Shown here: piece by piece, positions 1 through 64,000 of the stretch
How the letters are laid out: each line of letters begins with the position of its first letter
How positions within the stretch are numbered: position 1 is the first letter of the stretch
Source: Pseudoscleropodium purum
Lineage: Eukaryota > Streptophyta > Bryopsida > Hypnales > Brachytheciaceae
Reading direction: 5' to 3'
Length of the DNA: 64,000 nucleotides
Assembly (NCBI GenBank): GCA_963969395.1
Contig: OZ017802.1
Coordinates: 188,501-252,500, forward strand
The notes under the pieces: model-generated
The model's database searches: none
What the model was told of the DNA's origin: nothing
The model's input: only the letters and a program-made list of their open reading frames with translations
Program-made: the position numbers and the translations under genes

Positions 1-845
1 GATGGTGTGAGCCGGTTTGTGAGTGATTTCTCCCCTTGGTGTTTTCTTTTCCGATTCTATATGCATGTGAGTAGGTATCTAAGAGTTGGGAGTGAACTTA
101 GTTCCTCAGCACTTCTAGAGTTCCAGGTTCTGGGTGAGAAAGCCGTTGTTAGGCTAGGCGGGTAGGGAGGGATTCCTTAGTTGCGCTAGAACTCCCGGGT
201 GGGAAATCCGGTCGAGTGTCCGATCTCCTGTGAGGTCTCACCACCTGTGTGGGTAAACGGAAGAACTTTAGTTGATGTTGGAACGGACGGGTACACTTGT
301 AACCACCTATCTTCGCACGGATCGGAAGTAGCATCAAGGTCGTTGTAGTATGAGAGGGTTGAGTGTGGGGTCTTTGTGTGACCTACAACCCGGATTGCTA
401 TCTGGGTTGTTGTGAAGGACCAAACCGGATCCGGATTAGCTTAGGAGTTTAGGAAGTAGGATAGTGGGTCTTCAGCCACTATAAGTCACGGAAGGAGTGG
501 TGGGCCTACCACTCTCAAAATTAAGCGGCGACCCCTCTGATGGTGAAATAGAGGCAAAACTAAACCGGATAGGATTACGGATACAAGATGACCATCCCGA
601 CTGGATTGGTCAGGACGGATTTCCAGGATCGGAAGTTGTGAGATCCTGGAATTTGGGTATTTGTATGGACCGGATAGTAAGTAGGACCGGAAGAAGGAGT
701 AATCCGGTCTGTAGTTATCCGGTGGGGTGGTATTTCTGGTTCTAGATCTAGGACCGGAAAGTAAGATTGGGATACTGACTGAGCTTAACTGCTTAATAGA
801 GCTAGATACTTCACAGGATCTCGTGGGTTCGATCTTTAGAGTCAC
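1..845 (+). repeat. E-family CCGGAT-rich repeat, diverged partial copy E1
   Basis: This stretch is rich in CCGGAT/CCGGAA words. It aligns by eye with the E copy at 47749-49211 in the same orientation: a GTGACMTACA..CCGGAT..TTGTTGTGAAGGA-like block around 375-420, and the CCTCTGATGGTGAAATAGAGG block at 534-554, which matches CCTTTGATGGTAAAATAGAGG in the other copy. It is the most diverged copy here and runs off the left edge of the window. The open frames within it look like chance frames through the repeat. The right boundary near 845 is approximate. Confidence 0.5.
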
Positions 846-1451
846 TTAGTTATACTCTAGAGCGATTTTTGTGAGTATAATGGGGAATTGACCTGCCCTG
901 TACTGCGACACCTGCAAATCAATTGCAGCGACTTCAGTCACTGGCGCCACCACTTGCTTCCTCGCCAAGGGTACCTTTTTCTTCCCCTTTTCCAACTCAC
1001 AAGCGATGAACGCATTAGGTTCATTGCGCTCTATCTTCAAGAACTCCCAGCCCTGGATGAGGTCCCTACATTGGATGGCGTGTTTCCCGTGAACGTCATG
1101 CCCATCGACATTGACTTCTGTCCACAGACCTCCTCCGTGCACTTGTTCACCGGCAACTCCACCGCGAAATAATCGGCAACTCCATCTGTACTTCCCAGTG
1201 GCATCAAGCATATCATGACGTGCACGGAATCGCCAACAGCCATGACGGACAATACACTTTCTTTGCCAGGGGTCATGTTCCCTTTCAGCTTGAAGGAGCA
1301 TACGATCTCCACTGTCATGTCGGGTAACTGCCTCCAACATAGACCCCATTCTTAGATGGCCTCGATCGCTTGCCATGTTGCCCTCGGTGGATACCCGTCT
1401 CCCAATATCCGAGAGTTTGGGATTTGCTTTCCCAGAAGGCGGGCCAAGAGA
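846..1451. other. Unassigned, moderately GC-rich stretch
   Basis: No recognisable gene. Two overlapping minus-strand open frames exist (846-1376, 176 codons, and 1037-1318, 93 codons) plus one on the plus strand (888-1172). None has a motif I know and their overlap means at most one could be real. The base composition is closer to the transposase region to the right than to the AT-rich intergenic DNA, so this may be the edge of that element or a captured fragment. A function cannot be given. Confidence 0.3.
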
Positions 1452-1749
1452 GTCGGCTTCCTACAGAACAATACAATTGAACTCTCAGTACACTCACACT
1501 ATGCACCTTCACTTTGTGCATCCATTGTATCGGCTGCCAGCCGATACAACCTCTTAGTCCCTAAACCCTACCGTTGGAAGACATTTCTAGAAATTCCTAA
1601 GTCGGTTTCCTACAGAACAATACAATTGAATTCTCAGTACACTCACACTATGCACCTTCACTTTGTGCATCCACTTTATCGGCTGCCAGCCGATATAACC
1701 TCTCAGTCCCTAAACCCTACCGTCGGAAGACATTTCTAGAAATTCCTAT
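1452..1749. repeat. Tandem duplication of a 149-bp unit carrying the palindrome
   Basis: Two adjacent units, 1452-1600 and 1601-1749, each start GTCGGYTTCCTACAGAACAA and contain one TATCGGCTGCCAGCCGATA palindrome (1527-1546 and 1677-1696), followed by a common TAAACCCTACCG..GGAAGACATTTCTAGAAATTCC stretch. They differ at only a few positions, so the duplication is recent relative to the decay of the transposase gene. Confidence 0.85.
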
Positions 1750-2140
1750 GTCAACCATCCCGGGATCATATCGGCTGCCAGCCGACATAGCTTAAGCTGA
1801 GGCTCCTAGTGAGTACTGAAATGTATGTCGGCTGCCAGCCGATATAGCAAGTAATAGGTGCCTCAGAATCTCAATGGCTATCCTATATGATATAGCAAAT
1901 GACAGTGTATCGGCTGGCAGTCGATACATGTAGTGAAAAGTACCTCTCAGTCGCCAAATCGGAGGACGCCATCGCCAATGGCCTCTGTCACTTATCGGCT
2001 GCTGAAAAAGCACGCTTGCCTCGCTCTCCTTCACTGTCGACTGGCCAGAAATGCGTATCGGCTGCGCTAGGATGTACCGACTGCTACTTAGCTTTGCGAC
2101 GGGGTGTCAGCTGCAAGCCGGACTGGAGGGTGAATGGCAG

Positions 2141-2219
2141 AGTGAAAGTGAGTGAGGCTGACAGTGAGTGAGAGTGAGTGAGAGTGAGTGAGAGAGAGAG
2201 TGAGTGATAGAGAGAGAGC
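2141..2219. repeat. GAGT/GA simple sequence repeat
   Basis: A run of GTGA, GAGT and GA units interrupted by single-base changes. The minus-strand open frames across it encode only Ser/Leu/Thr/His-rich low-complexity sequence and are not genes. Confidence 0.9.
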
Positions 2220-3060
2220 AGGAAACGCAAATGGCAAATGAGAGAAAATGAAAGTGGCCAGGGGTGTATACCTCCTAAACCCTCGGCTGCCAGCCGGTAG
2301 GCGCAATCATGACAAACCAAGTCCGTTTTTCCATAAATTTCATCCATCGCAGGTTTTCATCCGTTAGCATGTACTCCACATCCAGCACAGTACATGGAAG
2401 TTACGAACACTCATTGCAGAGATGCGTACGTTTCCCAACACGATCTCCCGATGCACGGACTTGTCTCTCTTGCAATCACCACAACTTCATCCTCTTCCAG
2501 ATTCAAATTTCAGGCGCCAAATTCAGTTTTAGGCTTGCTCACCTAGGATCAAATCTTGGAGGACTTCCATTTTCATTTTCATTTACCCCACACACGCACT
2601 CAGAGCGTCCAAGAACCATCAGGAATTGCAGTGGCTTGTTGTAGAATGTTTATGAGGGATGCAACGTGACAGGGAATTCAGTAGACCTCCGTTCAGTGCA
2701 GCATTGAGTAGTCTCCGGGTTCATGAAGCGCTCATCGACAGTTGTTATTTGGCGTTTAGGCTTACGTAGGATTTGTAGTGGGATTTGAATTGCTCCAAGC
2801 TACATTTGAATTGCAGTAGGATTCTAATTGCAGTAGTAGTCAGGAGCATTCTCGAAAATTAGTTGCCAGACAGAGGTTCAAGATTTCTTATTCGGTTGCA
2901 CATGTGTTTCCATTTCATTATTTTTATTGGTCAGAGCATCTATGGACAGTGCCTAGATCATAGGAAGCGCAAAATCTAGCTTCGTGCATGATCCCCAAAG
3001 TTCTAGCTGTACAATCCTGCCCCTCTGCTTGACCGTACGGATAGTGGTATCGACTGCTAG

Positions 3061-3196
3061 CCGATACCAATTTGTGTACCAGGAAGGTCGTGAAGCAACA
3101 GGTACACAGACGTATCGGCTGCCAGCCGATACCAATTTGTGTACCAGGAAGGTCGTGAAGCACCAGGTACACAGACGTATCGGCTGCCAGCCGATA
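3061..3196. repeat. 65-bp tandem repeat, two units, bounded by palindromes
   Basis: Units begin CCGATACCAATTTGTGTACC at 3061 and again at 3126, and a third start (CCGATAAGG) follows at 3191. Each unit ends in the left arm of the TCGGCTGCCAGCCGA palindrome, so the array consists of palindromes at a fixed 65-bp spacing just upstream of the transposase start codon at 3257. This position suggests a promoter-proximal or end-proximal binding array; that is inference. Confidence 0.85.
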
Positions 3197-3256
3197 AGGT
3201 CATCACGGGTCTGACAAAGATTCCGACATTGTGGGTTCTGACTCCGATTTCAAATC

Positions 3257-6200
3257 ATGAGTGGATCTGATGACTGGACATCGGGTGCGAGTCCTATTGA
3301 GGCATTCACGAAATATGGAGGCTCCGGAAGACTGAGAATGCAGAAGGGAGTTGTTGTGGCTCTTACACTGAAAGGATTATACTACTCCGGAAGGGCGGTC
3401 GTAGAAAGGGTGGTCAGCCGCGATCCCTACCTCGTACGCGTTCATATCCTAGACGTTCCAAATAACCTCGATATGCCTCTTCCGTTTCCTGAGGGAGACA
3501 TGGTGTTCCTGCGACACTGCCCGGAAAGGTCAATCGTGTGGGAGGCAGAGAACATCTATCCCCATGTAGAGTCTGAAGGGTCTTCTTCTGCTGGTGTCGG
3601 CCGGCAGCTGATACAAGTGGTCATAGATGAAAAACCCATACAACAATTTCTGTCACTCACTGTCAATATGGATGTCTCACTACTGCAGACTGTGGGCACG
3701 GATCTGCTGTATGCTGGTGTAGGTACAATTGTACAATGCTCTCCGAAGGGTTACTGGGAAGGCTTTCGCGTTCCACACAGCTTCTTCCTCGTTGTGAAGC
3801 TACTGCACGTCATCGATGATTTCCAGGATCAGAGTGCTTATTGCGAGAATCCTGAATTCATGACACTCAAACGTTGTGTTGGATTCAAAATACTCTGGAG
3901 TGGTTACAAGGTCAGACCAATCGAGACCTCTGTCCCAATAACCAAGGTTGTCGGTTGCCAGCCGACAAGAGAACTTGCGACCCATTTCATGCAGGCTCAA
4001 GTCGATGGTAACTACGAGAGTGGTGGGAGTTTGAACGATGTACAGGTAGAATTATGTGATCCAGGAACACAACGAGTACTTCCTACTGCATCAGATGAAG
4101 ACGAGCGAGATGATAGGCTCTATTCGTCCGACGATGACAACCGCAGGTCTGCCGAGGATCACCGCGATGTTCATGGTTACAGTACCTCTGGCACTGCCGT
4201 GTCCGACACAAGTGTTGCTGACAGCATGGATCATTCGGACGCGTTTAGAGCTGATACTCAAAGTGGAGATAATGGCCATCCGGATGGAATGCAAGCTGGG
4301 CTTCCAATCCCAGATAGACCGCTCTAGAGAAATCAATACTGTGAACTTCTCAATGACGACTTCTCGGTTCTCGAAAGAGCCATGATCCAAGTCTGCCTAC
4401 CAGATGAGGCCTGCGATGATGGCGTCCTGGGCGACACGGATGTCGGGGTCATGTTCATATCGGACAATGACGAACTGCAAATGACAACCATGCGCTGAAA
4501 GCTCACACACACAAGGTTGGAGGGTGGAAGGCTACTATCTGAAATTGTCACGCTCTGCTCAGAGGCTGCTCTATTGAATGAGTCGGACGATAACAAAATG
4601 CAGGGGGTACTGAGGAATCCCTACCGCTCTGTGCGCCAAAGGGTGATTCCCAAGGATCACGAACGCCAATCCAGGCTGCAAATGAAGACCTTGGAGACGG
4701 AGGTACGTAAGGTCAGCTCACAGAAGTGCTGTAAGCTCAGATGCTGCCAGACGTTTCCCAGGGAGGACACGAGGTCTATACGACGAAAGTTCTTCGCTTG
4801 CACATTCGAGAGTAGGAGGGAGGTAGCGTATGCGGTGCAAAGTCAGCTTCATGCAGGGGTTATTCCAGGAAAAAAATTCATTACTCTTGCAAATACAGAC
4901 GTCTGCAAGAACGCATGGTATATCATTCACGGGGTATCGAGGTCGGCCTCTCATGTTTACAAGGCTGCGGCCGTGGGAGGATCCATTAACGGCTCTCATG
5001 GAAATGCGGGGGCCCGATGGCCACGGCCACAACCAATCCAAGCTCAAGCAACCCACAAAACGATCATCGATGACAATGCCGATAAAATGCCAAACGAGTT
5101 CAGAATGGTTGGAAATAAACGTATCGACAATCTCAAGGTCCTCCTCTCTGTAATGAATTGGGATCACATGCGTGAACAAGTCAATTATGTAAGTCCATCA
5201 TCTGCCTCTTCGTCTACAGTAGAAAAGTCCTTTTATCGGCTGCCAGCCGATACAATCATGTCTGGACTTTGAATGTAGAAGCCATTGATCTTTCCTTTCT
5301 ATAGGCCGTCAATTGCAGTTCTGTCGGCTGCCAACCGATACAACTCTATAGTCTTCCATGGAAACTCATCCATGAAGTCATGTTCTTCAGGTCAATGGAA
5401 TATGCAATATGAAGCCGGTCTCGCAGTCTGCTATCAGCTGCCTTCGGAATGCTCATTTCAAAAACGTAGAGGTCAAGGCCGTAGGGAGCAATTTCTCAAA
5501 ATGCACAGAATGTGACTTCCTGGTAGAGTTCATTGCAAAGTATCCAAGAGGTTGTGATGAGTGGCAGGCCCTAGTCGACGACAGAGAGAGACATCTCAAT
5601 TACCAACGCGCTTGTAGAAATGTATACCGTGGATGGACCGCGCAGTCGATGCAAAATCCATCAGAGTTCCTCTGCATTATTCATGACAAAATGGACACCA
5701 CAAAGACTGCCATTCCGAGGATGCAATACATCACCAAGGCCACCGCAGGGCTAGGGCAAATACCAATCTCGTGTACTGGAATGCTCACACATGGACATGG
5801 AGATGGCACGTATGCACATTACTCCACATCACTCTGGCCTAGGGATTCAAATTTCACAATTTCGTCCATCTGCAGGGTCCTCAGGGCCCTAGAACTACCA
5901 CCTGTTCGGGAGTCCAAGATCCTCTTCTCGACTCCACTACTAAACACCTTCTTTGAGGCTTTGCTTCATGGGAAGTCGAGATGCAACTTGTCAATCCCGT
6001 AGGCCTCAGACATGGTGATCGACGCAGCGAGACCAGGACGACCTCAGGTCCACTTCCGAGGAAACTGTTCTTACAACTCGACAATTCAGCAAAGGACAAC
6101 AAAAATTGATTCCTCATGGCTTTCTGCTCACTGCTGACTGCCAGGCGCATATTCAAGGAAGTTTCAATGGGGTTCCTTATTGTCGAGCATACGCACGAGG

Positions 6201-7408
6201 ACATTGATGCGCACTTCAGTTATCTCTCAAAACTGATCAAAAGGAAGAACACATACGTACTTGCGGATCTCATGAAGGCGTTCATGGATTCACAGAAGAT
6301 TGTAGCCTTCATTCCGGAGTTCGTGCAAGAAGTGGCGGACTTCAAATCATACTTCAAGGGCTTCCATCATGATGGGGTGAACAAAATCATCGAGCTCGGA
6401 GATAAACACCTCTTCAAGTTCTACGTCGTGGAGGATGGTGTGGATCGTGGATGGCCGGTCATGAGGTACAAGCTCAGGGCCACAGATTCTTCGTGGCTGC
6501 CTCTTGGCGCACCTGTCAAAATGTAGACAGTGGACGAAAATGGACAACCTAATATTCCACAGGGGGACCCTCGACCTGTGCCTTTCAAGGCACTCTGGGG
6601 GAATGTGGACATTAATACCAGAAGGCGAAATGCAGAAAAAGAAGTCGCAAGGGCTACAGAGTGCAATGAGAAACAGACATTCATCAAAAACGGAATAGCA
6701 AAGTTCATTGAGTTCTGGAAATCGGGAATGGCCAGAGATAGACGGTACGCACAGGAAATGGCAGGCTGTGTGGCTTACTGGGAAAGAATTCAATCGGAGA
6801 TCAATTCGGCGCTGCCTCAAACTCCTGCATTGCTTCAAGAAGGATTATGGCCGCTCTTTGACTGGACAAGAGATCACATGTCGACTTTTGTAGACAAGGG
6901 GGTGGAGGAGAATTATTCAGTAGACACCACTCCGGAGGACGAAGGGGACCCCACTCCATACTGCGGACCTGCGAAGGACAGGCCACACTTGAGATTCAAT
7001 CCATTCAGGGATGTTCTGCTCGGAGACTTTGTTCTTTGTCGACCATGTCACAACAATCATCTGCCTGTCTGGCTGGGATGGGTACTCCAATGTGTGGACA
7101 TGTCTCTGAGGCCCACGTATGGTAATTTTAAAATTGAGTGGTGGACTTCGATGAAAGCCAAGAGGGAGTCAAAAGCGCTCATTGCGAGGGAGTGCTGGAC
7201 CCGAAGATGGCACAAGGAACTCTGTCTTCCGCAGATGGTCCATGTCAACATTGTCTTGTACTCGCACAGAATGCCCTCGCATGCAAAGAAAGGACCTCCC
7301 ACATCTCATGTCATCCCGAAGGCATCGGTTGCTGCTGCTATTGCGAATCTGGAGGCCGCGGGGGCAGCTTTAGATAGAGATGCAGACGAGGGAGGAGAGG
7401 ATTACTGA
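3257..7408 (+). pseudogene. DUF7869-type transposase, multi-exon, decayed
   Basis: The gene belongs to the transposase-like proteins common in moss and lycophyte genomes that carry the DUF7869 region; recognition is from memory of the family, not a search. ATG at 3257 opens a 356-codon N-terminal part with an acidic Ser/Asp-rich tail, then the frame continues through an in-frame TAG (4325) and TGA (4497) into KNAWYIIHGVSRS and a SHGNAG stretch (about 4900-5020). Intron 5189-5390 (GTAAGT..TTCAG, phase 0) holds two palindromes. Exon 2 carries HDKMDTTKTA, TGMLTHGHGDGTYAHY and LWPRDSN (about 5680-5850). A frameshift near 5975-6000 leads into LQLDNSAKDNKN, a TGA, then VEHTHEDIDAHF (about 6184-6218), the family's VGHTHDDID motif. 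A TAG at 6523, where Trp is expected, precedes the C-terminal part ending at 7408. Most lesions are C-to-T or G-to-A changes. It is certainly non-functional as a single protein. Confidence 0.7.
5189..5390 (+). other. Predicted intron of the DUF7869 transposase gene
   Basis: Donor TTAT|GTAAGT at 5189 and acceptor TTCTTCAG|GTCAAT at 5390 join the two reading frames in phase 0, giving ..EQVNY|VNGICNMKP... The intron contains two copies of the element palindrome (5233-5253, 5323-5341), so the motif is not confined to the element's ends. Confidence 0.65.
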
Positions 7409-9715
7409 CATATCGCCTCGGACCTATCGGTTGCCAGCCGATACAATAGTTTAGCTCTGGAGTTGTGTCACCATCACATTGCTAGACGGATCTGAGTCCT
7501 CGCTGTAGGTGTCGGCTGCCAGCCGATACTAAGGGCTTCGCTGCATGTCGATCGCATGGTTCTTGAACATGATGTTTTCACTTCAGGATGATTACATGCA
7601 TATCCACAATATTTACTCATTTGTGGATGTGCCTTCATATCTTTTAGGTTGTGCCTTCATATCTTACAGGTTGTGACTATAAGTCTTATGACTAGTCAGT
7701 TTTGACATTTTTAATATGTATTCGTTGGCTGCTGACAAATCACATTTATTTGAATCTCCTATGGGGACCATGTTACAACTGTTTTATCTTCAGTGCACAG
7801 GCGATTTGCTCATATCTCTATCTTTCATGTTCGTTTTCCTGCTTTTTGGTTTTGCGCACTTTACTGTGTTGTCTTATCGGTTGCCAGCCTATATGTCAAT
7901 GGGCATGGGATGGGTGCACGGTCATAGGCACCGGTTCTGCTATTGCATAAAAACCGGTCCAAAATACAACAATCCACTTTTTTTTTGTACCCTCGGTTCT
8001 TCTGAACAAGGTGTGGGTGGGCTGCCGACACTTTTTAATCATTTGAAGCATGTTCTCTACCTTTTTTAATGTGGCTATGGACTATGAATTTGTCCATAAT
8101 TTGTGCAATTGTCCATAATTAGTTAAATATAGGTTAAACTACTCTTGTTAGAATCTGAAGCGGATTTGTATGTTTTTTTGATGGAATTGGGACAAAGCCG
8201 TAGACCATGGAATTGAATCATTGATAGAATTGGACAATTCTACCTTATGACTTCTCTATTGTAAATTTTTTCCTACACATCAATTCTTGCTAATGTCGTA
8301 GTGTCAAAATTGGGTTTATTGTAAACTTTACTTGTACTCTTTGTTGCATTTTTTATTCTCAGCGATTTAGTCCTTTTTATACTACAAGTCACTTCTAGTA
8401 TGATTTAGGGAATGAAATATGAAATATAAATAGTTGATGGGATTTCAAATCTACTATTCTAAGACCTTGTGATGTTTATTAGTAATTGGCAAGAATAAAT
8501 GGCAATATTTCATTTGCCATAAAAAAAGTTTTTATGAATAGATTAGAAGAAATATGGGCCTTGGTCAATTATATTGTCAAGTCTTTTTGTGTACCTTGAA
8601 ATGCTATCTTATGACACATGCTATAATTTATAACAAAACATGAAACTTCTACATTTCTATTTTTTAACATTAAAACTTTCACTTGATAATTTTTTTTTTA
8701 AAGGTGGACATTGCTGTCAGCTAAGAGCAAAGCAAGAGTAAAAAGCTAGAACTACAAAATATACATTCAACTTAAATAAAGAACATTTTAGATTGATTCT
8801 AAACACCATCTGAACATAATTTGAGAAATCCCTCTTTTGAGAAATCTTCATCAATTCTCTATCATATAGGATGCCATTCCTTTGTAGTGTGTGGAGTATG
8901 ATGGTATAGGTTATGTTTTTATTGTGGACGAACACTAATATATACCTATAGTCTAAGTTCATTCTCAGGGAGGTATGGATGCACTATGGTAATTTTTAGA
9001 GGAATTAATAAGCCCAAAGTTATGTACAATAGAGGATTAGGGAATTTATGACCATGTTCGATTAATCAGTAGATAAGGATTCATATATAGTATATTTAAA
9101 CCCAAGGCTTAACAAACTTATCAAACAATTAACAATGTTGCTTCTTAGTATCTCTAGCTTGATTTTACTTTTCACCAATGAGGATCTATTGCTCCTTATT
9201 CATTCACTTTAACTACAACTTCCTTTTCCAATTTAGTCTTATCACCTTTCGTGGATATTTGGTTGTTATGATGTGCTTCTTTTTTCTTGGATCCCAATTG
9301 CTCCTTGAAATTGACTATAGAGTTTTGAAAAATCTTTTTTAAATTATTCTCTTTACAAAAAAATGTACATCTATTGGTTTTTCTAATGGATTCCTATCAT
9401 TTTCTTTAAGTTCATATATCTTATAATTGTAAAACTATTGCATGTCACCAATGGATACAATTCTCATCAAGACATCAATCATACACTAAATTCTTGCAAT
9501 TCATATTCCAAATCTATACACCATAGATGTCAACATTGAAATCAATGATCATACAACATTAATTCTCAAGCATACAATAGACAATTTTTCTAGAACCCAG
9601 AACTATAGATCTATTGTTGAGTCTAAATTAAAACAACTACAATTGATCTGTCCTCATTCCAATACATCTTCCATGGCAATCAAAATTCACAAACTATAGA
9701 TCACCACCATATATA
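7409..9715. other. Intergenic: element tail, then AT-rich DNA
   Basis: The first 480 bases hold the last three palindromes (7424, 7509, 7874). From about 8050 the DNA is AT-rich with no gene, RNA or clear repeat that I can support; open frames are short and lack motifs. Confidence 0.6.
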
Positions 9716-10007
9716 CAGGGTTGACACAACGTCCGGACGTCCGGACGCGGACGATGTGTCCGCAACGTCCATTGACATTCGCGGTCCTGGTGGACGCAGC
9801 GTCCGCTCGATTACGGCCGTCTGATCGACACGCGGACTAATGTGGTCTGCACGATTTGAGCGTCCGCCTTGGGCCGTCCGCCCTGCCCATCCGCCCTGCC
9901 CCGCTCGTCCGTTTTTTGACAGTGGGAGGGACGCTGCGTCCGCCAGCATCCGAATGTCCGGGTTACGGACGCTTTTTTCGGGCGGACATAGAGATTCGTC
10001 AACCCTG
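9716..10007. mobile_element. hAT MITE A (292 bp), TSD CATATATA
   Basis: The element starts CAGGGTTGACACAACG and ends GATTCGTCAACCCTG, giving a 10-bp terminal inverted repeat CAGGGTTGAC. It is flanked by a perfect 8-bp direct repeat CATATATA (9708-9715 and 10008-10015), the hallmark of hAT insertion. The interior is GC-rich with repeated CGTCCG words and a conserved core (ACGGCCGTCYGATCGACACG) also found in the MITEs at 14138 and 20890. It has no coding capacity and must have been moved by a transposase in trans, most simply that of the family represented by the giant element at 12117. Confidence 0.93.
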
Positions 10008-12006
10008 CATATATAAATTGCACAAGATCAAACAAACGCCCATATTGAATCAAATTGAACATACGCCAAGTTTTCATTTAGCATCAAAATTAAGTTTCAT
10101 CACAATTTTTTTACAAGTTTGATAATGTTCCTCACTTCTTCAATAAATCACTCAGTAGCATTTGTTGATACAACGCATTTACATAACCAAATACAACCTA
10201 GCACAATAGAAGGAATCTCTAACTCTTACTAAATTAAAAACACAATCACTCACAAACTACTGGTGTCTATTGCCGCAAGAGCTCTGGACCCTCTTTCATA
10301 CTGAGGAAAAACAATCTTGTGCAATTGATTTTCAATTGGTTCACATGACTCGTTCTAAGTTCTAACCAAGAGTATAGATCACACCTCATTCATCCACCTA
10401 ATCTATGTAATAGATGAAATTCAATAGCTAAAACCCTACTAGCTAGATAAAACTATTGATTAACACCTCTAAAACTATAGTATTATAGAAAATCATAGAA
10501 TGAATCAGAAATTCAAACTATTGTGCATTTCCTCCTCTAGTTTTTACACTACAGATGGTTAGATATTATACATATAATTAAAACCTCAAAAATAATATTT
10601 GATCTCTATTGAATAAATTAAAAATTGTTTTCTTTTGAGAATTTATCAAAATTACAATTTTTTCCAAATTCTTCTATATTTTTTATGATTGGTTAAAATA
10701 ATAGGATTCATCTCTGAAAATTAAAGTAGGAAATGAACAATATCCAAAATATTATCATTTTCATGAAATAATGGATCTTCCAACCGTACAAAAATATTGT
10801 CTATTTTTATTTATCTTCATACTACAAGAATTTCACCAAATAAATTTTATTTTTGAATGGTTAAAACTAAAGTTCTTTTCATTAACCATAAATTAGCAAA
10901 AAAATCCCTAAAAAACTAATTTCATTTTTAGAAAGGTCATTTGTAATACAATTATTGATTAAACACTTGTGAGTATGGCAGTATGTCTTACCATGTATAT
11001 TCAATTCATTTGACATGTACAATATTGTTGCTCCAACTTGCTCTTGGCACAAAGCTTTTCTTTATCTTATCGCAACTTTATTGTACTAGCATGCTTATTC
11101 TTTTTTGTGCATTTGAAGGCAATTTATGTCAAATTCTTTGTTTTTGACATATAGTTCACAAATTGTCAAGTTTAGATTTAGTATAGAAAACCAAAGATTT
11201 GAAAACCCCCCCAAACCTTATTTACATCAAAGCAAAGTTTATATTAAATTATAAGCATATGAATGGTTTCTACACATTTAAATTACAAATTGCAACTTTT
11301 TAAGAAAAAACAACATCCATAGAATGTTGAATAGTGCACCATTAGAAGAACTTTCAAGCCTCCAAGTACTTAAAGTACAAAAGTCAATCTATCAAAAATC
11401 TCTACAACAATCCGTAATTCCAATATAATAATGTCACCCAATCTCAAGGATCAAATTCCAACCATTTGATTTGTGATGTTCAATGTGATTCCTACTATAG
11501 AAGGTAACTTTATGATTTCAAAATTTTTAAACAATAAGAATGGACTACCATTGTTTTTCAAAAACTAGAAGTTACGATTATTGAAAAATGAATTCCAAGG
11601 ACAAGTGACTAATTTGATTTTTATAATATTATATAGCTCTAATACAAATTACATTGGCAAGTATAGAATCATATAGACAAGAGCTTCTATGAGTTGCATT
11701 TGAAGTTGCCAAGTGAAATGTATATTAAAGGTGAAACAAAGGTTTTTTGACCAAAATTTGTTAGCAAGTAATTAGGATTGATAAGAGACTATTTGGCCAT
11801 TATAAACAATACTTGATTTATCATATTTCCATGTTGTTCTAATTGTGACACCAAATTCCAGAGCCAAAATAGAGAATAATTTATCATATGCTAGCCATAA
11901 GATAATCACATTTTTCTTGGATACATATTACAACATTATCTAGAGCATAAAATTATATACATTTTACATTAGAATATGTACTAAGATTAATGATGATGGT
12001 TAGAGG
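10008..12006. other. AT-rich intergenic DNA
   Basis: Nothing supportable: no long open frame, no structural RNA and no clear repeat end in about 2 kb of AT-rich sequence between the MITE and the E-family start. Confidence 0.6.
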
Positions 12007-12116
12007 TGTTGCACATGCAATCTAGGCGTAAGTATTTTTACACACAAAAACATGGTAAGATGACACGAATTATCATCCCAGGGAATTCTAGATGCCTTTC
12101 TAAACTCCAATATTCA
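12007..12116 (-). repeat. E-family element E2, left fragment (split by giant hAT)
   Basis: It begins TGTTGCACATGCAATC and carries the conserved terminal block TACACACAAAAACATGG..GATGACACGAATTAT..GGGAATTC, also at 50268 and 53840 and inverted at 49118-49211. The sequence breaks at AATATTCA (12109-12116) and resumes with AATATCCA at 30754. The uninterrupted copy at 50268 reads straight through this point (CCAATATCCAGATGATTG), which proves that the intervening 18.6 kb is an insertion. The gag-like gene of this copy lies on the minus strand in the right-hand fragment. Confidence 0.9.
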
Positions 12117-12262
12117 CAGGCTTGACGAATCTCTACGTCCGCCCCAAAATAGCATCCGTAACCTGGACGTCCGAACACACAGACAACAGCGGACGCAGCG
12201 TCCCTCCCGTCGTCGAAAGGTGGACGGGCAAGGCGAACGGACGGGGCGGCTTAGAAAACCCG
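12117..12262. promoter_or_regulatory. Left terminus of giant hAT with CGTCCG subterminal repeats
   Basis: TIR CAGGCTTGAC is followed by clustered CGTCCG/CGGACG words up to about 12262, then AT-rich DNA. In hAT elements of the Ac type, short subterminal repeats are where transposase binds; I infer the same role here. One TIR base differs from the consensus (CAGGC for CAGGG), which might reduce mobility. Confidence 0.75.
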
Positions 12263-12764
12263 TTTTGGGTTTTTTGTTTTGATTGTTTTCACCAATGAGA
12301 GATTGAGAGTGAAGTCATTTGGATTTGGATTTTTCTTATATTGCAATTGCGATTCAATAGAGTTATATATCACTATTTATGTAAAAACTAAAAAATGAAA
12401 TATATTTTTAATTTTTTTGTTGAATTTCATTTTGATTTAGAAACAAAATCACTTTAAAATCCAACGAGATGTATATCATCAATAAATAAACAATTCTATA
12501 ATAAAATGATTGAAGAAACCATTGTCATTTGTCAACATGAGCTCCATATATCATGAGCAACTAAATAATCAAACATCTAAATTCACATCTCCACAATTCC
12601 TATGGACGCCAATCCACATCTCCTTTAACCTCAGCCCCACTACTCTCTCCTACAGCTCTCCGTTCAAAATCTTCATTATCAAGGTCATCTTCATTGTTGG
12701 AATCAAGTATCGTTGTCTCCTTCAAGTCTTCTCTCGAAGTAGGTTTACTCCCTTCTTTCAAATT

Positions 12765-15700
12765 TCATTTTTCATTTTTTACTTTGACAGAACAATTAAA
12801 GGCTTTTTGAATAGGAACCTTTCTTTTCTTTCTATTTGACAAAGTAACAACATTTTCATCAAGAGGGGTCCTATTCTTCACTGGAGAGATAGCAAAAGAT
12901 TGCATTTCGCTTTTCGCTTTCACGTTACTCGATTCTTGAACCATCAATCTCGATGTAGGGTCGACATGTCCATGAACGGTTATCTCCACTTTGGCTTTCT
13001 TTTGAAGTAATAGAGTGCCATTTGTTGATTTGATGGGTTCTTGCACCATTCCTTTTCCTAAAATGCGAGCATGCAAAGATACCAATGGCATCCGATCACT
13101 ATCCTTATCACTTAGGCTTGTAGGTGATGACGCTACTTTCCGTAGATTACTCCCTGTAGAAATTTCTTTGAAAATGTTCATTAGGCGTTTTCCATATCCA
13201 AAGCTCTGAGAATCATTCAGTCGTGTGCTAACAGACTTCAATGGTATTGGTGGAAGAGCACTAGATCTCGGTACTTCAAAAATTGACTTCATTGGCTCTT
13301 TTCCTTTATCACTCTTCACAATTGCCGAATTTGTGACTGCCATCCCAATTGAATCACTATTTTTCTGTACCGCAATATTTGGTTCCCCCTCATCACCACT
13401 ATTGTTGCCCACATCTTTTGGAACGTCCACTTCCATGACCACATCTTCTCTTCTGTCGTTTCCTTGCACTATATTTAATACCACAGATGGAGATTGAGAA
13501 ATTAGAACTTCTTCATTTCTCCCCTCATCACCAATAGCATTCTCATTGATTTTCACCTTTTTGACAATAGTGTTTGCTTTTTCCGATAGAATGTTTTCGC
13601 TATTTAAGAATCCCATTCCATTGCAATATGTAGTTAAAGAAGGTAGATTCTCTTGTATCCCTACATTGTCCTCGTCTTCATAAAAGGTATATGCATCGTT
13701 TGCATTGTCGGGAACGACATCCTTGCAGTTTAGATGATAATCATGCGTATCATTTACCAAATCGGGAAAGTCTTACATAACGTTTTCATCTCCCCACGCT
13801 ATCGCACAATTGAAGTCATCCCCGCCATCTACAGCTAAAAGGGCCCTTTTCAAATCCTCGTCATCATTGTCTTTTAACGTCGGTCTATCTGAATCCTTTG
13901 ATTCCATCGGATCCACATTATCATTATACCATTTTTTTTCATCTTTTTCCTTCGATGTGTTTAATACTTTGGAATTAGTATACACGTACACTAAATCCAC
14001 TGCTCTCTCCGGCTTCAATTTATTTCAAGATTTGTTGTGAATAAAAGAGTAGTTGCTCCAATTCTATTCACATGAAGATGATGACACAGGTTGAGCCAAT
14101 ATCCTCTTTGCTAATGGAGCTATAAACTTGTCACATGCAAGGTTGACACGACGTCCGGACGCGGACGTTGTGTCCGCAGCGTTCGCTGACATTTGTGTCC
14201 TGGCGGACGCAACGTCCGCCTGTCCCCCGTTCACCTGTCCGCCCGTCTGCCCCGTCCGCCCGTCCGTCCGCACGATTACGGCCGTCCGATCGACACGCGG
14301 ACTGATCTGGTCCGCACAATTTGGGCGTCCGCCCCGCCCGTCCGCTTTCTGACGGCGGTCGGGACGCTGCGTCCGCTAGCGTCCGGACATCCGGAAAACG
14401 GACGCTATTTTGGGGCGGACGTTGACATTCGTCAACCCTGGTCACATGCACCTTCAAAATCCCACCAAGTATGCGCAGACAACATTTGTTCTCTCGGATT
14501 CAACATACTGTGGAATGGAGGTTCCTTGTGTCGAAAAGCCACAAATTCCTTCACCACTACTGCATATTCATCCGGTTTACATATTCTCTCCAAAACTTTC
14601 TTACATCCTAACATTGCATTTGCGTCATCCGCTAGCTCTTTGTCATGAAGAAGATATGGATTCAAAAGAGCTGCGGCTGATTGGAGATCGTTGTCCACCA
14701 TTCTTCTTCGGGCACAAAAAGACTATACTAATAGAATTGCAAGTTCTTTTAGCAAACAAAATGGTGGACTTTGTAATCCATTCACGTGCTTCTCTAACTT
14801 CCTCATGATATGCAACACTTTCCCCATGCATGGTGATTTTGAATCCAAATCGCGGAGTGTACATATGATTGGTTCAACCATTTCTATATAATTGATGGAC
14901 CGATTTCCAAAATGGTCATTAAAAACAATTTTTTTCACCGCTAAGGCTAAGTCTTTTGGTTGGACTTTGGCTCCACGTCTCTTCTTGAGAGTATGTACAT
15001 ACTCCACGCATTGCGGATCTACTACCGTTTGTTCCAATGTTCCTCTCAATTTTGTCAAATGCTCCATCATGATAAATTTAAAGGCGAACCTTGTATCCCC
15101 AAGCATCAAGAGACCAAGATTTGGCGAATACTTTCACAATAGAACTAGCGGCATATGTTTCTTTCTGATAAATTTAGCTACAAGAACTCCTTTATCCAAT
15201 TTGGAAGCAATCCATTTCTGTGCAGCCCAATCCTTCAACAACAAATTCAATGCATGTACCACGCACCCTTGGTAAAAAATATAAGGATATTTTGCAGATA
15301 TTACATCCCATGCGGACGGATTCACGGGAGCATTATTCGTAGTTATTAACCTGACGTTCTTGGACCCCACTTGTTCAATGAACTTTTCCAACACGGCTGC
15401 CAAGTACTTCGCATTTTTTTCACAACCACTTGTATCCACAGATCCAAGAAATTCTTCACTTGTGGATGATACAAGCACGACATTGATGAGAGGTCGATTA
15501 GTCATTGAGCTCCATCCATCAATGGATAATGTTGCTCCAAATTTTCGAATGCTATCTTCGGTCCGTGCATTCAACTGTGTCTGAATGTTGATCTTCGCCT
15601 CATTCAACAATTTGTATCGAAGGTCGTGGTATGAGGGAGGAATGTATGGCCTACTGAACGCAGCCGTTTTCTTCACTGCTTCTTTAAAAGTTGGATTTCG

Positions 15701-16291
15701 AGCCACGGAAAATGGTATGTTCGCCGAATAAAAAAAATTTGCCTATACTGAATGTAATTTGCGTCTATGACCTTCTTCAAATTTATTCACTAAACTGCCT
15801 TGCCTCTAAGGCCTAGAACTTGATGCCCTCGGGGTTTCACGTTCACCAGAAGTTTCTGTACTCAAAGTCACTTTAGTTGTGGCACATACCATTGATACCA
15901 ATTCTTTGGACGTTGGACAAGAGTCATTCTAGTCAGAATACGATACAGCCTTTCTGGCCGAAAACTCTTGGACATCTAAAGGCCCAGGGTTGCCATCTAC
16001 ATTGTCCACTACAACAAGTTTTGGAAAAACTCCTTCGCAATGCCAAAATAAATCTCGATTTGCCATTGGCAATCGTAGACAAAGGCTCACCCCTTTATCA
16101 CGTATACCTTCAGGCCCAAGATAGCTTAAGTGGCTCAACATATGGCCGAGCTTCCTTGCCATGACCGCCTTGCAAAGCCTACATTCTACTTTACCATCCT
16201 GTGGCACACTATACCAAGGAGAAAAATCCCCCGTCGGTTTGGCCCCCATATTGACAAGTGTATGTTTTACCTCAATTTCAAAAGAAACCAA
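12765..16291 (-). pseudogene. hAT transposase (BED finger, DUF659, dimerisation), broken
   Basis: Reads right to left. A BED-type finger has CRLC then HMLSH (about 16185-16125). A middle domain follows (15134-15743): FFYSANIPFSVARNP, then SIDGWSS with the first catalytic Asp, then ITTNNAPVN where families have TDNA, then GCVVHALNLLLKDW. Next come GDTRFAFKFIMMEHL (about 15109) and THTWWDFEGA (about 14470). After an inserted MITE the dimerisation region continues as LAKRILAQPVSSSSCE-stop-NWSNYSFIHNKS (about 14115-14035), followed by a long acidic C-terminal extension to 12765. The second catalytic Asp is Asn (GAT to AAT). In-frame TAGs lie at 15929, near 15809, near 15743 and in the CERNW motif. 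MITE C interrupts the dimerisation domain, so this copy cannot encode an active transposase. No ATG precedes the BED finger except that at 16249; an upstream exon is possible. Confidence 0.88.
14138..14440. mobile_element. hAT MITE C (303 bp) inside the transposase gene, TSD GTCACATG
   Basis: Ends are CAAGGTTGACACGACG and ACATTCGTCAACCCTG. A perfect 8-bp direct repeat GTCACATG lies at 14130-14137 and 14441-14448. It splits the transposase's C-terminal dimerisation domain between the WWDFEGA motif and the LAKRIL motif. It is about as close to MITE D as the two are to any other copy, with the same core and end sequences. Confidence 0.95.
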
Positions 16292-16560
16292 TAGAATGTT
16301 TTAAATTTGAAACTCACAACGTGACAATGTATACAATATCAATGAAATTAGTCACACAAAACTTTGAAAATCAAAGCCCCCCCATCCACCGAACTATGCA
16401 TTACCAAGCAAGAGACACAATAAATTGAAGCTCATAGCCCTTTGAAATCTTAGCGTTCGATTTTTCGAAAGTGAATACAAAAGCTTCTCTTCTAACATTT
16501 AAAATCCCCTACAGAAAATTTAGGATTTATTTTTTAGGGTTTACATTCAAAAACAACCAA
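16292..16560. other. Leader region between promoter patch and transposase
   Basis: AT-rich; no gene. On the minus strand it would be the transposase 5' leader, possibly with an untranslated exon or intron. No confident splice sites. Confidence 0.4.
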
Positions 16561-16818
16561 CAGCGCGGACGGGGCTGAACCGGACAAGCGGATAGGCTGG
16601 ACGGGGAGGGCGGTCGGTCGGACAGGGCGGATGGATGGGGCGGATGGGGCGGGTAGTTGGACAGATCGGACAACGCGGTCGGACGGGTCGGGCGAGCAGA
16701 CAGGCTAGACGGATCGGACGGATGGGTCGGATGGGCGGTCGGACACGATGGACGGGCGGGGTGGTCGGGCGGATAGACCAGACGGGACGGACGGACAGGG
16801 CGGACAAGGCGGACTTCG
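16561..16818 (-). promoter_or_regulatory. CGTCCG-rich patch upstream of the transposase gene
   Basis: About 258 bases made almost entirely of GGACGGG/CGGACGG/GGGCGGAC words on the plus strand (CCGTCCGCC on the gene's strand), bounded on both sides by AT-rich DNA. It is the same word family as the element termini and it sits about 270 bases upstream of the transposase coding start. The proline- or arginine-rich open frames across it are low-complexity artefacts. A promoter or transposase-autoregulation role is inferred from position only. Confidence 0.6.
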
Positions 16819-17116
16819 CATTGCCATTAGTCATTAGAAAATTTTATATTGTTATATAATTTGAAAGTTACACAATCAAAAATGAATGCATCCACGTAAA
16901 CTAAGATGTACATATAAAAATATTTTTATACGCAAATGAAAATATAGCATCTTTATATATAAATATATATGTATAAACAAAATACATGAAAACATTGTTC
17001 CAATATCACTACTGCATCCTATACGATCTTTTTAAGATCTAAATCTTTCACATTCTTTTTTGTTTTTAAACAATGAAAGGACCATTGTTTTTAAAAAACA
17101 AAATTCTCCTTAAATC
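16819..17116. other. AT-rich spacer between the RING gene and the transposase promoter
   Basis: About 300 bases of AT-rich DNA with a TATATA-rich segment (16955-16975). It should contain the 3' end of the RING gene transcript. Nothing else is supportable. Confidence 0.5.
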
Positions 17117-20100
17117 CTACTTTCCACCGGAGGGACCACTACTTTCTCTCAAAACAAAAGGAAAATCTGTTGTACCGAGGAGTTTAGCAAATGATTGACG
17201 AGTTGACCGTTGTTGACTTGCATGGACTATTCGCCCTCCAAATTGAACTTCGATGTCCACCTTATGAAATTGTTTTTTGGTTTCCAAAGAGAAGTCATCG
17301 TCCTCTTCACGCTTTTTTTTTTTTTTTTTTTTCGGTGATAAATCGACTTTGTCTGCCTTCAAGGTTCTCAAGTTGCTCTCCATATGATCTACCATCGCTT
17401 GAATAACTTCATCATCTCCTTTCCCTTGCCATACTGTGAGGCAGTCTCCATCCAATAGGAAAGCCTTCCAATGCCCTATAATATCACCAATGTGCCTATC
17501 AAATGTTACTGCCACATCTACAAATGAATGTCCTGTGCTTGTTTGTCCATTTGTATCGTAGACAGCACGAACTTTTGCAGTCTCTTCTAACTTCAACAAT
17601 AGAAGGGCCCTACCTACGAGGGTGTGGTCCTATGCCTTATACTGCTCATCGAACTCTTTTTCATGGTTCACCTCCACCCAACTGTCTTCTGGTCCTCTCT
17701 CCACTTTTTTATCTGGAAAATGAAAGAACTTTTCGTATTGCAAGCTCCAATGTCCCCCCATGTTGTAACAAAACATTTCACGGGCGACGTCATCTACAAT
17801 TCCTCGAGCCCGCAATTCCACCTCTCTATTGTGAATCATCCACACATCCAAATCCAATGGTTGCTGAGATTTCTCGTACAAATCATGCCTCTGTTCATTT
17901 GCATTCCACCGGATTGACTTCCCCCAATGTTGATAATTTTGGAATTTGTACGACGCTTGATCAAGAGGAAGATTCCAACGATTGTACTCGTGGCCTGGAG
18001 GCATAGCTTCCAAGATACCAAACATTTCGTAGAACCTAGTACTCAATGGACTTCGACACTCGGCACACACCGAACGAATGAGTGATGCTTTCACAATGCA
18101 AGTAACATGGAAAGTGTGACGACATTGGCCTATGGTTGCCGCACCTTCCGGTCCGAAGAGGCCTTGGCAAAGGCTACAACAACCATCCAAGATTGGAGAG
18201 GCTGGATCACAAGCATGCACCACTCGCTTGTCTTTCACATTGATGATGTGTGCTGAAAGTGTGTTGTAAGGGACCCATCCTTCCTCTATTTCCAAGGCCC
18301 AATTGATGGGTGGAGCTTGGTTCTTCTTTGTGTGGTTTAACCGCTCAAACATGGCATCCATGTCTCCCCAACATGTGATCTCCATATATCCCTTAGAAGG
18401 ATGTTGGTCAAACATAGTCTTGAACCAACTCAAAGAGCTTTGAATGGCATCGCAATTTTCATTCGACTCCATTGCCAGTTTTTGAAGACCTGCCATTGCT
18501 CGAGATACTACAGAGGGTTTGTCTTGGAGTCTTTGTACCCATGCTAACCATCGAGACTCCAAGCCGCTAGATGGCATAAACTTCTTCAAATCCAAGGACA
18601 ATTGCAATCGATTCAACTTGGATTCAACGATTCCTTTTGCTTCAATTGCCTCCTCTAATTTATGCTTCAACTCTTCAAAGTCACAACTCTCCGTTTGTAT
18701 CTCCGCATTCACGTAAACGGATGAAAGCTTTTCCATTGATGGTTGTAGTGTCGCTTTTAACATGCTCATGTCGTGATTTTCTTGTACATTCACAATGGCA
18801 GGGTTGTCGCTTGTTTCGGCCTTATCAAAAGGAAGAGAGAGCTTATCTTCACTCTCTTGAGTCTCTTGACTGTCTCCGAGTACAATCATTGGTGAAATTG
18901 CAACCTCACTTGGATTCTTGAAGGTCCCTTGTAATTCTGCAATCCGTTTACGCATCTTCATCAACTCCTCCATTTGCCTCGATGATTGTTGATTTAAATG
19001 TTCAACCTCACTCTCCGAAGTCTTTAATTTCAACTCCAACACTTTGCACCTTGCTTCCACTCCTCCAAGGTCAGCAATTTTCTTCTCATATTCCACCAAT
19101 TGTAGTATCTGAGCATCTCTTTCTTCGAAAAGTGGTCCGAAAGTCTTTGTAAGATTCTGAAATGCTATAGCACCTTTCAACATCTCTAGTGCCATGAAAG
19201 AAAACTCCTTGGCCAAATTTATAAAAGACGGAGCAACTTGTGATAAAAATTCAGCTGACATCGTCATCTTGAAAGCTATATCAAGTATATGTGCAACATT
19301 CTTTGGATCTGCAAGTGGACTCATTGGAACAACAGTAGCACCATCATCGGGATTAGACGATCCGCCTATTTCTTCATGAAGGTTAGCAAACTGAACCGAG
19401 AGCTTCAAAAGATTTTCCAATTGTTTTGGATTGGACATGTCTTGCAAGGTTCGATGTAGAGGACTCGGAAATGACGCTGTATACGGAAACTCCTTCGCCC
19501 GCTTTTTACACTCGGAACTATCTAATGAGGATATATTTTCAAACGTCACGCCTTGTCCACAAGGCGTATGTATTTTGTCTTCTAAACTTAACACTAGACT
19601 AGATTCAACGCCTTGATGCATAGGCGGAGATTTGTAGACCAAACTATCAAAACAATTGTTAGCTATCAGACTATCAATTGTAGCATTAGCCTTTGCCACT
19701 TTCTCCGCCAAGACTTCGTTTGCTTTACTTTTTGAAGTTTTCCCGCGTTCCGTGCAAACCTTGCCTTCGTTTACAAACTCCGTTTGCGTTTGTGCCGCAA
19801 CATTTGGTATAAAGGTCAAACGCGTTGGAGTTGTGGAAAAGACTTCACCCTCCTGCGCCTCTACATCTTTCTCCACATCTTTCTCCACATTTTTCGAAGA
19901 GCTTTCATTGATTGCTTTTGTTGGAGATTGTACAGACCGTAATTCTTCAACATTTGAGGCTTTCTCCACACCATCCGTTTTCACCTCAATAGTATTTTTT
20001 AATATTTTTTTTGTTTCTCCCTCTGAATTGTACAAGTCGGGAATGTCCTTCTGATTGGCTTCAAGTAGAAGTGAGCAAGCTGTTGTTGTCGGAAATGTGC

Positions 20101-20518
20101 TCTAATCGATCTTGCGCTCTAATATAAGTTCAACGTAAACCATACACGCCACGTTATAATTAATATAGCCTTTGCTTCTGCGCTTGTTTCCGAATAGAAC
20201 ACGCCACACCTCCTGAGATCGATGGACAAAATGTTTATTGTTGCAAGTCCATGGTTTACAACAAAAATCCCGTGTATGACTCTTGTGCGATTCCTGAGGC
20301 CACAACTTGTCAATGTGGTACATTTTAGTATAGGTCATGCATATTTTTGATGTACAATATTTCGCATCTTCATCTTCCCACCCGCTCTCTGTTTTAATTG
20401 TAGGGTCATTTAAAATGTCAAGCCAAAGGTCATGTGTAGCTCCCTTCACTTTGCTCTTTTTCTTGGCTTCACTTCCCGGAGTCACCTCATCAAAATTTTG
20501 ATGACCTTCGCTGTTCAT
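17117..20518 (-). pseudogene. RING-H2/coiled-coil protein of the giant hAT, two in-frame stops
   Basis: One continuous frame of about 1,134 codons from ATG 20518 to 17117, broken only by TAG at 20102-20104 and TAA at 17630-17632. The N-terminal 140 residues (SGWEDEDAKYCTSKIC..YTKMYHIDKLW..NYNVACMVYVEL) match the N-terminus of the plus-strand gene at 24613. A Lys/Glu/Ser-rich linker follows. A heptad-like coiled coil (VLELKLKTSESEVEHL..MKMRKRIAELQ) lies near residues 480-530. A RING-H2-type finger (CSLC..CRHTFHVTC..CAEC, about residues 776-825, nt 18190-18050) points to E3 ubiquitin-ligase-like or protein-binding activity. A C-terminal region with a poly-Lys run (T20 at 17313-17332) follows. 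I do not recognise the overall architecture. It is non-functional as read unless the stops are sequencing or RNA-level differences. Confidence 0.75.
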
Positions 20519-20744
20519 GATTGTCAATTGGATTCAATAACCAATTGAAGTGAATAAAAAAATCTCACATGATAGTCAAAAGTGATGGCATCAACCGTAA
20601 CCCAATAACAAAAGATAGAGGACCCCAACTCTCTACCCTATAGGAGCAACTAGCGCATAAAGCAATAGAAGCACATCCAACTTGGCACCAAAGGAAAATT
20701 GAAGTAAGAAGAAATGAAAAGTCACTCTACCCTTATAGCCGTCT
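20519..20744. other. Leader of the RING gene
   Basis: About 225 bases between the putative ATG (20518, minus strand) and the GC-rich patch. No coding signal; presumably the 5' untranslated region. Confidence 0.45.
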
Positions 20745-21300
20745 GCTGCCGGACCTAGAGGATGTCTGCCGCCGGACCTAATCCGGACCGCGCGAAGCGG
20801 CCCCGAACCTTGCGTCCGCCGCCCAGACCGACGACGTCCACTTCGGCAATGGACGCGCCATCCGCCCGTCGCCCCATCCACCCGGACTGCAGGGTTGACA
20901 AGACGTCCGGACGCGGATGCTGTGTCCACAACGTCCGCTGACATTCGCATCCTAGCGGACGCAACGTCCGCCTGTCCCCCGTCCGCTTGTCCGCCCGTTC
21001 GTCCGTCCATTCGCCTGATTACGGCCGTCCGATCGACGCGCGGACTGATCTGGTCCGCACGATCTGGGCGTCCGCCCCGCCCATCCACTTTCCAACGGCG
21101 GTCGGAACGCTGCGTCCGCTAGCGTCCAGACGTCCGAAAAACGGACGCTATTTTGGGGTGGACATTGACATTCGTCAACCCTGCCGGACTGTCTACACTG
21201 TCTGCCTTCTGATGCAGTCCGTGCTTTGGACACGCCGACCGCCCCCCCTTAATCACTGACCGCGGATGGCGTCCGTCCAACTTCCCATTGGAGCATCCTA
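20745..21300 (-). promoter_or_regulatory. GC-rich CGTCCG patch upstream of the RING gene, split by MITE D
   Basis: GC-rich repeats at 20745-20889 and 21184-21300, with words such as GCGTCCGCCGCCC, ATCCGCCCGTCGCCCC and GCGTCCGTCC, lie upstream of the minus-strand gene. The patch was one unit before MITE D inserted at 20890. Its composition and position parallel the patches ahead of the other three genes. A promoter role is inferred. Confidence 0.55.
20890..21183. mobile_element. hAT MITE D (294 bp), TSD CCGGACTG
   Basis: Starts CAGGGTTGACAAGACG and ends ACATTCGTCAACCCTG. A perfect 8-bp duplication CCGGACTG lies at 20882-20889 and 21184-21191. It carries the same internal core as MITEs A and C (ACGGCCGTCCGATCGACGCG, about 21021). 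It is inserted in the promoter patch of the RING gene. Confidence 0.95.
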
Positions 21301-24068
21301 TGAGGCCATTATTACTCAAAAAGAGCGGTAACATTTCAAAAAAAAACAATCTAATAATCACTACTAAATGAGGATCAATGTAATTGATTTATCATTTTAT
21401 TTTAAAAAAACATGTAAACCCTAAACCCTATACCCTAATTATCCCAAACCTTTTTCTTTTCTCCCCTAAATTGTTTTACGAATGAGGGGAATGTGGTTAA
21501 GTTGAATATGTTTGGATTATTTACTGATATTATTCCTCTAAATAGGTTTTGAGAAGATCTGAAGATGGTGGGGATTTTTTTAAAGTTCATTAGGAAATCA
21601 AATGTTTTGCAAAAATAATCAATTCTTTTTTCATTGTAAGCAAATGAAATTTTTTTAAAAGGCCCCAATACATAATTAGAATAACAGTTTAATGGATTAC
21701 AACCTCATGATATTTAATGAAAGGTTGTGATTTCTCATTAAAAGTGCATCATGATCTTCAAATGAACATCAAGTCTTTCATATTTTTTAATGAAATTTTG
21801 ATTAGATTTGAAAACAAAGAAAAAAAATCAATGTTTTAACTTTCAAATCATGTATGGCTATATTTTTCCTTAAAAACATAGAAAAATTCGTTACTTGAGT
21901 TGGTTGAGTAGAATACATTATACACTTATACATGATTACATGTGCTATATTTATTTTGAAGGGTAATTTCAATATTCTTATTTCAAATGTTTTTAAATAT
22001 TAATTTTAAAAAAGAGGATTCATTGTTTAAAGATCTAAAAATTGACAAACATAATTTCTATTATAAATAAGAATTGAATTCGGAATTCGAATTTTGAAAT
22101 GATTCAAATGAACAAGATATTGATTATAAAATATTTCTTTGTTTCAGTTTTCAAAATGAATTCACGAAACAATTGCAAACTTTTGAACTTAGGTATATGG
22201 TATTGTTTTGGATTTGTACTTTGTAGAATATAATACTTCAATTTTAATCCTAAATAAATGAAAAAACTCCACATGAATGAAATGTTTCTATGTATTGCAC
22301 AAAGATTTCTACCAATTACTATGATAATTAAATACATTGTTACATTTCATAAAATATTCTACATAGAAAGAAAAAATCATTTCAGTTTTCAATCATGATA
22401 AACGATGTCTTCTATTCTTTCTGTTATATATTCATTTTGTATAATGTGTACATTGTACAATCTTTGAGAGCAAGGTAGTTCATTTTTGACTCTCATTGAA
22501 ATAGAAAATATATTTGTGTTTGGATTTTGAAATCATTATGTATTCTACGGTCTTACAAGAATGCATCTTGCTCCTTCCTTTGAATCCTTTTGATATTTTT
22601 TTTTTTCCTTTGCTTTCTCGTAGGGCTCTTGTTCTCTTGTTCTCTTCATTTGACCAGCCTATTTGGCTTGGCTCTTAGTTTTTTGTTTTTTTAATGCAAT
22701 GGTTTATGCATATGTTATAAAAAATATATATTATTTATTTAAAATTAATATATTGATGAACAAACGCATAAAGGCATTGAATGCTTTCACATTTAAAGTT
22801 ATAAATCTATCATAAATCACTCTTGCAAATTTGAATGATTGAATCGAAAATTTGAAAATGTAATTACAAGAGCTTTCAATTCAATCAATTGCATAAATCA
22901 TAAATGTTGAAATGCAACTCGTATGAGTTTAGCATCTATGAAGATTAATTCATACCATCCACATGCAATTTTCCAATTTAATAAAATGCAATTAAGTACT
23001 TCAATTTTTTTCCCTCCAATTCTCTAAATAACATTCATTTCATATCTTTCTCTATTTGTTTATTTAATTTTTGAGAACAAATGAAGAAACCATCTTTGTC
23101 TATATTTGAACATGCACTCTTATTTGATTGATGAAGAATAGATCTATGAAATATATAATCATTGATTTGTTTATGTTGATTTATCTAATATATTTTATGT
23201 ATGTATATATATTTATATATATATATCATTAAGGAGTATGGAAGACAAGATTGACAGATTGTGTTCAAATGTTGTTGATTTTGAAATGATTTAGTACTAT
23301 ATCATTTATAAGAATATTATAATAGTGTTATGTTATAATATTCCTAAAACAATTGCAACAAATATTAAAATACATGCTAAGTTAGGTTTGTTAGCCTACC
23401 AATTGTTCATTAATAGATATAATTGAGTAGCCCCCTTAAAGAAAACATTCAATATCTAATATCTTACAATCCAAATGGTGGATTTGTCTAAAATTTTTTC
23501 CAGATCTTTTACAACTAATTTACTACAACATTCTACGATTACATATGCCCCAAAGTATTTTTCTTCTAAGACTTGGTATTTGCACTACTAATGGCAGTTT
23601 TGAAGTGTTTTTAGTGAAAAGAACTTTAGGGGTTAAACATCTCACCGTTAGATTTTGAAAAAAGAACCATTTGCTTTATTGGGGATAACTATAAGTCCAT
23701 GCTCTTCTTTGATAGCCAAAACACACTTGCAAAGACTTGAACATTTAGCGGTTTACTAAGTGATTAGATGTCAACTAATTCAATTTAATAGTAGAATTTT
23801 TATTCAACTACCTTCTTACAATTGCTTTATACACAATGCAATGTGAATATTTGGACAAATATATTAAACGTTACAATCCTTTCGTGAATTTTTGCACATT
23901 TTAGCTCATATCTTTGTACAAAAATATCATTTACCAAGAATTCATAAATTTGGTCATAAAAGAAGGCTACCTTTTTTCATTTCAAATTCTACATTGGATG
24001 AACGAAAAGTTAGTTGGACTATACAGTGCCATAAAGACCTCTGTTTATCCTACAAAATATGAACGTCG
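21301..24068. other. AT-rich central spacer of the giant hAT
   Basis: About 2.8 kb of strongly AT-rich DNA between the two divergently arranged gene pairs. Open frames are short (77-95 codons), AT-driven and without motifs. I see no RNA gene, no nested element ends and no retained intron of a larger gene. Confidence 0.55.
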
Positions 24069-24400
24069 GAGCGCTTCAGGGTCAAACCGCCCCGTCCGCC
24101 TTCATATCCGTCCGCCCCATCCGTGCCGCCCCCCGTCCGCCCACACCCCGTCCGCCCTGATACCCGTCCGTCGTCCGTCCTATCTGCCCTATCCGCTGTG
24201 ATACCCGTCTACCCGTCTTCCATTCGCCGTGTCCGCCCCGTCTGCCCCGATTCTCGTCCACCATGTCCGTCCAATCGGCCGTCCGTCCTGTCTGCCCCGT
24301 CCGCCCGGTTACGGCCGTCCGATCGACACGCGGACTGATGTGATCCGCATGATCTGGACGTCCGCCTCGGGGCGTCCGCATATATATATGGGGAGGTGGA
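24069..24400 (+). promoter_or_regulatory. CGTCCG patch with MITE-like core and TATA box, upstream of GSY gene
   Basis: CCGTCCGCC-type repeats run from 24069 to about 24370. Within them, 24303-24380 contains the same core as the MITEs (ACGGCCGTCCGATCGACACG then CGGACTGATGTGATCCGCA). A TATATATATGGGG box follows at 24371-24384, about 230 bases before the ATG at 24613. It lacks MITE terminal repeats, so it is not a complete MITE. This is the best promoter candidate of the four patches because a TATA box directly follows the repeats. Confidence 0.65.
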
Positions 24401-24612
24401 CGGCTCATTCCGAATAGTCGTTCTCTTTTGGAGTGGGCGGACCAGTGCCTTAGAAGCTCTACGTGCCCCTTCCGCTTTGAGTGAACGATTGTTGTGACAT
24501 TGTTACAAATTTTCACAAAGTTCACGCTTGTAAAGTTTTAATTAATTAATTAAATCAAAATTTTGGTTCTTAAGCTTTCTCATTGTTTCATTCTCTTTGC
24601 TTCGGCTTCATC

Positions 24613-25875
24613 ATGCCGAAAGATAAAACACCAAAAAAAAGTAGTCGAAAGGGAAGACCCCAATTGTTCGATTGGGATGCTTGGGCCGATCCATTGTGCG
24701 TGGGTGAACCGGGATGGGAAGAGGAACCAACAAAAGTGTGGGATTGCTCAATGTGCAAGAAGTATGTAAAAATGACTCACATTCAAAAACTTTAGCGACG
24801 TGAACGTGTAGAGCACCAAGCGCCACGTTGGGAAGGACAAATGTCTACGTGCCCAAGTGAGCACTTCAAACAACGATATACACAAGTGCATCAAGTTCTT
24901 GGCATTAAAAGCGCCAAACCAAATATAATGAATTATAATGTTATGGAAATGGTTTGGGCAGAGATTGTACTCCACAAAGACGTGGACTGGCGTACCGCTA
25001 CAGGTCGCAATGTGAAGAACTATACACGCACGAATGCCGTTATAGATACACAATAGAAGGGCACAAGGGATTGCATGCCAAAGTGGTTCAATCAAGGTCA
25101 TCTACAACAACCTTCAGTTGTTCTACGAGATGCTGAAGATGCGTGGTCAGATGACGATGATGACAATGATATGCAAGCGCCTGTCACATTTGGAGTTAGG
25201 CACGAGCGGGTAGAAGAACGAGAACGAATTGAATTCGAACAACAAATGCAAGAGACAACACGCAGAAGCCTTCAAGATCGTGGACGGCAAGATAGGCATG
25301 GTGGGTCCTACGGACGTGAACATGGAACGCAAGGATCTGAACAAGGAAGAGGTGGTTCATACTCTAGTTACGATCCTCAAAATAGATATGAAGGTGGAAG
25401 AGGGAGCTATGGATCCACGCATTATGGTGGTTCAAGTACAGTTGGTTCTCATTATGGCACTCCCCCTGAAATTGGCTCTCAAGGTGGAGCAGGTAGCTAT
25501 GGCAACACGCACTATGGTAGGTCTAATGGATCTGATTCATATTATACTACGCCCACTCAAGTGGACTCCGAAGGTAGTGGAGGAAGTCATGTAACTCCGT
25601 AGTATAGTTACTCTCTTTACGGAAGCGTCCAATACTATCCGGGATCAACTAGAAGTGATTCATATGGGCATCATGGGGCCTCTTATTACGGGGCTTCAAA
25701 TGAAAGAGGATCAGAGCCTATTACTCCGGTTCGTCCTCCTACTTTTGGAGGTTCAAATTATGGACAAGGAGGTGCACCGAGTAGATATCACGGAAACTAC
25801 GGAGGTGATCTGTTCATTAGAGTACAAAGAAGAGGCACCGGTCAACAATTTGAGTTCAATTCAGATTCCGAATAA
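24613..25875 (+). pseudogene. Zinc-finger-like protein with Gly/Ser/Tyr-rich tail, three in-frame TAGs
   Basis: A single frame of 421 codons from ATG 24613 to TAA 25875 with exactly three internal stops, all TAG (24793, 25054, 25600). The N-terminal region (DWDAWADP..GWEEEPTK..CSMCKKYVKMTHIQKL..NIMNYNVMEMVWAEI) is homologous to the N-terminus of the minus-strand RING protein. It has a CxxC plus a conserved His and later Cys/His, suggesting a zinc-binding, possibly BED-like, DNA-binding fold. A short acidic run (WSDDDDDND) follows, then a low-complexity tail of about 180 residues rich in G, S, Y, R and Q (GGSYSSYD, GSYGSTHYGG and similar), probably disordered. No catalytic motif. The family name is unknown to me. 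A DNA-binding accessory role in transposition or regulation is inference from the shared domain. Confidence 0.7.
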
Positions 25876-26889
25876 AAAAACATGCAAGTATATAGTGAGC
25901 ATGTATTTGCTCAATTTTCTCATTTTTACTCTCACGACAAGTATAGAGCACTAGATTGGTAGAAATAGTATAAAATTTTAAATGAATAGAACAATTTTGA
26001 ACAACAATTTTGTTCACTTTTTCAAAAAGTGTTGTGTAATAGTGTACACCAAGTATGTATGTAGGCAAGCATATTGTTGAAGACATCATTGTATTATTTT
26101 ATAATAGCGTTGATGTAGAAGGCTATAAGTGACTTTAATAAATAATAAAAATATGAAGAAGAAATGTAGCTTTGTAAGAGCCATATTATGTCTATTTTTG
26201 AATTCAGCATTCAAGGTTAAATATGTACTAGCATGGTGTGTATTTTGAAATTATTGTTGTGTGTTTATTACTTTTAGAAACTCGTAAATGATATAAATGT
26301 ATTTCTAATTAATTTATGAAAGATTGAATTATTTGAATATTTGAAATTTTTTTATTCTTCATTCAACGATTGCTAAAAACTAAAATGATTTCTTATTAGT
26401 ATGAAGAAATGCCCAAATTAGACAATTAGTAGTTCCTCTTTAAATTTTATTTTCAAATATGGAAGTTCACTAAAATGGTTTATTTATGGTTCTTTAATTG
26501 ACAAGTACATTGATGGAATGCACCGACAAAAAAAACATTATTAAATACAAGAGTTAATCCTTCCCTTTATCTTTTCCATTTTTATTTAAAATTGCAAGTG
26601 CACCATTTATGAAAGACCTAAGGTCACAATAGGGACCTATGATGCAAGTCATTTGAAAATTTATAAATAAATTACAAATCTTTGATAAAATACAAAACCA
26701 CTTGATTTTAATTCCTCATCAATTTCTCTTTGTCTAAAAAATGAGAAAAAAATATTCTCATCCAAAGAAATAGATGAAAAAAGCGGATCAGCTATTAGAT
26801 GCACCATTTTTGAGACTCCCAACCTGCCTTAAGACTTGAAAACAAAATCAAATTTGAAACTCATAAAAAAAATCGGGATATTAGAGCAA
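25876..26889. other. AT-rich spacer
   Basis: About 1 kb of AT-rich DNA between the GSY gene and the next promoter patch. It probably includes the GSY gene's 3' end. Nothing else to support. Confidence 0.55.
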
Positions 26890-27175
26890 TCCGTCCTTCG
26901 CCGTCCGATCGGTTTACACCAGATTTGTCTGCTCGTGGCCGTTGAATCGGGCGGACATCTAATCCGTCTGCCTCTATCCGTCGGATCGGGCGGACGCCAG
27001 ATTTGTCCGCCCGTGGCCATCCGATCGAGCGGACGGGGCTCTAGGGTTTCGGGAAAGTGGACGGCCGATGCATCCACCATCCCCGGCCCGTCCGATCGGG
27101 CAAACGGTTTGGGGCCATCCGATGGAGCGGACGGGCCATCCGCGCCTTATAAGAAGAGCGGACAGGCTGTCCGCA
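26890..27175 (+). promoter_or_regulatory. CGTCCG/GGCGGAC patch and TATA box upstream of the kinase-like gene
   Basis: GC-rich repeats here favour CCGATCGGGCGGAC and CCGTCCGATCG words rather than the plain CCGTCCGCC of the other patches. A CTTATAAGAAG box lies at about 27147, roughly 220 bases before the ATG at 27369, a spacing similar to the GSY gene's TATA box. Promoter function is inferred. Confidence 0.6.
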
Positions 27176-27368
27176 TTCTCACTTTTGTTTTGCCCCTTGT
27201 GAACACAAGGTGGAGCGGGAGCTTGGTGGTTCAACTTCCATTGGCTTCTTTCCTAGGCAAGGCAAGAGTGGTTTATTGGGGCCCCCTTGTTGCCAATTTT
27301 TTAACATTTGCACGAGGAATTCAGATTTAAATTAAAAAATTTCATCCATATCAGTTTCATTTGTCACG

Positions 27369-28902
27369 ATGCCGAAGGGGAAGAAGAAGGTTGCAAAGCT
27401 AAAATTTGGAGAGGGACCATCAAACTTGGAGGTAGCTCGCCAAAGTCCTTCAGAAGAATGCAAAACATTCATGATCGAGCGCATCGTTAAATTTTATGAA
27501 TTGGAAACAACATTGTGTTTAGACAATAAGTGCATCAGATATCAAGAGGAGGGCGTGTCTAAATTCAAGGTAGATATGACACAGATGTTGTTGGATGCAT
27601 TGAATGTTTCGAAGTGGCATGACAAAATGGATAAAACGCACTTCACTAAATGTTAAAAGAACAAGGTTCATAACGCTTTGTGAAAAATTCCAAAGTCATT
27701 TTGGTTAAATATGGCAAGGAATATCGACCCAATGACACCCAGTTTGAAGAAGTGATTCTGAAAGCCGACTTATTTAGGAGGCGATGTGCTCCATTCGCCA
27801 AAAAGCACAATCGAGTTGGTTCGATTGCTTGGTGGAAAAACAATGATGGAGTTGCTGAAGGGAAAAAGACCAAATGGCACCTAATAGCACTTCCAGATAC
27901 AGCACACGTGATTCCTGTTGATAATAGAACGATGAGAGGTGAATATGCAACGATTCGAAAGGTTCGTATTGAAGGATGTCCAGGAATACTTCCTTATTGG
28001 GAGTTTGTGGCAAAAAAATCCATTCACTACCAAACTCGATCCGATCTTGCAAAGTTAGAACATCAAAACAAATCAATGGCTGTTCGAATTCCACATGCGG
28101 GTGTCATACGGTTTGCTGCGGTGCACGAAAGGACGTGTGAAGGTTATGCGTATTGGTGGAAAGGTGGAACTCTTCGACAAATGTTGAATATGGATAAGGA
28201 CTATCGAGACAACATTCAAATCCGTTTGATGTATACGAATTCAACCGAAGAAGAGGTTGTAAAAGCTCATCGTTTAGGGCAATATCAAAAGAAGCGCATG
28301 GAACTGATATGGGCGTTTATATATATAATGTATGCAGTACATCTTGCTGGACATTTGCACAATGATCTTTCTCCGGACAACATCTTGTTGCATTTTCCAG
28401 AGGATGAGTCACGTTGTCATGTGTGTACATTGGAGTTTGTGATTGGGGCATGACCACCTTAGTTTCTCAACCAATGAAGTCTTTGTACACATCCACATCA
28501 ACAGATGAGATGAAACAAACTTTGCAGAGGAGATGGTGGGTGGATCCACGTATTACATATTTGCATAAAGCAGGTGCAGATGTGGAAGTCATTCCGATGT
28601 ATTCACGTAAGTCGGAAGAGTATGCCATTCGAAAAATTGCTCGGCAGATGAATGGAAACAACATGTCAGAGGCGTATTTCAACTTGCTACTTAAAACACC
28701 TAGTGCGACATAATTTGCCTTTCATGACTTTGCAAAAGTGTTTTATGCTTACTTGAAGCGCATTTTTTCGAGAAGTGACGATGAAAATACTAGTTTGGCC
28801 TATGTGATTACGCGATTTTCTAATACATATCGTTGGCCAATGCCAGATGAACATTTCCGCCATTTATATTAGATTGGGAGTGCAGAAGTAGTAGTTGAAT
28901 AG
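27369..28902 (+). pseudogene. Protein-kinase-like protein of the giant hAT, frameshifted
   Basis: ATG 27369 opens a lysine-rich N-terminus (MPKGKKKVAKLKFG). The frame is lost at a TAA (27654-27656), recovered in another frame by about 27674, and shifts again near 28425. A second TAA lies at 28711 and a TAG at 28870, with the final stop at 28900-28902. Kinase hallmarks in order: GEYATIRKVRI resembling a nucleotide-binding loop, FVAKKSI with a possible VAIK-type Lys, HLHNDLSPDNILL corresponding to the catalytic HxDxxxxN loop (His-Asn-Asp-Leu, Asn retained, about 28350-28390), and CDWGMTT in place of DFG. The catalytic Asp and both metal-binding positions are present, so the ancestor could have been an active kinase. 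In this copy the frame breaks make it a pseudogene. Substrates are unknown. Confidence 0.72.
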
Positions 28903-29101
28903 GTTATATAGGCATTAAAAATTAGTTTAGAAATATAGAGTTGGAATGAAAAAAATTATATGTGCAATTAGCCAAATGTGCACACTATGTGGTATATGTA
29001 AATTTTTGAGTCCACAATGTATGATATTCAATATTAAATTCAATACATTTTGCCCATATTGATTATGTTTGTATTTGTGTTGATCTCGATTTTTTAAATA
29101 G

Positions 29102-29133
<32 letters not shown>

Positions 29134-30539
29134 GTTACAAATTTTTTTAGTTTGCCTTCTGAAAATGAATTGGAATTTTTTCATAGTTTCAAGAGTATCA
29201 TGGACTTATGGTCAAACTTTATAATCTTTCAACTTATAAGAGACATTGTTTTAATTTTTTTTCCCATGTGGTTTAATCCCTAGAGGACCAACATGTGTTT
29301 TTGGGCAATATATAATTTTTGGGCATACGTGTGACTGTAGATTTGCATATTTTGGACTGAAATTTTTTAATAGAATGTAGGGATGAGGAATATCTTCCAT
29401 ATGCACAAATTTCATGACATTTGAAAATATGACTCAAAAGTTATTGCATAGTATGTTGTTTGTTTTTCAACTCAGGCATCCCGGGGCTCCGAGTAGATCT
29501 AAAAAAATTAACTTTTCAAGAAATTAAAATTTGAAATTAGTTCTTGAAATATATATGTATTCAAAAACATTAAAATCATTGCATTTCAATAGTTGAGATA
29601 AAAGTTATGAGGCTTTTTAGTTTGCGGACAGTCATAGAATCTTTACACCAAAAAAAACTTTGAAGTCCATTATTTTACTAAAATTTCAATATTTTTGAAA
29701 AATAATAATAATACTGGATGTATAATGTTTATAACAACAATTCACCATTTGGATTGAAAATTTTTAATTCTATAACTAATTTACTAACAATTTAGTATTT
29801 TGAATCATTCTCTATTTCTTTCTACTTACTAATTTTTTCCTATATGTTGTACAACTCCAAATGATCTGAAAATTTTCATATGTGTAGCAAGCTTGCCTTG
29901 AAGAATGTATCCAGAGAAGCACAACCATTTTGGACAATTCTTCATAATGATCTAACCTTTTGAAGCGCAGTTGCCCGTTTTTTTACATAGTTGCGTAGGG
30001 TCATAAAAAGGATTTTTATCACTTCAAAGTTTAAATGCTAATATCTTGCAATCTACATGGTGGAAATTTCTGAAACCTTTTCCACATACTCTCAAATATA
30101 TTAGTACAAGATCATACGGTCACATCTGTCAAAAAATGATATTTTTCAAAATTTTGGTACTTATACAAAAAAATGGCAGTTTTGGAGCATTTTTAGAGAG
30201 AACAGAATCAAGGACCTTTAGGGTTAAAACTCACAGTTTTTAAACTTGAAATAATATGAAATTAAGTGTTCAATGAATGCATTTGAAAATATATTTATTT
30301 TAGTTTTTAGTTTTTTAGTAGCCTTTCGCATTACAAATTTAGAAGTTTAAATTTTTTTGATATAAGTATATAACATGTCTACGTTGAATTAGTAGGGTTA
30401 CATTTCCCAAAAAATTAATATAACTCATGAAAATGGTTTCGTTTCCCTTTAATTTTAAGGAAACATTTTTTTAAATATTTTTTATAACAAATAGCGAACC
30501 ATTGCACTTCATTTAATATTTAATTGTTTAAGGATTAAG
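28903..30539. other. AT-rich right arm of the giant hAT
   Basis: About 1.6 kb of AT-rich DNA. It contains an (AT)n microsatellite at 29102-29129 and no gene-sized open frame with a motif. Confidence 0.55.
29102..29129. repeat. (TA)n microsatellite
   Basis: Fourteen uninterrupted TA units in AT-rich DNA within the giant transposon's right arm. Confidence 0.95.
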
Positions 30540-30753
30540 GGAGTGACCGCGGGGCAGTTTGGGTAGGGCGGTCGGGGGAAACAGGGCCATCAAAGCGGAC
30601 AGGGCAGACGGGCCGGGTGGACGGACGGGGCAGAGGGGCAGACAAGCGGACAGGGGGACACGGCAGATAGGGTGGACGGGGCGGACGGGTGGACGTATCG
30701 TCCGCCGGGACCGCGAATGTCAGCGTCTGCATCCGGACGTCCTGTCAACCCTG
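30540..30753. promoter_or_regulatory. Right terminus of giant hAT with subterminal repeats
   Basis: GC-rich repeats (GGACGGG, GGGCGGACGG, GTGGACGG) start abruptly at about 30543 after AT-rich DNA and end in CGGACGTCCTGTCAACCCTG at 30753. The last 70 bases, reverse-complemented, align with the 5' end of MITEs A, C and D. The following 8 bases AATATCCA are the right copy of the target duplication. Confidence 0.85.
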
Positions 30754-33126
30754 AATATCCACATGATTGTTTCCTCCTCTTCTGACTACTCTTTTTCACT
30801 CACTTTTCCAGAATTACCACTATCCAAATTCCAATCCAGATCCAGAATCACCTGGTTTTCTAGTTTCGCCCCGTAACAAATTGGTTTTTAATTCCTCTAT
30901 TTTACCATCAGAGGGTCCGCTACTGATCTTTCAAGGGGTAAGGACTTCACCACTCTAGTCTATTCAATACACAGACAAAAATAAACAAACAACAAACACT
31001 CAAGTACTCAAGATGTTGTAGTCCACAGAGTAGATCCGGATCCTCACAACATCCCAAAATGGCTGATCCGAAATGTAGGTCATTCAGGATTGGTTTCACT
31101 CCTCCTTACTAGAACAATAGATCTTAGACGCTCGGAACTAACAAGGGGAGGTAATCTTTCTAGGTGTATGACGAATCCTAAGATTGGCAGACCTTTCGAT
31201 GAGTGGGAATTTCCTCTCATGGTTGCTCATCTCCGCACAAAATTGTTTCCAATTCCGGATTTGCACTCACACCACTCTTCACTAAAAATCGGATTACCGT
31301 TCCGGTAGTTCAAAGGCACCACACGCAGTTCCCTCGTCTCGTATCTAACATCATTACAATAGTACACCCTCAATCCGATCAAGTTATTCAAAATCCGAAT
31401 TCCTCCTCACCCGTCTTTTTCACATCTCAACACTCAAAACAACAAACCAATACAATCCGAATACACGGTTGGAGCCAAAATGTTTACTAAGTGATTCAAA
31501 TTATAAAAGAAAATGAAATAAAATAAAATAATTGCTAGGATGGAATGAGAGGGCAAGAAACTTGCCCATCCTTAAAAACCAAAATTAAAACCAAAGTCAA
31601 CGCCTAAAAAGCCAAAAAGCACCCCAAAAATCAAGGCAACCAACCAGTGAACAACCTAGGATATTCAGAACATCCACAGCCCAATTGTCCCGACAAATCC
31701 CAAAACCCAAAAACGATCTAGAATCTGGACCTACGCTTGAAAATCCCGTTCCGGATAAAAAAACCTACCTAACTACATGTGCTCTATCTACCCCGCTATG
31801 TTTTCTTGGAATTACTCCCACTTTAATTGCCCGAGGTCTTCACTGAAGCCTTCACTAGTGTATTTTTTGTTGATGATCGAGTTTGGGGCTTCCGTGAAAC
31901 CTTGGAAGGCGAGTCTTCCAATTCCGTCTCTTCCTCAAATCCAGACTTCAACACCTTTGCTACCGACTCTTCAATCTCCTATTCTTCCGTGAAGCCGTAC
32001 TTTAGGATCTCAACTCCAGTATTGTACTCAATCGTCTCTGCAGTACTCAAGACCTCCTTGTGGTGATAGAAGTGGAATAGATATGGCATAATATGGCTGT
32101 GCTTTGCTCGGCCTACATGCTCTATGAGCTTGCCCACGACTCCCGAAATCACTCTATTCCAATAGACAATTTGGTCCTCGAAAGCCCAAAAAATGGTGTT
32201 GGCCACTGTGATTGTAACATGGATAGGCTGTGTTGGATACAAGATTGGAATAAGAAAATTTAGTACTTGTCTATACCTCTCGTTTTTACAGTCGCTAATG
32301 GCAAAATCCTCTTTTGAGTGGACTTGACTCTGAAACTTTCCGGTCACGTACTTATCTGCTCTTTTCGCTAGTCCGAGCCCATTCTTTGTAAACGAATAGA
32401 CATTTGCCTAGATGTCTTCCATCCAAGCTATGGATCGACTTCTCACTGTCAACTCATACTAATTTGGAACTCCATAAATGAGTTCCTCAATCATCTCCTT
32501 ATTCTTCATGCTCCACGGCCTATCTAACAACCCGACAAACCCGATATACATGAGGTCCTCCTCTAACTACGCTCGATGACCCAGATCAGAAGGGATAACC
32601 GGACAAACCATTTGGGCTACAACTCCAGACTTTTGTGTAGTCGGGTCGGCAACCGCCACCATGAATCACCATCAACTCGCAAACCTAATCCGGTACTACT
32701 CCTTCCGTCTCTTCCTATCTCGGTCGCTAACTCACCACTCTTTCTCTCAACTGTACATTCATCAAGTTCAACAAGTAGAAAAGGAGAAAAAGAAGAGTGG
32801 AGGTGGGTTTAAGTACCCAACACGCAACCAACAGTTCTTGGTGGAGAATGGGTAGATGACCGTTCCCATAACGATCTCCTAGTTTTGTAAACCGGAAGTC
32901 TAGAATGTAGGTTTGGTGAATCCGGTACTTTTCCAGATTCCGGATCCTTATCAGATTAGTTTCCGTAACGTTACTAAAGGTTTTAGCAACCCGAAAACTA
33001 ACTATTTCTATTATAGTTGTAGTATAGCTGAAATCTCTAGAAGTTACCAAAAAAATTGAAATTTACAAGTCTATCTAATCCAAATTCTAGACTAACTTAT
33101 CCAATTTGAGTTTTCGTGCTCCCACA
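30754..33126 (-). repeat. E-family element E2, right fragment
   Basis: It resumes the E family at AATATCCACATGATTGTTTCC exactly where the left fragment (12007-12116) stops. It includes the blocks shared with 50268 and 53840 (CAGAGGGTCCGCTACTGATC, GTAGATCCGGATCC, the GGTAATCTTTCTAGGTGTA block, and CCTAGGATGGAATGAGAGGG in related form), then a gag-like coding region on the minus strand, and ends CGTGCTCCCACA. With TGT at the left end and ACA at the right this fits a TG..CA retroelement terminus. Flanks AGAGG (12002-12006) and ACAGG (33127-33131) agree at 4 of 5 positions. No reverse transcriptase or integrase is seen. Confidence 0.75.
31790..32662 (-). pseudogene. gag-like protein fragment of E2
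   Basis: Minus-strand ATG at 32662 starts a frame reading MVCPVIPSDLGHRA-stop-LEEDLMYIGFVGLLDRPW, then continues through two more stops into ADKYVTGKFQSQ..NFLIPILYPTQPIHVTITVAN..HSHIMPYLFHFYHHKEVL. The same protein is encoded by E4 at 55015-56990 (MVCPTIPSDPAHRA, NFLIPILYPEKP, IPYMFHLYHHKEVW), so this is a conserved element-encoded protein. Its position in a non-RT element and its lack of enzymatic motifs suggest a gag-like structural protein; the family name is unknown to me. Confidence 0.55.
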
Positions 33127-33132
33127 ACAGGC

Positions 33133-34970
33133 GCGAAGGAAATTTGAATATACACAACTACCAACCTGATTGGATGAATGAAGATTGGAGCGATTTCTAT
33201 GAGGGAGGACATGGCAATCAGAGGCTGGTGCAAGAAGGAGACAACATTCCATCCATTGAGGAACATGCTAGCCCTCCAAGGTTGTACCCAAGAAAGAGGG
33301 TTCAAAGGAGGAAGGTACATAATTTTGTTCCAATGTTGAGTAATTCCTCTGGAAGTGAGGATGCATATGAGAGGGAAGATTCAAGTGAAGGAGGGGATCC
33401 AAACAACTCTACTAGTGTAAAGCATAGGTTCTGTGATTCGATTTGGTCACGCTCAAATTTCACCTATTCTCCTAAACCCAAAACAGAAAGGGGCCTACAC
33501 ATGATTTTTAGACAATGCCAACTTTTATAGCATTATTTTCATTATTTTGGCCTTATTCTCTCTTGTGGAAAATAGTAGTGGAGACTAACCGTTATGCAAC
33601 TACACCAGATGAGCATGGCAAAACAAGGGGGGGAAAAGGATAGCTACCATTGACTACGCGGACTTTGAAGGCCTTTTTAGCAATTTGCATGCTCATAGGG
33701 TTGAAAAAACAACCAAACACTAGGACATATTGGAATGAAAAAGGGTCTTTCCTTCATTGTCCTCAAATTTCTTCAATTTTCTCTAAGGGGAGGTTTGAAG
33801 CCATATCAAGATGTTTACATATTACCAACCCAACTAGGTATATTAGGGAGAAAGCTATGCTCGAGTATGACAAAATGGGTCAAGTAAGGTAGCTTGTGCA
33901 TGGCATAAGAGATAGTTTCAAGTGAGAGTGGAGTTTGGGCAAATACCTTACCGCGGATGAAATGATGATATAATACAAGGGTTCATATTGTCTAGCTAGG
34001 CAATATATGCCAAAGAAGCCACAAAAATGGGAAATCAAGGTTTGGTACTTGGCGAACTCGTCATCAAAATTTGTTTACAACTTGGAGATCTATTGTGGGA
34101 CCAACCATTTTGGAATTGAAGAAATACCACAATTGATTCATGGAGAGACTAATGTGGCACACAATGTAGTCATGAGACTATTAGATGGCCAATATGGGAA
34201 GGGGCATGTTGTTGTAACCAACAACTATTTCTCAAGCATTGGATTGTTTACGGAATTGGCCGCACTTGAAATATATGCCACAAGTACTATGAGGTCAAAT
34301 TGGGTGGGCCTCCCTATGGAATTGAAGACGGTTCAAAATTAGACCCATTCACCTCAAGGTACTTTACAATGGGCAGTGCATGATTCTTGTGGCATAGCAT
34401 GTGTTCTGTGGAAGGATAAATGTCCAATTTTACTAATATCCACACATGCATTGCCTATAGAGTTTTTTTGTGTATCGGTACCAACATTTCTTCATAGAAA
34501 TGGGGTAGTAAGGGATCCAATCCAAACCCTCTCCTATTCATCTAGAGTATACAACGCATATAAGAAGGGTAGATGTAGTGGACCAATTGAGAGCATCATA
34601 TTCTAGGTCACACAAGTGGTAGCACCAAGTTTTTTATTTCCTACTAGACACCATAGTGCTGAACATGTATGATTGTCATCTATTTAGCAACCTTGTGTCA
34701 TTGTCAGGGAAGAAGAAAATGCATGACTCACCTTCAATTCAAACTCAACTTATGTGATGCTCTCACATATGATTGGCGTGGTCAGGGAAATAACGTAGAT
34801 GAAGAAGCACCACATCTGCACTTGCCAACTTCAAATCAATTAAGACGTGCATGTCTTGTATGTGGGGATTCCAATTGTAGCTACTATTGCTGGACTTGCA
34901 ACTGTATTTTTTTGTATCTAAATTGCAGATGTTTTGAAGAATTTCACTATGGGCCCTGAAATCAAAATCA
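33133..34970 (+). pseudogene. piggyBac-type transposase (DDE_Tnp_1_7), decayed
   Basis: The DDD transposase domain is spread over several frames: TRTLKAFLAICMLIGLKKQP, RFEAISRCLHITNP, KYLTADEMMI-stop-YKGSY (first catalytic Asp, about 33955), VVTNNYFSSIGLFTEL (about 34210) and LWKDKCPILLIST (third Asp, about 34421). A C-terminal cysteine-rich domain CLVCGDSNCSYYCWTC..CRCFEEFH (about 34854-34950) is typical of piggyBac proteins. The second catalytic Asp (family TDN) is Asn here, and the first motif carries CAA to TAA. The N-terminus is a Ser/Glu/Asp-rich region from about 33144. Multiple stops make it inactive. TTAA-flanked termini were not located. Confidence 0.82.
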
Positions 34971-37900
34971 ATGCCAACATCCTTCAAGAACATAAGGTGA
35001 ATTAGAAGTTTTTGTTTTTCTTTGGATACGAAAGGCATGTTTGTTGTTAGTATTTCTCAAACCTTCAACATTTCTTTTTGAAACTTGCTCATTTTTTGAC
35101 TTTACCCTTGTACAATTAGTTTGATTATCTTCTATATATTTTTGGAGGTTCCTCCTACTAAGTTGTTGCTTATCTTTTCTTTCATTGTTATCTCCTCTTA
35201 TATATTTTTGGGTCTATTCATCAATTATTGTCAAACCTTGTGTAATTTTATCCTTGCATTCCATTTTTTTTTTTAAATTCTATATTTTTTTCCTCCCCTG
35301 ACAAATGTTTTTGTATATTTTTACCTTTTATTTTGTATTTTTTTCCTCCCTTTACCCAATTTTTGGTAACACAAGAGGGCCACAGGAACCCCACAATTAA
35401 AGTTTATTCCCTAGCCCCCGAAAGGTCCTGACAGTGGCTCACGATCAAGGAACCCCAAGCAAGAACTCACATCCAGGGAGCCCCAGACAATAGCTCACCT
35501 TCAGGAAGCCTTGAGGCATCAGCTCACCCCGGGGAGACTCCAAGCAACGTTCACACTAGAGCCAACTATACTGCTGGTTTGTTGGGGCGGGGCTTTATTC
35601 GGGCGGGACCATGCTTTGCAATTTTATAGGAGACTGACAATTGTGGATGTTAGATTCACCATATTTGATTGCAAGGGAGGAGGAAAGAAGGAGCCCTTGT
35701 TGAAGTATGTCAGCATCTCCTTTTGTGGGCAAAGAAGGTAACCCATCATTTAGAGTCTGCCCTGAAGCCTGTCTTGTGCATAGAAGGTTGTGAGCAAATT
35801 TTAGCTCCCAAATTTTCAGATTTTCAATTTTTTGAGGAAAAATGATTCTTTAATGTTCATTAGATAGTTGTTAGTAATTCCACTATTCAATTTTTTGATC
35901 AGAACTCAATTGAATGCCCAATTCATCCATAAAAAAAGTAATAGTGTAAAGTAATTTACACAAACCTATGTCTACAATCATGCCAATTTGTATATCTTCT
36001 ACAAGTGCAATGATAGCAAAAAAATTTGAGCATATTTATAACTCATAATAGAACCTAAATCCAAAAGACACCATCAAAATGAAATTCTATACTTGATCAA
36101 TTTAATAGTGAAAGTGAAATTGCCCGGAATTTCTAGAGTGGAAAAATATGAATCCTGACTTTGGACCCTTGAATCTCACTCAATTTTCGGAATTCAAATG
36201 TGAAAATTGGTAGGTAGAAATATAGTAAAGATTCATTTAAGATCTTATAGTTGAAAGTTAAATTTTTTTTTGCATGTATTGTCCATTACTCTCCTTCCAC
36301 AAAAACCCTTTTTTTTTACTACTTTCTTCCAAACAACCTTTGGTCCTTTAGAAGTTAAAGAAGACGTCACTCTTAGAAATAACTAATTCAAATAGTGAGT
36401 ATTTTAGGATTTTTTTTACTTTAAAGATTAGTTAACACTAAAAGGTGGTGCCTTTGCATTTTGGATTTACATGTCATAGATGTAATAGCAAAAGGTGAAT
36501 ATTTACTTTAATAATACAATTATTTTACCTGCATTTTAAAGATAATTTTTTTATTAATGAGATAATGAAAATGGATAGAATTTTCATTTATAGGAGAAAA
36601 ATTGCCTCATAGAATTTTAGGATGATAACAAAATTGTTTCTAAACATGCAAAGAAGAATTTGTGCTAGAATATTGAACATAGCTATGATATGAAAAGTAC
36701 AAAGTCTTTTAATCTATTTGCGATCCAATTATTTTAAAGCCTTCAATAGAAAATGAAAGAAGTGCAACATATAATAGAAGTGAATGCAAAATCATTGGTT
36801 TGTTTCTTATTTTCTTTGTTGTTTGGAAGAAGATATAAACAATAATTACACTAAGAAAACATCCAAAAACAACCTCAAAAAATAGCTAAGCTTCTAGCTT
36901 CTTTACATTATCAAATTGTTGCACCTTAGTGCATGTGTGAAATATGACTTTCATAATACAAAAAGGTTGTTTTATATATACAAAAGGTTGCTTGTTTAAT
37001 GTTAAAAGCTTCTTTTATAATTTGAAAAGGTGCCTTTACACCATACCGGTTTGTTAGGATTGGCAAAAAAGTTACTTTTTCAAAATCCAAAAATAAAATA
37101 AAATGAATAAGAGAAATTGTCAAATTTACCAAAAATTAATCTTTGATGTCCCATTGTTCCCTTGAGCAAAAAAATGGCACAAATAGAAATGGTATAAAAA
37201 TTTGTACAATTAGTGTGAAAAAATTTCAATTGGTTAAGTTTTGTTTTTTATAACCAAAACAATCACTACAAAATCCTTGAAGTCAAATTCTACTACAAAT
37301 TTATTCTTTTATTTTAAAAAAATATGCAAATTAAAAATATACAATACTATGTTATTTGGATTCAAACACATGGAACTTTCAATTGCAATAATTCCATCAA
37401 TTTTTGACATATTTTGAAATTTTGAAATAGAGAGGAAACAAAACTTATCAAACTTCATTTAAAAAATATTTAAATCAAATTTGAAAAGTAGTTTTCTGAA
37501 AAGTTGCAATTAAGGTTGACTAAAGTGCATTTACTTTTAGAATGATTGTGTAGATCTTTAGAGATTAAAGACCAAAAAAATAATAAATAATAAAAATAAA
37601 ATTTTGTAATATTAATTAACAAAAAGAAGATCACATATAGAAATTCAAATAGGCTATTTTTTGTTTTTTCAACAATCAAATATGATGCTAAGATTACTTT
37701 AGAATCGCCCAAATAAGGCAATGTATTGATATTTTAGATAACTTTTTTGAACACAAATTATAGAGAGAAGCTTGAATGAAGAATCTTGAAAACAAAAATT
37801 GGCCAACAAATTGCAGTGCTTGATTAACACATGATAATTTGATTACATAATTGAAAAAATTTTGAATTTAAAATAAATTCCCATCAATTAAAATATGGAA

Positions 37901-40146
37901 TTACAAAATCTTGAAATTTGATGTGGCATTCACACAACCACCTCAAACTAGTATTTTTGAGTTACCTTTTTTTTATTTGAAAAATCTTTTAAAATAATTA
38001 GATTTTTTTTCATTTTCTTTCATTGTGGCTACTATTCATCATTGAATTGAACAATGGCCAATGGCTCTCAAAAAGGCTATGATTTCCATTGAAAAGAACT
38101 CCTAAGAAAAAACAATCCCTTTGACTCTTTGAAGGCTTATTGTTTTCCTAATGTCTATATGGTCAAACTTCATGAATATTTTATTACATGATTTGACATA
38201 AGTAATCAAAATGACCTATGATTAGATTTTTTAGAAAAGGCCTTCGGACTTTAGGTTTTAAATGACTAAGAAGTTATAAAAATAAAAAGTATCCAATATT
38301 AGTCCAAAAGTTTAAAATAAATTTCAATTATCATTTACTATCTAAAGAAAATGTGGTAGTAATGTAAAGGATTTTCTTTATTAACATTTACAAGATTGCA
38401 AAAAAGAGAAGTTGTTCTTATCATGATAATTAATGTCCATCATTAATCCTCAAAGGATATGGAATAGTTTGAAAATGAGAGCTTGACCGCCCATTTTTAT
38501 TGTAAAGTGCACAAAACTTTAGAAACTCTTAAGTGTGCTCTGTCAATCTACTCTCTTTTTTTAGTAAATTCACAAATCCTACTGAAGCCGTAGTATCTTT
38601 TTAGGTTATAATAGTTTGAATCTAATTCTCATTAATTATTAGTCCGAGAATCCTACATATAGAATAATTGAAAAATAGAGTTTTTTTTAATTTCGTCAAA
38701 AAACAATCGCAATTTTTAAATTAAAATGAACATATGTTTGTAGAAGTATGACTTCATTCTATTGACATGAGATCTTGTTAAAAGAAAGGCAATGAGAACA
38801 AACATAGTGGTTGAATTTGGCTCTCATCACTAGCCATGTAGAATTTAAATATAGAATGGGGAAACCAATGTCCTGAACTTCAATAAACTATTTCTTTATT
38901 ACTCTCACTACATAGGATATTTTCACAAAAGAATTGGGAAATTGCAACTTCTACACACATCTAGGCGATTCTCTTTTTAAAGGACATGAAAAACTTGCCT
39001 TTCTTTTCTATTTACCATAGTCGGTCAGCTTCCTACTTGACTCTACAAGAACTGTTCCAAATAATCCAATTGATATGAAGACTCTTGCTATTGCCGTGGT
39101 AGTCCCGTATTTTCTAGGACATTTCACAAAACATGTTGATGTTCATTGCAATGTTTCAATTAACATTCTTGTCAAATAGAACATTTACTTGTTTTACATC
39201 TGACATCTATGTGTTCGCAATAACATCCTCAAAAATTTTGACTCACAAAGTAGCCACCACATTCGAGAGCTCCTATTCTGCAAAACATGTCCGTCTGTTG
39301 AAATCATTCTAAAAAACACTGGCTTCTTCTAGTGAGGACATTTTCTATCCCTATCCCAATGAATTTTATCCGAATAGGGAAGAAAACTCCCCACCAAGGT
39401 TCTCTATCCCTAAATATTTAGGGAATTTAATGCCCAATTCCCTATAAAAGGAAAAATTTAAGAAACCCAAAGTCAACTTTCTTATATGTTTAGGATAGTG
39501 CAATACTAGCAAGGAAGAGCATTCCCTATACCTATACTTGGTCTTTCTTCATTTACATAAAAATAGGGATAGGAAAGAACTAGTGGAGATGCTCTTAGGT
39601 AGTCACCCTAAATAGGATTGGAAAGTATTTAGTAAAAAGATGCAAACATCATGTTTTTTACCAATCCCCGCACTTTCAATTTTCAAAAATCATAGACCAT
39701 CGATTTGCTCACAAAGAAAAATTGAGACCAATCCCCAAGTCGTTAATCTAGGATATAAATACAAGGTATGAATACACGTTTAAGATACAAATATGAATAT
39801 AGGGTATAGTACAAGGTATGAATTCAAATACGAAAGATATACAATGATACACAATAAGGATATGGATATGTGGGAATAGAAATCCCATATTGATTTCAAA
39901 TTCCATTTTTACTCTACTGTAGAATTACAAATAGGGTGGGTGGGTTTAGATTTGGGTATAGATTTGGGTTGAGAAATTAAAAAAATTATAGTCTAGTAGA
40001 AGGTTGGGGAAGAACAAAATAAAAAATTCACTGAATTAAACTTTAGTTTTTTAGGCGATTAGTTTAAGTACAGTTTAAAATCCACCCAAAAGACTAAAAT
40101 GTTTAGAAATACTCTCAAACATTCGTCCCTAACAAGCATCTCGTAC
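34971..40146. other. Long AT-rich intergenic region
   Basis: About 5.2 kb with no gene I can support. 35380-35750 is a less AT-rich island containing CCCC/GGGG-rich segments (for example GAACCCCAAGCAAG and GGGAGCCCCAGAC) and a 76-codon open frame without motifs; it may be a remnant. From 35850 to 39300 the DNA is featureless and AT-rich. A probable MITE lies at 39315-39597. Confidence 0.55.
39315..39597. mobile_element. Tourist/Harbinger-like MITE candidate
   Basis: The left side reads TTCTAGTGAGGACATTTTCTATCCCTATCCC. The right side, reverse-complemented, reads AAGAGCATCTCCACTAGTTC then TTTCCTATCCCTATTT, forming imperfect inverted arms about 280 bp apart. GAGCATCTCCA is a motif typical of plant PIF/Harbinger MITEs. 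A 3-bp target duplication was not resolved, so the exact borders are uncertain. Confidence 0.45.
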
Positions 40147-40506
40147 TTAATACGTATTTAGTAAGGAGTACATATTACTTCTTCCCGTCAACGCCATCGG
40201 GTAGAGCCTCCGTCGGAAATGTAGGGCTTCTGATCCCATCGGCAGAACTAGCAAACCGACCACGGCCGCTCCTGCCACGAAGGGGACCACGAACCAAAAC
40301 AGAGACGCCCACTGGTGGTGCAAACGGAAGGAAGGCTCGAACCCTAATCTCTCGTTGTCGTGAATTCTCGTTGGATTTAGATCTAAGGTGTGAAGTGATC
40401 GGATTTCATCTTTACTTAGGATGCGGACAAGGACATCCGAGGATGTCCTTCGCCGGAATTCTCGGGTTAGCAGGGCTCCGTGGTTTTGTTGCGAGTCGGA
40501 CACCAT
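40147..40506 (-). CDS. Small single-pass membrane protein, hypothetical
   Basis: ATG at 40506 gives 119 residues. The N-terminal half is polar and Arg-rich. A hydrophobic segment WASLFWFVVPFVAGAAVVGL near residues 66-85 is one convincing membrane span, and a short Arg-rich tail follows. GC content and codon use are like the neighbouring PPR locus and unlike the AT-rich DNA to the left, which favours a real gene. It is head-to-head with the PPR locus, the two starts separated by only a few dozen bases, so a shared bidirectional promoter is plausible. I do not recognise the family. Alternatively the frame could be an upstream antisense artefact. Confidence 0.45.
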   Translation of the reverse strand: MVSDSQQNHGALLTREFRRRTSSDVLVRILSKDEIRSLHTLDLNPTRIHDNERLGFEPSFRLHHQWASLFWFVVPFVAGAAVVGLLVLPMGSEALHFRRRLYPMALTGRSNMYSLLNTY

Positions 40507-40529
40507 TTTGAGGGGCGAAGAGGATTCCT

Positions 40530-43500
40530 TGGACCGTGGATTTTAGATTTTCCAGTTCTGCTGTTGTCACTCGAAGGTCTCATGGACTCCTTGGATCTAA
40601 AAATCGAACTGTCTGCCTTCATCAACAACAGCTATCTTGCCCGAGTACTGCTGGACAAGATCATCAAAACCCTAAAACACCGTTGCAAGGTGCGACTGCA
40701 CTACTCAACCTCGACTGTAGAAATCGGGCCTTTGAGTTGGTTGGTGAGGCTGACGCATGTGGTGTCTCGCCATGTCGTCTTGCTGCACCAGAATTTACCT
40801 GTCCGCTCGTTGAGTCTCCACTGCCAGGTAAACCGAATTTTCAGAGCATAATTCCTCACTGCAGCATGTGATCCTATCTCTGCAGCATAGTTCAATTCTA
40901 AAGCTGTTTGCATATTTTGAGAGTTGTGGGCGCTGTGGGTTCCCTTCCTGCTTGGAGGTTTACTTGATTAGGGTTTAGCAATTGACAGGGAAGCGCGGAC
41001 AGAATTGGAAGGTGGCTGAATAACTCGAGGAGAGTGATTCTTGCATGATACTTTGAGTCTAGATCGAAGTCAATCCAATGCAATCGTCAGCAGAATTTTG
41101 TCTGTCCAAGTGTCAGGATCTGTCGCAGCGTTCTTGCTGGCTACAGAAGAGTGTTTACGGGATTAGCGAATCTTAGAGATTGATACTTTCACATTTGAGC
41201 ATTCCGCTGACTACGTTCCAGTCCAGTCTTCTCAAGCTGAAGTCATTTGAAGTTGTTCACGTTGATGTCAAACTGCTGCAGTTGTTTCTTCCTCCGTGCT
41301 TGGTGGCCTGAGAGTTCATGATTGAGCAGTGTGGAGAATGGAACGGACACAGATGCAAGGGAGTAGGAGTCCGTAATTTTTTTGACTGAAGCTAAGTATT
41401 AAGGCTACTTACGTCGGTGGTTGTTGATGCAGGGAAACAGTGAGTGTTTTTTTCTCTCAGGCCCTGAGGCTGAGCCATTTTGGAGGGGGTTCAAAATAGC
41501 AGTTTACAGTTAACGGGGAGCGGAAGATTCCAAGAGAGGGATTCATACGTGGAACTTTTGTATATGGACTGAATTGAACTTCTAGTCAACAATTTTGGAA
41601 GCGGCAGGCATTGGAATTATTGGTACCGAAGGCCGAGAAGGGGCTATAAAATTAGACAAGTAATTGAACGGACTTGAAGACATTGCCAGTCATGCATGAT
41701 ACTTTGTGTCTGTGCTGAAGTCGAGTTTGAAGCTTGTTGTGTTCATATGACGTTGCTGATGTTGAGGTTGGGGTTGCTGAACGAAAGTAGAAATTATCTT
41801 CTCGCCTGGAGGTTTGGCAATTTGAGGAAGAGAAGGAACTCAGTTGGAGGGAGCAGATTGCTACTTATATGCTACTTTTTCAACTTTTACTCAAGGTTTC
41901 AGACATTGCCTGGATATGGACAAGGAGCTCTTTTCAACTGATCGAGTACTTACACTTGAAAGGGGGCCAAAGACTTGAGGAGATTCAGTCCTTTTCTTTT
42001 TCTAGATGAGAAGTTGGATTTCTGTCTGTGGTGTTACTCTGTTGTTGAAGCGGAACCGTTAAAAGTTTGTAAACACTGAGCCACAAAATGCCTGCATTAA
42101 TGCACTTTTTGTCGCATCATAGGCAGCAGACGAGAAGCTATTTGGTGCTTGGAGCTGGTGCACTGGTGAGTGAGTGTTGACTTCTGGCCATACACCTGTT
42201 CTACGGAAGTAGTTGGATGACTTGTGACTTGTCTGAACTGAACTACCGTGGTCATGTTAGAAACACATGTGTCCGATACATTCAGAACAGCAGTATATTT
42301 GATTAATACGGTGGTACGCTTCCCCCAAACTGACAGGACGTGAACTGGGTTGGTTGGACGTTAAAACATTGAATCTTCGTACCGATGAGTACCTTATGCT
42401 GAAACTGCTACCAATTGAATGCGTTTATTGACTCACTGTCGGGGATTTGTGTGACCAGGGTGCCTGCGTGGTCCCACTCTTGAAGTCTCCATGGCATATA
42501 CACCCATGTTTATTATTTGTCTCAGCCTCCCCTGGAGGAAGGAGCAGCGGATCCATTAGGTGTTCATCGTCGTCAGTCTGGAGAAAACCCTCTGTGAGTA
42601 CCAATGCTTCAGGTATGTATAGGATGGCCGCTCTTATGGCCAGAAGTGGTTGCTTTTTTTCTCTGAGAAGAATTGAATGACATGTATGAAGTATTTAACA
42701 ATTGAACCAGGCGAAGTACAGACAATCGAGCAAGATTGGGAGGAGTATTTTGCGGATCCTTTGCAGTGGTGGGACAACAGATTATACAAGGTATTCTAGG
42801 AATATTGCTAAAGGGTAGTGATTGCTGGTGTTAGAAATTTGTGAAAAGACATTGAGAGGGTTATTTATTGCTTGTACAAGGTCTTGAGCGCTTGGGTAAA
42901 CAAGAAGCATATTACATTGTGAGTGGGTTTAGTATTGAATCGAAGGCCAATTAGATCACTCCAATGTTTAAGGACATATATTTCTTAGTGGTTTTTCAAT
43001 ATTGGATGGTGTGTTGTTGTGCATGTAGATGAATGCCAAATCACCTGACTATAAACACAAAGTGACAATGAAAGCACTTTGGGTGGATAGTTGGTCAACC
43101 CCCACATGGGTGAAGGCAATGCTCAAATTGTTGACTTCAGATGAATTACCTTCTCGTGGTGGTTATTATACCAATGATTCTCAAGAGATTGTCCCACCAC
43201 ATAGGTATTGGTATGAGCATGAGTTGTCTCCCTTTGTTTATACGAAATTGGTGCAATTGACTTCCCATGGATATTGCTTACAGATTGGAGATGGATGTCA
43301 AACCCACTATTTGTAATTTTTTTTTGTTAGGTGTAGCATGAAACTTGTGGTTTGGGTGAGTTTGAGGGTTTGGTTTATGCAGCATTCTTCTCTTTGTTTG
43401 CTTTCTTGAACTCACTAGGTGCATTTAAATTGCAAACTGACCTTGAGAGGTATTGTGCATGCAAGAGTTATAATGATTGCATAGTTGTTTCCAAGTATTT

Positions 43501-43658
43501 TACAGTACTTGATTTCAGAGTACGAAGGGTATTCTTTCTTATAAAGAATGTATTGATGGTTCAGGTTACCCCAGGGCAATTTTCGAAGCAGAAACACTTT
43601 GTCAGCTAGTGCAAAAGTGTCCAAGCAAGCAGTTCAAGTTAGTGGTGGGAGTACGCGC
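40530..43658 (+). other. Upstream exons/introns of the PPR locus
   Basis: Mixed-composition DNA with good donors, for example CTGCCAG|GTAAAC at 40828/40829, and acceptors, leading into the PPR coding frame. 40536-40828 and 42530-42592 (SPGGRSSGSIRCSSSSVWRKPS, organelle-transit-like) are candidate coding exons; neither could be joined in frame with confidence. Two exons with an OSB PDF motif are described separately. The PPR frame is open upstream to 43557, with acceptors ending at 43564 and 43574. The first in-frame ATG is 43659, which would give a protein lacking a transit peptide, so an upstream exon is likely. Confidence 0.5.
42711..43232 (+). CDS. Two exons encoding an OSB-type PDF motif
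   Basis: Exon 42711-42790 (acceptor AACCAG, donor ACAAG|GTATTC) encodes EVQTIEQDWEEYFADPLQWWDNRLYK. Exon from 43029 (acceptor GCATGTAG) encodes MNAKSPDYKHKVTMKALWVDS..STPTWVKAMLKLL. Joined in phase they give W..YFADP..WWDNR..K...SPDYKHK.T..ALW.....PTWV, the single-strand-DNA-binding PDF motif of plant organellar OSB proteins. OSB proteins normally also have an upstream OB-fold; I could not find one here. The exon 2 end is uncertain (frame open to 43316). It could be a 5' part of the PPR gene (an OSB-PPR fusion), a separate gene, or a leftover fragment. Confidence 0.6.
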
Positions 43659-46370
43659 ATGCAAAGCGCAACTACCACGAGTGAAGCAATTGATGTTTTG
43701 AAGAACCGACTACAACAGGGCAATGCAATAGACTCGTACTACTATGTTGAAATTCTTAAGCGTTGCTTGAAGCAGGAAGACCTTACGGCAGTAAAGCAGG
43801 TTCATGAGTGCACCATTGAGAGTGGCATGCAGCAGAATATATATGTGGCAAACAACCTATTGAGTGGATACATCAGATGTGGGAGACTGGAGGATGCATG
43901 CAGAGTGTTTGATGCACTTGCGAAGAAGGATGTCATTAGCTGGAACGTCATGATTGGAGGTTATGCTCAGCACAGTTGTGGGAAAGACGCCATGGAAGTT
44001 TTCCATCGCATGCGAGAGGAGGGTATGCAACCAAATGCAGTTACTTACTTGAGCATTCTGAAAGCCTGTGCGAGCCCATCAGCCTTGAAGTGGGTCGAGG
44101 AAGTCCATGCATACATCAGTGAGGGTGGGTTCGAATCGGATGTTCGTGTAGGGACTTCGCTCCTGAAAATGTATGCAAAGTGTGGGAACATAGAGGAGGC
44201 AAGGAACACTTTTGATAAGTTGTCTAGTCGCAATGTGATCACCTGGAATGTGATGATTGGAGCATATGCCGGAAGTGGTGATGGTGAGGAAGCATATCGA
44301 CTTCTTCTCCAAATGAAACGGGAAGGCTTCAAACCTGACGCGATCACTTATAGGAGTATCCTGAATGCCTGTGCTAGCGAGGGGGCTTTGATATGGGTGA
44401 AAGAGGTTCACAAACATGCCCGTGAATCGGGATTTGAGTCAGATTTGCGTGTGGGCACGGCTCTAGTTCACATGTATGCAAAGTGTGGCAGTATCAATGA
44501 TGCTCAATTGGTTTTTGACAGAATGCAGGCCCGGGATGTCGTCACTTGGACTGTGATGATTGCTGGACTTGCTCAACATGGCTGTGGGTCTGAAGCATAT
44601 GAACTTCTTTTCCAAATGAAACAGGAAGGTCTGAAACCAGACGCATTTACATATGCAAGTATCCTGAATGCATGCGCAAGCACAGGGGCTTTGGAGTGGG
44701 TAAGGAGGGTTCACCGGCATGCCCGTGAATCGGGATTTGAGTTGGATGTGCGTGTGGGCAACGCGCTGGTGCACATGTATGCAAAGTGCGGCAGAATCGA
44801 GGATGCGCGACTGGCTTTTCACAAAATGGAGGAACGGGACGTGATTAGCTGGAACGTGATGATTGGTGGACTTGCCCAACATGGACTTGGGTCTGAAGCT
44901 TTTGAACTTTTTCTCCGAATGAAACGGGAAGGCTTCAAACCAACTGCGGTCACTTACATTAGCATCCTGGATATTTGTGCAAGCGCGGGCGCTTTAGAGT
45001 GGGTTAAGGAGGTTCACGGCTATTCGCGCGAAGCGGGATTTGAGTCAGATGTGCGTGTGAGCACCGCGCTGGTCCACATGTATGCAAAGTGTGGCAGTAT
45101 CGATGATGCGCGACTGACTTTTGACAGAATGGAGGAACGGAATGTGATTTCATGGAATGTGATGATTGGAGCATATGCAGATTGTGGTTGTGGCGAGGAA
45201 GCATATCGAATTTTCCTCCGAATGAAACGCGAAGGCTTTAAACCAGACGCAATTACGTATATGAGCGTTCTTAATTCATGTGCTAGCGAAGGGGCTTTGG
45301 AGTGGGTGAGGGAGGTTCATTGCCATGCCCGTGAAGCCACATTTGAGTTGGATGTGCGTGTCGGTAATGCGCTGGTCCACATGTATGCGAAGTGTGGCAG
45401 TATCGATGATGCGCGATTTGTTTTTGACAGAATGAAGGAACGAGACGTGATTAGCTGGAACGTGATGATTGGTGGACTTGCGCAACATGGATATGGGTCT
45501 GAAGCTCTAGTGGTCTTTAGGAATATGATAGCAGCCGGTGTGAAGCCTGATGAGTACTCATTTGTGGCATTGTTATCGGCCTGTAGTCATGCGGGCCTTG
45601 TTGATGAAGGGCGTCGACTCTTTCTGGCTATGTCGCACGATTACGGCATCGATGCCAGTGTGGTCCATTGGAGCTGCATGGTAGATATTCTTGGGCGGGC
45701 TGGGCACATGGAAGAAGCAAAGGTCTTGATTGATAATATGCCAGTTGAATCAGATGAGGCGACTTGGGGAGCTTTGCTCGGTGCTTGTAGAACTTATGGG
45801 AATGTAGAGCTGGGTGAACTTGCGGCTAAAGAGCTCTTCAAGTTGAAACCCGGGGATGCTTCTTCGTACGTGGTCCTCTCCAACATCTATGCTGCAGCTG
45901 AGAAGTGGGAGAAGGCATCATCGGTGCGCGCTGCAATGCTGGAGAGGGGTATACGCAAAGAACCTGGGCGTAGCTGGATCGAAGTTGATAAGAACATTCA
46001 TGCCTTTGTGGTAGGGGATACATCCCACCCAGAAACGAAGGAGATATATGCAGAGCTGAGCAGATTGACGGAGGAAATCAAGGCTGAAGGCTATCTTCCA
46101 GATACCCGGCTTGTGTTGCATGATGTTGATGAGAAAGACAAGGAGTTTTCACTTTGCTCTCATAGTGAGAAGTTGGCTATTGCATATGGACTTATTCACA
46201 CCCCAAGTAGTGAACCTGTTCGTGTATACAAGAATCTTCGGGTGTGTTTAGATTGTCATACAGCAACCAAGTTGATCTCGAAAGTTTCTAAAAGAGAGAT
46301 TGTAGTTAGAGATGGGAATCGTTTTCATCACTTTCGTGACGGCTTGTGTTCTTGTAAAGATTATTGGTGA
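43659..46370 (+). CDS. PLS-class PPR protein with E1-E2-DYW domains, C-to-U RNA editing factor
   Basis: The 903 codons from the first in-frame ATG have no stop until 46370. After a short N-terminus comes a long array of alternating P, L and S repeats: six P motifs of the type VISWNVMIGG (starting near 43928 and then about every 303 bases), L motifs with ILNACAS, and S motifs with ALVHMYAKCGSIDDAR. Then come E1 (ATWGALLGACR), E2 (SYVVLSNIYAAAEKW) and a DYW domain opening at PGRSWIEV. The DYW has HSEKLA (46161, zinc ligand and catalytic Glu), CLDCH (46244) and ends in KDYW, so all deaminase residues are present. Such proteins bind an organellar transcript site and deaminate C to U, here probably in mitochondria or plastids. 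The array has expanded by 101-residue PLS units that remain highly similar at DNA level. The start is uncertain. Confidence 0.93.
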   Translation: MQSATTTSEAIDVLKNRLQQGNAIDSYYYVEILKRCLKQEDLTAVKQVHECTIESGMQQNIYVANNLLSGYIRCGRLEDACRVFDALAKKDVISWNVMIGGYAQHSCGKDAMEVFHRMREEGMQPNAVTYLSILKACASPSALKWVEEVHAYISEGGFESDVRVGTSLLKMYAKCGNIEEARNTFDKLSSRNVITWNVMIGAYAGSGDGEEAYRLLLQMKREGFKPDAITYRSILNACASEGALIWVKEVHKHARESGFESDLRVGTALVHMYAKCGSINDAQLVFDRMQARDVVTWTVMIAGLAQHGCGSEAYELLFQMKQEGLKPDAFTYASILNACASTGALEWVRRVHRHARESGFELDVRVGNALVHMYAKCGRIEDARLAFHKMEERDVISWNVMIGGLAQHGLGSEAFELFLRMKREGFKPTAVTYISILDICASAGALEWVKEVHGYSREAGFESDVRVSTALVHMYAKCGSIDDARLTFDRMEERNVISWNVMIGAYADCGCGEEAYRIFLRMKREGFKPDAITYMSVLNSCASEGALEWVREVHCHAREATFELDVRVGNALVHMYAKCGSIDDARFVFDRMKERDVISWNVMIGGLAQHGYGSEALVVFRNMIAAGVKPDEYSFVALLSACSHAGLVDEGRRLFLAMSHDYGIDASVVHWSCMVDILGRAGHMEEAKVLIDNMPVESDEATWGALLGACRTYGNVELGELAAKELFKLKPGDASSYVVLSNIYAAAEKWEKASSVRAAMLERGIRKEPGRSWIEVDKNIHAFVVGDTSHPETKEIYAELSRLTEEIKAEGYLPDTRLVLHDVDEKDKEFSLCSHSEKLAIAYGLIHTPSSEPVRVYKNLRVCLDCHTATKLISKVSKREIVVRDGNRFHHFRDGLCSCKDYW

Positions 46371-47146
46371 TGAGTTCGGCAATGCCAATGGATTTTGGAT
46401 CAATATTGTGAGACTTCATTGAGCATCCGTGATATTTTGGACTAAATTACCCTAGTTCTAGTTGTCTACTCTAAATTCTTTGTTTGTTAGTATCCTATTA
46501 GACATCAATGAACTTTTTCTCATTTATCATTATTGTATCACAATCTAAGTGCACTATCTTTACATTTATCTTTTATAGTATACAAGCATCTTTTTGTGAG
46601 GCATACTATGAATGATTGAATGGAATGATCTCTTTTCACATTAGGATAGTATTGTATTCTTGGTAGGTGATTGCATTGATCCTAAATGCTTATAGCACCA
46701 AATTCTAGTGTTGACAATACTTTGAAGTTAAATGAAACCAAACCAAGTTGCTATTTTTAGTAGTCTGTAATTTTTATTAATTATTTTTGAAGTCTAGTTT
46801 TAGTACCAAAGGTTAGATTTTGAAAATGATTGATTATGATTTTTCTATTCAAGATTTTGTGCAAGGGCATTGATTGCAATCTTGACTTTCCATATTGTTG
46901 AGAGCACTTGAAAATGAGCCTCAAATACACTAGATCTCAAAGAAAAATTTATATTAAATATTCATTTAAAAAATTGTAGAAGAGATTTTGAAAAGCTGTA
47001 AATTGATTAGAGTTATGCATGTTTTGTCCTTTAACCTCATATTTTTTTGGTGATCAATTTTTAGATTTGACACATGAAAAGAGTATTTAAAGACTTTAAA
47101 TGACTTTCACAATTTTAATACCTTTATGATCAATCATTAATTTGTA
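46371..47146. other. PPR 3' region and AT-rich intergenic DNA
   Basis: It should contain the PPR 3' untranslated region. No further gene or repeat is supported. Confidence 0.5.
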
Positions 47147-47289
47147 CACTACAAGTGAATATTGTCATTTCTAACATTTTTTGTCAATTTAGATGTGTTG
47201 ATTTAGACAAACTTTATCAATTTTTTTTCATTTTGAACATTTTTTATCAATTCGAATTTGTCAATGCAGACGAGTTTTTTTTTGTAGTA
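47147..47289. mobile_element. CACTA-type MITE candidate (143 bp), TSD GTA
   Basis: Starts CACTACAAGTGA and ends TTTTTTTTTGTAGTA, an imperfect CACTA terminal repeat (last base A for G). It is flanked by GTA on both sides (47144-47146 and 47290-47292), the 3-bp duplication typical of CACTA elements. It is shorter and less palindromic than its neighbour at 47328, and confidence is lower because a 3-bp repeat can occur by chance. Confidence 0.5.
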
Positions 47290-47327
47290 GTAAGTGATAT
47301 TATTGTATTTTTTTTCCTAAGTGATCT

Positions 47328-47556
47328 CACTACAAGAAAAAGGGTGTTGTAAGTGAGTTTTTAAGTATAGTATTAAGCATAAGATTATAAGTAATGACTT
47401 TTAAGGTAATTTTCAACAAAATTTGACTAGAAACATATGTATTTTTAGTTTATTTTTACTAGAAATCTCCTTAAAGGTCATTGCTTATAATCTTATATTT
47501 AGGACTATACTTAAATACTCACTTACAACACCCTATTCTAGTTTTTTCTTGTAGTA
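47328..47556. mobile_element. Palindromic CACTA-type MITE (229 bp), TSD TCT
   Basis: Starts CACTACAAGAAAAAGGGTGT and ends CTAGTTTTTTCTTGTAGTA. The arms are long inverted repeats: TTGTAAGTGAGTTTTTAAGT on the left pairs with ACTTAAATACTCACTTACAA on the right, so nearly the whole element folds back on itself. CACTACAAGAAA is the classic CACTA/Spm terminus. The 3-bp TSD TCT is at 47325-47327 and 47557-47559. A transcript through it would form a long hairpin suited to small-RNA production; that is inference. Confidence 0.85.
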
Positions 47557-47748
47557 TCTTAAACATATCTAATTTGAATTTGTATAGTTACAATTGAAAA
47601 CAAATTGATATACCTTATCAAAATGTTGACTTTTTGTTCAATTTAGAGCAAATTCATAGAAACTCAAAAAAAACTTTAGACATTTAGTAGTTGAAGATTT
47701 AATTTGCTACTTATATTAAATAACTTTTCTATATTATTTGCTCAATAG

Positions 47749-49211
47749 TGTCACGGACATGACATACACAACCAACCTCAAGATCAACTCCAAGACCAAG
47801 TAGAGTATTCAAAGCAAGTACTTTGAGCTTAGACTCCAAAAGAAACCTCCCAAGTAATTTCCTAATAGTGGTGGCGGTGCCTTGAGGGCCAAGCCACCTC
47901 CTTTAGATGACTCGAAGAGACAGAATTGAAAGACTCGCCTCCCAAGATTTCACAGAAGCCCCAAACTTGGTCATTAGTAAAGAGAATACCAGTGAAGGCT
48001 TCGATGAAGACTTCGAGCAGTCAAAGTGGGAGTAGCTCCAAGAAGGCACGGCAGAGTAGATAGAGCGCAGGTAGTTAGGTAGGATTTTTAATTCGAAATG
48101 GGAATTTCAAGCATAGATCCAAGTTTCAGATTCTTTTAGAAGTTTCGGATTTGTAGGGGCAGTTGGGCTTTGAACATTCCAGATATCCCAGGTTGTTCAT
48201 TGGTTGGTTGCTTTGATTTCCGGGATGCCTTTTGGGCTTTTTAGGTGTTGACTTTGGGTTTGATTTTGATTTTTAAGGGCGAGTAAGTTTGTTGCCTTCT
48301 CATTCCATCCTAGCAGTTATTTTGTTGTATTCAATTCCCTTCTTTAATTTAAGTCACTTGGTGAATATTCTAGTTCCAACCGGGTATATAGATTGTGTTG
48401 GTTTATTGTTTTGAGTGTTGAGATGTAAAAAGGATGGGTGAAGAGGAATCTGGATTTTGGATAACTTGATTGAACAAAGGGAGTACTATTGTAATGATAT
48501 TAGATATGAAACGAGGGAGTTACGTGTTGTGCCTTTGAACTACTAGAACAGTAATCCAGCTTTTAGTAAAGAGTGGTGAGAGTACAAACTCGGAATTAGA
48601 AACAATTCTATACGGAAATTAGCGACTGTTAGAGGAAACTCCCACTCACCGGAAGGTCTTCCAACCTTAGGATCCGTCATACACCTAGAAAGATTACCCC
48701 CCTTGTTAATTCCGGGCGTCTGAGATCTATCGTTGTAGTAAAGAGGAGTGAACACAGTCTTGAGTGACATACATTCCGGATCGGCCATCTAGGATGTTGT
48801 GAGGATCCGGATCTACCTTGTGCACTACAACATTTTGAGTACTTGGGTGTTTGTTGTTTATTTGTTTTTGTTTGTGTAGTAAATAGACAAGAGAGGTGAA
48901 GTCCCTACCCTCAAAAGATCAATAGCGGACCCTTTGATGGTAAAATAGAGGAATTGAAAACTAATTTGTTAAAGGATGAAACCGGACAACCAGATGAAAC
49001 CGGAAAACCGGATAATATTGGATTTGGATAGGAATCCGAATAGTAGTGAATCCAGAAAAGAAAGTGAAAAAGAGTAGTCGGAGGAGGAAAAATCGATCAT
49101 TCGGATATTAGAGTTGAGAAAGGCATCTAGGATTCCCTGGGACGATAATTTGTGTCATCTTACCATGTGTTTTTGTATAAAGATTCTTACGCCTAGACTA
49201 CGAGTGCGACA
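47749..49211 (+). repeat. E-family copy E5 (1.46 kb, TGT..ACA)
   Basis: Starts TGTCACGGACATGAC and ends GACTACGAGTGCGACA. Flanks AATAG (47744-47748) and AATAT (49212-49216) agree 4/5, consistent with an aged 5-bp duplication. The left part encodes the C-terminal end of the gag-like protein (frame ending near 48064, ..SKKARQSR). The right 1.1 kb is the conserved terminal block, with a GGGTATATAG TATA-like box near 48380 on the coding strand. The copy lacks the N-terminal gag region present in E4, so it is a deletion derivative. Confidence 0.7.
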
Positions 49212-50267
49212 AATATACAGACTAAAGTATATGATATAGTACAAAAAGCATCTATAGTAGATCTATTGCTTTTATAAATAACTCATGTACCTTTTAAAAT
49301 GTATTGTTTATAAGTATGATTTTTGTGATCCCTAGCTCTAATTTAATTACTACTTTGGATGATGTGCATTCAAGACCTAAAGAGAACTTGAAAAAATTAA
49401 ACTTGACATGTATTGACAATCACATCGCAATCACTGGAAGAACTTTGAAAAAATTTAAATAAAAACTAATGTCAATTGTCATTCAAATGATTGTAGATTT
49501 AAGGAAAAAATAATCATTGAAATTGTTATGTCAAACAAAAAGGGAAAGGAAGAGGAGATACAAAATAAAAACTTGCATGATGGTAAAGTAATGTTTTGTA
49601 TGGGTCAAGCCTCCCTTCTTGTCTCCCCCATCCTTGTTGACTACGTCCTCCTTGTTAGAACTCACCTTTGTATTTTCATGCCACCAAATTTGCACCATTT
49701 TAATGATGTATTCACTTGTACTATCTTTCTTTTCTACCTTTGGAGAAGAGTGAATTTTGATGATTCTTTTGATATTTCAGATTGTCTACCCAAAGCCAAC
49801 ATGATGTTGTCTACCTTTATTCCAAGCACCCTAGCCAATATCCTCACACCACCAACTCCCTCTCTCATTGCTGCATCAAGTAATGCACCCTTCCTAGAAA
49901 GCATATGGTTAGAGATAGGAATAGCAAAGGCTTGTAGCTTAGTCTTAAAGCTATAAAGGAATATATAAATACTTTTAGCCTCAATAAGACGGGGGTAATA
50001 GTATTGTAGTAGGGGCCAAACTGTTTGGTGGCGGATGACTTTTCTAGAACATCTTGCCTCGTAAGAGGATCTCGATAGTTTCTCATTTCTTCACGTATGC
50101 ACTATAAGATTCTTTGCGCAATTTTGCATGAATCCCTTGTACAAAGGATATCTACCTCTATTTCCACATTCTCTATGGCCAAAGCTATAGCCTCTTCTTT
50201 TTAAATGCGAATTTGTTCCCCATGCATACGTTGGAAGAGACAGTTGCGCTCTGCTTTCTTCCACCTT
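49212..50267 (-). other. Degenerate coding-like sequence, unknown
   Basis: On the minus strand, fragments in different frames read like protein: REEMRNYRDPLTRQDVLEKS with SSATKQFGPYYNTITPVLL (about 50086-49990) and MREGVGGVRILARVLGIKVD with NIMLALGRQSEISKES (about 49885-49770). They are broken by stops and frameshifts. I do not recognise the family. It is probably the remnant of a transposon or host gene into whose neighbourhood E3 inserted. Confidence 0.35.
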
Positions 50268-51720
50268 TGTTGCATGTGCAGTTTAGGCATAAGTATCTTT
50301 ACACACAAAAACATGGTAAGATGACACGAATTATTATCCTAAGGAATCCCAGATGCCTTTTCAAACTCCAATATCCAGATGATTGTTTCCTCCTCTTTCG
50401 ACTACTCTCTTTCACTCTCTTTCACTTTCCTTCTCTAAAATCACTACTATCCAGATTCCAATCCGGATCCGATATCACTCAGTTCTCCAGTTTCATCCCT
50501 TAACAAACTAGTTTTCAATTCCTCTGTTTTACCATCAAACGGTCTACTATTGATCTTTTGAGGGGTAGGGACTTCACCACTCTTGTCTATTCACTAGACA
50601 AAGAAAATAAACAAACAATAAACACCCAAGTACTCAAAATGTTGTAGTGCACAAGGTAGATCCGGATCCTCACAACATCCCAGATGGCCAATCCACAATG
50701 TAGGTCACTTAGGACTGCATTCATTCTTTCTTACTACAACAACAGATCTTAGATGCCTGGAATTGACAAGAGGGGTAATTTTTCTAGGTGTAAGATGGAT
50801 CCTAAGGTAGGCAGACCTTTCGGTGAGTGGGAGTTTCCTCTAACGGTCACTAATCTTCGTATAGAATTATTTCTAATTCTAGATTTGCACTCACACCACT
50901 TTTTACTAAAACCGGATTACCGTTCCAGTAGTTCAAAGGTACCATGTGCAACTCCCTCATCTCGTATCTAACATCATTACAATAGTACTCCCTTTGTTCA
51001 ATCAAGTTATCCAAAATCCAAATTCCTCCTCACCCATCATTTTCACATCTCAACACTCAAAACAATAAACCAACACAATCTATATACCTGGTTAGAGCCA
51101 GAATATTTACCAAGTGACTCAAATTAAAGAAGGAAATGGAATACAACAAAATAACTCCTAGGATGGAATGAGAGGGCAACAAACTTGCTCGCCCTTAAAA
51201 ATCAAAATCAAAACCAAAGTCAACGCCTAAAAAGCCAAAAAGGCATCCCAAAAATCAAGGCAACCAACTACTGAACAACCTAGGATATCTGGAACGTTTA
51301 CAACCCAACTGCCGTTACAAATCCGGAACCTCTAAAACAATCCAGAATCCGGACTCACGCTTGGAAATCCCATCCCAGATAAAAATCCTACCTAACTACC
51401 TACGCTCTATCTACCACGTCGGGCCTTCTTGGAGCTGCTCCCGCTTTGATTGCCCGAAGTCTTCACCGAAGCCTTCACTGGAGTTGCCCGGGTTGCTACT
51501 CAGGTTTGAATCTTCTGTCCCGGATCATTTTCCGGATTCCGGAATCTGAACATTTTCGGATTCCAAATCCATTCTGAATCCATTCTGGATCCAATCTAGA
51601 TCCAATCCAGATTCAAAACATTTCCAGATTCCGAACCCCATACATTTCCGGAAGTATCCCAGATCCAATTCTAATATTGCTGAAAGTCTTTCAAAATACT
51701 TGTTGGACAACTATCCGAGT
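50268..51720 (-). repeat. E-family copy E3, truncated
   Basis: Begins TGTTGCATGTGCAGTTTAGG and has the same terminal blocks as E2 and E4, including the uninterrupted hAT insertion site CCAATATCCAGATGATTG (about 50370). Its minus-strand coding part ends in ..SSSKKARRGR at about 51410 but the upstream gag region is lost: after the C-terminus it goes into a CCGGA/GGATCC-rich stretch and stops near 51720. The right border is approximate. Confidence 0.7.
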
Positions 51721-52385
51721 TCTGGGTTTTGATTAGGACAGAAAGTGTGAATGTCTTCCTTAACCACTTTATCTTGATTAAAAAATCATATGATTTGCTA
51801 ATCCATACTTCTAGTATTTTTTCTGTTTCTAACTGATAGAATCAAAAAAATATATTGAAAATGGATTTCTTACTTCAAATTCTTTTTGAAATAACTAAAA
51901 TCTGTTTCTGTAGGTTTCGACAACCTTTGTACCTCCAACACTTTTGCTTGTAAGGCTTTCTCAACAGGTCCAAGCCAAATGACCCCATCCCTAGCTCTCT
52001 TGTGCTTGGCAGTGTTACCCATCCTACATGAAAAAAGTGAACAAATACATACAAAAGATCATATCTTAGTACTCGATGCCACACACATATATAAAAAAGA
52101 CCTTGAAGATCATAGGTCAAGACTTGGAAGGTTGGACAAACCCTAAATAGGATCTATTTAGAATTGAGAAAATACAACAAAGTAGTACTTGATTTGCATC
52201 TACAAAAACACAATTAGGTCACAATCGACTTTATTGGGAAAGAATATTTTTTTTAAGTCAACATGTAGATAATGAATTGCAATTAAACTCATTGGAATTA
52301 TGATGTATTTGAATGGAGCAGATGAAAGTAAAGATAAGAATTTATATATTAATTCTCGTAGTGGAGCTGTTCTAGCTATCCAAAC
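51721..52385. other. AT-rich spacer
   Basis: No gene or clear repeat between E3 and the hAT MITE at 52386. Minus-strand frame 51875-52120 has no motif. Confidence 0.5.
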
Positions 52386-52670
52386 CATGGTTGTCATAAC
52401 GGGTGAGTTAGGGTCATCGAACGATCCGGACGGACTGACAGACGGTCCAGACGGCTTTAATTTTGTAACTTGTGCAATTTTGCGGAATGACACATCACCT
52501 CATTCGCGCCTTGATGATCTCGTTCGCGCCTAGCATGTTCCTTAATCCATATGGCATCCACGTGGCCTATTTTTCCGTTATCAAAAAGTCAACTATGTGT
52601 TGATTGTATCGGACAGGCGGAATCTCTAACGGACGGGTGAACCGGACGTCCGTCCACTATGACAACCATG
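52386..52670. mobile_element. hAT MITE of a second family (285 bp), TSD ATCCAAAC
   Basis: Starts CATGGTTGTCATAACGGG and ends ACTATGACAACCATG: a 13-bp terminal inverted repeat CATGGTTGTCATA. A perfect 8-bp duplication ATCCAAAC lies at 52378-52385 and 52671-52678. The interior has GGACGG/CGGACGTCCG words near the ends but not the core of MITEs A, C and D, so it is a distinct hAT family with a similar subterminal style. Confidence 0.93.
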
Positions 52671-53839
52671 ATCCAAACTACTTAATAAATTTTCTGGAGT
52701 GCAAAATACTCACCAAGCTCATGAGCTAGAGTTCAAAGAATCTGCTTTTGATTGTGTAGATTTCTCAACTATCTCAGGTAGTTGGATTATAGGGACAGAA
52801 ACAATGACTCTGAACTCTTTGCCACACATTTTTGGGATTGAGCTTTAGTATTTGAAAATTTCAAGTACCATGCAATATTTCCAACCTCTAAGATTGGTGT
52901 GCCCAATATGTGAGTGTCGTTGATAGTAGGAACACTTTGGTACAAACTACTGAACTTAGTATTCAAACTCTTTGTACTAGTAGAGTTGATGGAATATGGA
53001 AAATAGTTTGTTATCAGTTGTTGCACTAGTAGAGGTGGTTGCTTTTTAGAGTAGTCTTCTATAATAAGCATTTGTACAGAAGGAGAACCTATAGAATTCT
53101 TTTCTACAAACATTAAGGCGTAATTTTGGAGAACATACAATAAATTGGGGAAATGGCATTCCAACCTTGCGTCCCAAGATAGTCGAAATAAGCAATTATA
53201 AATCAAAGAAAGAATGCTCATAAAACAAATCAAGAAGTTACTAAATCCCTACAAATATTTGTCCATTCCAAATTGCTTTCATGACATATGAGCAAATGAC
53301 CATATTCATAAGGTTCTTCAAAGATATTCATGTATGGGAAAAATAACTTACTTCAGGACAAAAAGCATATCCTTAGCATTCCCCTTGAGCTCTTGCTTTC
53401 TATGTTGTGATATTAAGTTGCGTGTTGTGATATTCAGTTCTACATCAATCATAAGTAGGCAAACCTACACCATTTGTATCAATATTACAAAGAATGGTAC
53501 TACCCTTCTTCTAAGTATATACCACGTTACATAATCTAATATCACAATACAGAAAGAAAAAATTTCATAGAAAAGGGATTGTGAAACTAAAACTAAAGTA
53601 CTAGAGGACCATTTGAAGGTTTCTTAAAACAATATGAAAGCGTTCAAGATAATAAACCTTAGTGTACTCTATGTCTACTCGTCCAAAGTATAAAGATGAA
53701 TGTGTTGTCCTATGGATTTTCAACGATTACAATGGAACATGCCAATAATAGGTCTAGACATTTCTTTCTGAAAATCATGTTGTTTACAAAACTAGGGATC
53801 TATTCAAAGAGCTTGTATTATAAACTTCTTCGTACTAAC
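52671..53839. other. AT-rich intergenic DNA with an unassigned open frame
   Basis: A minus-strand frame 52787-53233 (148 codons) lies here without recognisable motifs; it starts in AT-rich DNA and has neither a good context nor neighbours to support it. Nothing else is seen. Confidence 0.4.
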
Positions 53840-56800
53840 TGTCACATGTGCAGTCTAGACGTAAGTATCTTTATACATGAAAACATGGTAAAATGACACA
53901 AATTATTGTCCGAGGGAATTCCAGATGTATTCCCAAATTTCAATATCCAGATAGTCATTTTCTCTTCTATTGACTACTCTCTTCTACTCTTTTCCAAAAT
54001 CAACTATTATTCAGATTCCAATCCAAATCTAGTTTCACTCGGTTTTCAGTTATGTCTCTCAATACATTGGTTTTCAATTCCTCTATTTTACCATTAGAAT
54101 GTCCGCTCTTGATCTTTCGAGGGGTAGGGACTTCACCACTCTTTCTCTAATTCACTATACAAGTAAAAACAAACAAACAAACAAACACCCAAGTACTCAA
54201 GGTATTATAGTACAAAAGGTAAATCCAGATCCTTACAACATTCCGGATGGTCGATCCGGAATGCAAGTCACTCAGGATTGCTTTCACTCCTCCTTACTAC
54301 AATGACAGATCTCAAACGTCCAGAATTTACTAGGAGGGGTAATCTTTCTAGGTGTAAAATGGATCCCAAGGTTGGTAGACCTTCTAGTGAGTGGGAGTTT
54401 CTTCTAACGGTTGCTAATTTCTGTACAAAATCGTTTCCAATTCTAGATTTGCATTCACACCACTCTTCACTAAAAACCGGATTACCGTTCCAGTAGTTCA
54501 AAGGCACCATGCACAACTCCTTTATGTCGTATCTAATAGCATTACAATAGCACTCCCTTAATCCAAACCAGTTATCCGAAATCCGGATTCCTCCTCACCC
54601 ATTCTTATCACATCTCAACACTCCAAGTAACAAACCAACACAATCTAGATATCTGATTGGAGCCAAAATATTCACCAAGTGACTTAAATTAAAGAAGGGA
54701 ATGGAATACAACAAAATAATTACTAGGATGGAATGAGAGGGCAACAAACTTGCTCGCCTTTAAAAATCATAACTAAAGTCAACACCTAAAAAGCCAAAAA
54801 GGCACCCCGGAAATCAAGGCAATCAACTAGTGAACAACCTAAAATATTCAAAACGTTTAAAGCCCAACTATCCCTACAAATCCAGAACCCTTAAAAATCC
54901 GGAACCACTAAAAATCCAAATTCTTAAAAATCTGGAATCCCTAAAAATTCGGAATTCAGGCCCACACTCAGAAAACTTGTTCCGGAATGAAAATCCTACC
55001 TAACTACATGGGCTCTATCTACTCCGCCATGCTTTCTTTAAGTTGCACTTGCTTTGACTGCCCAGAGTCTTCACCAAAACCTTCACTAGTGTATTCTTTA
55101 CTGATGATTGAGTTTGAGGTTTCTGTGAAACCTTGAAAGGTGAGTCTTCCAATTCCGTCTCTTTCTCGGATCCAAACTTCAACACCTCTTCTTCTGACTC
55201 CTTAATCTTCTGAATCTTTGAATCTTTGGCTTACAAAGACTTACTCAGTTCAATCTCAACACGATCTTATTTTGGCGTCAATTGCTGCATCGAGAAGAAA
55301 TCTTGCGAATGAAACCAAGCCGGATTCATCATTATTTCAATCCATATGTTGAGGTTGCCACGAACCATCAATCTGGGTACCAAGAACTTTCCGGCCATGC
55401 TTTTCCGAAGTGGTGGAAAAAGTAGGACGAAAACCCCTTGCTCTATTGGAACAAACTTCTCACTTGCCCCTTTCTCTAGCTCAACAACCATTGATCTTGA
55501 TGGAATTCATGCTTGGCTATTTGATGGTCCCGCAATTGGAGTGAGGATAGACTTTAGTAGCTCCGATTGGGGTTGAATCGGACTACTAGAATCCTATCGG
55601 ATCAGAGTCTGTTGAACTGGAGTATTCCGAAATATGCTCCTAGGGACTTCCGAAAACTCTTCTAAGTCGACATCCCATTCCAGATCCACGTATTCGAGCA
55701 ACTTGCACATGTCCTTCAAAACAATCTCCATCTGGGCTTTGAAGTCAACCAGGATCTTATCATCTTGGATTCTATCATATATTCTTACTTCTCCAACCAA
55801 ACAGTATAGACTTCAGCTCGGATCACTATATGCTCCGGAACCATGATGAGTTCTTTAAAGTCGTGGGCGAGTCGAAGAGCCTCTGTCTCCTTCCATTTCG
55901 TCGCGTTCAACTCCCCCTCCATCTACTCAAGTTAAAACTTGAGGCTATCCTTTTCTTCCCCCAACTTTCAGATTTGTTCCTCTTTCTATTGGAATTCTTT
56001 TAGATTCGAACATTTCTAGATCTCCTCCAAAATTTGGTCTAACTCTACCTTGAATTTGCCTACGATAACAAGCACGTCATCCTTCAGTTCGCCATACATT
56101 GGTTTGACCTACTGCATCCACTGGATTCCGTCTTCAAAGAACTCTAGCTCTTAGGAATGTTTCGGATCTATAATTGGCTCCTCCCATTCTAGTGTTAGCG
56201 CCTTTTCCCGTGCAACCGGATTCGTGGACTTCCTTCATCTCTGGTCCACTACTTCTTCTTCCTCTTCTGATTGCACTTCTTCTTCGGATTCCTTCTCCTC
56301 CTTCTCCAGCTCATCTGTGAAGCCGTACTTCAGGATCTCGACTCCAATGATGTACTCAATCGTCTCCTCTACACTCCAAACCTCCTTGTGGTGATAGAGG
56401 TGGAACATATACGGTATGGTAGGGCTGTGCTTTGCCCGGCCTAGGTGCTCTACTAGTTTGCCCACTATTTTTTGAATCATTCTCTCCCAATGGACGATCT
56501 GGTCCTCGAAAGGCCCGAAAATGGTGTTGGCCACCATGACCATAACCCGAGTAGGCTTTTCTGGATACAAGATTGGAATTAGAAAATTTAGTACTCGTCT
56601 ATGCCTCTTGTTCTTACAATCATTGATGGAAAAACCCTCCTTTGAGTGGGCTTGATTCCGGAACTTTCCAACTATGTACTTATCCGTTCTTTTAGCTAGT
56701 CGGAGTCCATTCTTTTTCAACAAATAGACATCCACCTAGATATCTTCCGTCCAAGCTACGGGTCAACCTCATATTGTCAACTCATACTGATTTGAAACTC

Positions 56801-57453
56801 TGTAAATGAGTTTTTGAATCATCTCTTCATTCTTCATGTTCCATGGCCTATCTAACAATCTGACACACTTGATACACATGAGATTCTCCTCTAACTGTGC
56901 TCGGTGAGCTGGATCAGAAGGGATAGTTGGACAAACCATCCGAGCTACAATTCTAGACTTTTATGTAGCCAGGTCGATAGTCGCCACCATGAATCACCGA
57001 CAATTGATAACCTATTCCGGTATTGATCCTTCCATCTCCTTCCTATTTCGGTTGCTATCTTACCATTCTTCCCTCAACTATACGTTCATCAAATTCAACA
57101 AGCAGAGAAGGAAAGAAAGAGAACTAGCAATGGGTTTAAGTACCCAACACGCAACCAACAGTTCCCAATGGAGAATGGGTAGAAGACCATTCGCCTAATA
57201 GTCTCCTAGTTTCCTAGATTGGAAGTTTAGAACGTAGGTTTTAAGAATCCGGTACTTTTCTGGATTCTGGATCCGGATCGGATTTGTTTCCGTAATATCA
57301 CTAACAGTTTTAGCAATCCGAAAACTCACTATTTCTATCATAGTCATAATGTTGCGAAAATTTCTAGGGGTTACCAAAAAAATAAAATTTGCAAGTCTAT
57401 CTAATCCTAATTCTAGACTAATTTCATCTGGTTTGAGTTTTTGTACTCCCACA
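53840..57453 (-). repeat. E-family copy E4, longest (3.6 kb)
   Basis: Starts TGTCACATGTGCAGTC and ends TTTGTACTCCCACA. It contains the terminal block (53840-about 55010) followed by the whole gag-like gene on the minus strand (55015-56990) and a 460-base leader. The only direct repeat at the flanks is CTAAC, immediately left (53835-53839) and 6 bases beyond the right end (57460-57464), so either the end is really 57459 or the match is chance. No second copy of the terminal block exists, so this is not a standard two-LTR element; the class is unresolved. Confidence 0.7.
55015..56990 (-). pseudogene. gag-like protein of E4, near full length, decayed
   Basis: ATG at 56990 leads to a frame of about 658 codons ending at TAG 55015-55017 (..KKAWRSR). 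Ordered segments: MVCPTIPSDPAHRAQLEENL, LLDRPWNMKNEEMIQKLIYR, NFLIPILYPEKPTRVMVMVAN with ANTIFGPFEDQIVHWERMI, IPYMFHLYHHKEVW, a Glu-rich run (KEEKESEEEVQSEEEEEV), FVLLFPPLRKSMAGKFLVPR, and a Ser/Lys/Gln-rich C-terminus. Several in-frame stops and shifts interrupt it. No RT, protease or zinc knuckle is visible. Conservation with E2 over the region around NFLIPILYP shows that it was under coding constraint. A gag-like role is inference. Confidence 0.55.
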
Positions 57454-59115
57454 CGAATACTAACAATATTAGGAACTATTTAAAGGATTGAAAGGAAACA
57501 ATAATATACAATGGGAACCTTATACATCCGTCATATTATTTTACTTTCTAAATAGTGGAGGAACAACAAAGAGGATGTAGAGATTCATTGAGTCACTTGA
57601 ACCGCAATCAAAGTAGGCTGACAAAAATAGAATCTTCTAACCCAATGCCTCCAAGATGAACAACACCAACTTTGCTTGCAAGATTTTCACGCATAGATAT
57701 ACCAAAATATGGGTAACGCGCTTTCCAAATCACTAGCATCAACTTCATAAACCAAAATTGCTCATGTGTTGTGCAATCAATCTTGAATGAGATTACTATG
57801 AATTGGTACACACAAACTTGTGAATCCTAAGTCCCACGCAAGCAACCATGAACATTTCCATGAAGACGCCCACCCTCCACGTCCATACTCAAGCATTGTA
57901 ATAAGAAAAAAAAAACGGTTGCATGGGGTGATATGGTCTATACATGCTACAAACAAAACGGAAGACAAAACAAAAGAGACGACGACAACTAAGAGATTCG
58001 ATCTACAATAATAGGATCTAATCCAAAAATCTTGGATAATGTATGATTCAAATCTAAGTGGACTTTGCAATGAACGGCGAAGATTGACTCAGAATGTATT
58101 CCATGTATTTACAGTACATTAGAATATTTTTATCACTAACAGTGGGGAATTTTATATCTTCTCCAAAACACATGTTTTCTAGGATTCAACTGTTAGCCAT
58201 CCTAGGGTCTATGGGAATGTTGCTTCTAGCACAAAAAAATTAGCATAAACACTCCATTTTCTATCCATTTTTCAAATGTAGAAGGGAATGCCATGTAAAC
58301 TCCAAAATTCCAGTGAAAAATGCAACTAAACTCTATGCATCAACAACAATCCCTTGCACAACAAATTATGTATCAAACTATATGGAAACCACTCGATATT
58401 CATCGTTTGATTTTCCTCTACAAAGTACTTTTCATTTTCTTTACAAATCTGATGTACTTTTAATTCTCATAAAGTACTTTCTGTAGCTTTAAGAAAACAT
58501 TTTTTCAAATAGATGTCTACTGAATACAAAACTTGACAAGTTTACTCACCCAATTGATTTGATGACAAGCCAAAAATGTTTAATTCTTCAATATAAAAAA
58601 GTACTCAAACCTTAGTACCTCCCCTAAAAGTACTTTTCTAATGTACTTTTTAGAGGGGTGTAGTGTACTTCCACCCTATATTTGTGAATAATACATGGCA
58701 TTTTACTAGTACGTAGCTAAGGTACACATTTAGAGTTTAAATGATGGCATTCATGTAAATTGTGGCATTGCCCTTGGCAAAGTATATATTATAGTTGGAG
58801 TTCCTAGTGGGTACCAAAAGACTACCAGTAGTAGTGGATATAGTCAAGCACCACAATTAATCAAGGCATTGGAAGAGTATGTCCCATTTATAGAAGGTAG
58901 ATTTAGAGTCATGGGATAGTGCTTATTTCTCTTTTATAGTCAATAATGATAAAAATAGATTATCAATTACACTCAAATGTTTGAAATTGTAAGTAGAATG
59001 TTGAAATGAAGAGACCACAATGTCTATTGTGGTTTTGTAGAGAAAGTATTGTAGGCATCCGCACCATTGTAAGTAGGACATTGGGATGAGAAAACTAGTG
59101 TCCACTGAGTGAAGG
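57454..59115. other. Intergenic, AT-rich
   Basis: No supportable gene. The 58590-58680 stretch has several AAAGTACTTTT words in inverted orientation around CCTCTAAAAAG/CCCCTAAAAG, perhaps a small foldback element, but no borders were found. Confidence 0.45.
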
Positions 59116-59365
59116 TAATAATAAGGTCTTCAAACCACTTGGGTCAACTATGGAGAGAGAATTTGGAAAAAGAAATACAAAATTTATAGAATTCAATTTT
59201 GACCTCCTCTTTAAAAAGTATACTCATACATTGCTCTTTGCACACTATGGTGTGTAAGAGTGTTTTTCAAGGAGGAGGCAAAGTCAGGTTCTACAAATTT
59301 TGTACTTATTTTCCCCTAATTCTCTCTCCATTGTTGTCCTAGGTGGTTCGAAGATCTTATTATCA
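59116..59365. mobile_element. Foldback MITE with arms of about 105 bp
   Basis: The left arm TAATAATAAGGTCTTCAAAC continues CACTTGGGTCAACTATGGAG and AGAGAATT. The right arm reverse-complemented reads TGATAATAAGATCTTCGAAC, CACCTAGGACAACAATGGAG, AGAGAATT, and continues matching through AATACAAAATTTATAGAA to CTCCTCTTTAAAAA. The loop is only about 40 bases. A third, partial copy of the left arm follows at about 59378-59420 (AACAAGGTCTTTGAACCACTTGAGTCAAC). The superfamily was not determined. Confidence 0.75.
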
Positions 59366-61599
59366 TAAAGATGCCAACAAGGTCTTTGAACCACTTGAGT
59401 CAACAACGAAAAAAACAAGAATGCAAAAATTGTATAATCAAATTCTACATGTATATTTGATGGATATTGGAAATTTTCTATAAAGATTTTTGGATTTATT
59501 GCTTATAATTCTTGTGTTTTGCATTTAAATATGTAGCTTCTTTATTATTGCATCACTTTTAGGTAATTACTGATGGAGAATTCTTTCAAACCTATGCTTT
59601 AAAGTAGTTCTAGAAACTCCCGTTTCCCTAAAAAAACTCCCCAAGTTTTGAATATGATGTTCTATCTATATATATTTTTTGTATTTATTATTTTTTTTTC
59701 TGATTTATTTCTAAAATCAATTTTTAATAGAAATATTGCACTAATCACTTTTGTGCTTTTAGATTTTTTTAATTTAGATTTATTGGTATTTTCTCAAATT
59801 ATTATTGTAGAATTTTTTCATTCCTTTTTCTTCAATGCTTTTTCTAGTTTTCACACTAATATCCTAAAGTTCCCATTGCTATTTAATAAGAATTCATCAA
59901 TTTTTAGTTATAGATTAATCTTTTTATCTAATAAATCCAAACTCACAATTTCATACCATTTGTTTAAATTTTACAAGTTCCAATTCATGAGCCAATGGAA
60001 TGACTCATATAGGATATGTATCTATGTTATAGGTATGTATGTTATAGACTCCTTCAATGGTTGTAGGATATTAATGTTATAGGTACATATTTTGTAAACA
60101 ACTTCAATGGTTGTAGAATATCTATTTTCACTTAGGCTCATAGGCTCACAATTCTAAGCTTACATGCTAGTATTGTTGAAGTTATGACACAATAAGCCCA
60201 AAATTTAGTGTATACTCTCAACTCAATTCTTCAATATAATAAATTAGAAATTCAAAATCAATAGTCTAAAAATTTTAGACTAAAAAAATTCATAGTTTCA
60301 TATTCTAGATACACAAGATGAAAAAAAAATACATTTTCTTCATTTCACTTTAAATAAAAATATTTTGCAAACTATGTAGTTAAAGTTTTTGGAATTTCTT
60401 CTATATATTTTTCTGTTAGTCTAATTTAAGATTCCCCATAGTTAGATATGCAAAAAAAACAATTCAGAACCTTTTTGTTCTTTGCAATAGAAATGGCATG
60501 TTTGATTTGTTTTTGATGGAAAAAAGGCGTTGGGACTTTCAAAGGTTGGTTGTAGGCTCCATCTTTCCAAATTTACCCTTAGCAAACGAGCTTCACATTC
60601 CTTCTCATAGATTCAAGCTTCATATTCATAAACTTCATTTCAATAAACTAGTCACCTCAAATTCAAAAAATATCAATTTTATGGTTATATTTCATATTAA
60701 AAGTAAAGAGCAAGAATTGTTCAAAATACATTGCAAAGGTGATCCATTGATTAAGCATCTTTTTCTTCAAAGAAATTAGTATTACCATAACAAAGGAATA
60801 TGCAATACAATTCACCAAAAATGCATTCAAGCAACTTCTTTTTCCAAACATCGGATGAAAAAAATGCTTTTCCCACCTTGAAGTCCCACTTGAAGTCATC
60901 CAAAGGACAAAAATGTCCATTTAGGGATAAAGTTGAAATACATAAGAGGGCATTTTGAGTCTTTTGTATGATTTCAAGAGAGGCCTCAAGGATGTGAAAA
61001 AACATTTTTTCTTCCAATCCTTATGAAAGAGTTCCTTGAATCAAATGTCAATGAGAAATGTTCTATATTTCTTCTTTGTCATAGTTTTTTACATTTCTAT
61101 ATAAGAAATTTTAAATCCATAGATCATTGCATAGTGTATTTTTGCATTGCATACCACATGTGAATTCAAGCTAGAAAATTGATCTTTTGGGAATTTGAGA
61201 CCGTATATTGAAACAAAGCTTATAAGTTTGGTTTCTATTCGAATTTGAAAAATTCCTAACTTTTGAATATTCCATTGCAATTTGAACTTTGGGCCTCTTA
61301 TAATGGATTGTTAAATTTTTAATTTTAGAATGATACATCAAAAGAATCTACACCATAGCATTATACACTACAATATAAACCAATGGAGAAATTTTCAAAT
61401 TTTTTTTAGCATATTTTGCATTTCATATGAATTTTTATCACTTCTCATTAAAAAAAATAACAATAATTTTAAATTAGAAAAAAAAATCTGAAATTTTTGT
61501 AATTAAGACATGTATACAAGACATGTAATTACATTTATGAAAGATAAATACGAACAATTTCATTCATATATAGTTTGCAGAATAGGAGAATAGAGAGGA
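59366..61599. other. AT-rich intergenic DNA
   Basis: No gene, RNA or well-bounded repeat apart from the partial foldback-arm copy at the start. Open frames (up to 144 codons, 59648-60082) are Phe/Ile/Leu-rich products of AT content. Confidence 0.5.
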
Positions 61600-62874
61600 G
61601 CTTCAATGTCTGAGAAAGTGATCACAGGAGCGCGCTTTCAGGGTTAAGTGGAGGTGCGACGGGCGTCGAGCTGGTACACAGTAACTTACGCACGACTGAA
61701 TGCCTGGTCCTTCGTCTGCTTCTCAGCTTGCTTACTGTTTCTTTTCCTTCTTCTTCACTTCCCTTAGCCGACTGCCTTCACGTTGTCACTTTGTTTGCTC
61801 GCTCTCAGCTTCGATCGTCCCTCTTCTCTCCTCCTCTCTTCTCCCTTCTGCTGCTGCTCGCCTCCTTCCCGACGGACTGCTCTGCCGCCTTCTAGGTCCG
61901 CCCCCACCGGATCCCTCTTCTGGCCTTGCCTTGTCTTGCCTGCCTTGTTTTTGCTCTGGATCCCGATTGTTGCCTCTAAACCTGCTGCTTTGCTTGCGTC
62001 TTATGTTGATGCCATCGTTCTCGCGTGCTCGGCGTTATCGTCTTGGCTCGGATCTTCTGCTTTCGTGCTCCCTGCCGATGCTCGGACCCCTGGGACTTTC
62101 GTCCTTTTAGGGTATTACGTTAGGGCACGTGCCATTCCCTTAGGGTTATCAACTGTCCTTACCTATCACTGCTCCGTGTCGCCATGGAGGTTGGCGTTTG
62201 GGACAACCATCCTCGTTGGGAACCCGTTGGGGCGTCCATTCAGCTTTTTCGGATGTTGTAGGACAGCGTGCTGCTGAGTGTCCGTGAGTCTTGGATGACG
62301 CGATCACCGCGGTGTGTGTCTGTCTGAGAGCACAGTGTGCACTTGTCTGTTTCTTCCCTTCGCTTGATACTGTAATTTCACAGGCGGGCGTTGAAGAGAA
62401 GATTATCTCGTGCAGGCTGGCTACCTTGTGAAAGTTAAGGTTTCCCCGACGTCGTATTCTCGACAAGGAAAGCTTAGCTCCGCAGGTCTTGGGTACGGAC
62501 GGAAAACATGAGATTTGCGTGGTATGCAGAATTGAGGGCTTGTGTACTATGTGTGGATAAAGCTTTGAATGTATCTGAAGGAATCTAGGCCTTCTTAGAA
62601 CGAATTTTTTGTTCAAATGTGGGGCAAGATTCGGCGTTGTCATAACAATTCTAACAAAATTGTGGTAATTGGATGTCTGACCTGACTGAAACAGGTTGTC
62701 TTGTGTGGACTGACTCATACATGAATCTGTAGGTGCGTATCAGATTCAAAGCCCTATAAGTGTTTCGATGAGTAATACGTTCGTCGATATTGAGTGGTGG
62801 CAAGAGACTGTACTTCGCCTCACTTCGTGTGTGGTCAGCAGATTGTAGGTTGCCTTTCGTAGCTGACTTAAACC
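61600..62874 (+). promoter_or_regulatory. Promoter and 5' leader of the Sec24-like gene
   Basis: Composition changes abruptly near 61600 from AT-rich to GC/CT-rich, with long pyrimidine tracts (TTCTTTTCCTTCTTCTTCAC, CTCTTCTCTCCTCCTCTC), typical of plant 5' untranslated leaders. ATATATAG at 61567 is a possible TATA box. Long open frames (61700-62110, 61783-62277) are Leu/Ser/Pro-rich translations of these tracts and are not taken as genes. An untranslated exon/intron arrangement before the ATG at 62875 is possible. Confidence 0.5.
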
Positions 62875-63346
62875 ATGGGGAGAGAGGGTGAGTGGTCATC
62901 CCCTGGCCAGTATCCCCCAGGATCGCAGCCTTCAGGTTATCCTCCCCAAACTATGCAGTCATACCCTGGGGCCTCCGGTGGCCAATATGCTCCAGGGACC
63001 GCACCAACGCAACCTGCTACGAGGGGTCCTTCTCCACCAGGGCCACCGCCATCCCCTTACGGCAATGCCGCTCCGTCTTTACGGCCCCCTGGACCTCAGT
63101 TTGGCAGCACGCCTCCGGGAGTGCGACCCCAGTGGGCGGGTGCTGCTGGTGGACCGATGGTTCGATCTTCTGCAGCTTCCGGCCCTCCAGGGCCTCCACC
63201 AAACGCAGGGCCTCCAGGACAGAGCCCTTTATCGAATCGTAGCTACGGGGGTCCTCCTCCGGGAGGGCCTCTTCAATTGAGACCCCAAATCCCTCCACCG
63301 ACCATTCCGAGCGCCAATGCTGCTCAAGGAATGACTGGGCCTTCAG
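62875..63346 (+). CDS. Sec24-like COPII coat protein, first coding exon
   Basis: ATG at 62875 in a strong context (TAAACCATGGGG) encodes about 157 residues very rich in Pro, Gly, Ser and Gln (PPGPPPSPYG, GPPGPPPNAGPPGQSPLSNR, QIPPPTIPSANAAQGMTGPSG). The exon ends at donor CCTTCAG|GTCAGT at 63346/63347; reading on gives a stop at 63375. Plant Sec24 proteins begin with this kind of disordered Pro/Gly/Gln-rich segment before the zinc-finger, trunk and gelsolin-like domains. If this is Sec24 it selects cargo for ER-to-Golgi COPII vesicles. No folded domain is within the window, so the identity rests on composition only and other Pro-rich proteins are possible. Confidence 0.5.
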
Positions 63347-64000
63347 GTCAGTCATCTCTCACTCCATCCAGCTAGAGCCGTGCAAGTACCGGTGGTTTCA
63401 TGAATGTTGATGTGATAATCCGTAGAACAGCCTGCTGTAGTGTCATAAAGTCTGGTATTGTTAGAATTATTTTAAAATCCTTACAGTGAGTAGACATGCT
63501 AGCACCTGGTGATATTGGACATTCGTTTCATAGTGCTGTTATTAGTGAGCGATATTATCACTGGGATTTTGGAAACGGGAGTCAATACTCGTGATACTAG
63601 GTTGTTATTCCACGGATTATGAGAGTGTGAAAGTGGATGTTGGCCTAGTCGGTCGATGACTTCCGACGGAAATTAGTTGGGAATGCCTTTAATAGTTTGC
63701 GTAGTCTAATCCGAGATTGCACCGGAATTGGTTTCGACACACGAGCATTCGTTAGACGCAAATTAATGATTCATTACTTGACGAAACTCGACTGATTATT
63801 TTTCTACCCAATCAGGATTGGTGAGGTTCCTATGATTTGCATGCATCACCGCTTACCTGAGATTGTGGAAAACGTAGACTTTGGCAAGTTACATCTGGTT
63901 GAACGTTAATTTTGGGGGTTGAGTTTTAGATTTGGAGTTTCCGTTTTCCTGCAGTTTTTCTTGATCAATTTGAGGCCAATCAGGAAGAATGGGCACAATC
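63347..64000 (+). other. Start of an intron of the Sec24-like gene
   Basis: Follows the GTCAGT donor and runs off the window. Composition is intermediate, with no further coding segment recognisable. An acceptor was not identified. Confidence 0.45.

What the first reader, a model, noticed from the sequence alone, without database searches (positions are those of the whole stretch)
12117..30753. An 18.6-kb giant hAT transposon carrying four genes
Seen: CAGGSTTGAC inverted ends, a 7/8-matching 8-bp duplication, two distinct ends that each match the proper end of ~300-bp MITE relatives, and an intact sister copy of the target (E3 at ~50370) that reads across the empty site. Known: hAT elements (Ac, Tam3, hobo) are usually about 2.5-5 kb with one transposase gene. 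Here the same ends enclose a transposase plus RING/coiled-coil, zinc-finger-like and kinase-like genes. I know of no described hAT with this cargo; novelty is my inference. This is the best candidate for an undescribed system in the window.
Basis: partly seen in the sequence, partly recalled or inferred. Interest (0 to 1): 0.95.

Follow-up and report, generated by a model that had tools for sequence, protein, structure and literature searches.

The report
Four-gene hAT transposon in a moss
A plant, most likely a moss, carries many copies of an unusually large hAT jumping gene that encodes not only its transposase but also a RING-finger protein, a related glycine-rich protein and a protein kinase, so the element seems to bring its own control machinery.

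Summary
The element 12117-30753 has CAGGSTTGAC-type ends and a 7/8-matching 8-bp duplication; three paralogous stretches in the window read straight across its empty site. It is not a merger of smaller elements of this family: the only internal paired ends belong to two ~300-bp MITEs, each with its own duplication. The same four genes, in the same order between the same ends, recur in a second fully read copy (about 16.3 kb, C41). The transposase-RING junction was found at 24 places (window included), and RING and gene C are linked in 25 pairs, 0 in opposite orientation. The genes: a hAT transposase, a RING-H2/coiled-coil protein, a Gly-rich protein whose N-terminus is paralogous to the RING protein's, and a protein kinase with invariant catalytic residues. 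Derivatives carry transposase+kinase (about 9.6 kb) or RING+gene C+kinase (11.65 kb), both known with perfect 8-bp duplications; their deletions sit at GC-rich CGGAC blocks between genes. Proteins from other genomes suggest, by equal contig lengths, that transposase and RING, or transposase and kinase, are linked there too. The window copy itself is broken. I read it as a multi-gene hAT, a new variant of a known kind. What the accessory proteins do is inference.

The parts
12109..12116 (.). left target-site duplication AATATTCA
12117..12267 (+). 5' terminal region, CAGGCTTGAC end plus CGGAC-rich block
12750..16249 (-). transposase gene (BED-like N-terminus, DUF659, hAT dimerisation); broken by stops and a nested MITE. 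Boundaries approximate, by comparison with the 1101-aa open frame of copy C1_12239 (P0020)
14138..14440 (.). nested MITE of the same family inside the transposase gene, TSD GTCACATG on both sides
16567..16817 (.). GC-rich CGGAC block between transposase and RING genes (breakpoint region of derivatives)
17117..20518 (-). RING-H2 / coiled-coil gene (about 1,120 aa), two in-frame stops in this copy
20717..21267 (.). GC-rich block, including the nested MITE 20890-21183 with TSD CCGGACTG
21184..24016 (.). about 3-kb spacer without a long open frame, present in the three forms that were read
24017..24417 (.). GC-rich CGGAC block before gene C
24613..25880 (+). gene C: N-domain paralogous to the RING protein's N-terminus, then a Gly-rich tail (frames of about 427-430 aa in many other copies); end approximate
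26917..27217 (.). GC-rich CGGAC block before the kinase gene
27369..28872 (+). protein-kinase-like gene (505-aa open frame, about 497 aa from the first ATG, in intact copies); disrupted here
29438..30478 (.). about 1.05 kb absent from the C41 sister and from the other copies compared; probably a later insertion
30567..30753 (+). 3' terminal region ending GTCAACCCTG
30754..30761 (.). right target-site duplication AATATCCA

Best explanation
12117-30753 is a decayed copy of a native four-gene hAT-superfamily DNA transposon whose undisturbed length is about 16.3 kb. SHOWN: same ends and same four genes in the same order in an independent copy; high copy number; conserved catalytic and zinc-binding residues; shorter forms flanked by 8-bp duplications behind the same ends. 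INFERRED: the transposase cuts and pastes the full element and its derivatives in trans. The RING protein and gene C share an N-terminal domain that probably binds element-specific repeats (the CGGAC blocks at the ends and between the genes). Through the RING E3 module and the kinase the element ubiquitinates or phosphorylates host silencing factors or its own transposase, keeping itself expressed and controlling transposition, by analogy with VANC of VANDAL elements. CGGAC blocks between genes act as deletion points that shed genes and create transposase+kinase or RING+C+kinase derivatives, which then depend on one another.
For: Second full copy: C41 copy B maps to window-element positions 1-2023, 2327-8235, 8228-8762, 9068-11567, 12109-17322 and the 3' end. 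Transposase-RING junction: 24 places including the window, 11 full-span and 13 as two adjacent pieces (counted in 111; 40 of 936 first-look candidates scored; three near-identical inverted pairs among the 24, so at most 21 independent). Linkage by coordinates, same versus opposite orientation: RING to C 25/0 (0.12 expected each), C to kinase 6/0 (0.18), RING to kinase 4/0 (0.09), junction to RING 3/0 (window included), junction to C 2/0. Copy number, first-look candidates / scored: RING 920/55, kinase 1549/85, C 1206/150. Transposable forms: 9550, 9593 and 10405 bp with perfect 8-bp TSDs; 11,651 bp with TSD GTTTTATA. Transposase: DUF659 5.8e-32, Dimer_Tnp_hAT 8.6e-09; D278, D339, E658 invariant in 22 sequences. 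Kinase: K223, E242, D340, N345, D363 invariant in 18; model pLDDT 81.4, best structure match E 3.5e-07, the 50 listed matches are kinases by name (one listed only as a phosphotransferase). RING: eight C/H ligands invariant in 19. C and RING N-termini: BLASTP 1e-17. Mean pairwise dN/dS: RING 0.56, kinase 0.56, transposase core 0.68. Other genomes: RING and transposase proteins on contigs of identical length and source type (17649, 8444, 7321), transposase and kinase on 27639.
Against: Only two end-to-end four-gene copies were read; neither has a perfect TSD (window 7/8, C41 B rearranged) or four intact genes. Of ten 5'-end neighbours fetched, none has RING behind its own 5' end, and of the nine that could be judged one has gene C. 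Six of seven further RING loci have the 5' end beside RING instead of the transposase, two of the six being one inverted pair; in one (L035) the spacer side does not match either. Of the ten, three show a perfect TSD, two are explained by rearrangement, five are unresolved or not reached. Junction to kinase gave 0 pairs (capped lists). Kinase: Pfam Pkinase stays below its cut-off, and structure matches have TM-scores of only 0.28-0.38 over the query. The RING structure model was poor (pLDDT 47). Some pairwise dN/dS values reach 0.94 (transposase core) and 2.15 (tail). Shared contigs in other genomes are inferred from equal lengths. No expression, methylation or biochemical data.
Confidence: 0.8

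Rival explanations
1. Binary system: two cooperating element families with common ends, a transposase+kinase element and a RING+C+kinase element, and the four-gene form is a recombinant of them.
For: The short forms dominate the copies sampled: of ten 5'-end neighbours eight are transposase+kinase without RING and C (some with inserts), one is transposase+C+kinase, and one (C1_12226) lacks RING but its C and kinase region was not reached; 6 of 7 RING loci have the 5' end directly beside RING. Both short forms are known with perfect TSDs.
Against: The spacer and kinase half is common to the forms read, and the breakpoints of both short forms fall in CGGAC blocks, as expected for deletions. RING and transposase proteins only 41/61%, 32/53% and 33/47% identical to these seem to share contigs in other species. 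The junction was found at 24 places.
Confidence: 0.25
2. Recent capture of host genes (Pack-hAT-like passengers) with no role for the element.
For: RING and kinase domains are common in hosts (recalled), and Pack-type capture is known for plant MULEs (PMC6446971, passages).
Against: Hundreds of first-look candidates; proteins conserved at 27-73% identity in many other sequences with the catalytic and zinc-binding residues kept; mean dN/dS no higher than for the transposase; a domain duplicated between two accessory genes.
Confidence: 0.07
3. Chance merger or nesting of several smaller elements at 12117-30753.
For: Internal CAGGGTTGAC-like ends exist, and two MITEs are nested inside.
Against: The paired internal ends of this family with duplications belong to MITEs; the same gene order recurs at an independent locus and in coordinate pairs.
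Confidence: 0.03

Closest known systems
hAT superfamily (Ac/Ds, Tam3, hobo)
   Same: 8-bp TSD, short CAGG-type TIRs, DDE transposase with hAT C-terminal dimerisation region, MITE derivatives, and rearrangements with the signature of reversed-ends transposition
   Different: four genes and about 16 kb instead of one gene in about 2.5-5 kb (usual size and gene number recalled)
DUF659 hAT-like transposases of flowering plants and a fern (Trifolium, Rosa, Prunus, Ceratopteris)
   Same: transposase family, 24-31% identity in the alignment, same catalytic residues
   Different: seen as single proteins; no accessory genes were looked for there
VANDAL/Hiun MULEs with vanB and vanC, and MuDR with mudrB (PMC6446971, passages seen)
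   Same: plant DNA transposons with genes besides the transposase; VANC is an anti-silencing protein
   Different: another superfamily; the terms kinase and ubiquitin do not occur in that paper's main text
ToxhAT/ToxTA, 14-kb fungal element (PMC12506042, abstract and passages seen)
   Same: large element once called a hAT with several genes
   Different: reclassified there as likely Tc1/mariner (TA duplication), non-autonomous, single copy
Starships (PMC12506042 passages; PMC11623301 search listing only)
   Same: large multi-gene eukaryotic DNA elements
   Different: tyrosine recombinase, fungal, variable cargo (the last recalled)

Membership tests
hAT superfamily | 8-bp target-site duplication | tested here: met
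   perfect in the 9550, 9593, 10405 and 11651-bp copies; 7/8 in the window copy; perfect in 3 of the 10 fetched 5'-end neighbours
hAT superfamily | short TIRs (5-27 bp according to PMC12506042, passage) | tested here: met
   10-bp CAGGSTTGAC inverted ends
hAT superfamily | hAT transposase with C-terminal dimerisation domain | tested here: met
   PF05699 8.6e-09, 35.5 bits against a cut-off of 21.4
hAT superfamily | DDE catalytic triad and CxxH motif | tested here: met
   D278, D339, C363, H366, E658 invariant in 22 sequences; that these are the catalytic residues is recalled
hAT superfamily | transposition in living cells | not testable with these tools
   only sequence is held
RING-H2 E3 ligases | C3H2C3 zinc ligands | tested here: met
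   C769 C772 C787 H789 H792 C795 C806 C809 invariant in 19; Pfam RING scores below cut-off for the window protein and P0001, above it for P0002, P0006 and P0018
RING-H2 E3 ligases | E2 binding / ubiquitination | not testable with these tools
   no assay
eukaryotic protein kinases | catalytic Lys, Glu, HxD Asp, Asn, DxG Asp | tested here: met
   K223, E242, D340 (HND), N345, D363 (DWG) invariant in 18; their roles are recalled
eukaryotic protein kinases | kinase fold | tested here: met
   Foldseek best E 3.5e-07, 1352 matches at E<=0.001, the 50 listed are kinases by name (one as phosphotransferase); TM over the query only 0.28-0.38; Pfam Pkinase below cut-off
Pack-hAT (captured host genes) | no transposase, recent host fragments | tested here: not met
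   transposase present in the full form and genes conserved in other sequences; host orthologues were not searched for
VANDAL/MULE | MULE transposase | tested here: not met
   transposase is hAT; Transposase_mut only E 0.027, below cut-off

The most novel reading that the evidence does not exclude
A hAT transposon has evolved a self-encoded post-translational control circuit: a repeat-binding RING E3 ligase, a RING-less paralogue that may antagonise or tether it, and a kinase. These act at the element's own CGGAC repeats to lift host silencing and to tune transposition. Loss of cassettes at the same repeats creates partial elements that depend on each other.
Probability: 0.35. Interest if true: 0.92.

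Novelty: new variant of a known kind. Interest (0 to 1): 0.8.

Why it matters
hAT elements are textbook one-gene transposons. A high-copy hAT family that encodes a RING-type ubiquitin-ligase-like protein and a protein kinase, kept under constraint and apparently linked to the transposase in other genomes, would show that cut-and-paste elements can carry enzymes that modify proteins after translation. It makes the question of how plant DNA transposons counter silencing testable in what is probably a moss, a haploid and genetically tractable kind of plant. The family also seems to rebuild chromosomes by alternative transposition.

Tried and rejected
Merger of small elements of this family: rejected (only MITEs are nested). 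RING as a separate nested element: rejected, because at the borders of the RING segment I saw only GC-rich blocks and no family ends other than the MITE's, and type II copies use the hAT 5' end. ToxhAT as a precedent: rejected as a hAT. PDB sequence search for transposase and kinase: no match at E<=0.1. PADLOC: weak kinase-motif matches only, taken as chance. RING structure model: too poor to use. A genome search with the 3' end did not complete. A third end-to-end four-gene copy could not be fetched. Inverted neighbours as a general rule of the family: not upheld in the kinase list, 5 inverted against 4 direct pairs within 50 kb (by inspection).
Full report
WHAT IS THERE. The window is G000:C46:188501-252500 of a 313-Mb, 52-contig genome. 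Apart from a protein filed under a Bacilli metagenome bin, the named relatives of the kinase are proteins of the moss Ceratodon purpureus, so I take the host to be a moss; this is inference. The ends at 12117 and 30753, the 7/8 duplication and the match to MITE ends are real. The empty site is confirmed by three paralogous stretches within the window. All four genes of the window copy are broken.

SISTER COPIES. The 300-bp 5' end has 2411 first-look candidates; the 40 scored are at least 89% identical. I fetched 20 kb at ten of the other 39 scored places, the ten best. None has RING behind its own 5' end. Eight are transposase + kinase without RING and C (seven with the kinase in the expected place, C44_22575 further on after inserts); C1_11738 is transposase + C + kinase; C1_12226 has a 12.5-kb insert and its C and kinase region was not reached. 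Three of the ten have perfect TSDs: 9550 bp ATCCTAAG, 9593 bp TCCAAAAA, 10405 bp CCACTCAG. Copy C1_12239 has a 1101-aa transposase frame without stops; C46_5047 and C48_13298 have 505-aa kinase frames without stops.

THE RING SEGMENT. A genome search with the RING protein gave 920 first-look candidates; the 55 scored match over at least 822 of 823 residues, the 54 other than the window at 89-91%, some without stops. Of the seven RING loci other than the window's that were read, six have the transposon 5' end directly beside RING instead of the transposase (two of them, L030 and L031, are one 99.2%-identical inverted pair; in L035 the spacer side does not match), and one (L033, C47:1281735) has transposase sequence beside it. 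The C40 copy is complete: 11,651 bp, TSD GTTTTATA on both sides, RING (frames of 1075 and 61 aa, split by a stop) + gene C (with stops) + a 505-aa kinase frame without stops, no transposase.

THE FOUR-GENE FORM RECURS. At C41, copy B carries window-element positions 1-2023, 2327-8235, 8228-8762, 9068-11567, 12109-17322 and the 3' end, that is, transposase, RING, gene C and kinase, about 16.3 kb by its coordinates, without the window's MITEs and without its extra kilobase. The transposase-RING junction was found at 24 places including the window: 11 across the 901-bp query and 13 as two adjacent pieces; 15 further places in that list match only the transposase half and one only 326-901 (40 of 936 candidates scored). 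Three near-identical inverted pairs are among the 24. By coordinates, RING is followed by gene C in the expected orientation 25 times and never in the opposite one (expected 0.12 each), C by kinase 6/0, RING by kinase 4/0, junction by RING 3/0 (one is the window), junction by C 2/0, junction by kinase 0/0 (capped lists). At C49:4387246 the junction, RING and gene C lie in order.

THE PROTEINS. Transposase: DUF659 and Dimer_Tnp_hAT above cut-off; D278, D339, E658 and C363/H366 invariant in 22 sequences, including flowering plants and a fern. RING protein: eight zinc ligands invariant in 19; a long helix (395-524 of P0002) in an otherwise poor model; no Pfam hit in its N-terminal part. Gene C: 150 places scored of 1206 candidates, frames up to about 430 aa, Gly-rich tail. 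Its N-domain is homologous to the RING protein's N-terminus: 37% identity over 105 residues, E 1e-17. It matches 12 of the 19 RING relatives; the other 7 give no hit at E<=1 and lack most or all of that stretch in the alignment. Kinase: five catalytic positions invariant in 18, kinase-like fold in the model with modest TM-scores; HND and DWG stand for HRD and DFG. P0021 itself carries an F in HNDLFPDN where most relatives have S. Mean pairwise dN/dS among copies: RING 0.56 (28 pairs, range 0.43-0.74), kinase 0.56 (45, 0.34-0.87), transposase core 0.68 (55, 0-0.94), transposase tail 0.75 (54, 0.41-2.15). Such values mix selection with neutral decay.

AGE OF THE LINKAGE. Among proteins from other genomes, RING and transposase relatives share contig length and source type three times (17649 ena, 8444 jgi, 7321 ena), and transposase and kinase once (27639 ena). 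I could not open these contigs, so this is circumstantial. It favours the four-gene form as ancestral and the shorter forms as deletion products.

CASSETTES. CGGAC-rich GC blocks lie at both ends and between the genes of the window element; 83 of 95 CGGAC/GTCCG words lie in 11.6% of its length. The breakpoints of both short forms fall in these blocks. One of the seven blocks is the MITE nested in the transposase gene.

ALTERNATIVE TRANSPOSITION. At C41, the 3' end of copy A and the inverted 5' end of copy B are flanked by the same 8-mer (ATAAAAAA in element orientation), with the target inside B itself. At C1:12.23 Mb two 99.9%-identical copies lie head to head, with the break at the 5' end and ACCTTTGG at one copy's 3' end and beside the other's 5' end, where the first bases are slightly changed. 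This is the pattern expected of reversed-ends transposition, known from maize Ac/fAc (PMC9910405, passages; PMC3744419, search listing only). That TSDs are inverted in such inversions is recalled. Neighbouring copies within 50 kb, by inspection of the capped lists: RING 4 inverted / 0 direct, gene C 4/0, 5' ends 2/0, but kinase 5/4; the lists overlap.

MECHANISM. Shown: one family of ends, one transposase, four recurrent genes with conserved key residues. Inferred: the shared N-domain targets element repeats; RING and kinase act on silencing factors or the transposase; short forms are moved in trans. The nearest functional analogy is VANC in VANDAL elements (PMC6446971, passages). I give the anatomy about 0.9 and the anti-silencing/regulatory role about 0.35-0.4.

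NOVELTY. Searches (open-licence PMC papers only) listed no paper whose title or abstract start describes a hAT with RING and kinase genes; the listings were capped (20 of 31, 20 of 92, 15 of 218), and the papers were not read apart from passages of three. Repbase and subscription papers were not searchable. The 14-kb ToxhAT is no precedent: it was reclassified as likely Tc1/mariner (PMC12506042). The element meets the hAT features that I could test, so it is a new variant of a known kind.

Noticed in passing
G000 C41:17.48-17.51 Mb (L019, L020, L040): Inversion with a transposon 3' end and an inverted neighbour's 5' end sharing one 8-bp duplication: signature of reversed-ends transposition.
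   Followed up: yes
G000 C1:12225819-12239356 (L002, L003, L009-L012): Two 99.9% identical copies head to head, break at the 5' end, ACCTTTGG shared by one 3' end and the other 5' end.
   Followed up: partly
G000, lists: Near-identical copies often lie close together in inverted orientation: by inspection, pairs within 50 kb are inverted/direct 4/0 (RING), 4/0 (gene C), 2/0 (5' ends), 5/4 (kinase); in the junction list 4/0 within about 75 kb. Alternative transposition or an assembly artefact could explain it.
   Followed up: partly
window 9716-10007: Another MITE of the family, TSD CATATATA on both sides.
   Followed up: partly
window 30754-33126, 47914-49213, 50268-51479, 53845-55211, 56295-57453: The target of insertion belongs to a family of paralogous stretches in both orientations; one frame had no clear Pfam match.
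   Followed up: partly
window 43928-45506: Imperfect tandem repeats with a unit of about 0.3 kb (offsets of 303, 606 and 909 bp, 73-74% identity); also inverted repeats centred near 47438 and 59240.
   Followed up: no
P0058, P0044: A kinase relative in Ceratodon purpureus is a cluster of 126 member sequences, tagged KC19_VG (perhaps the V sex chromosome): the family may be expanded there too.
   Followed up: no
P0023: A 73%-identical kinase is filed under a Bacilli metagenome bin; probably plant DNA binned with bacteria.
   Followed up: no
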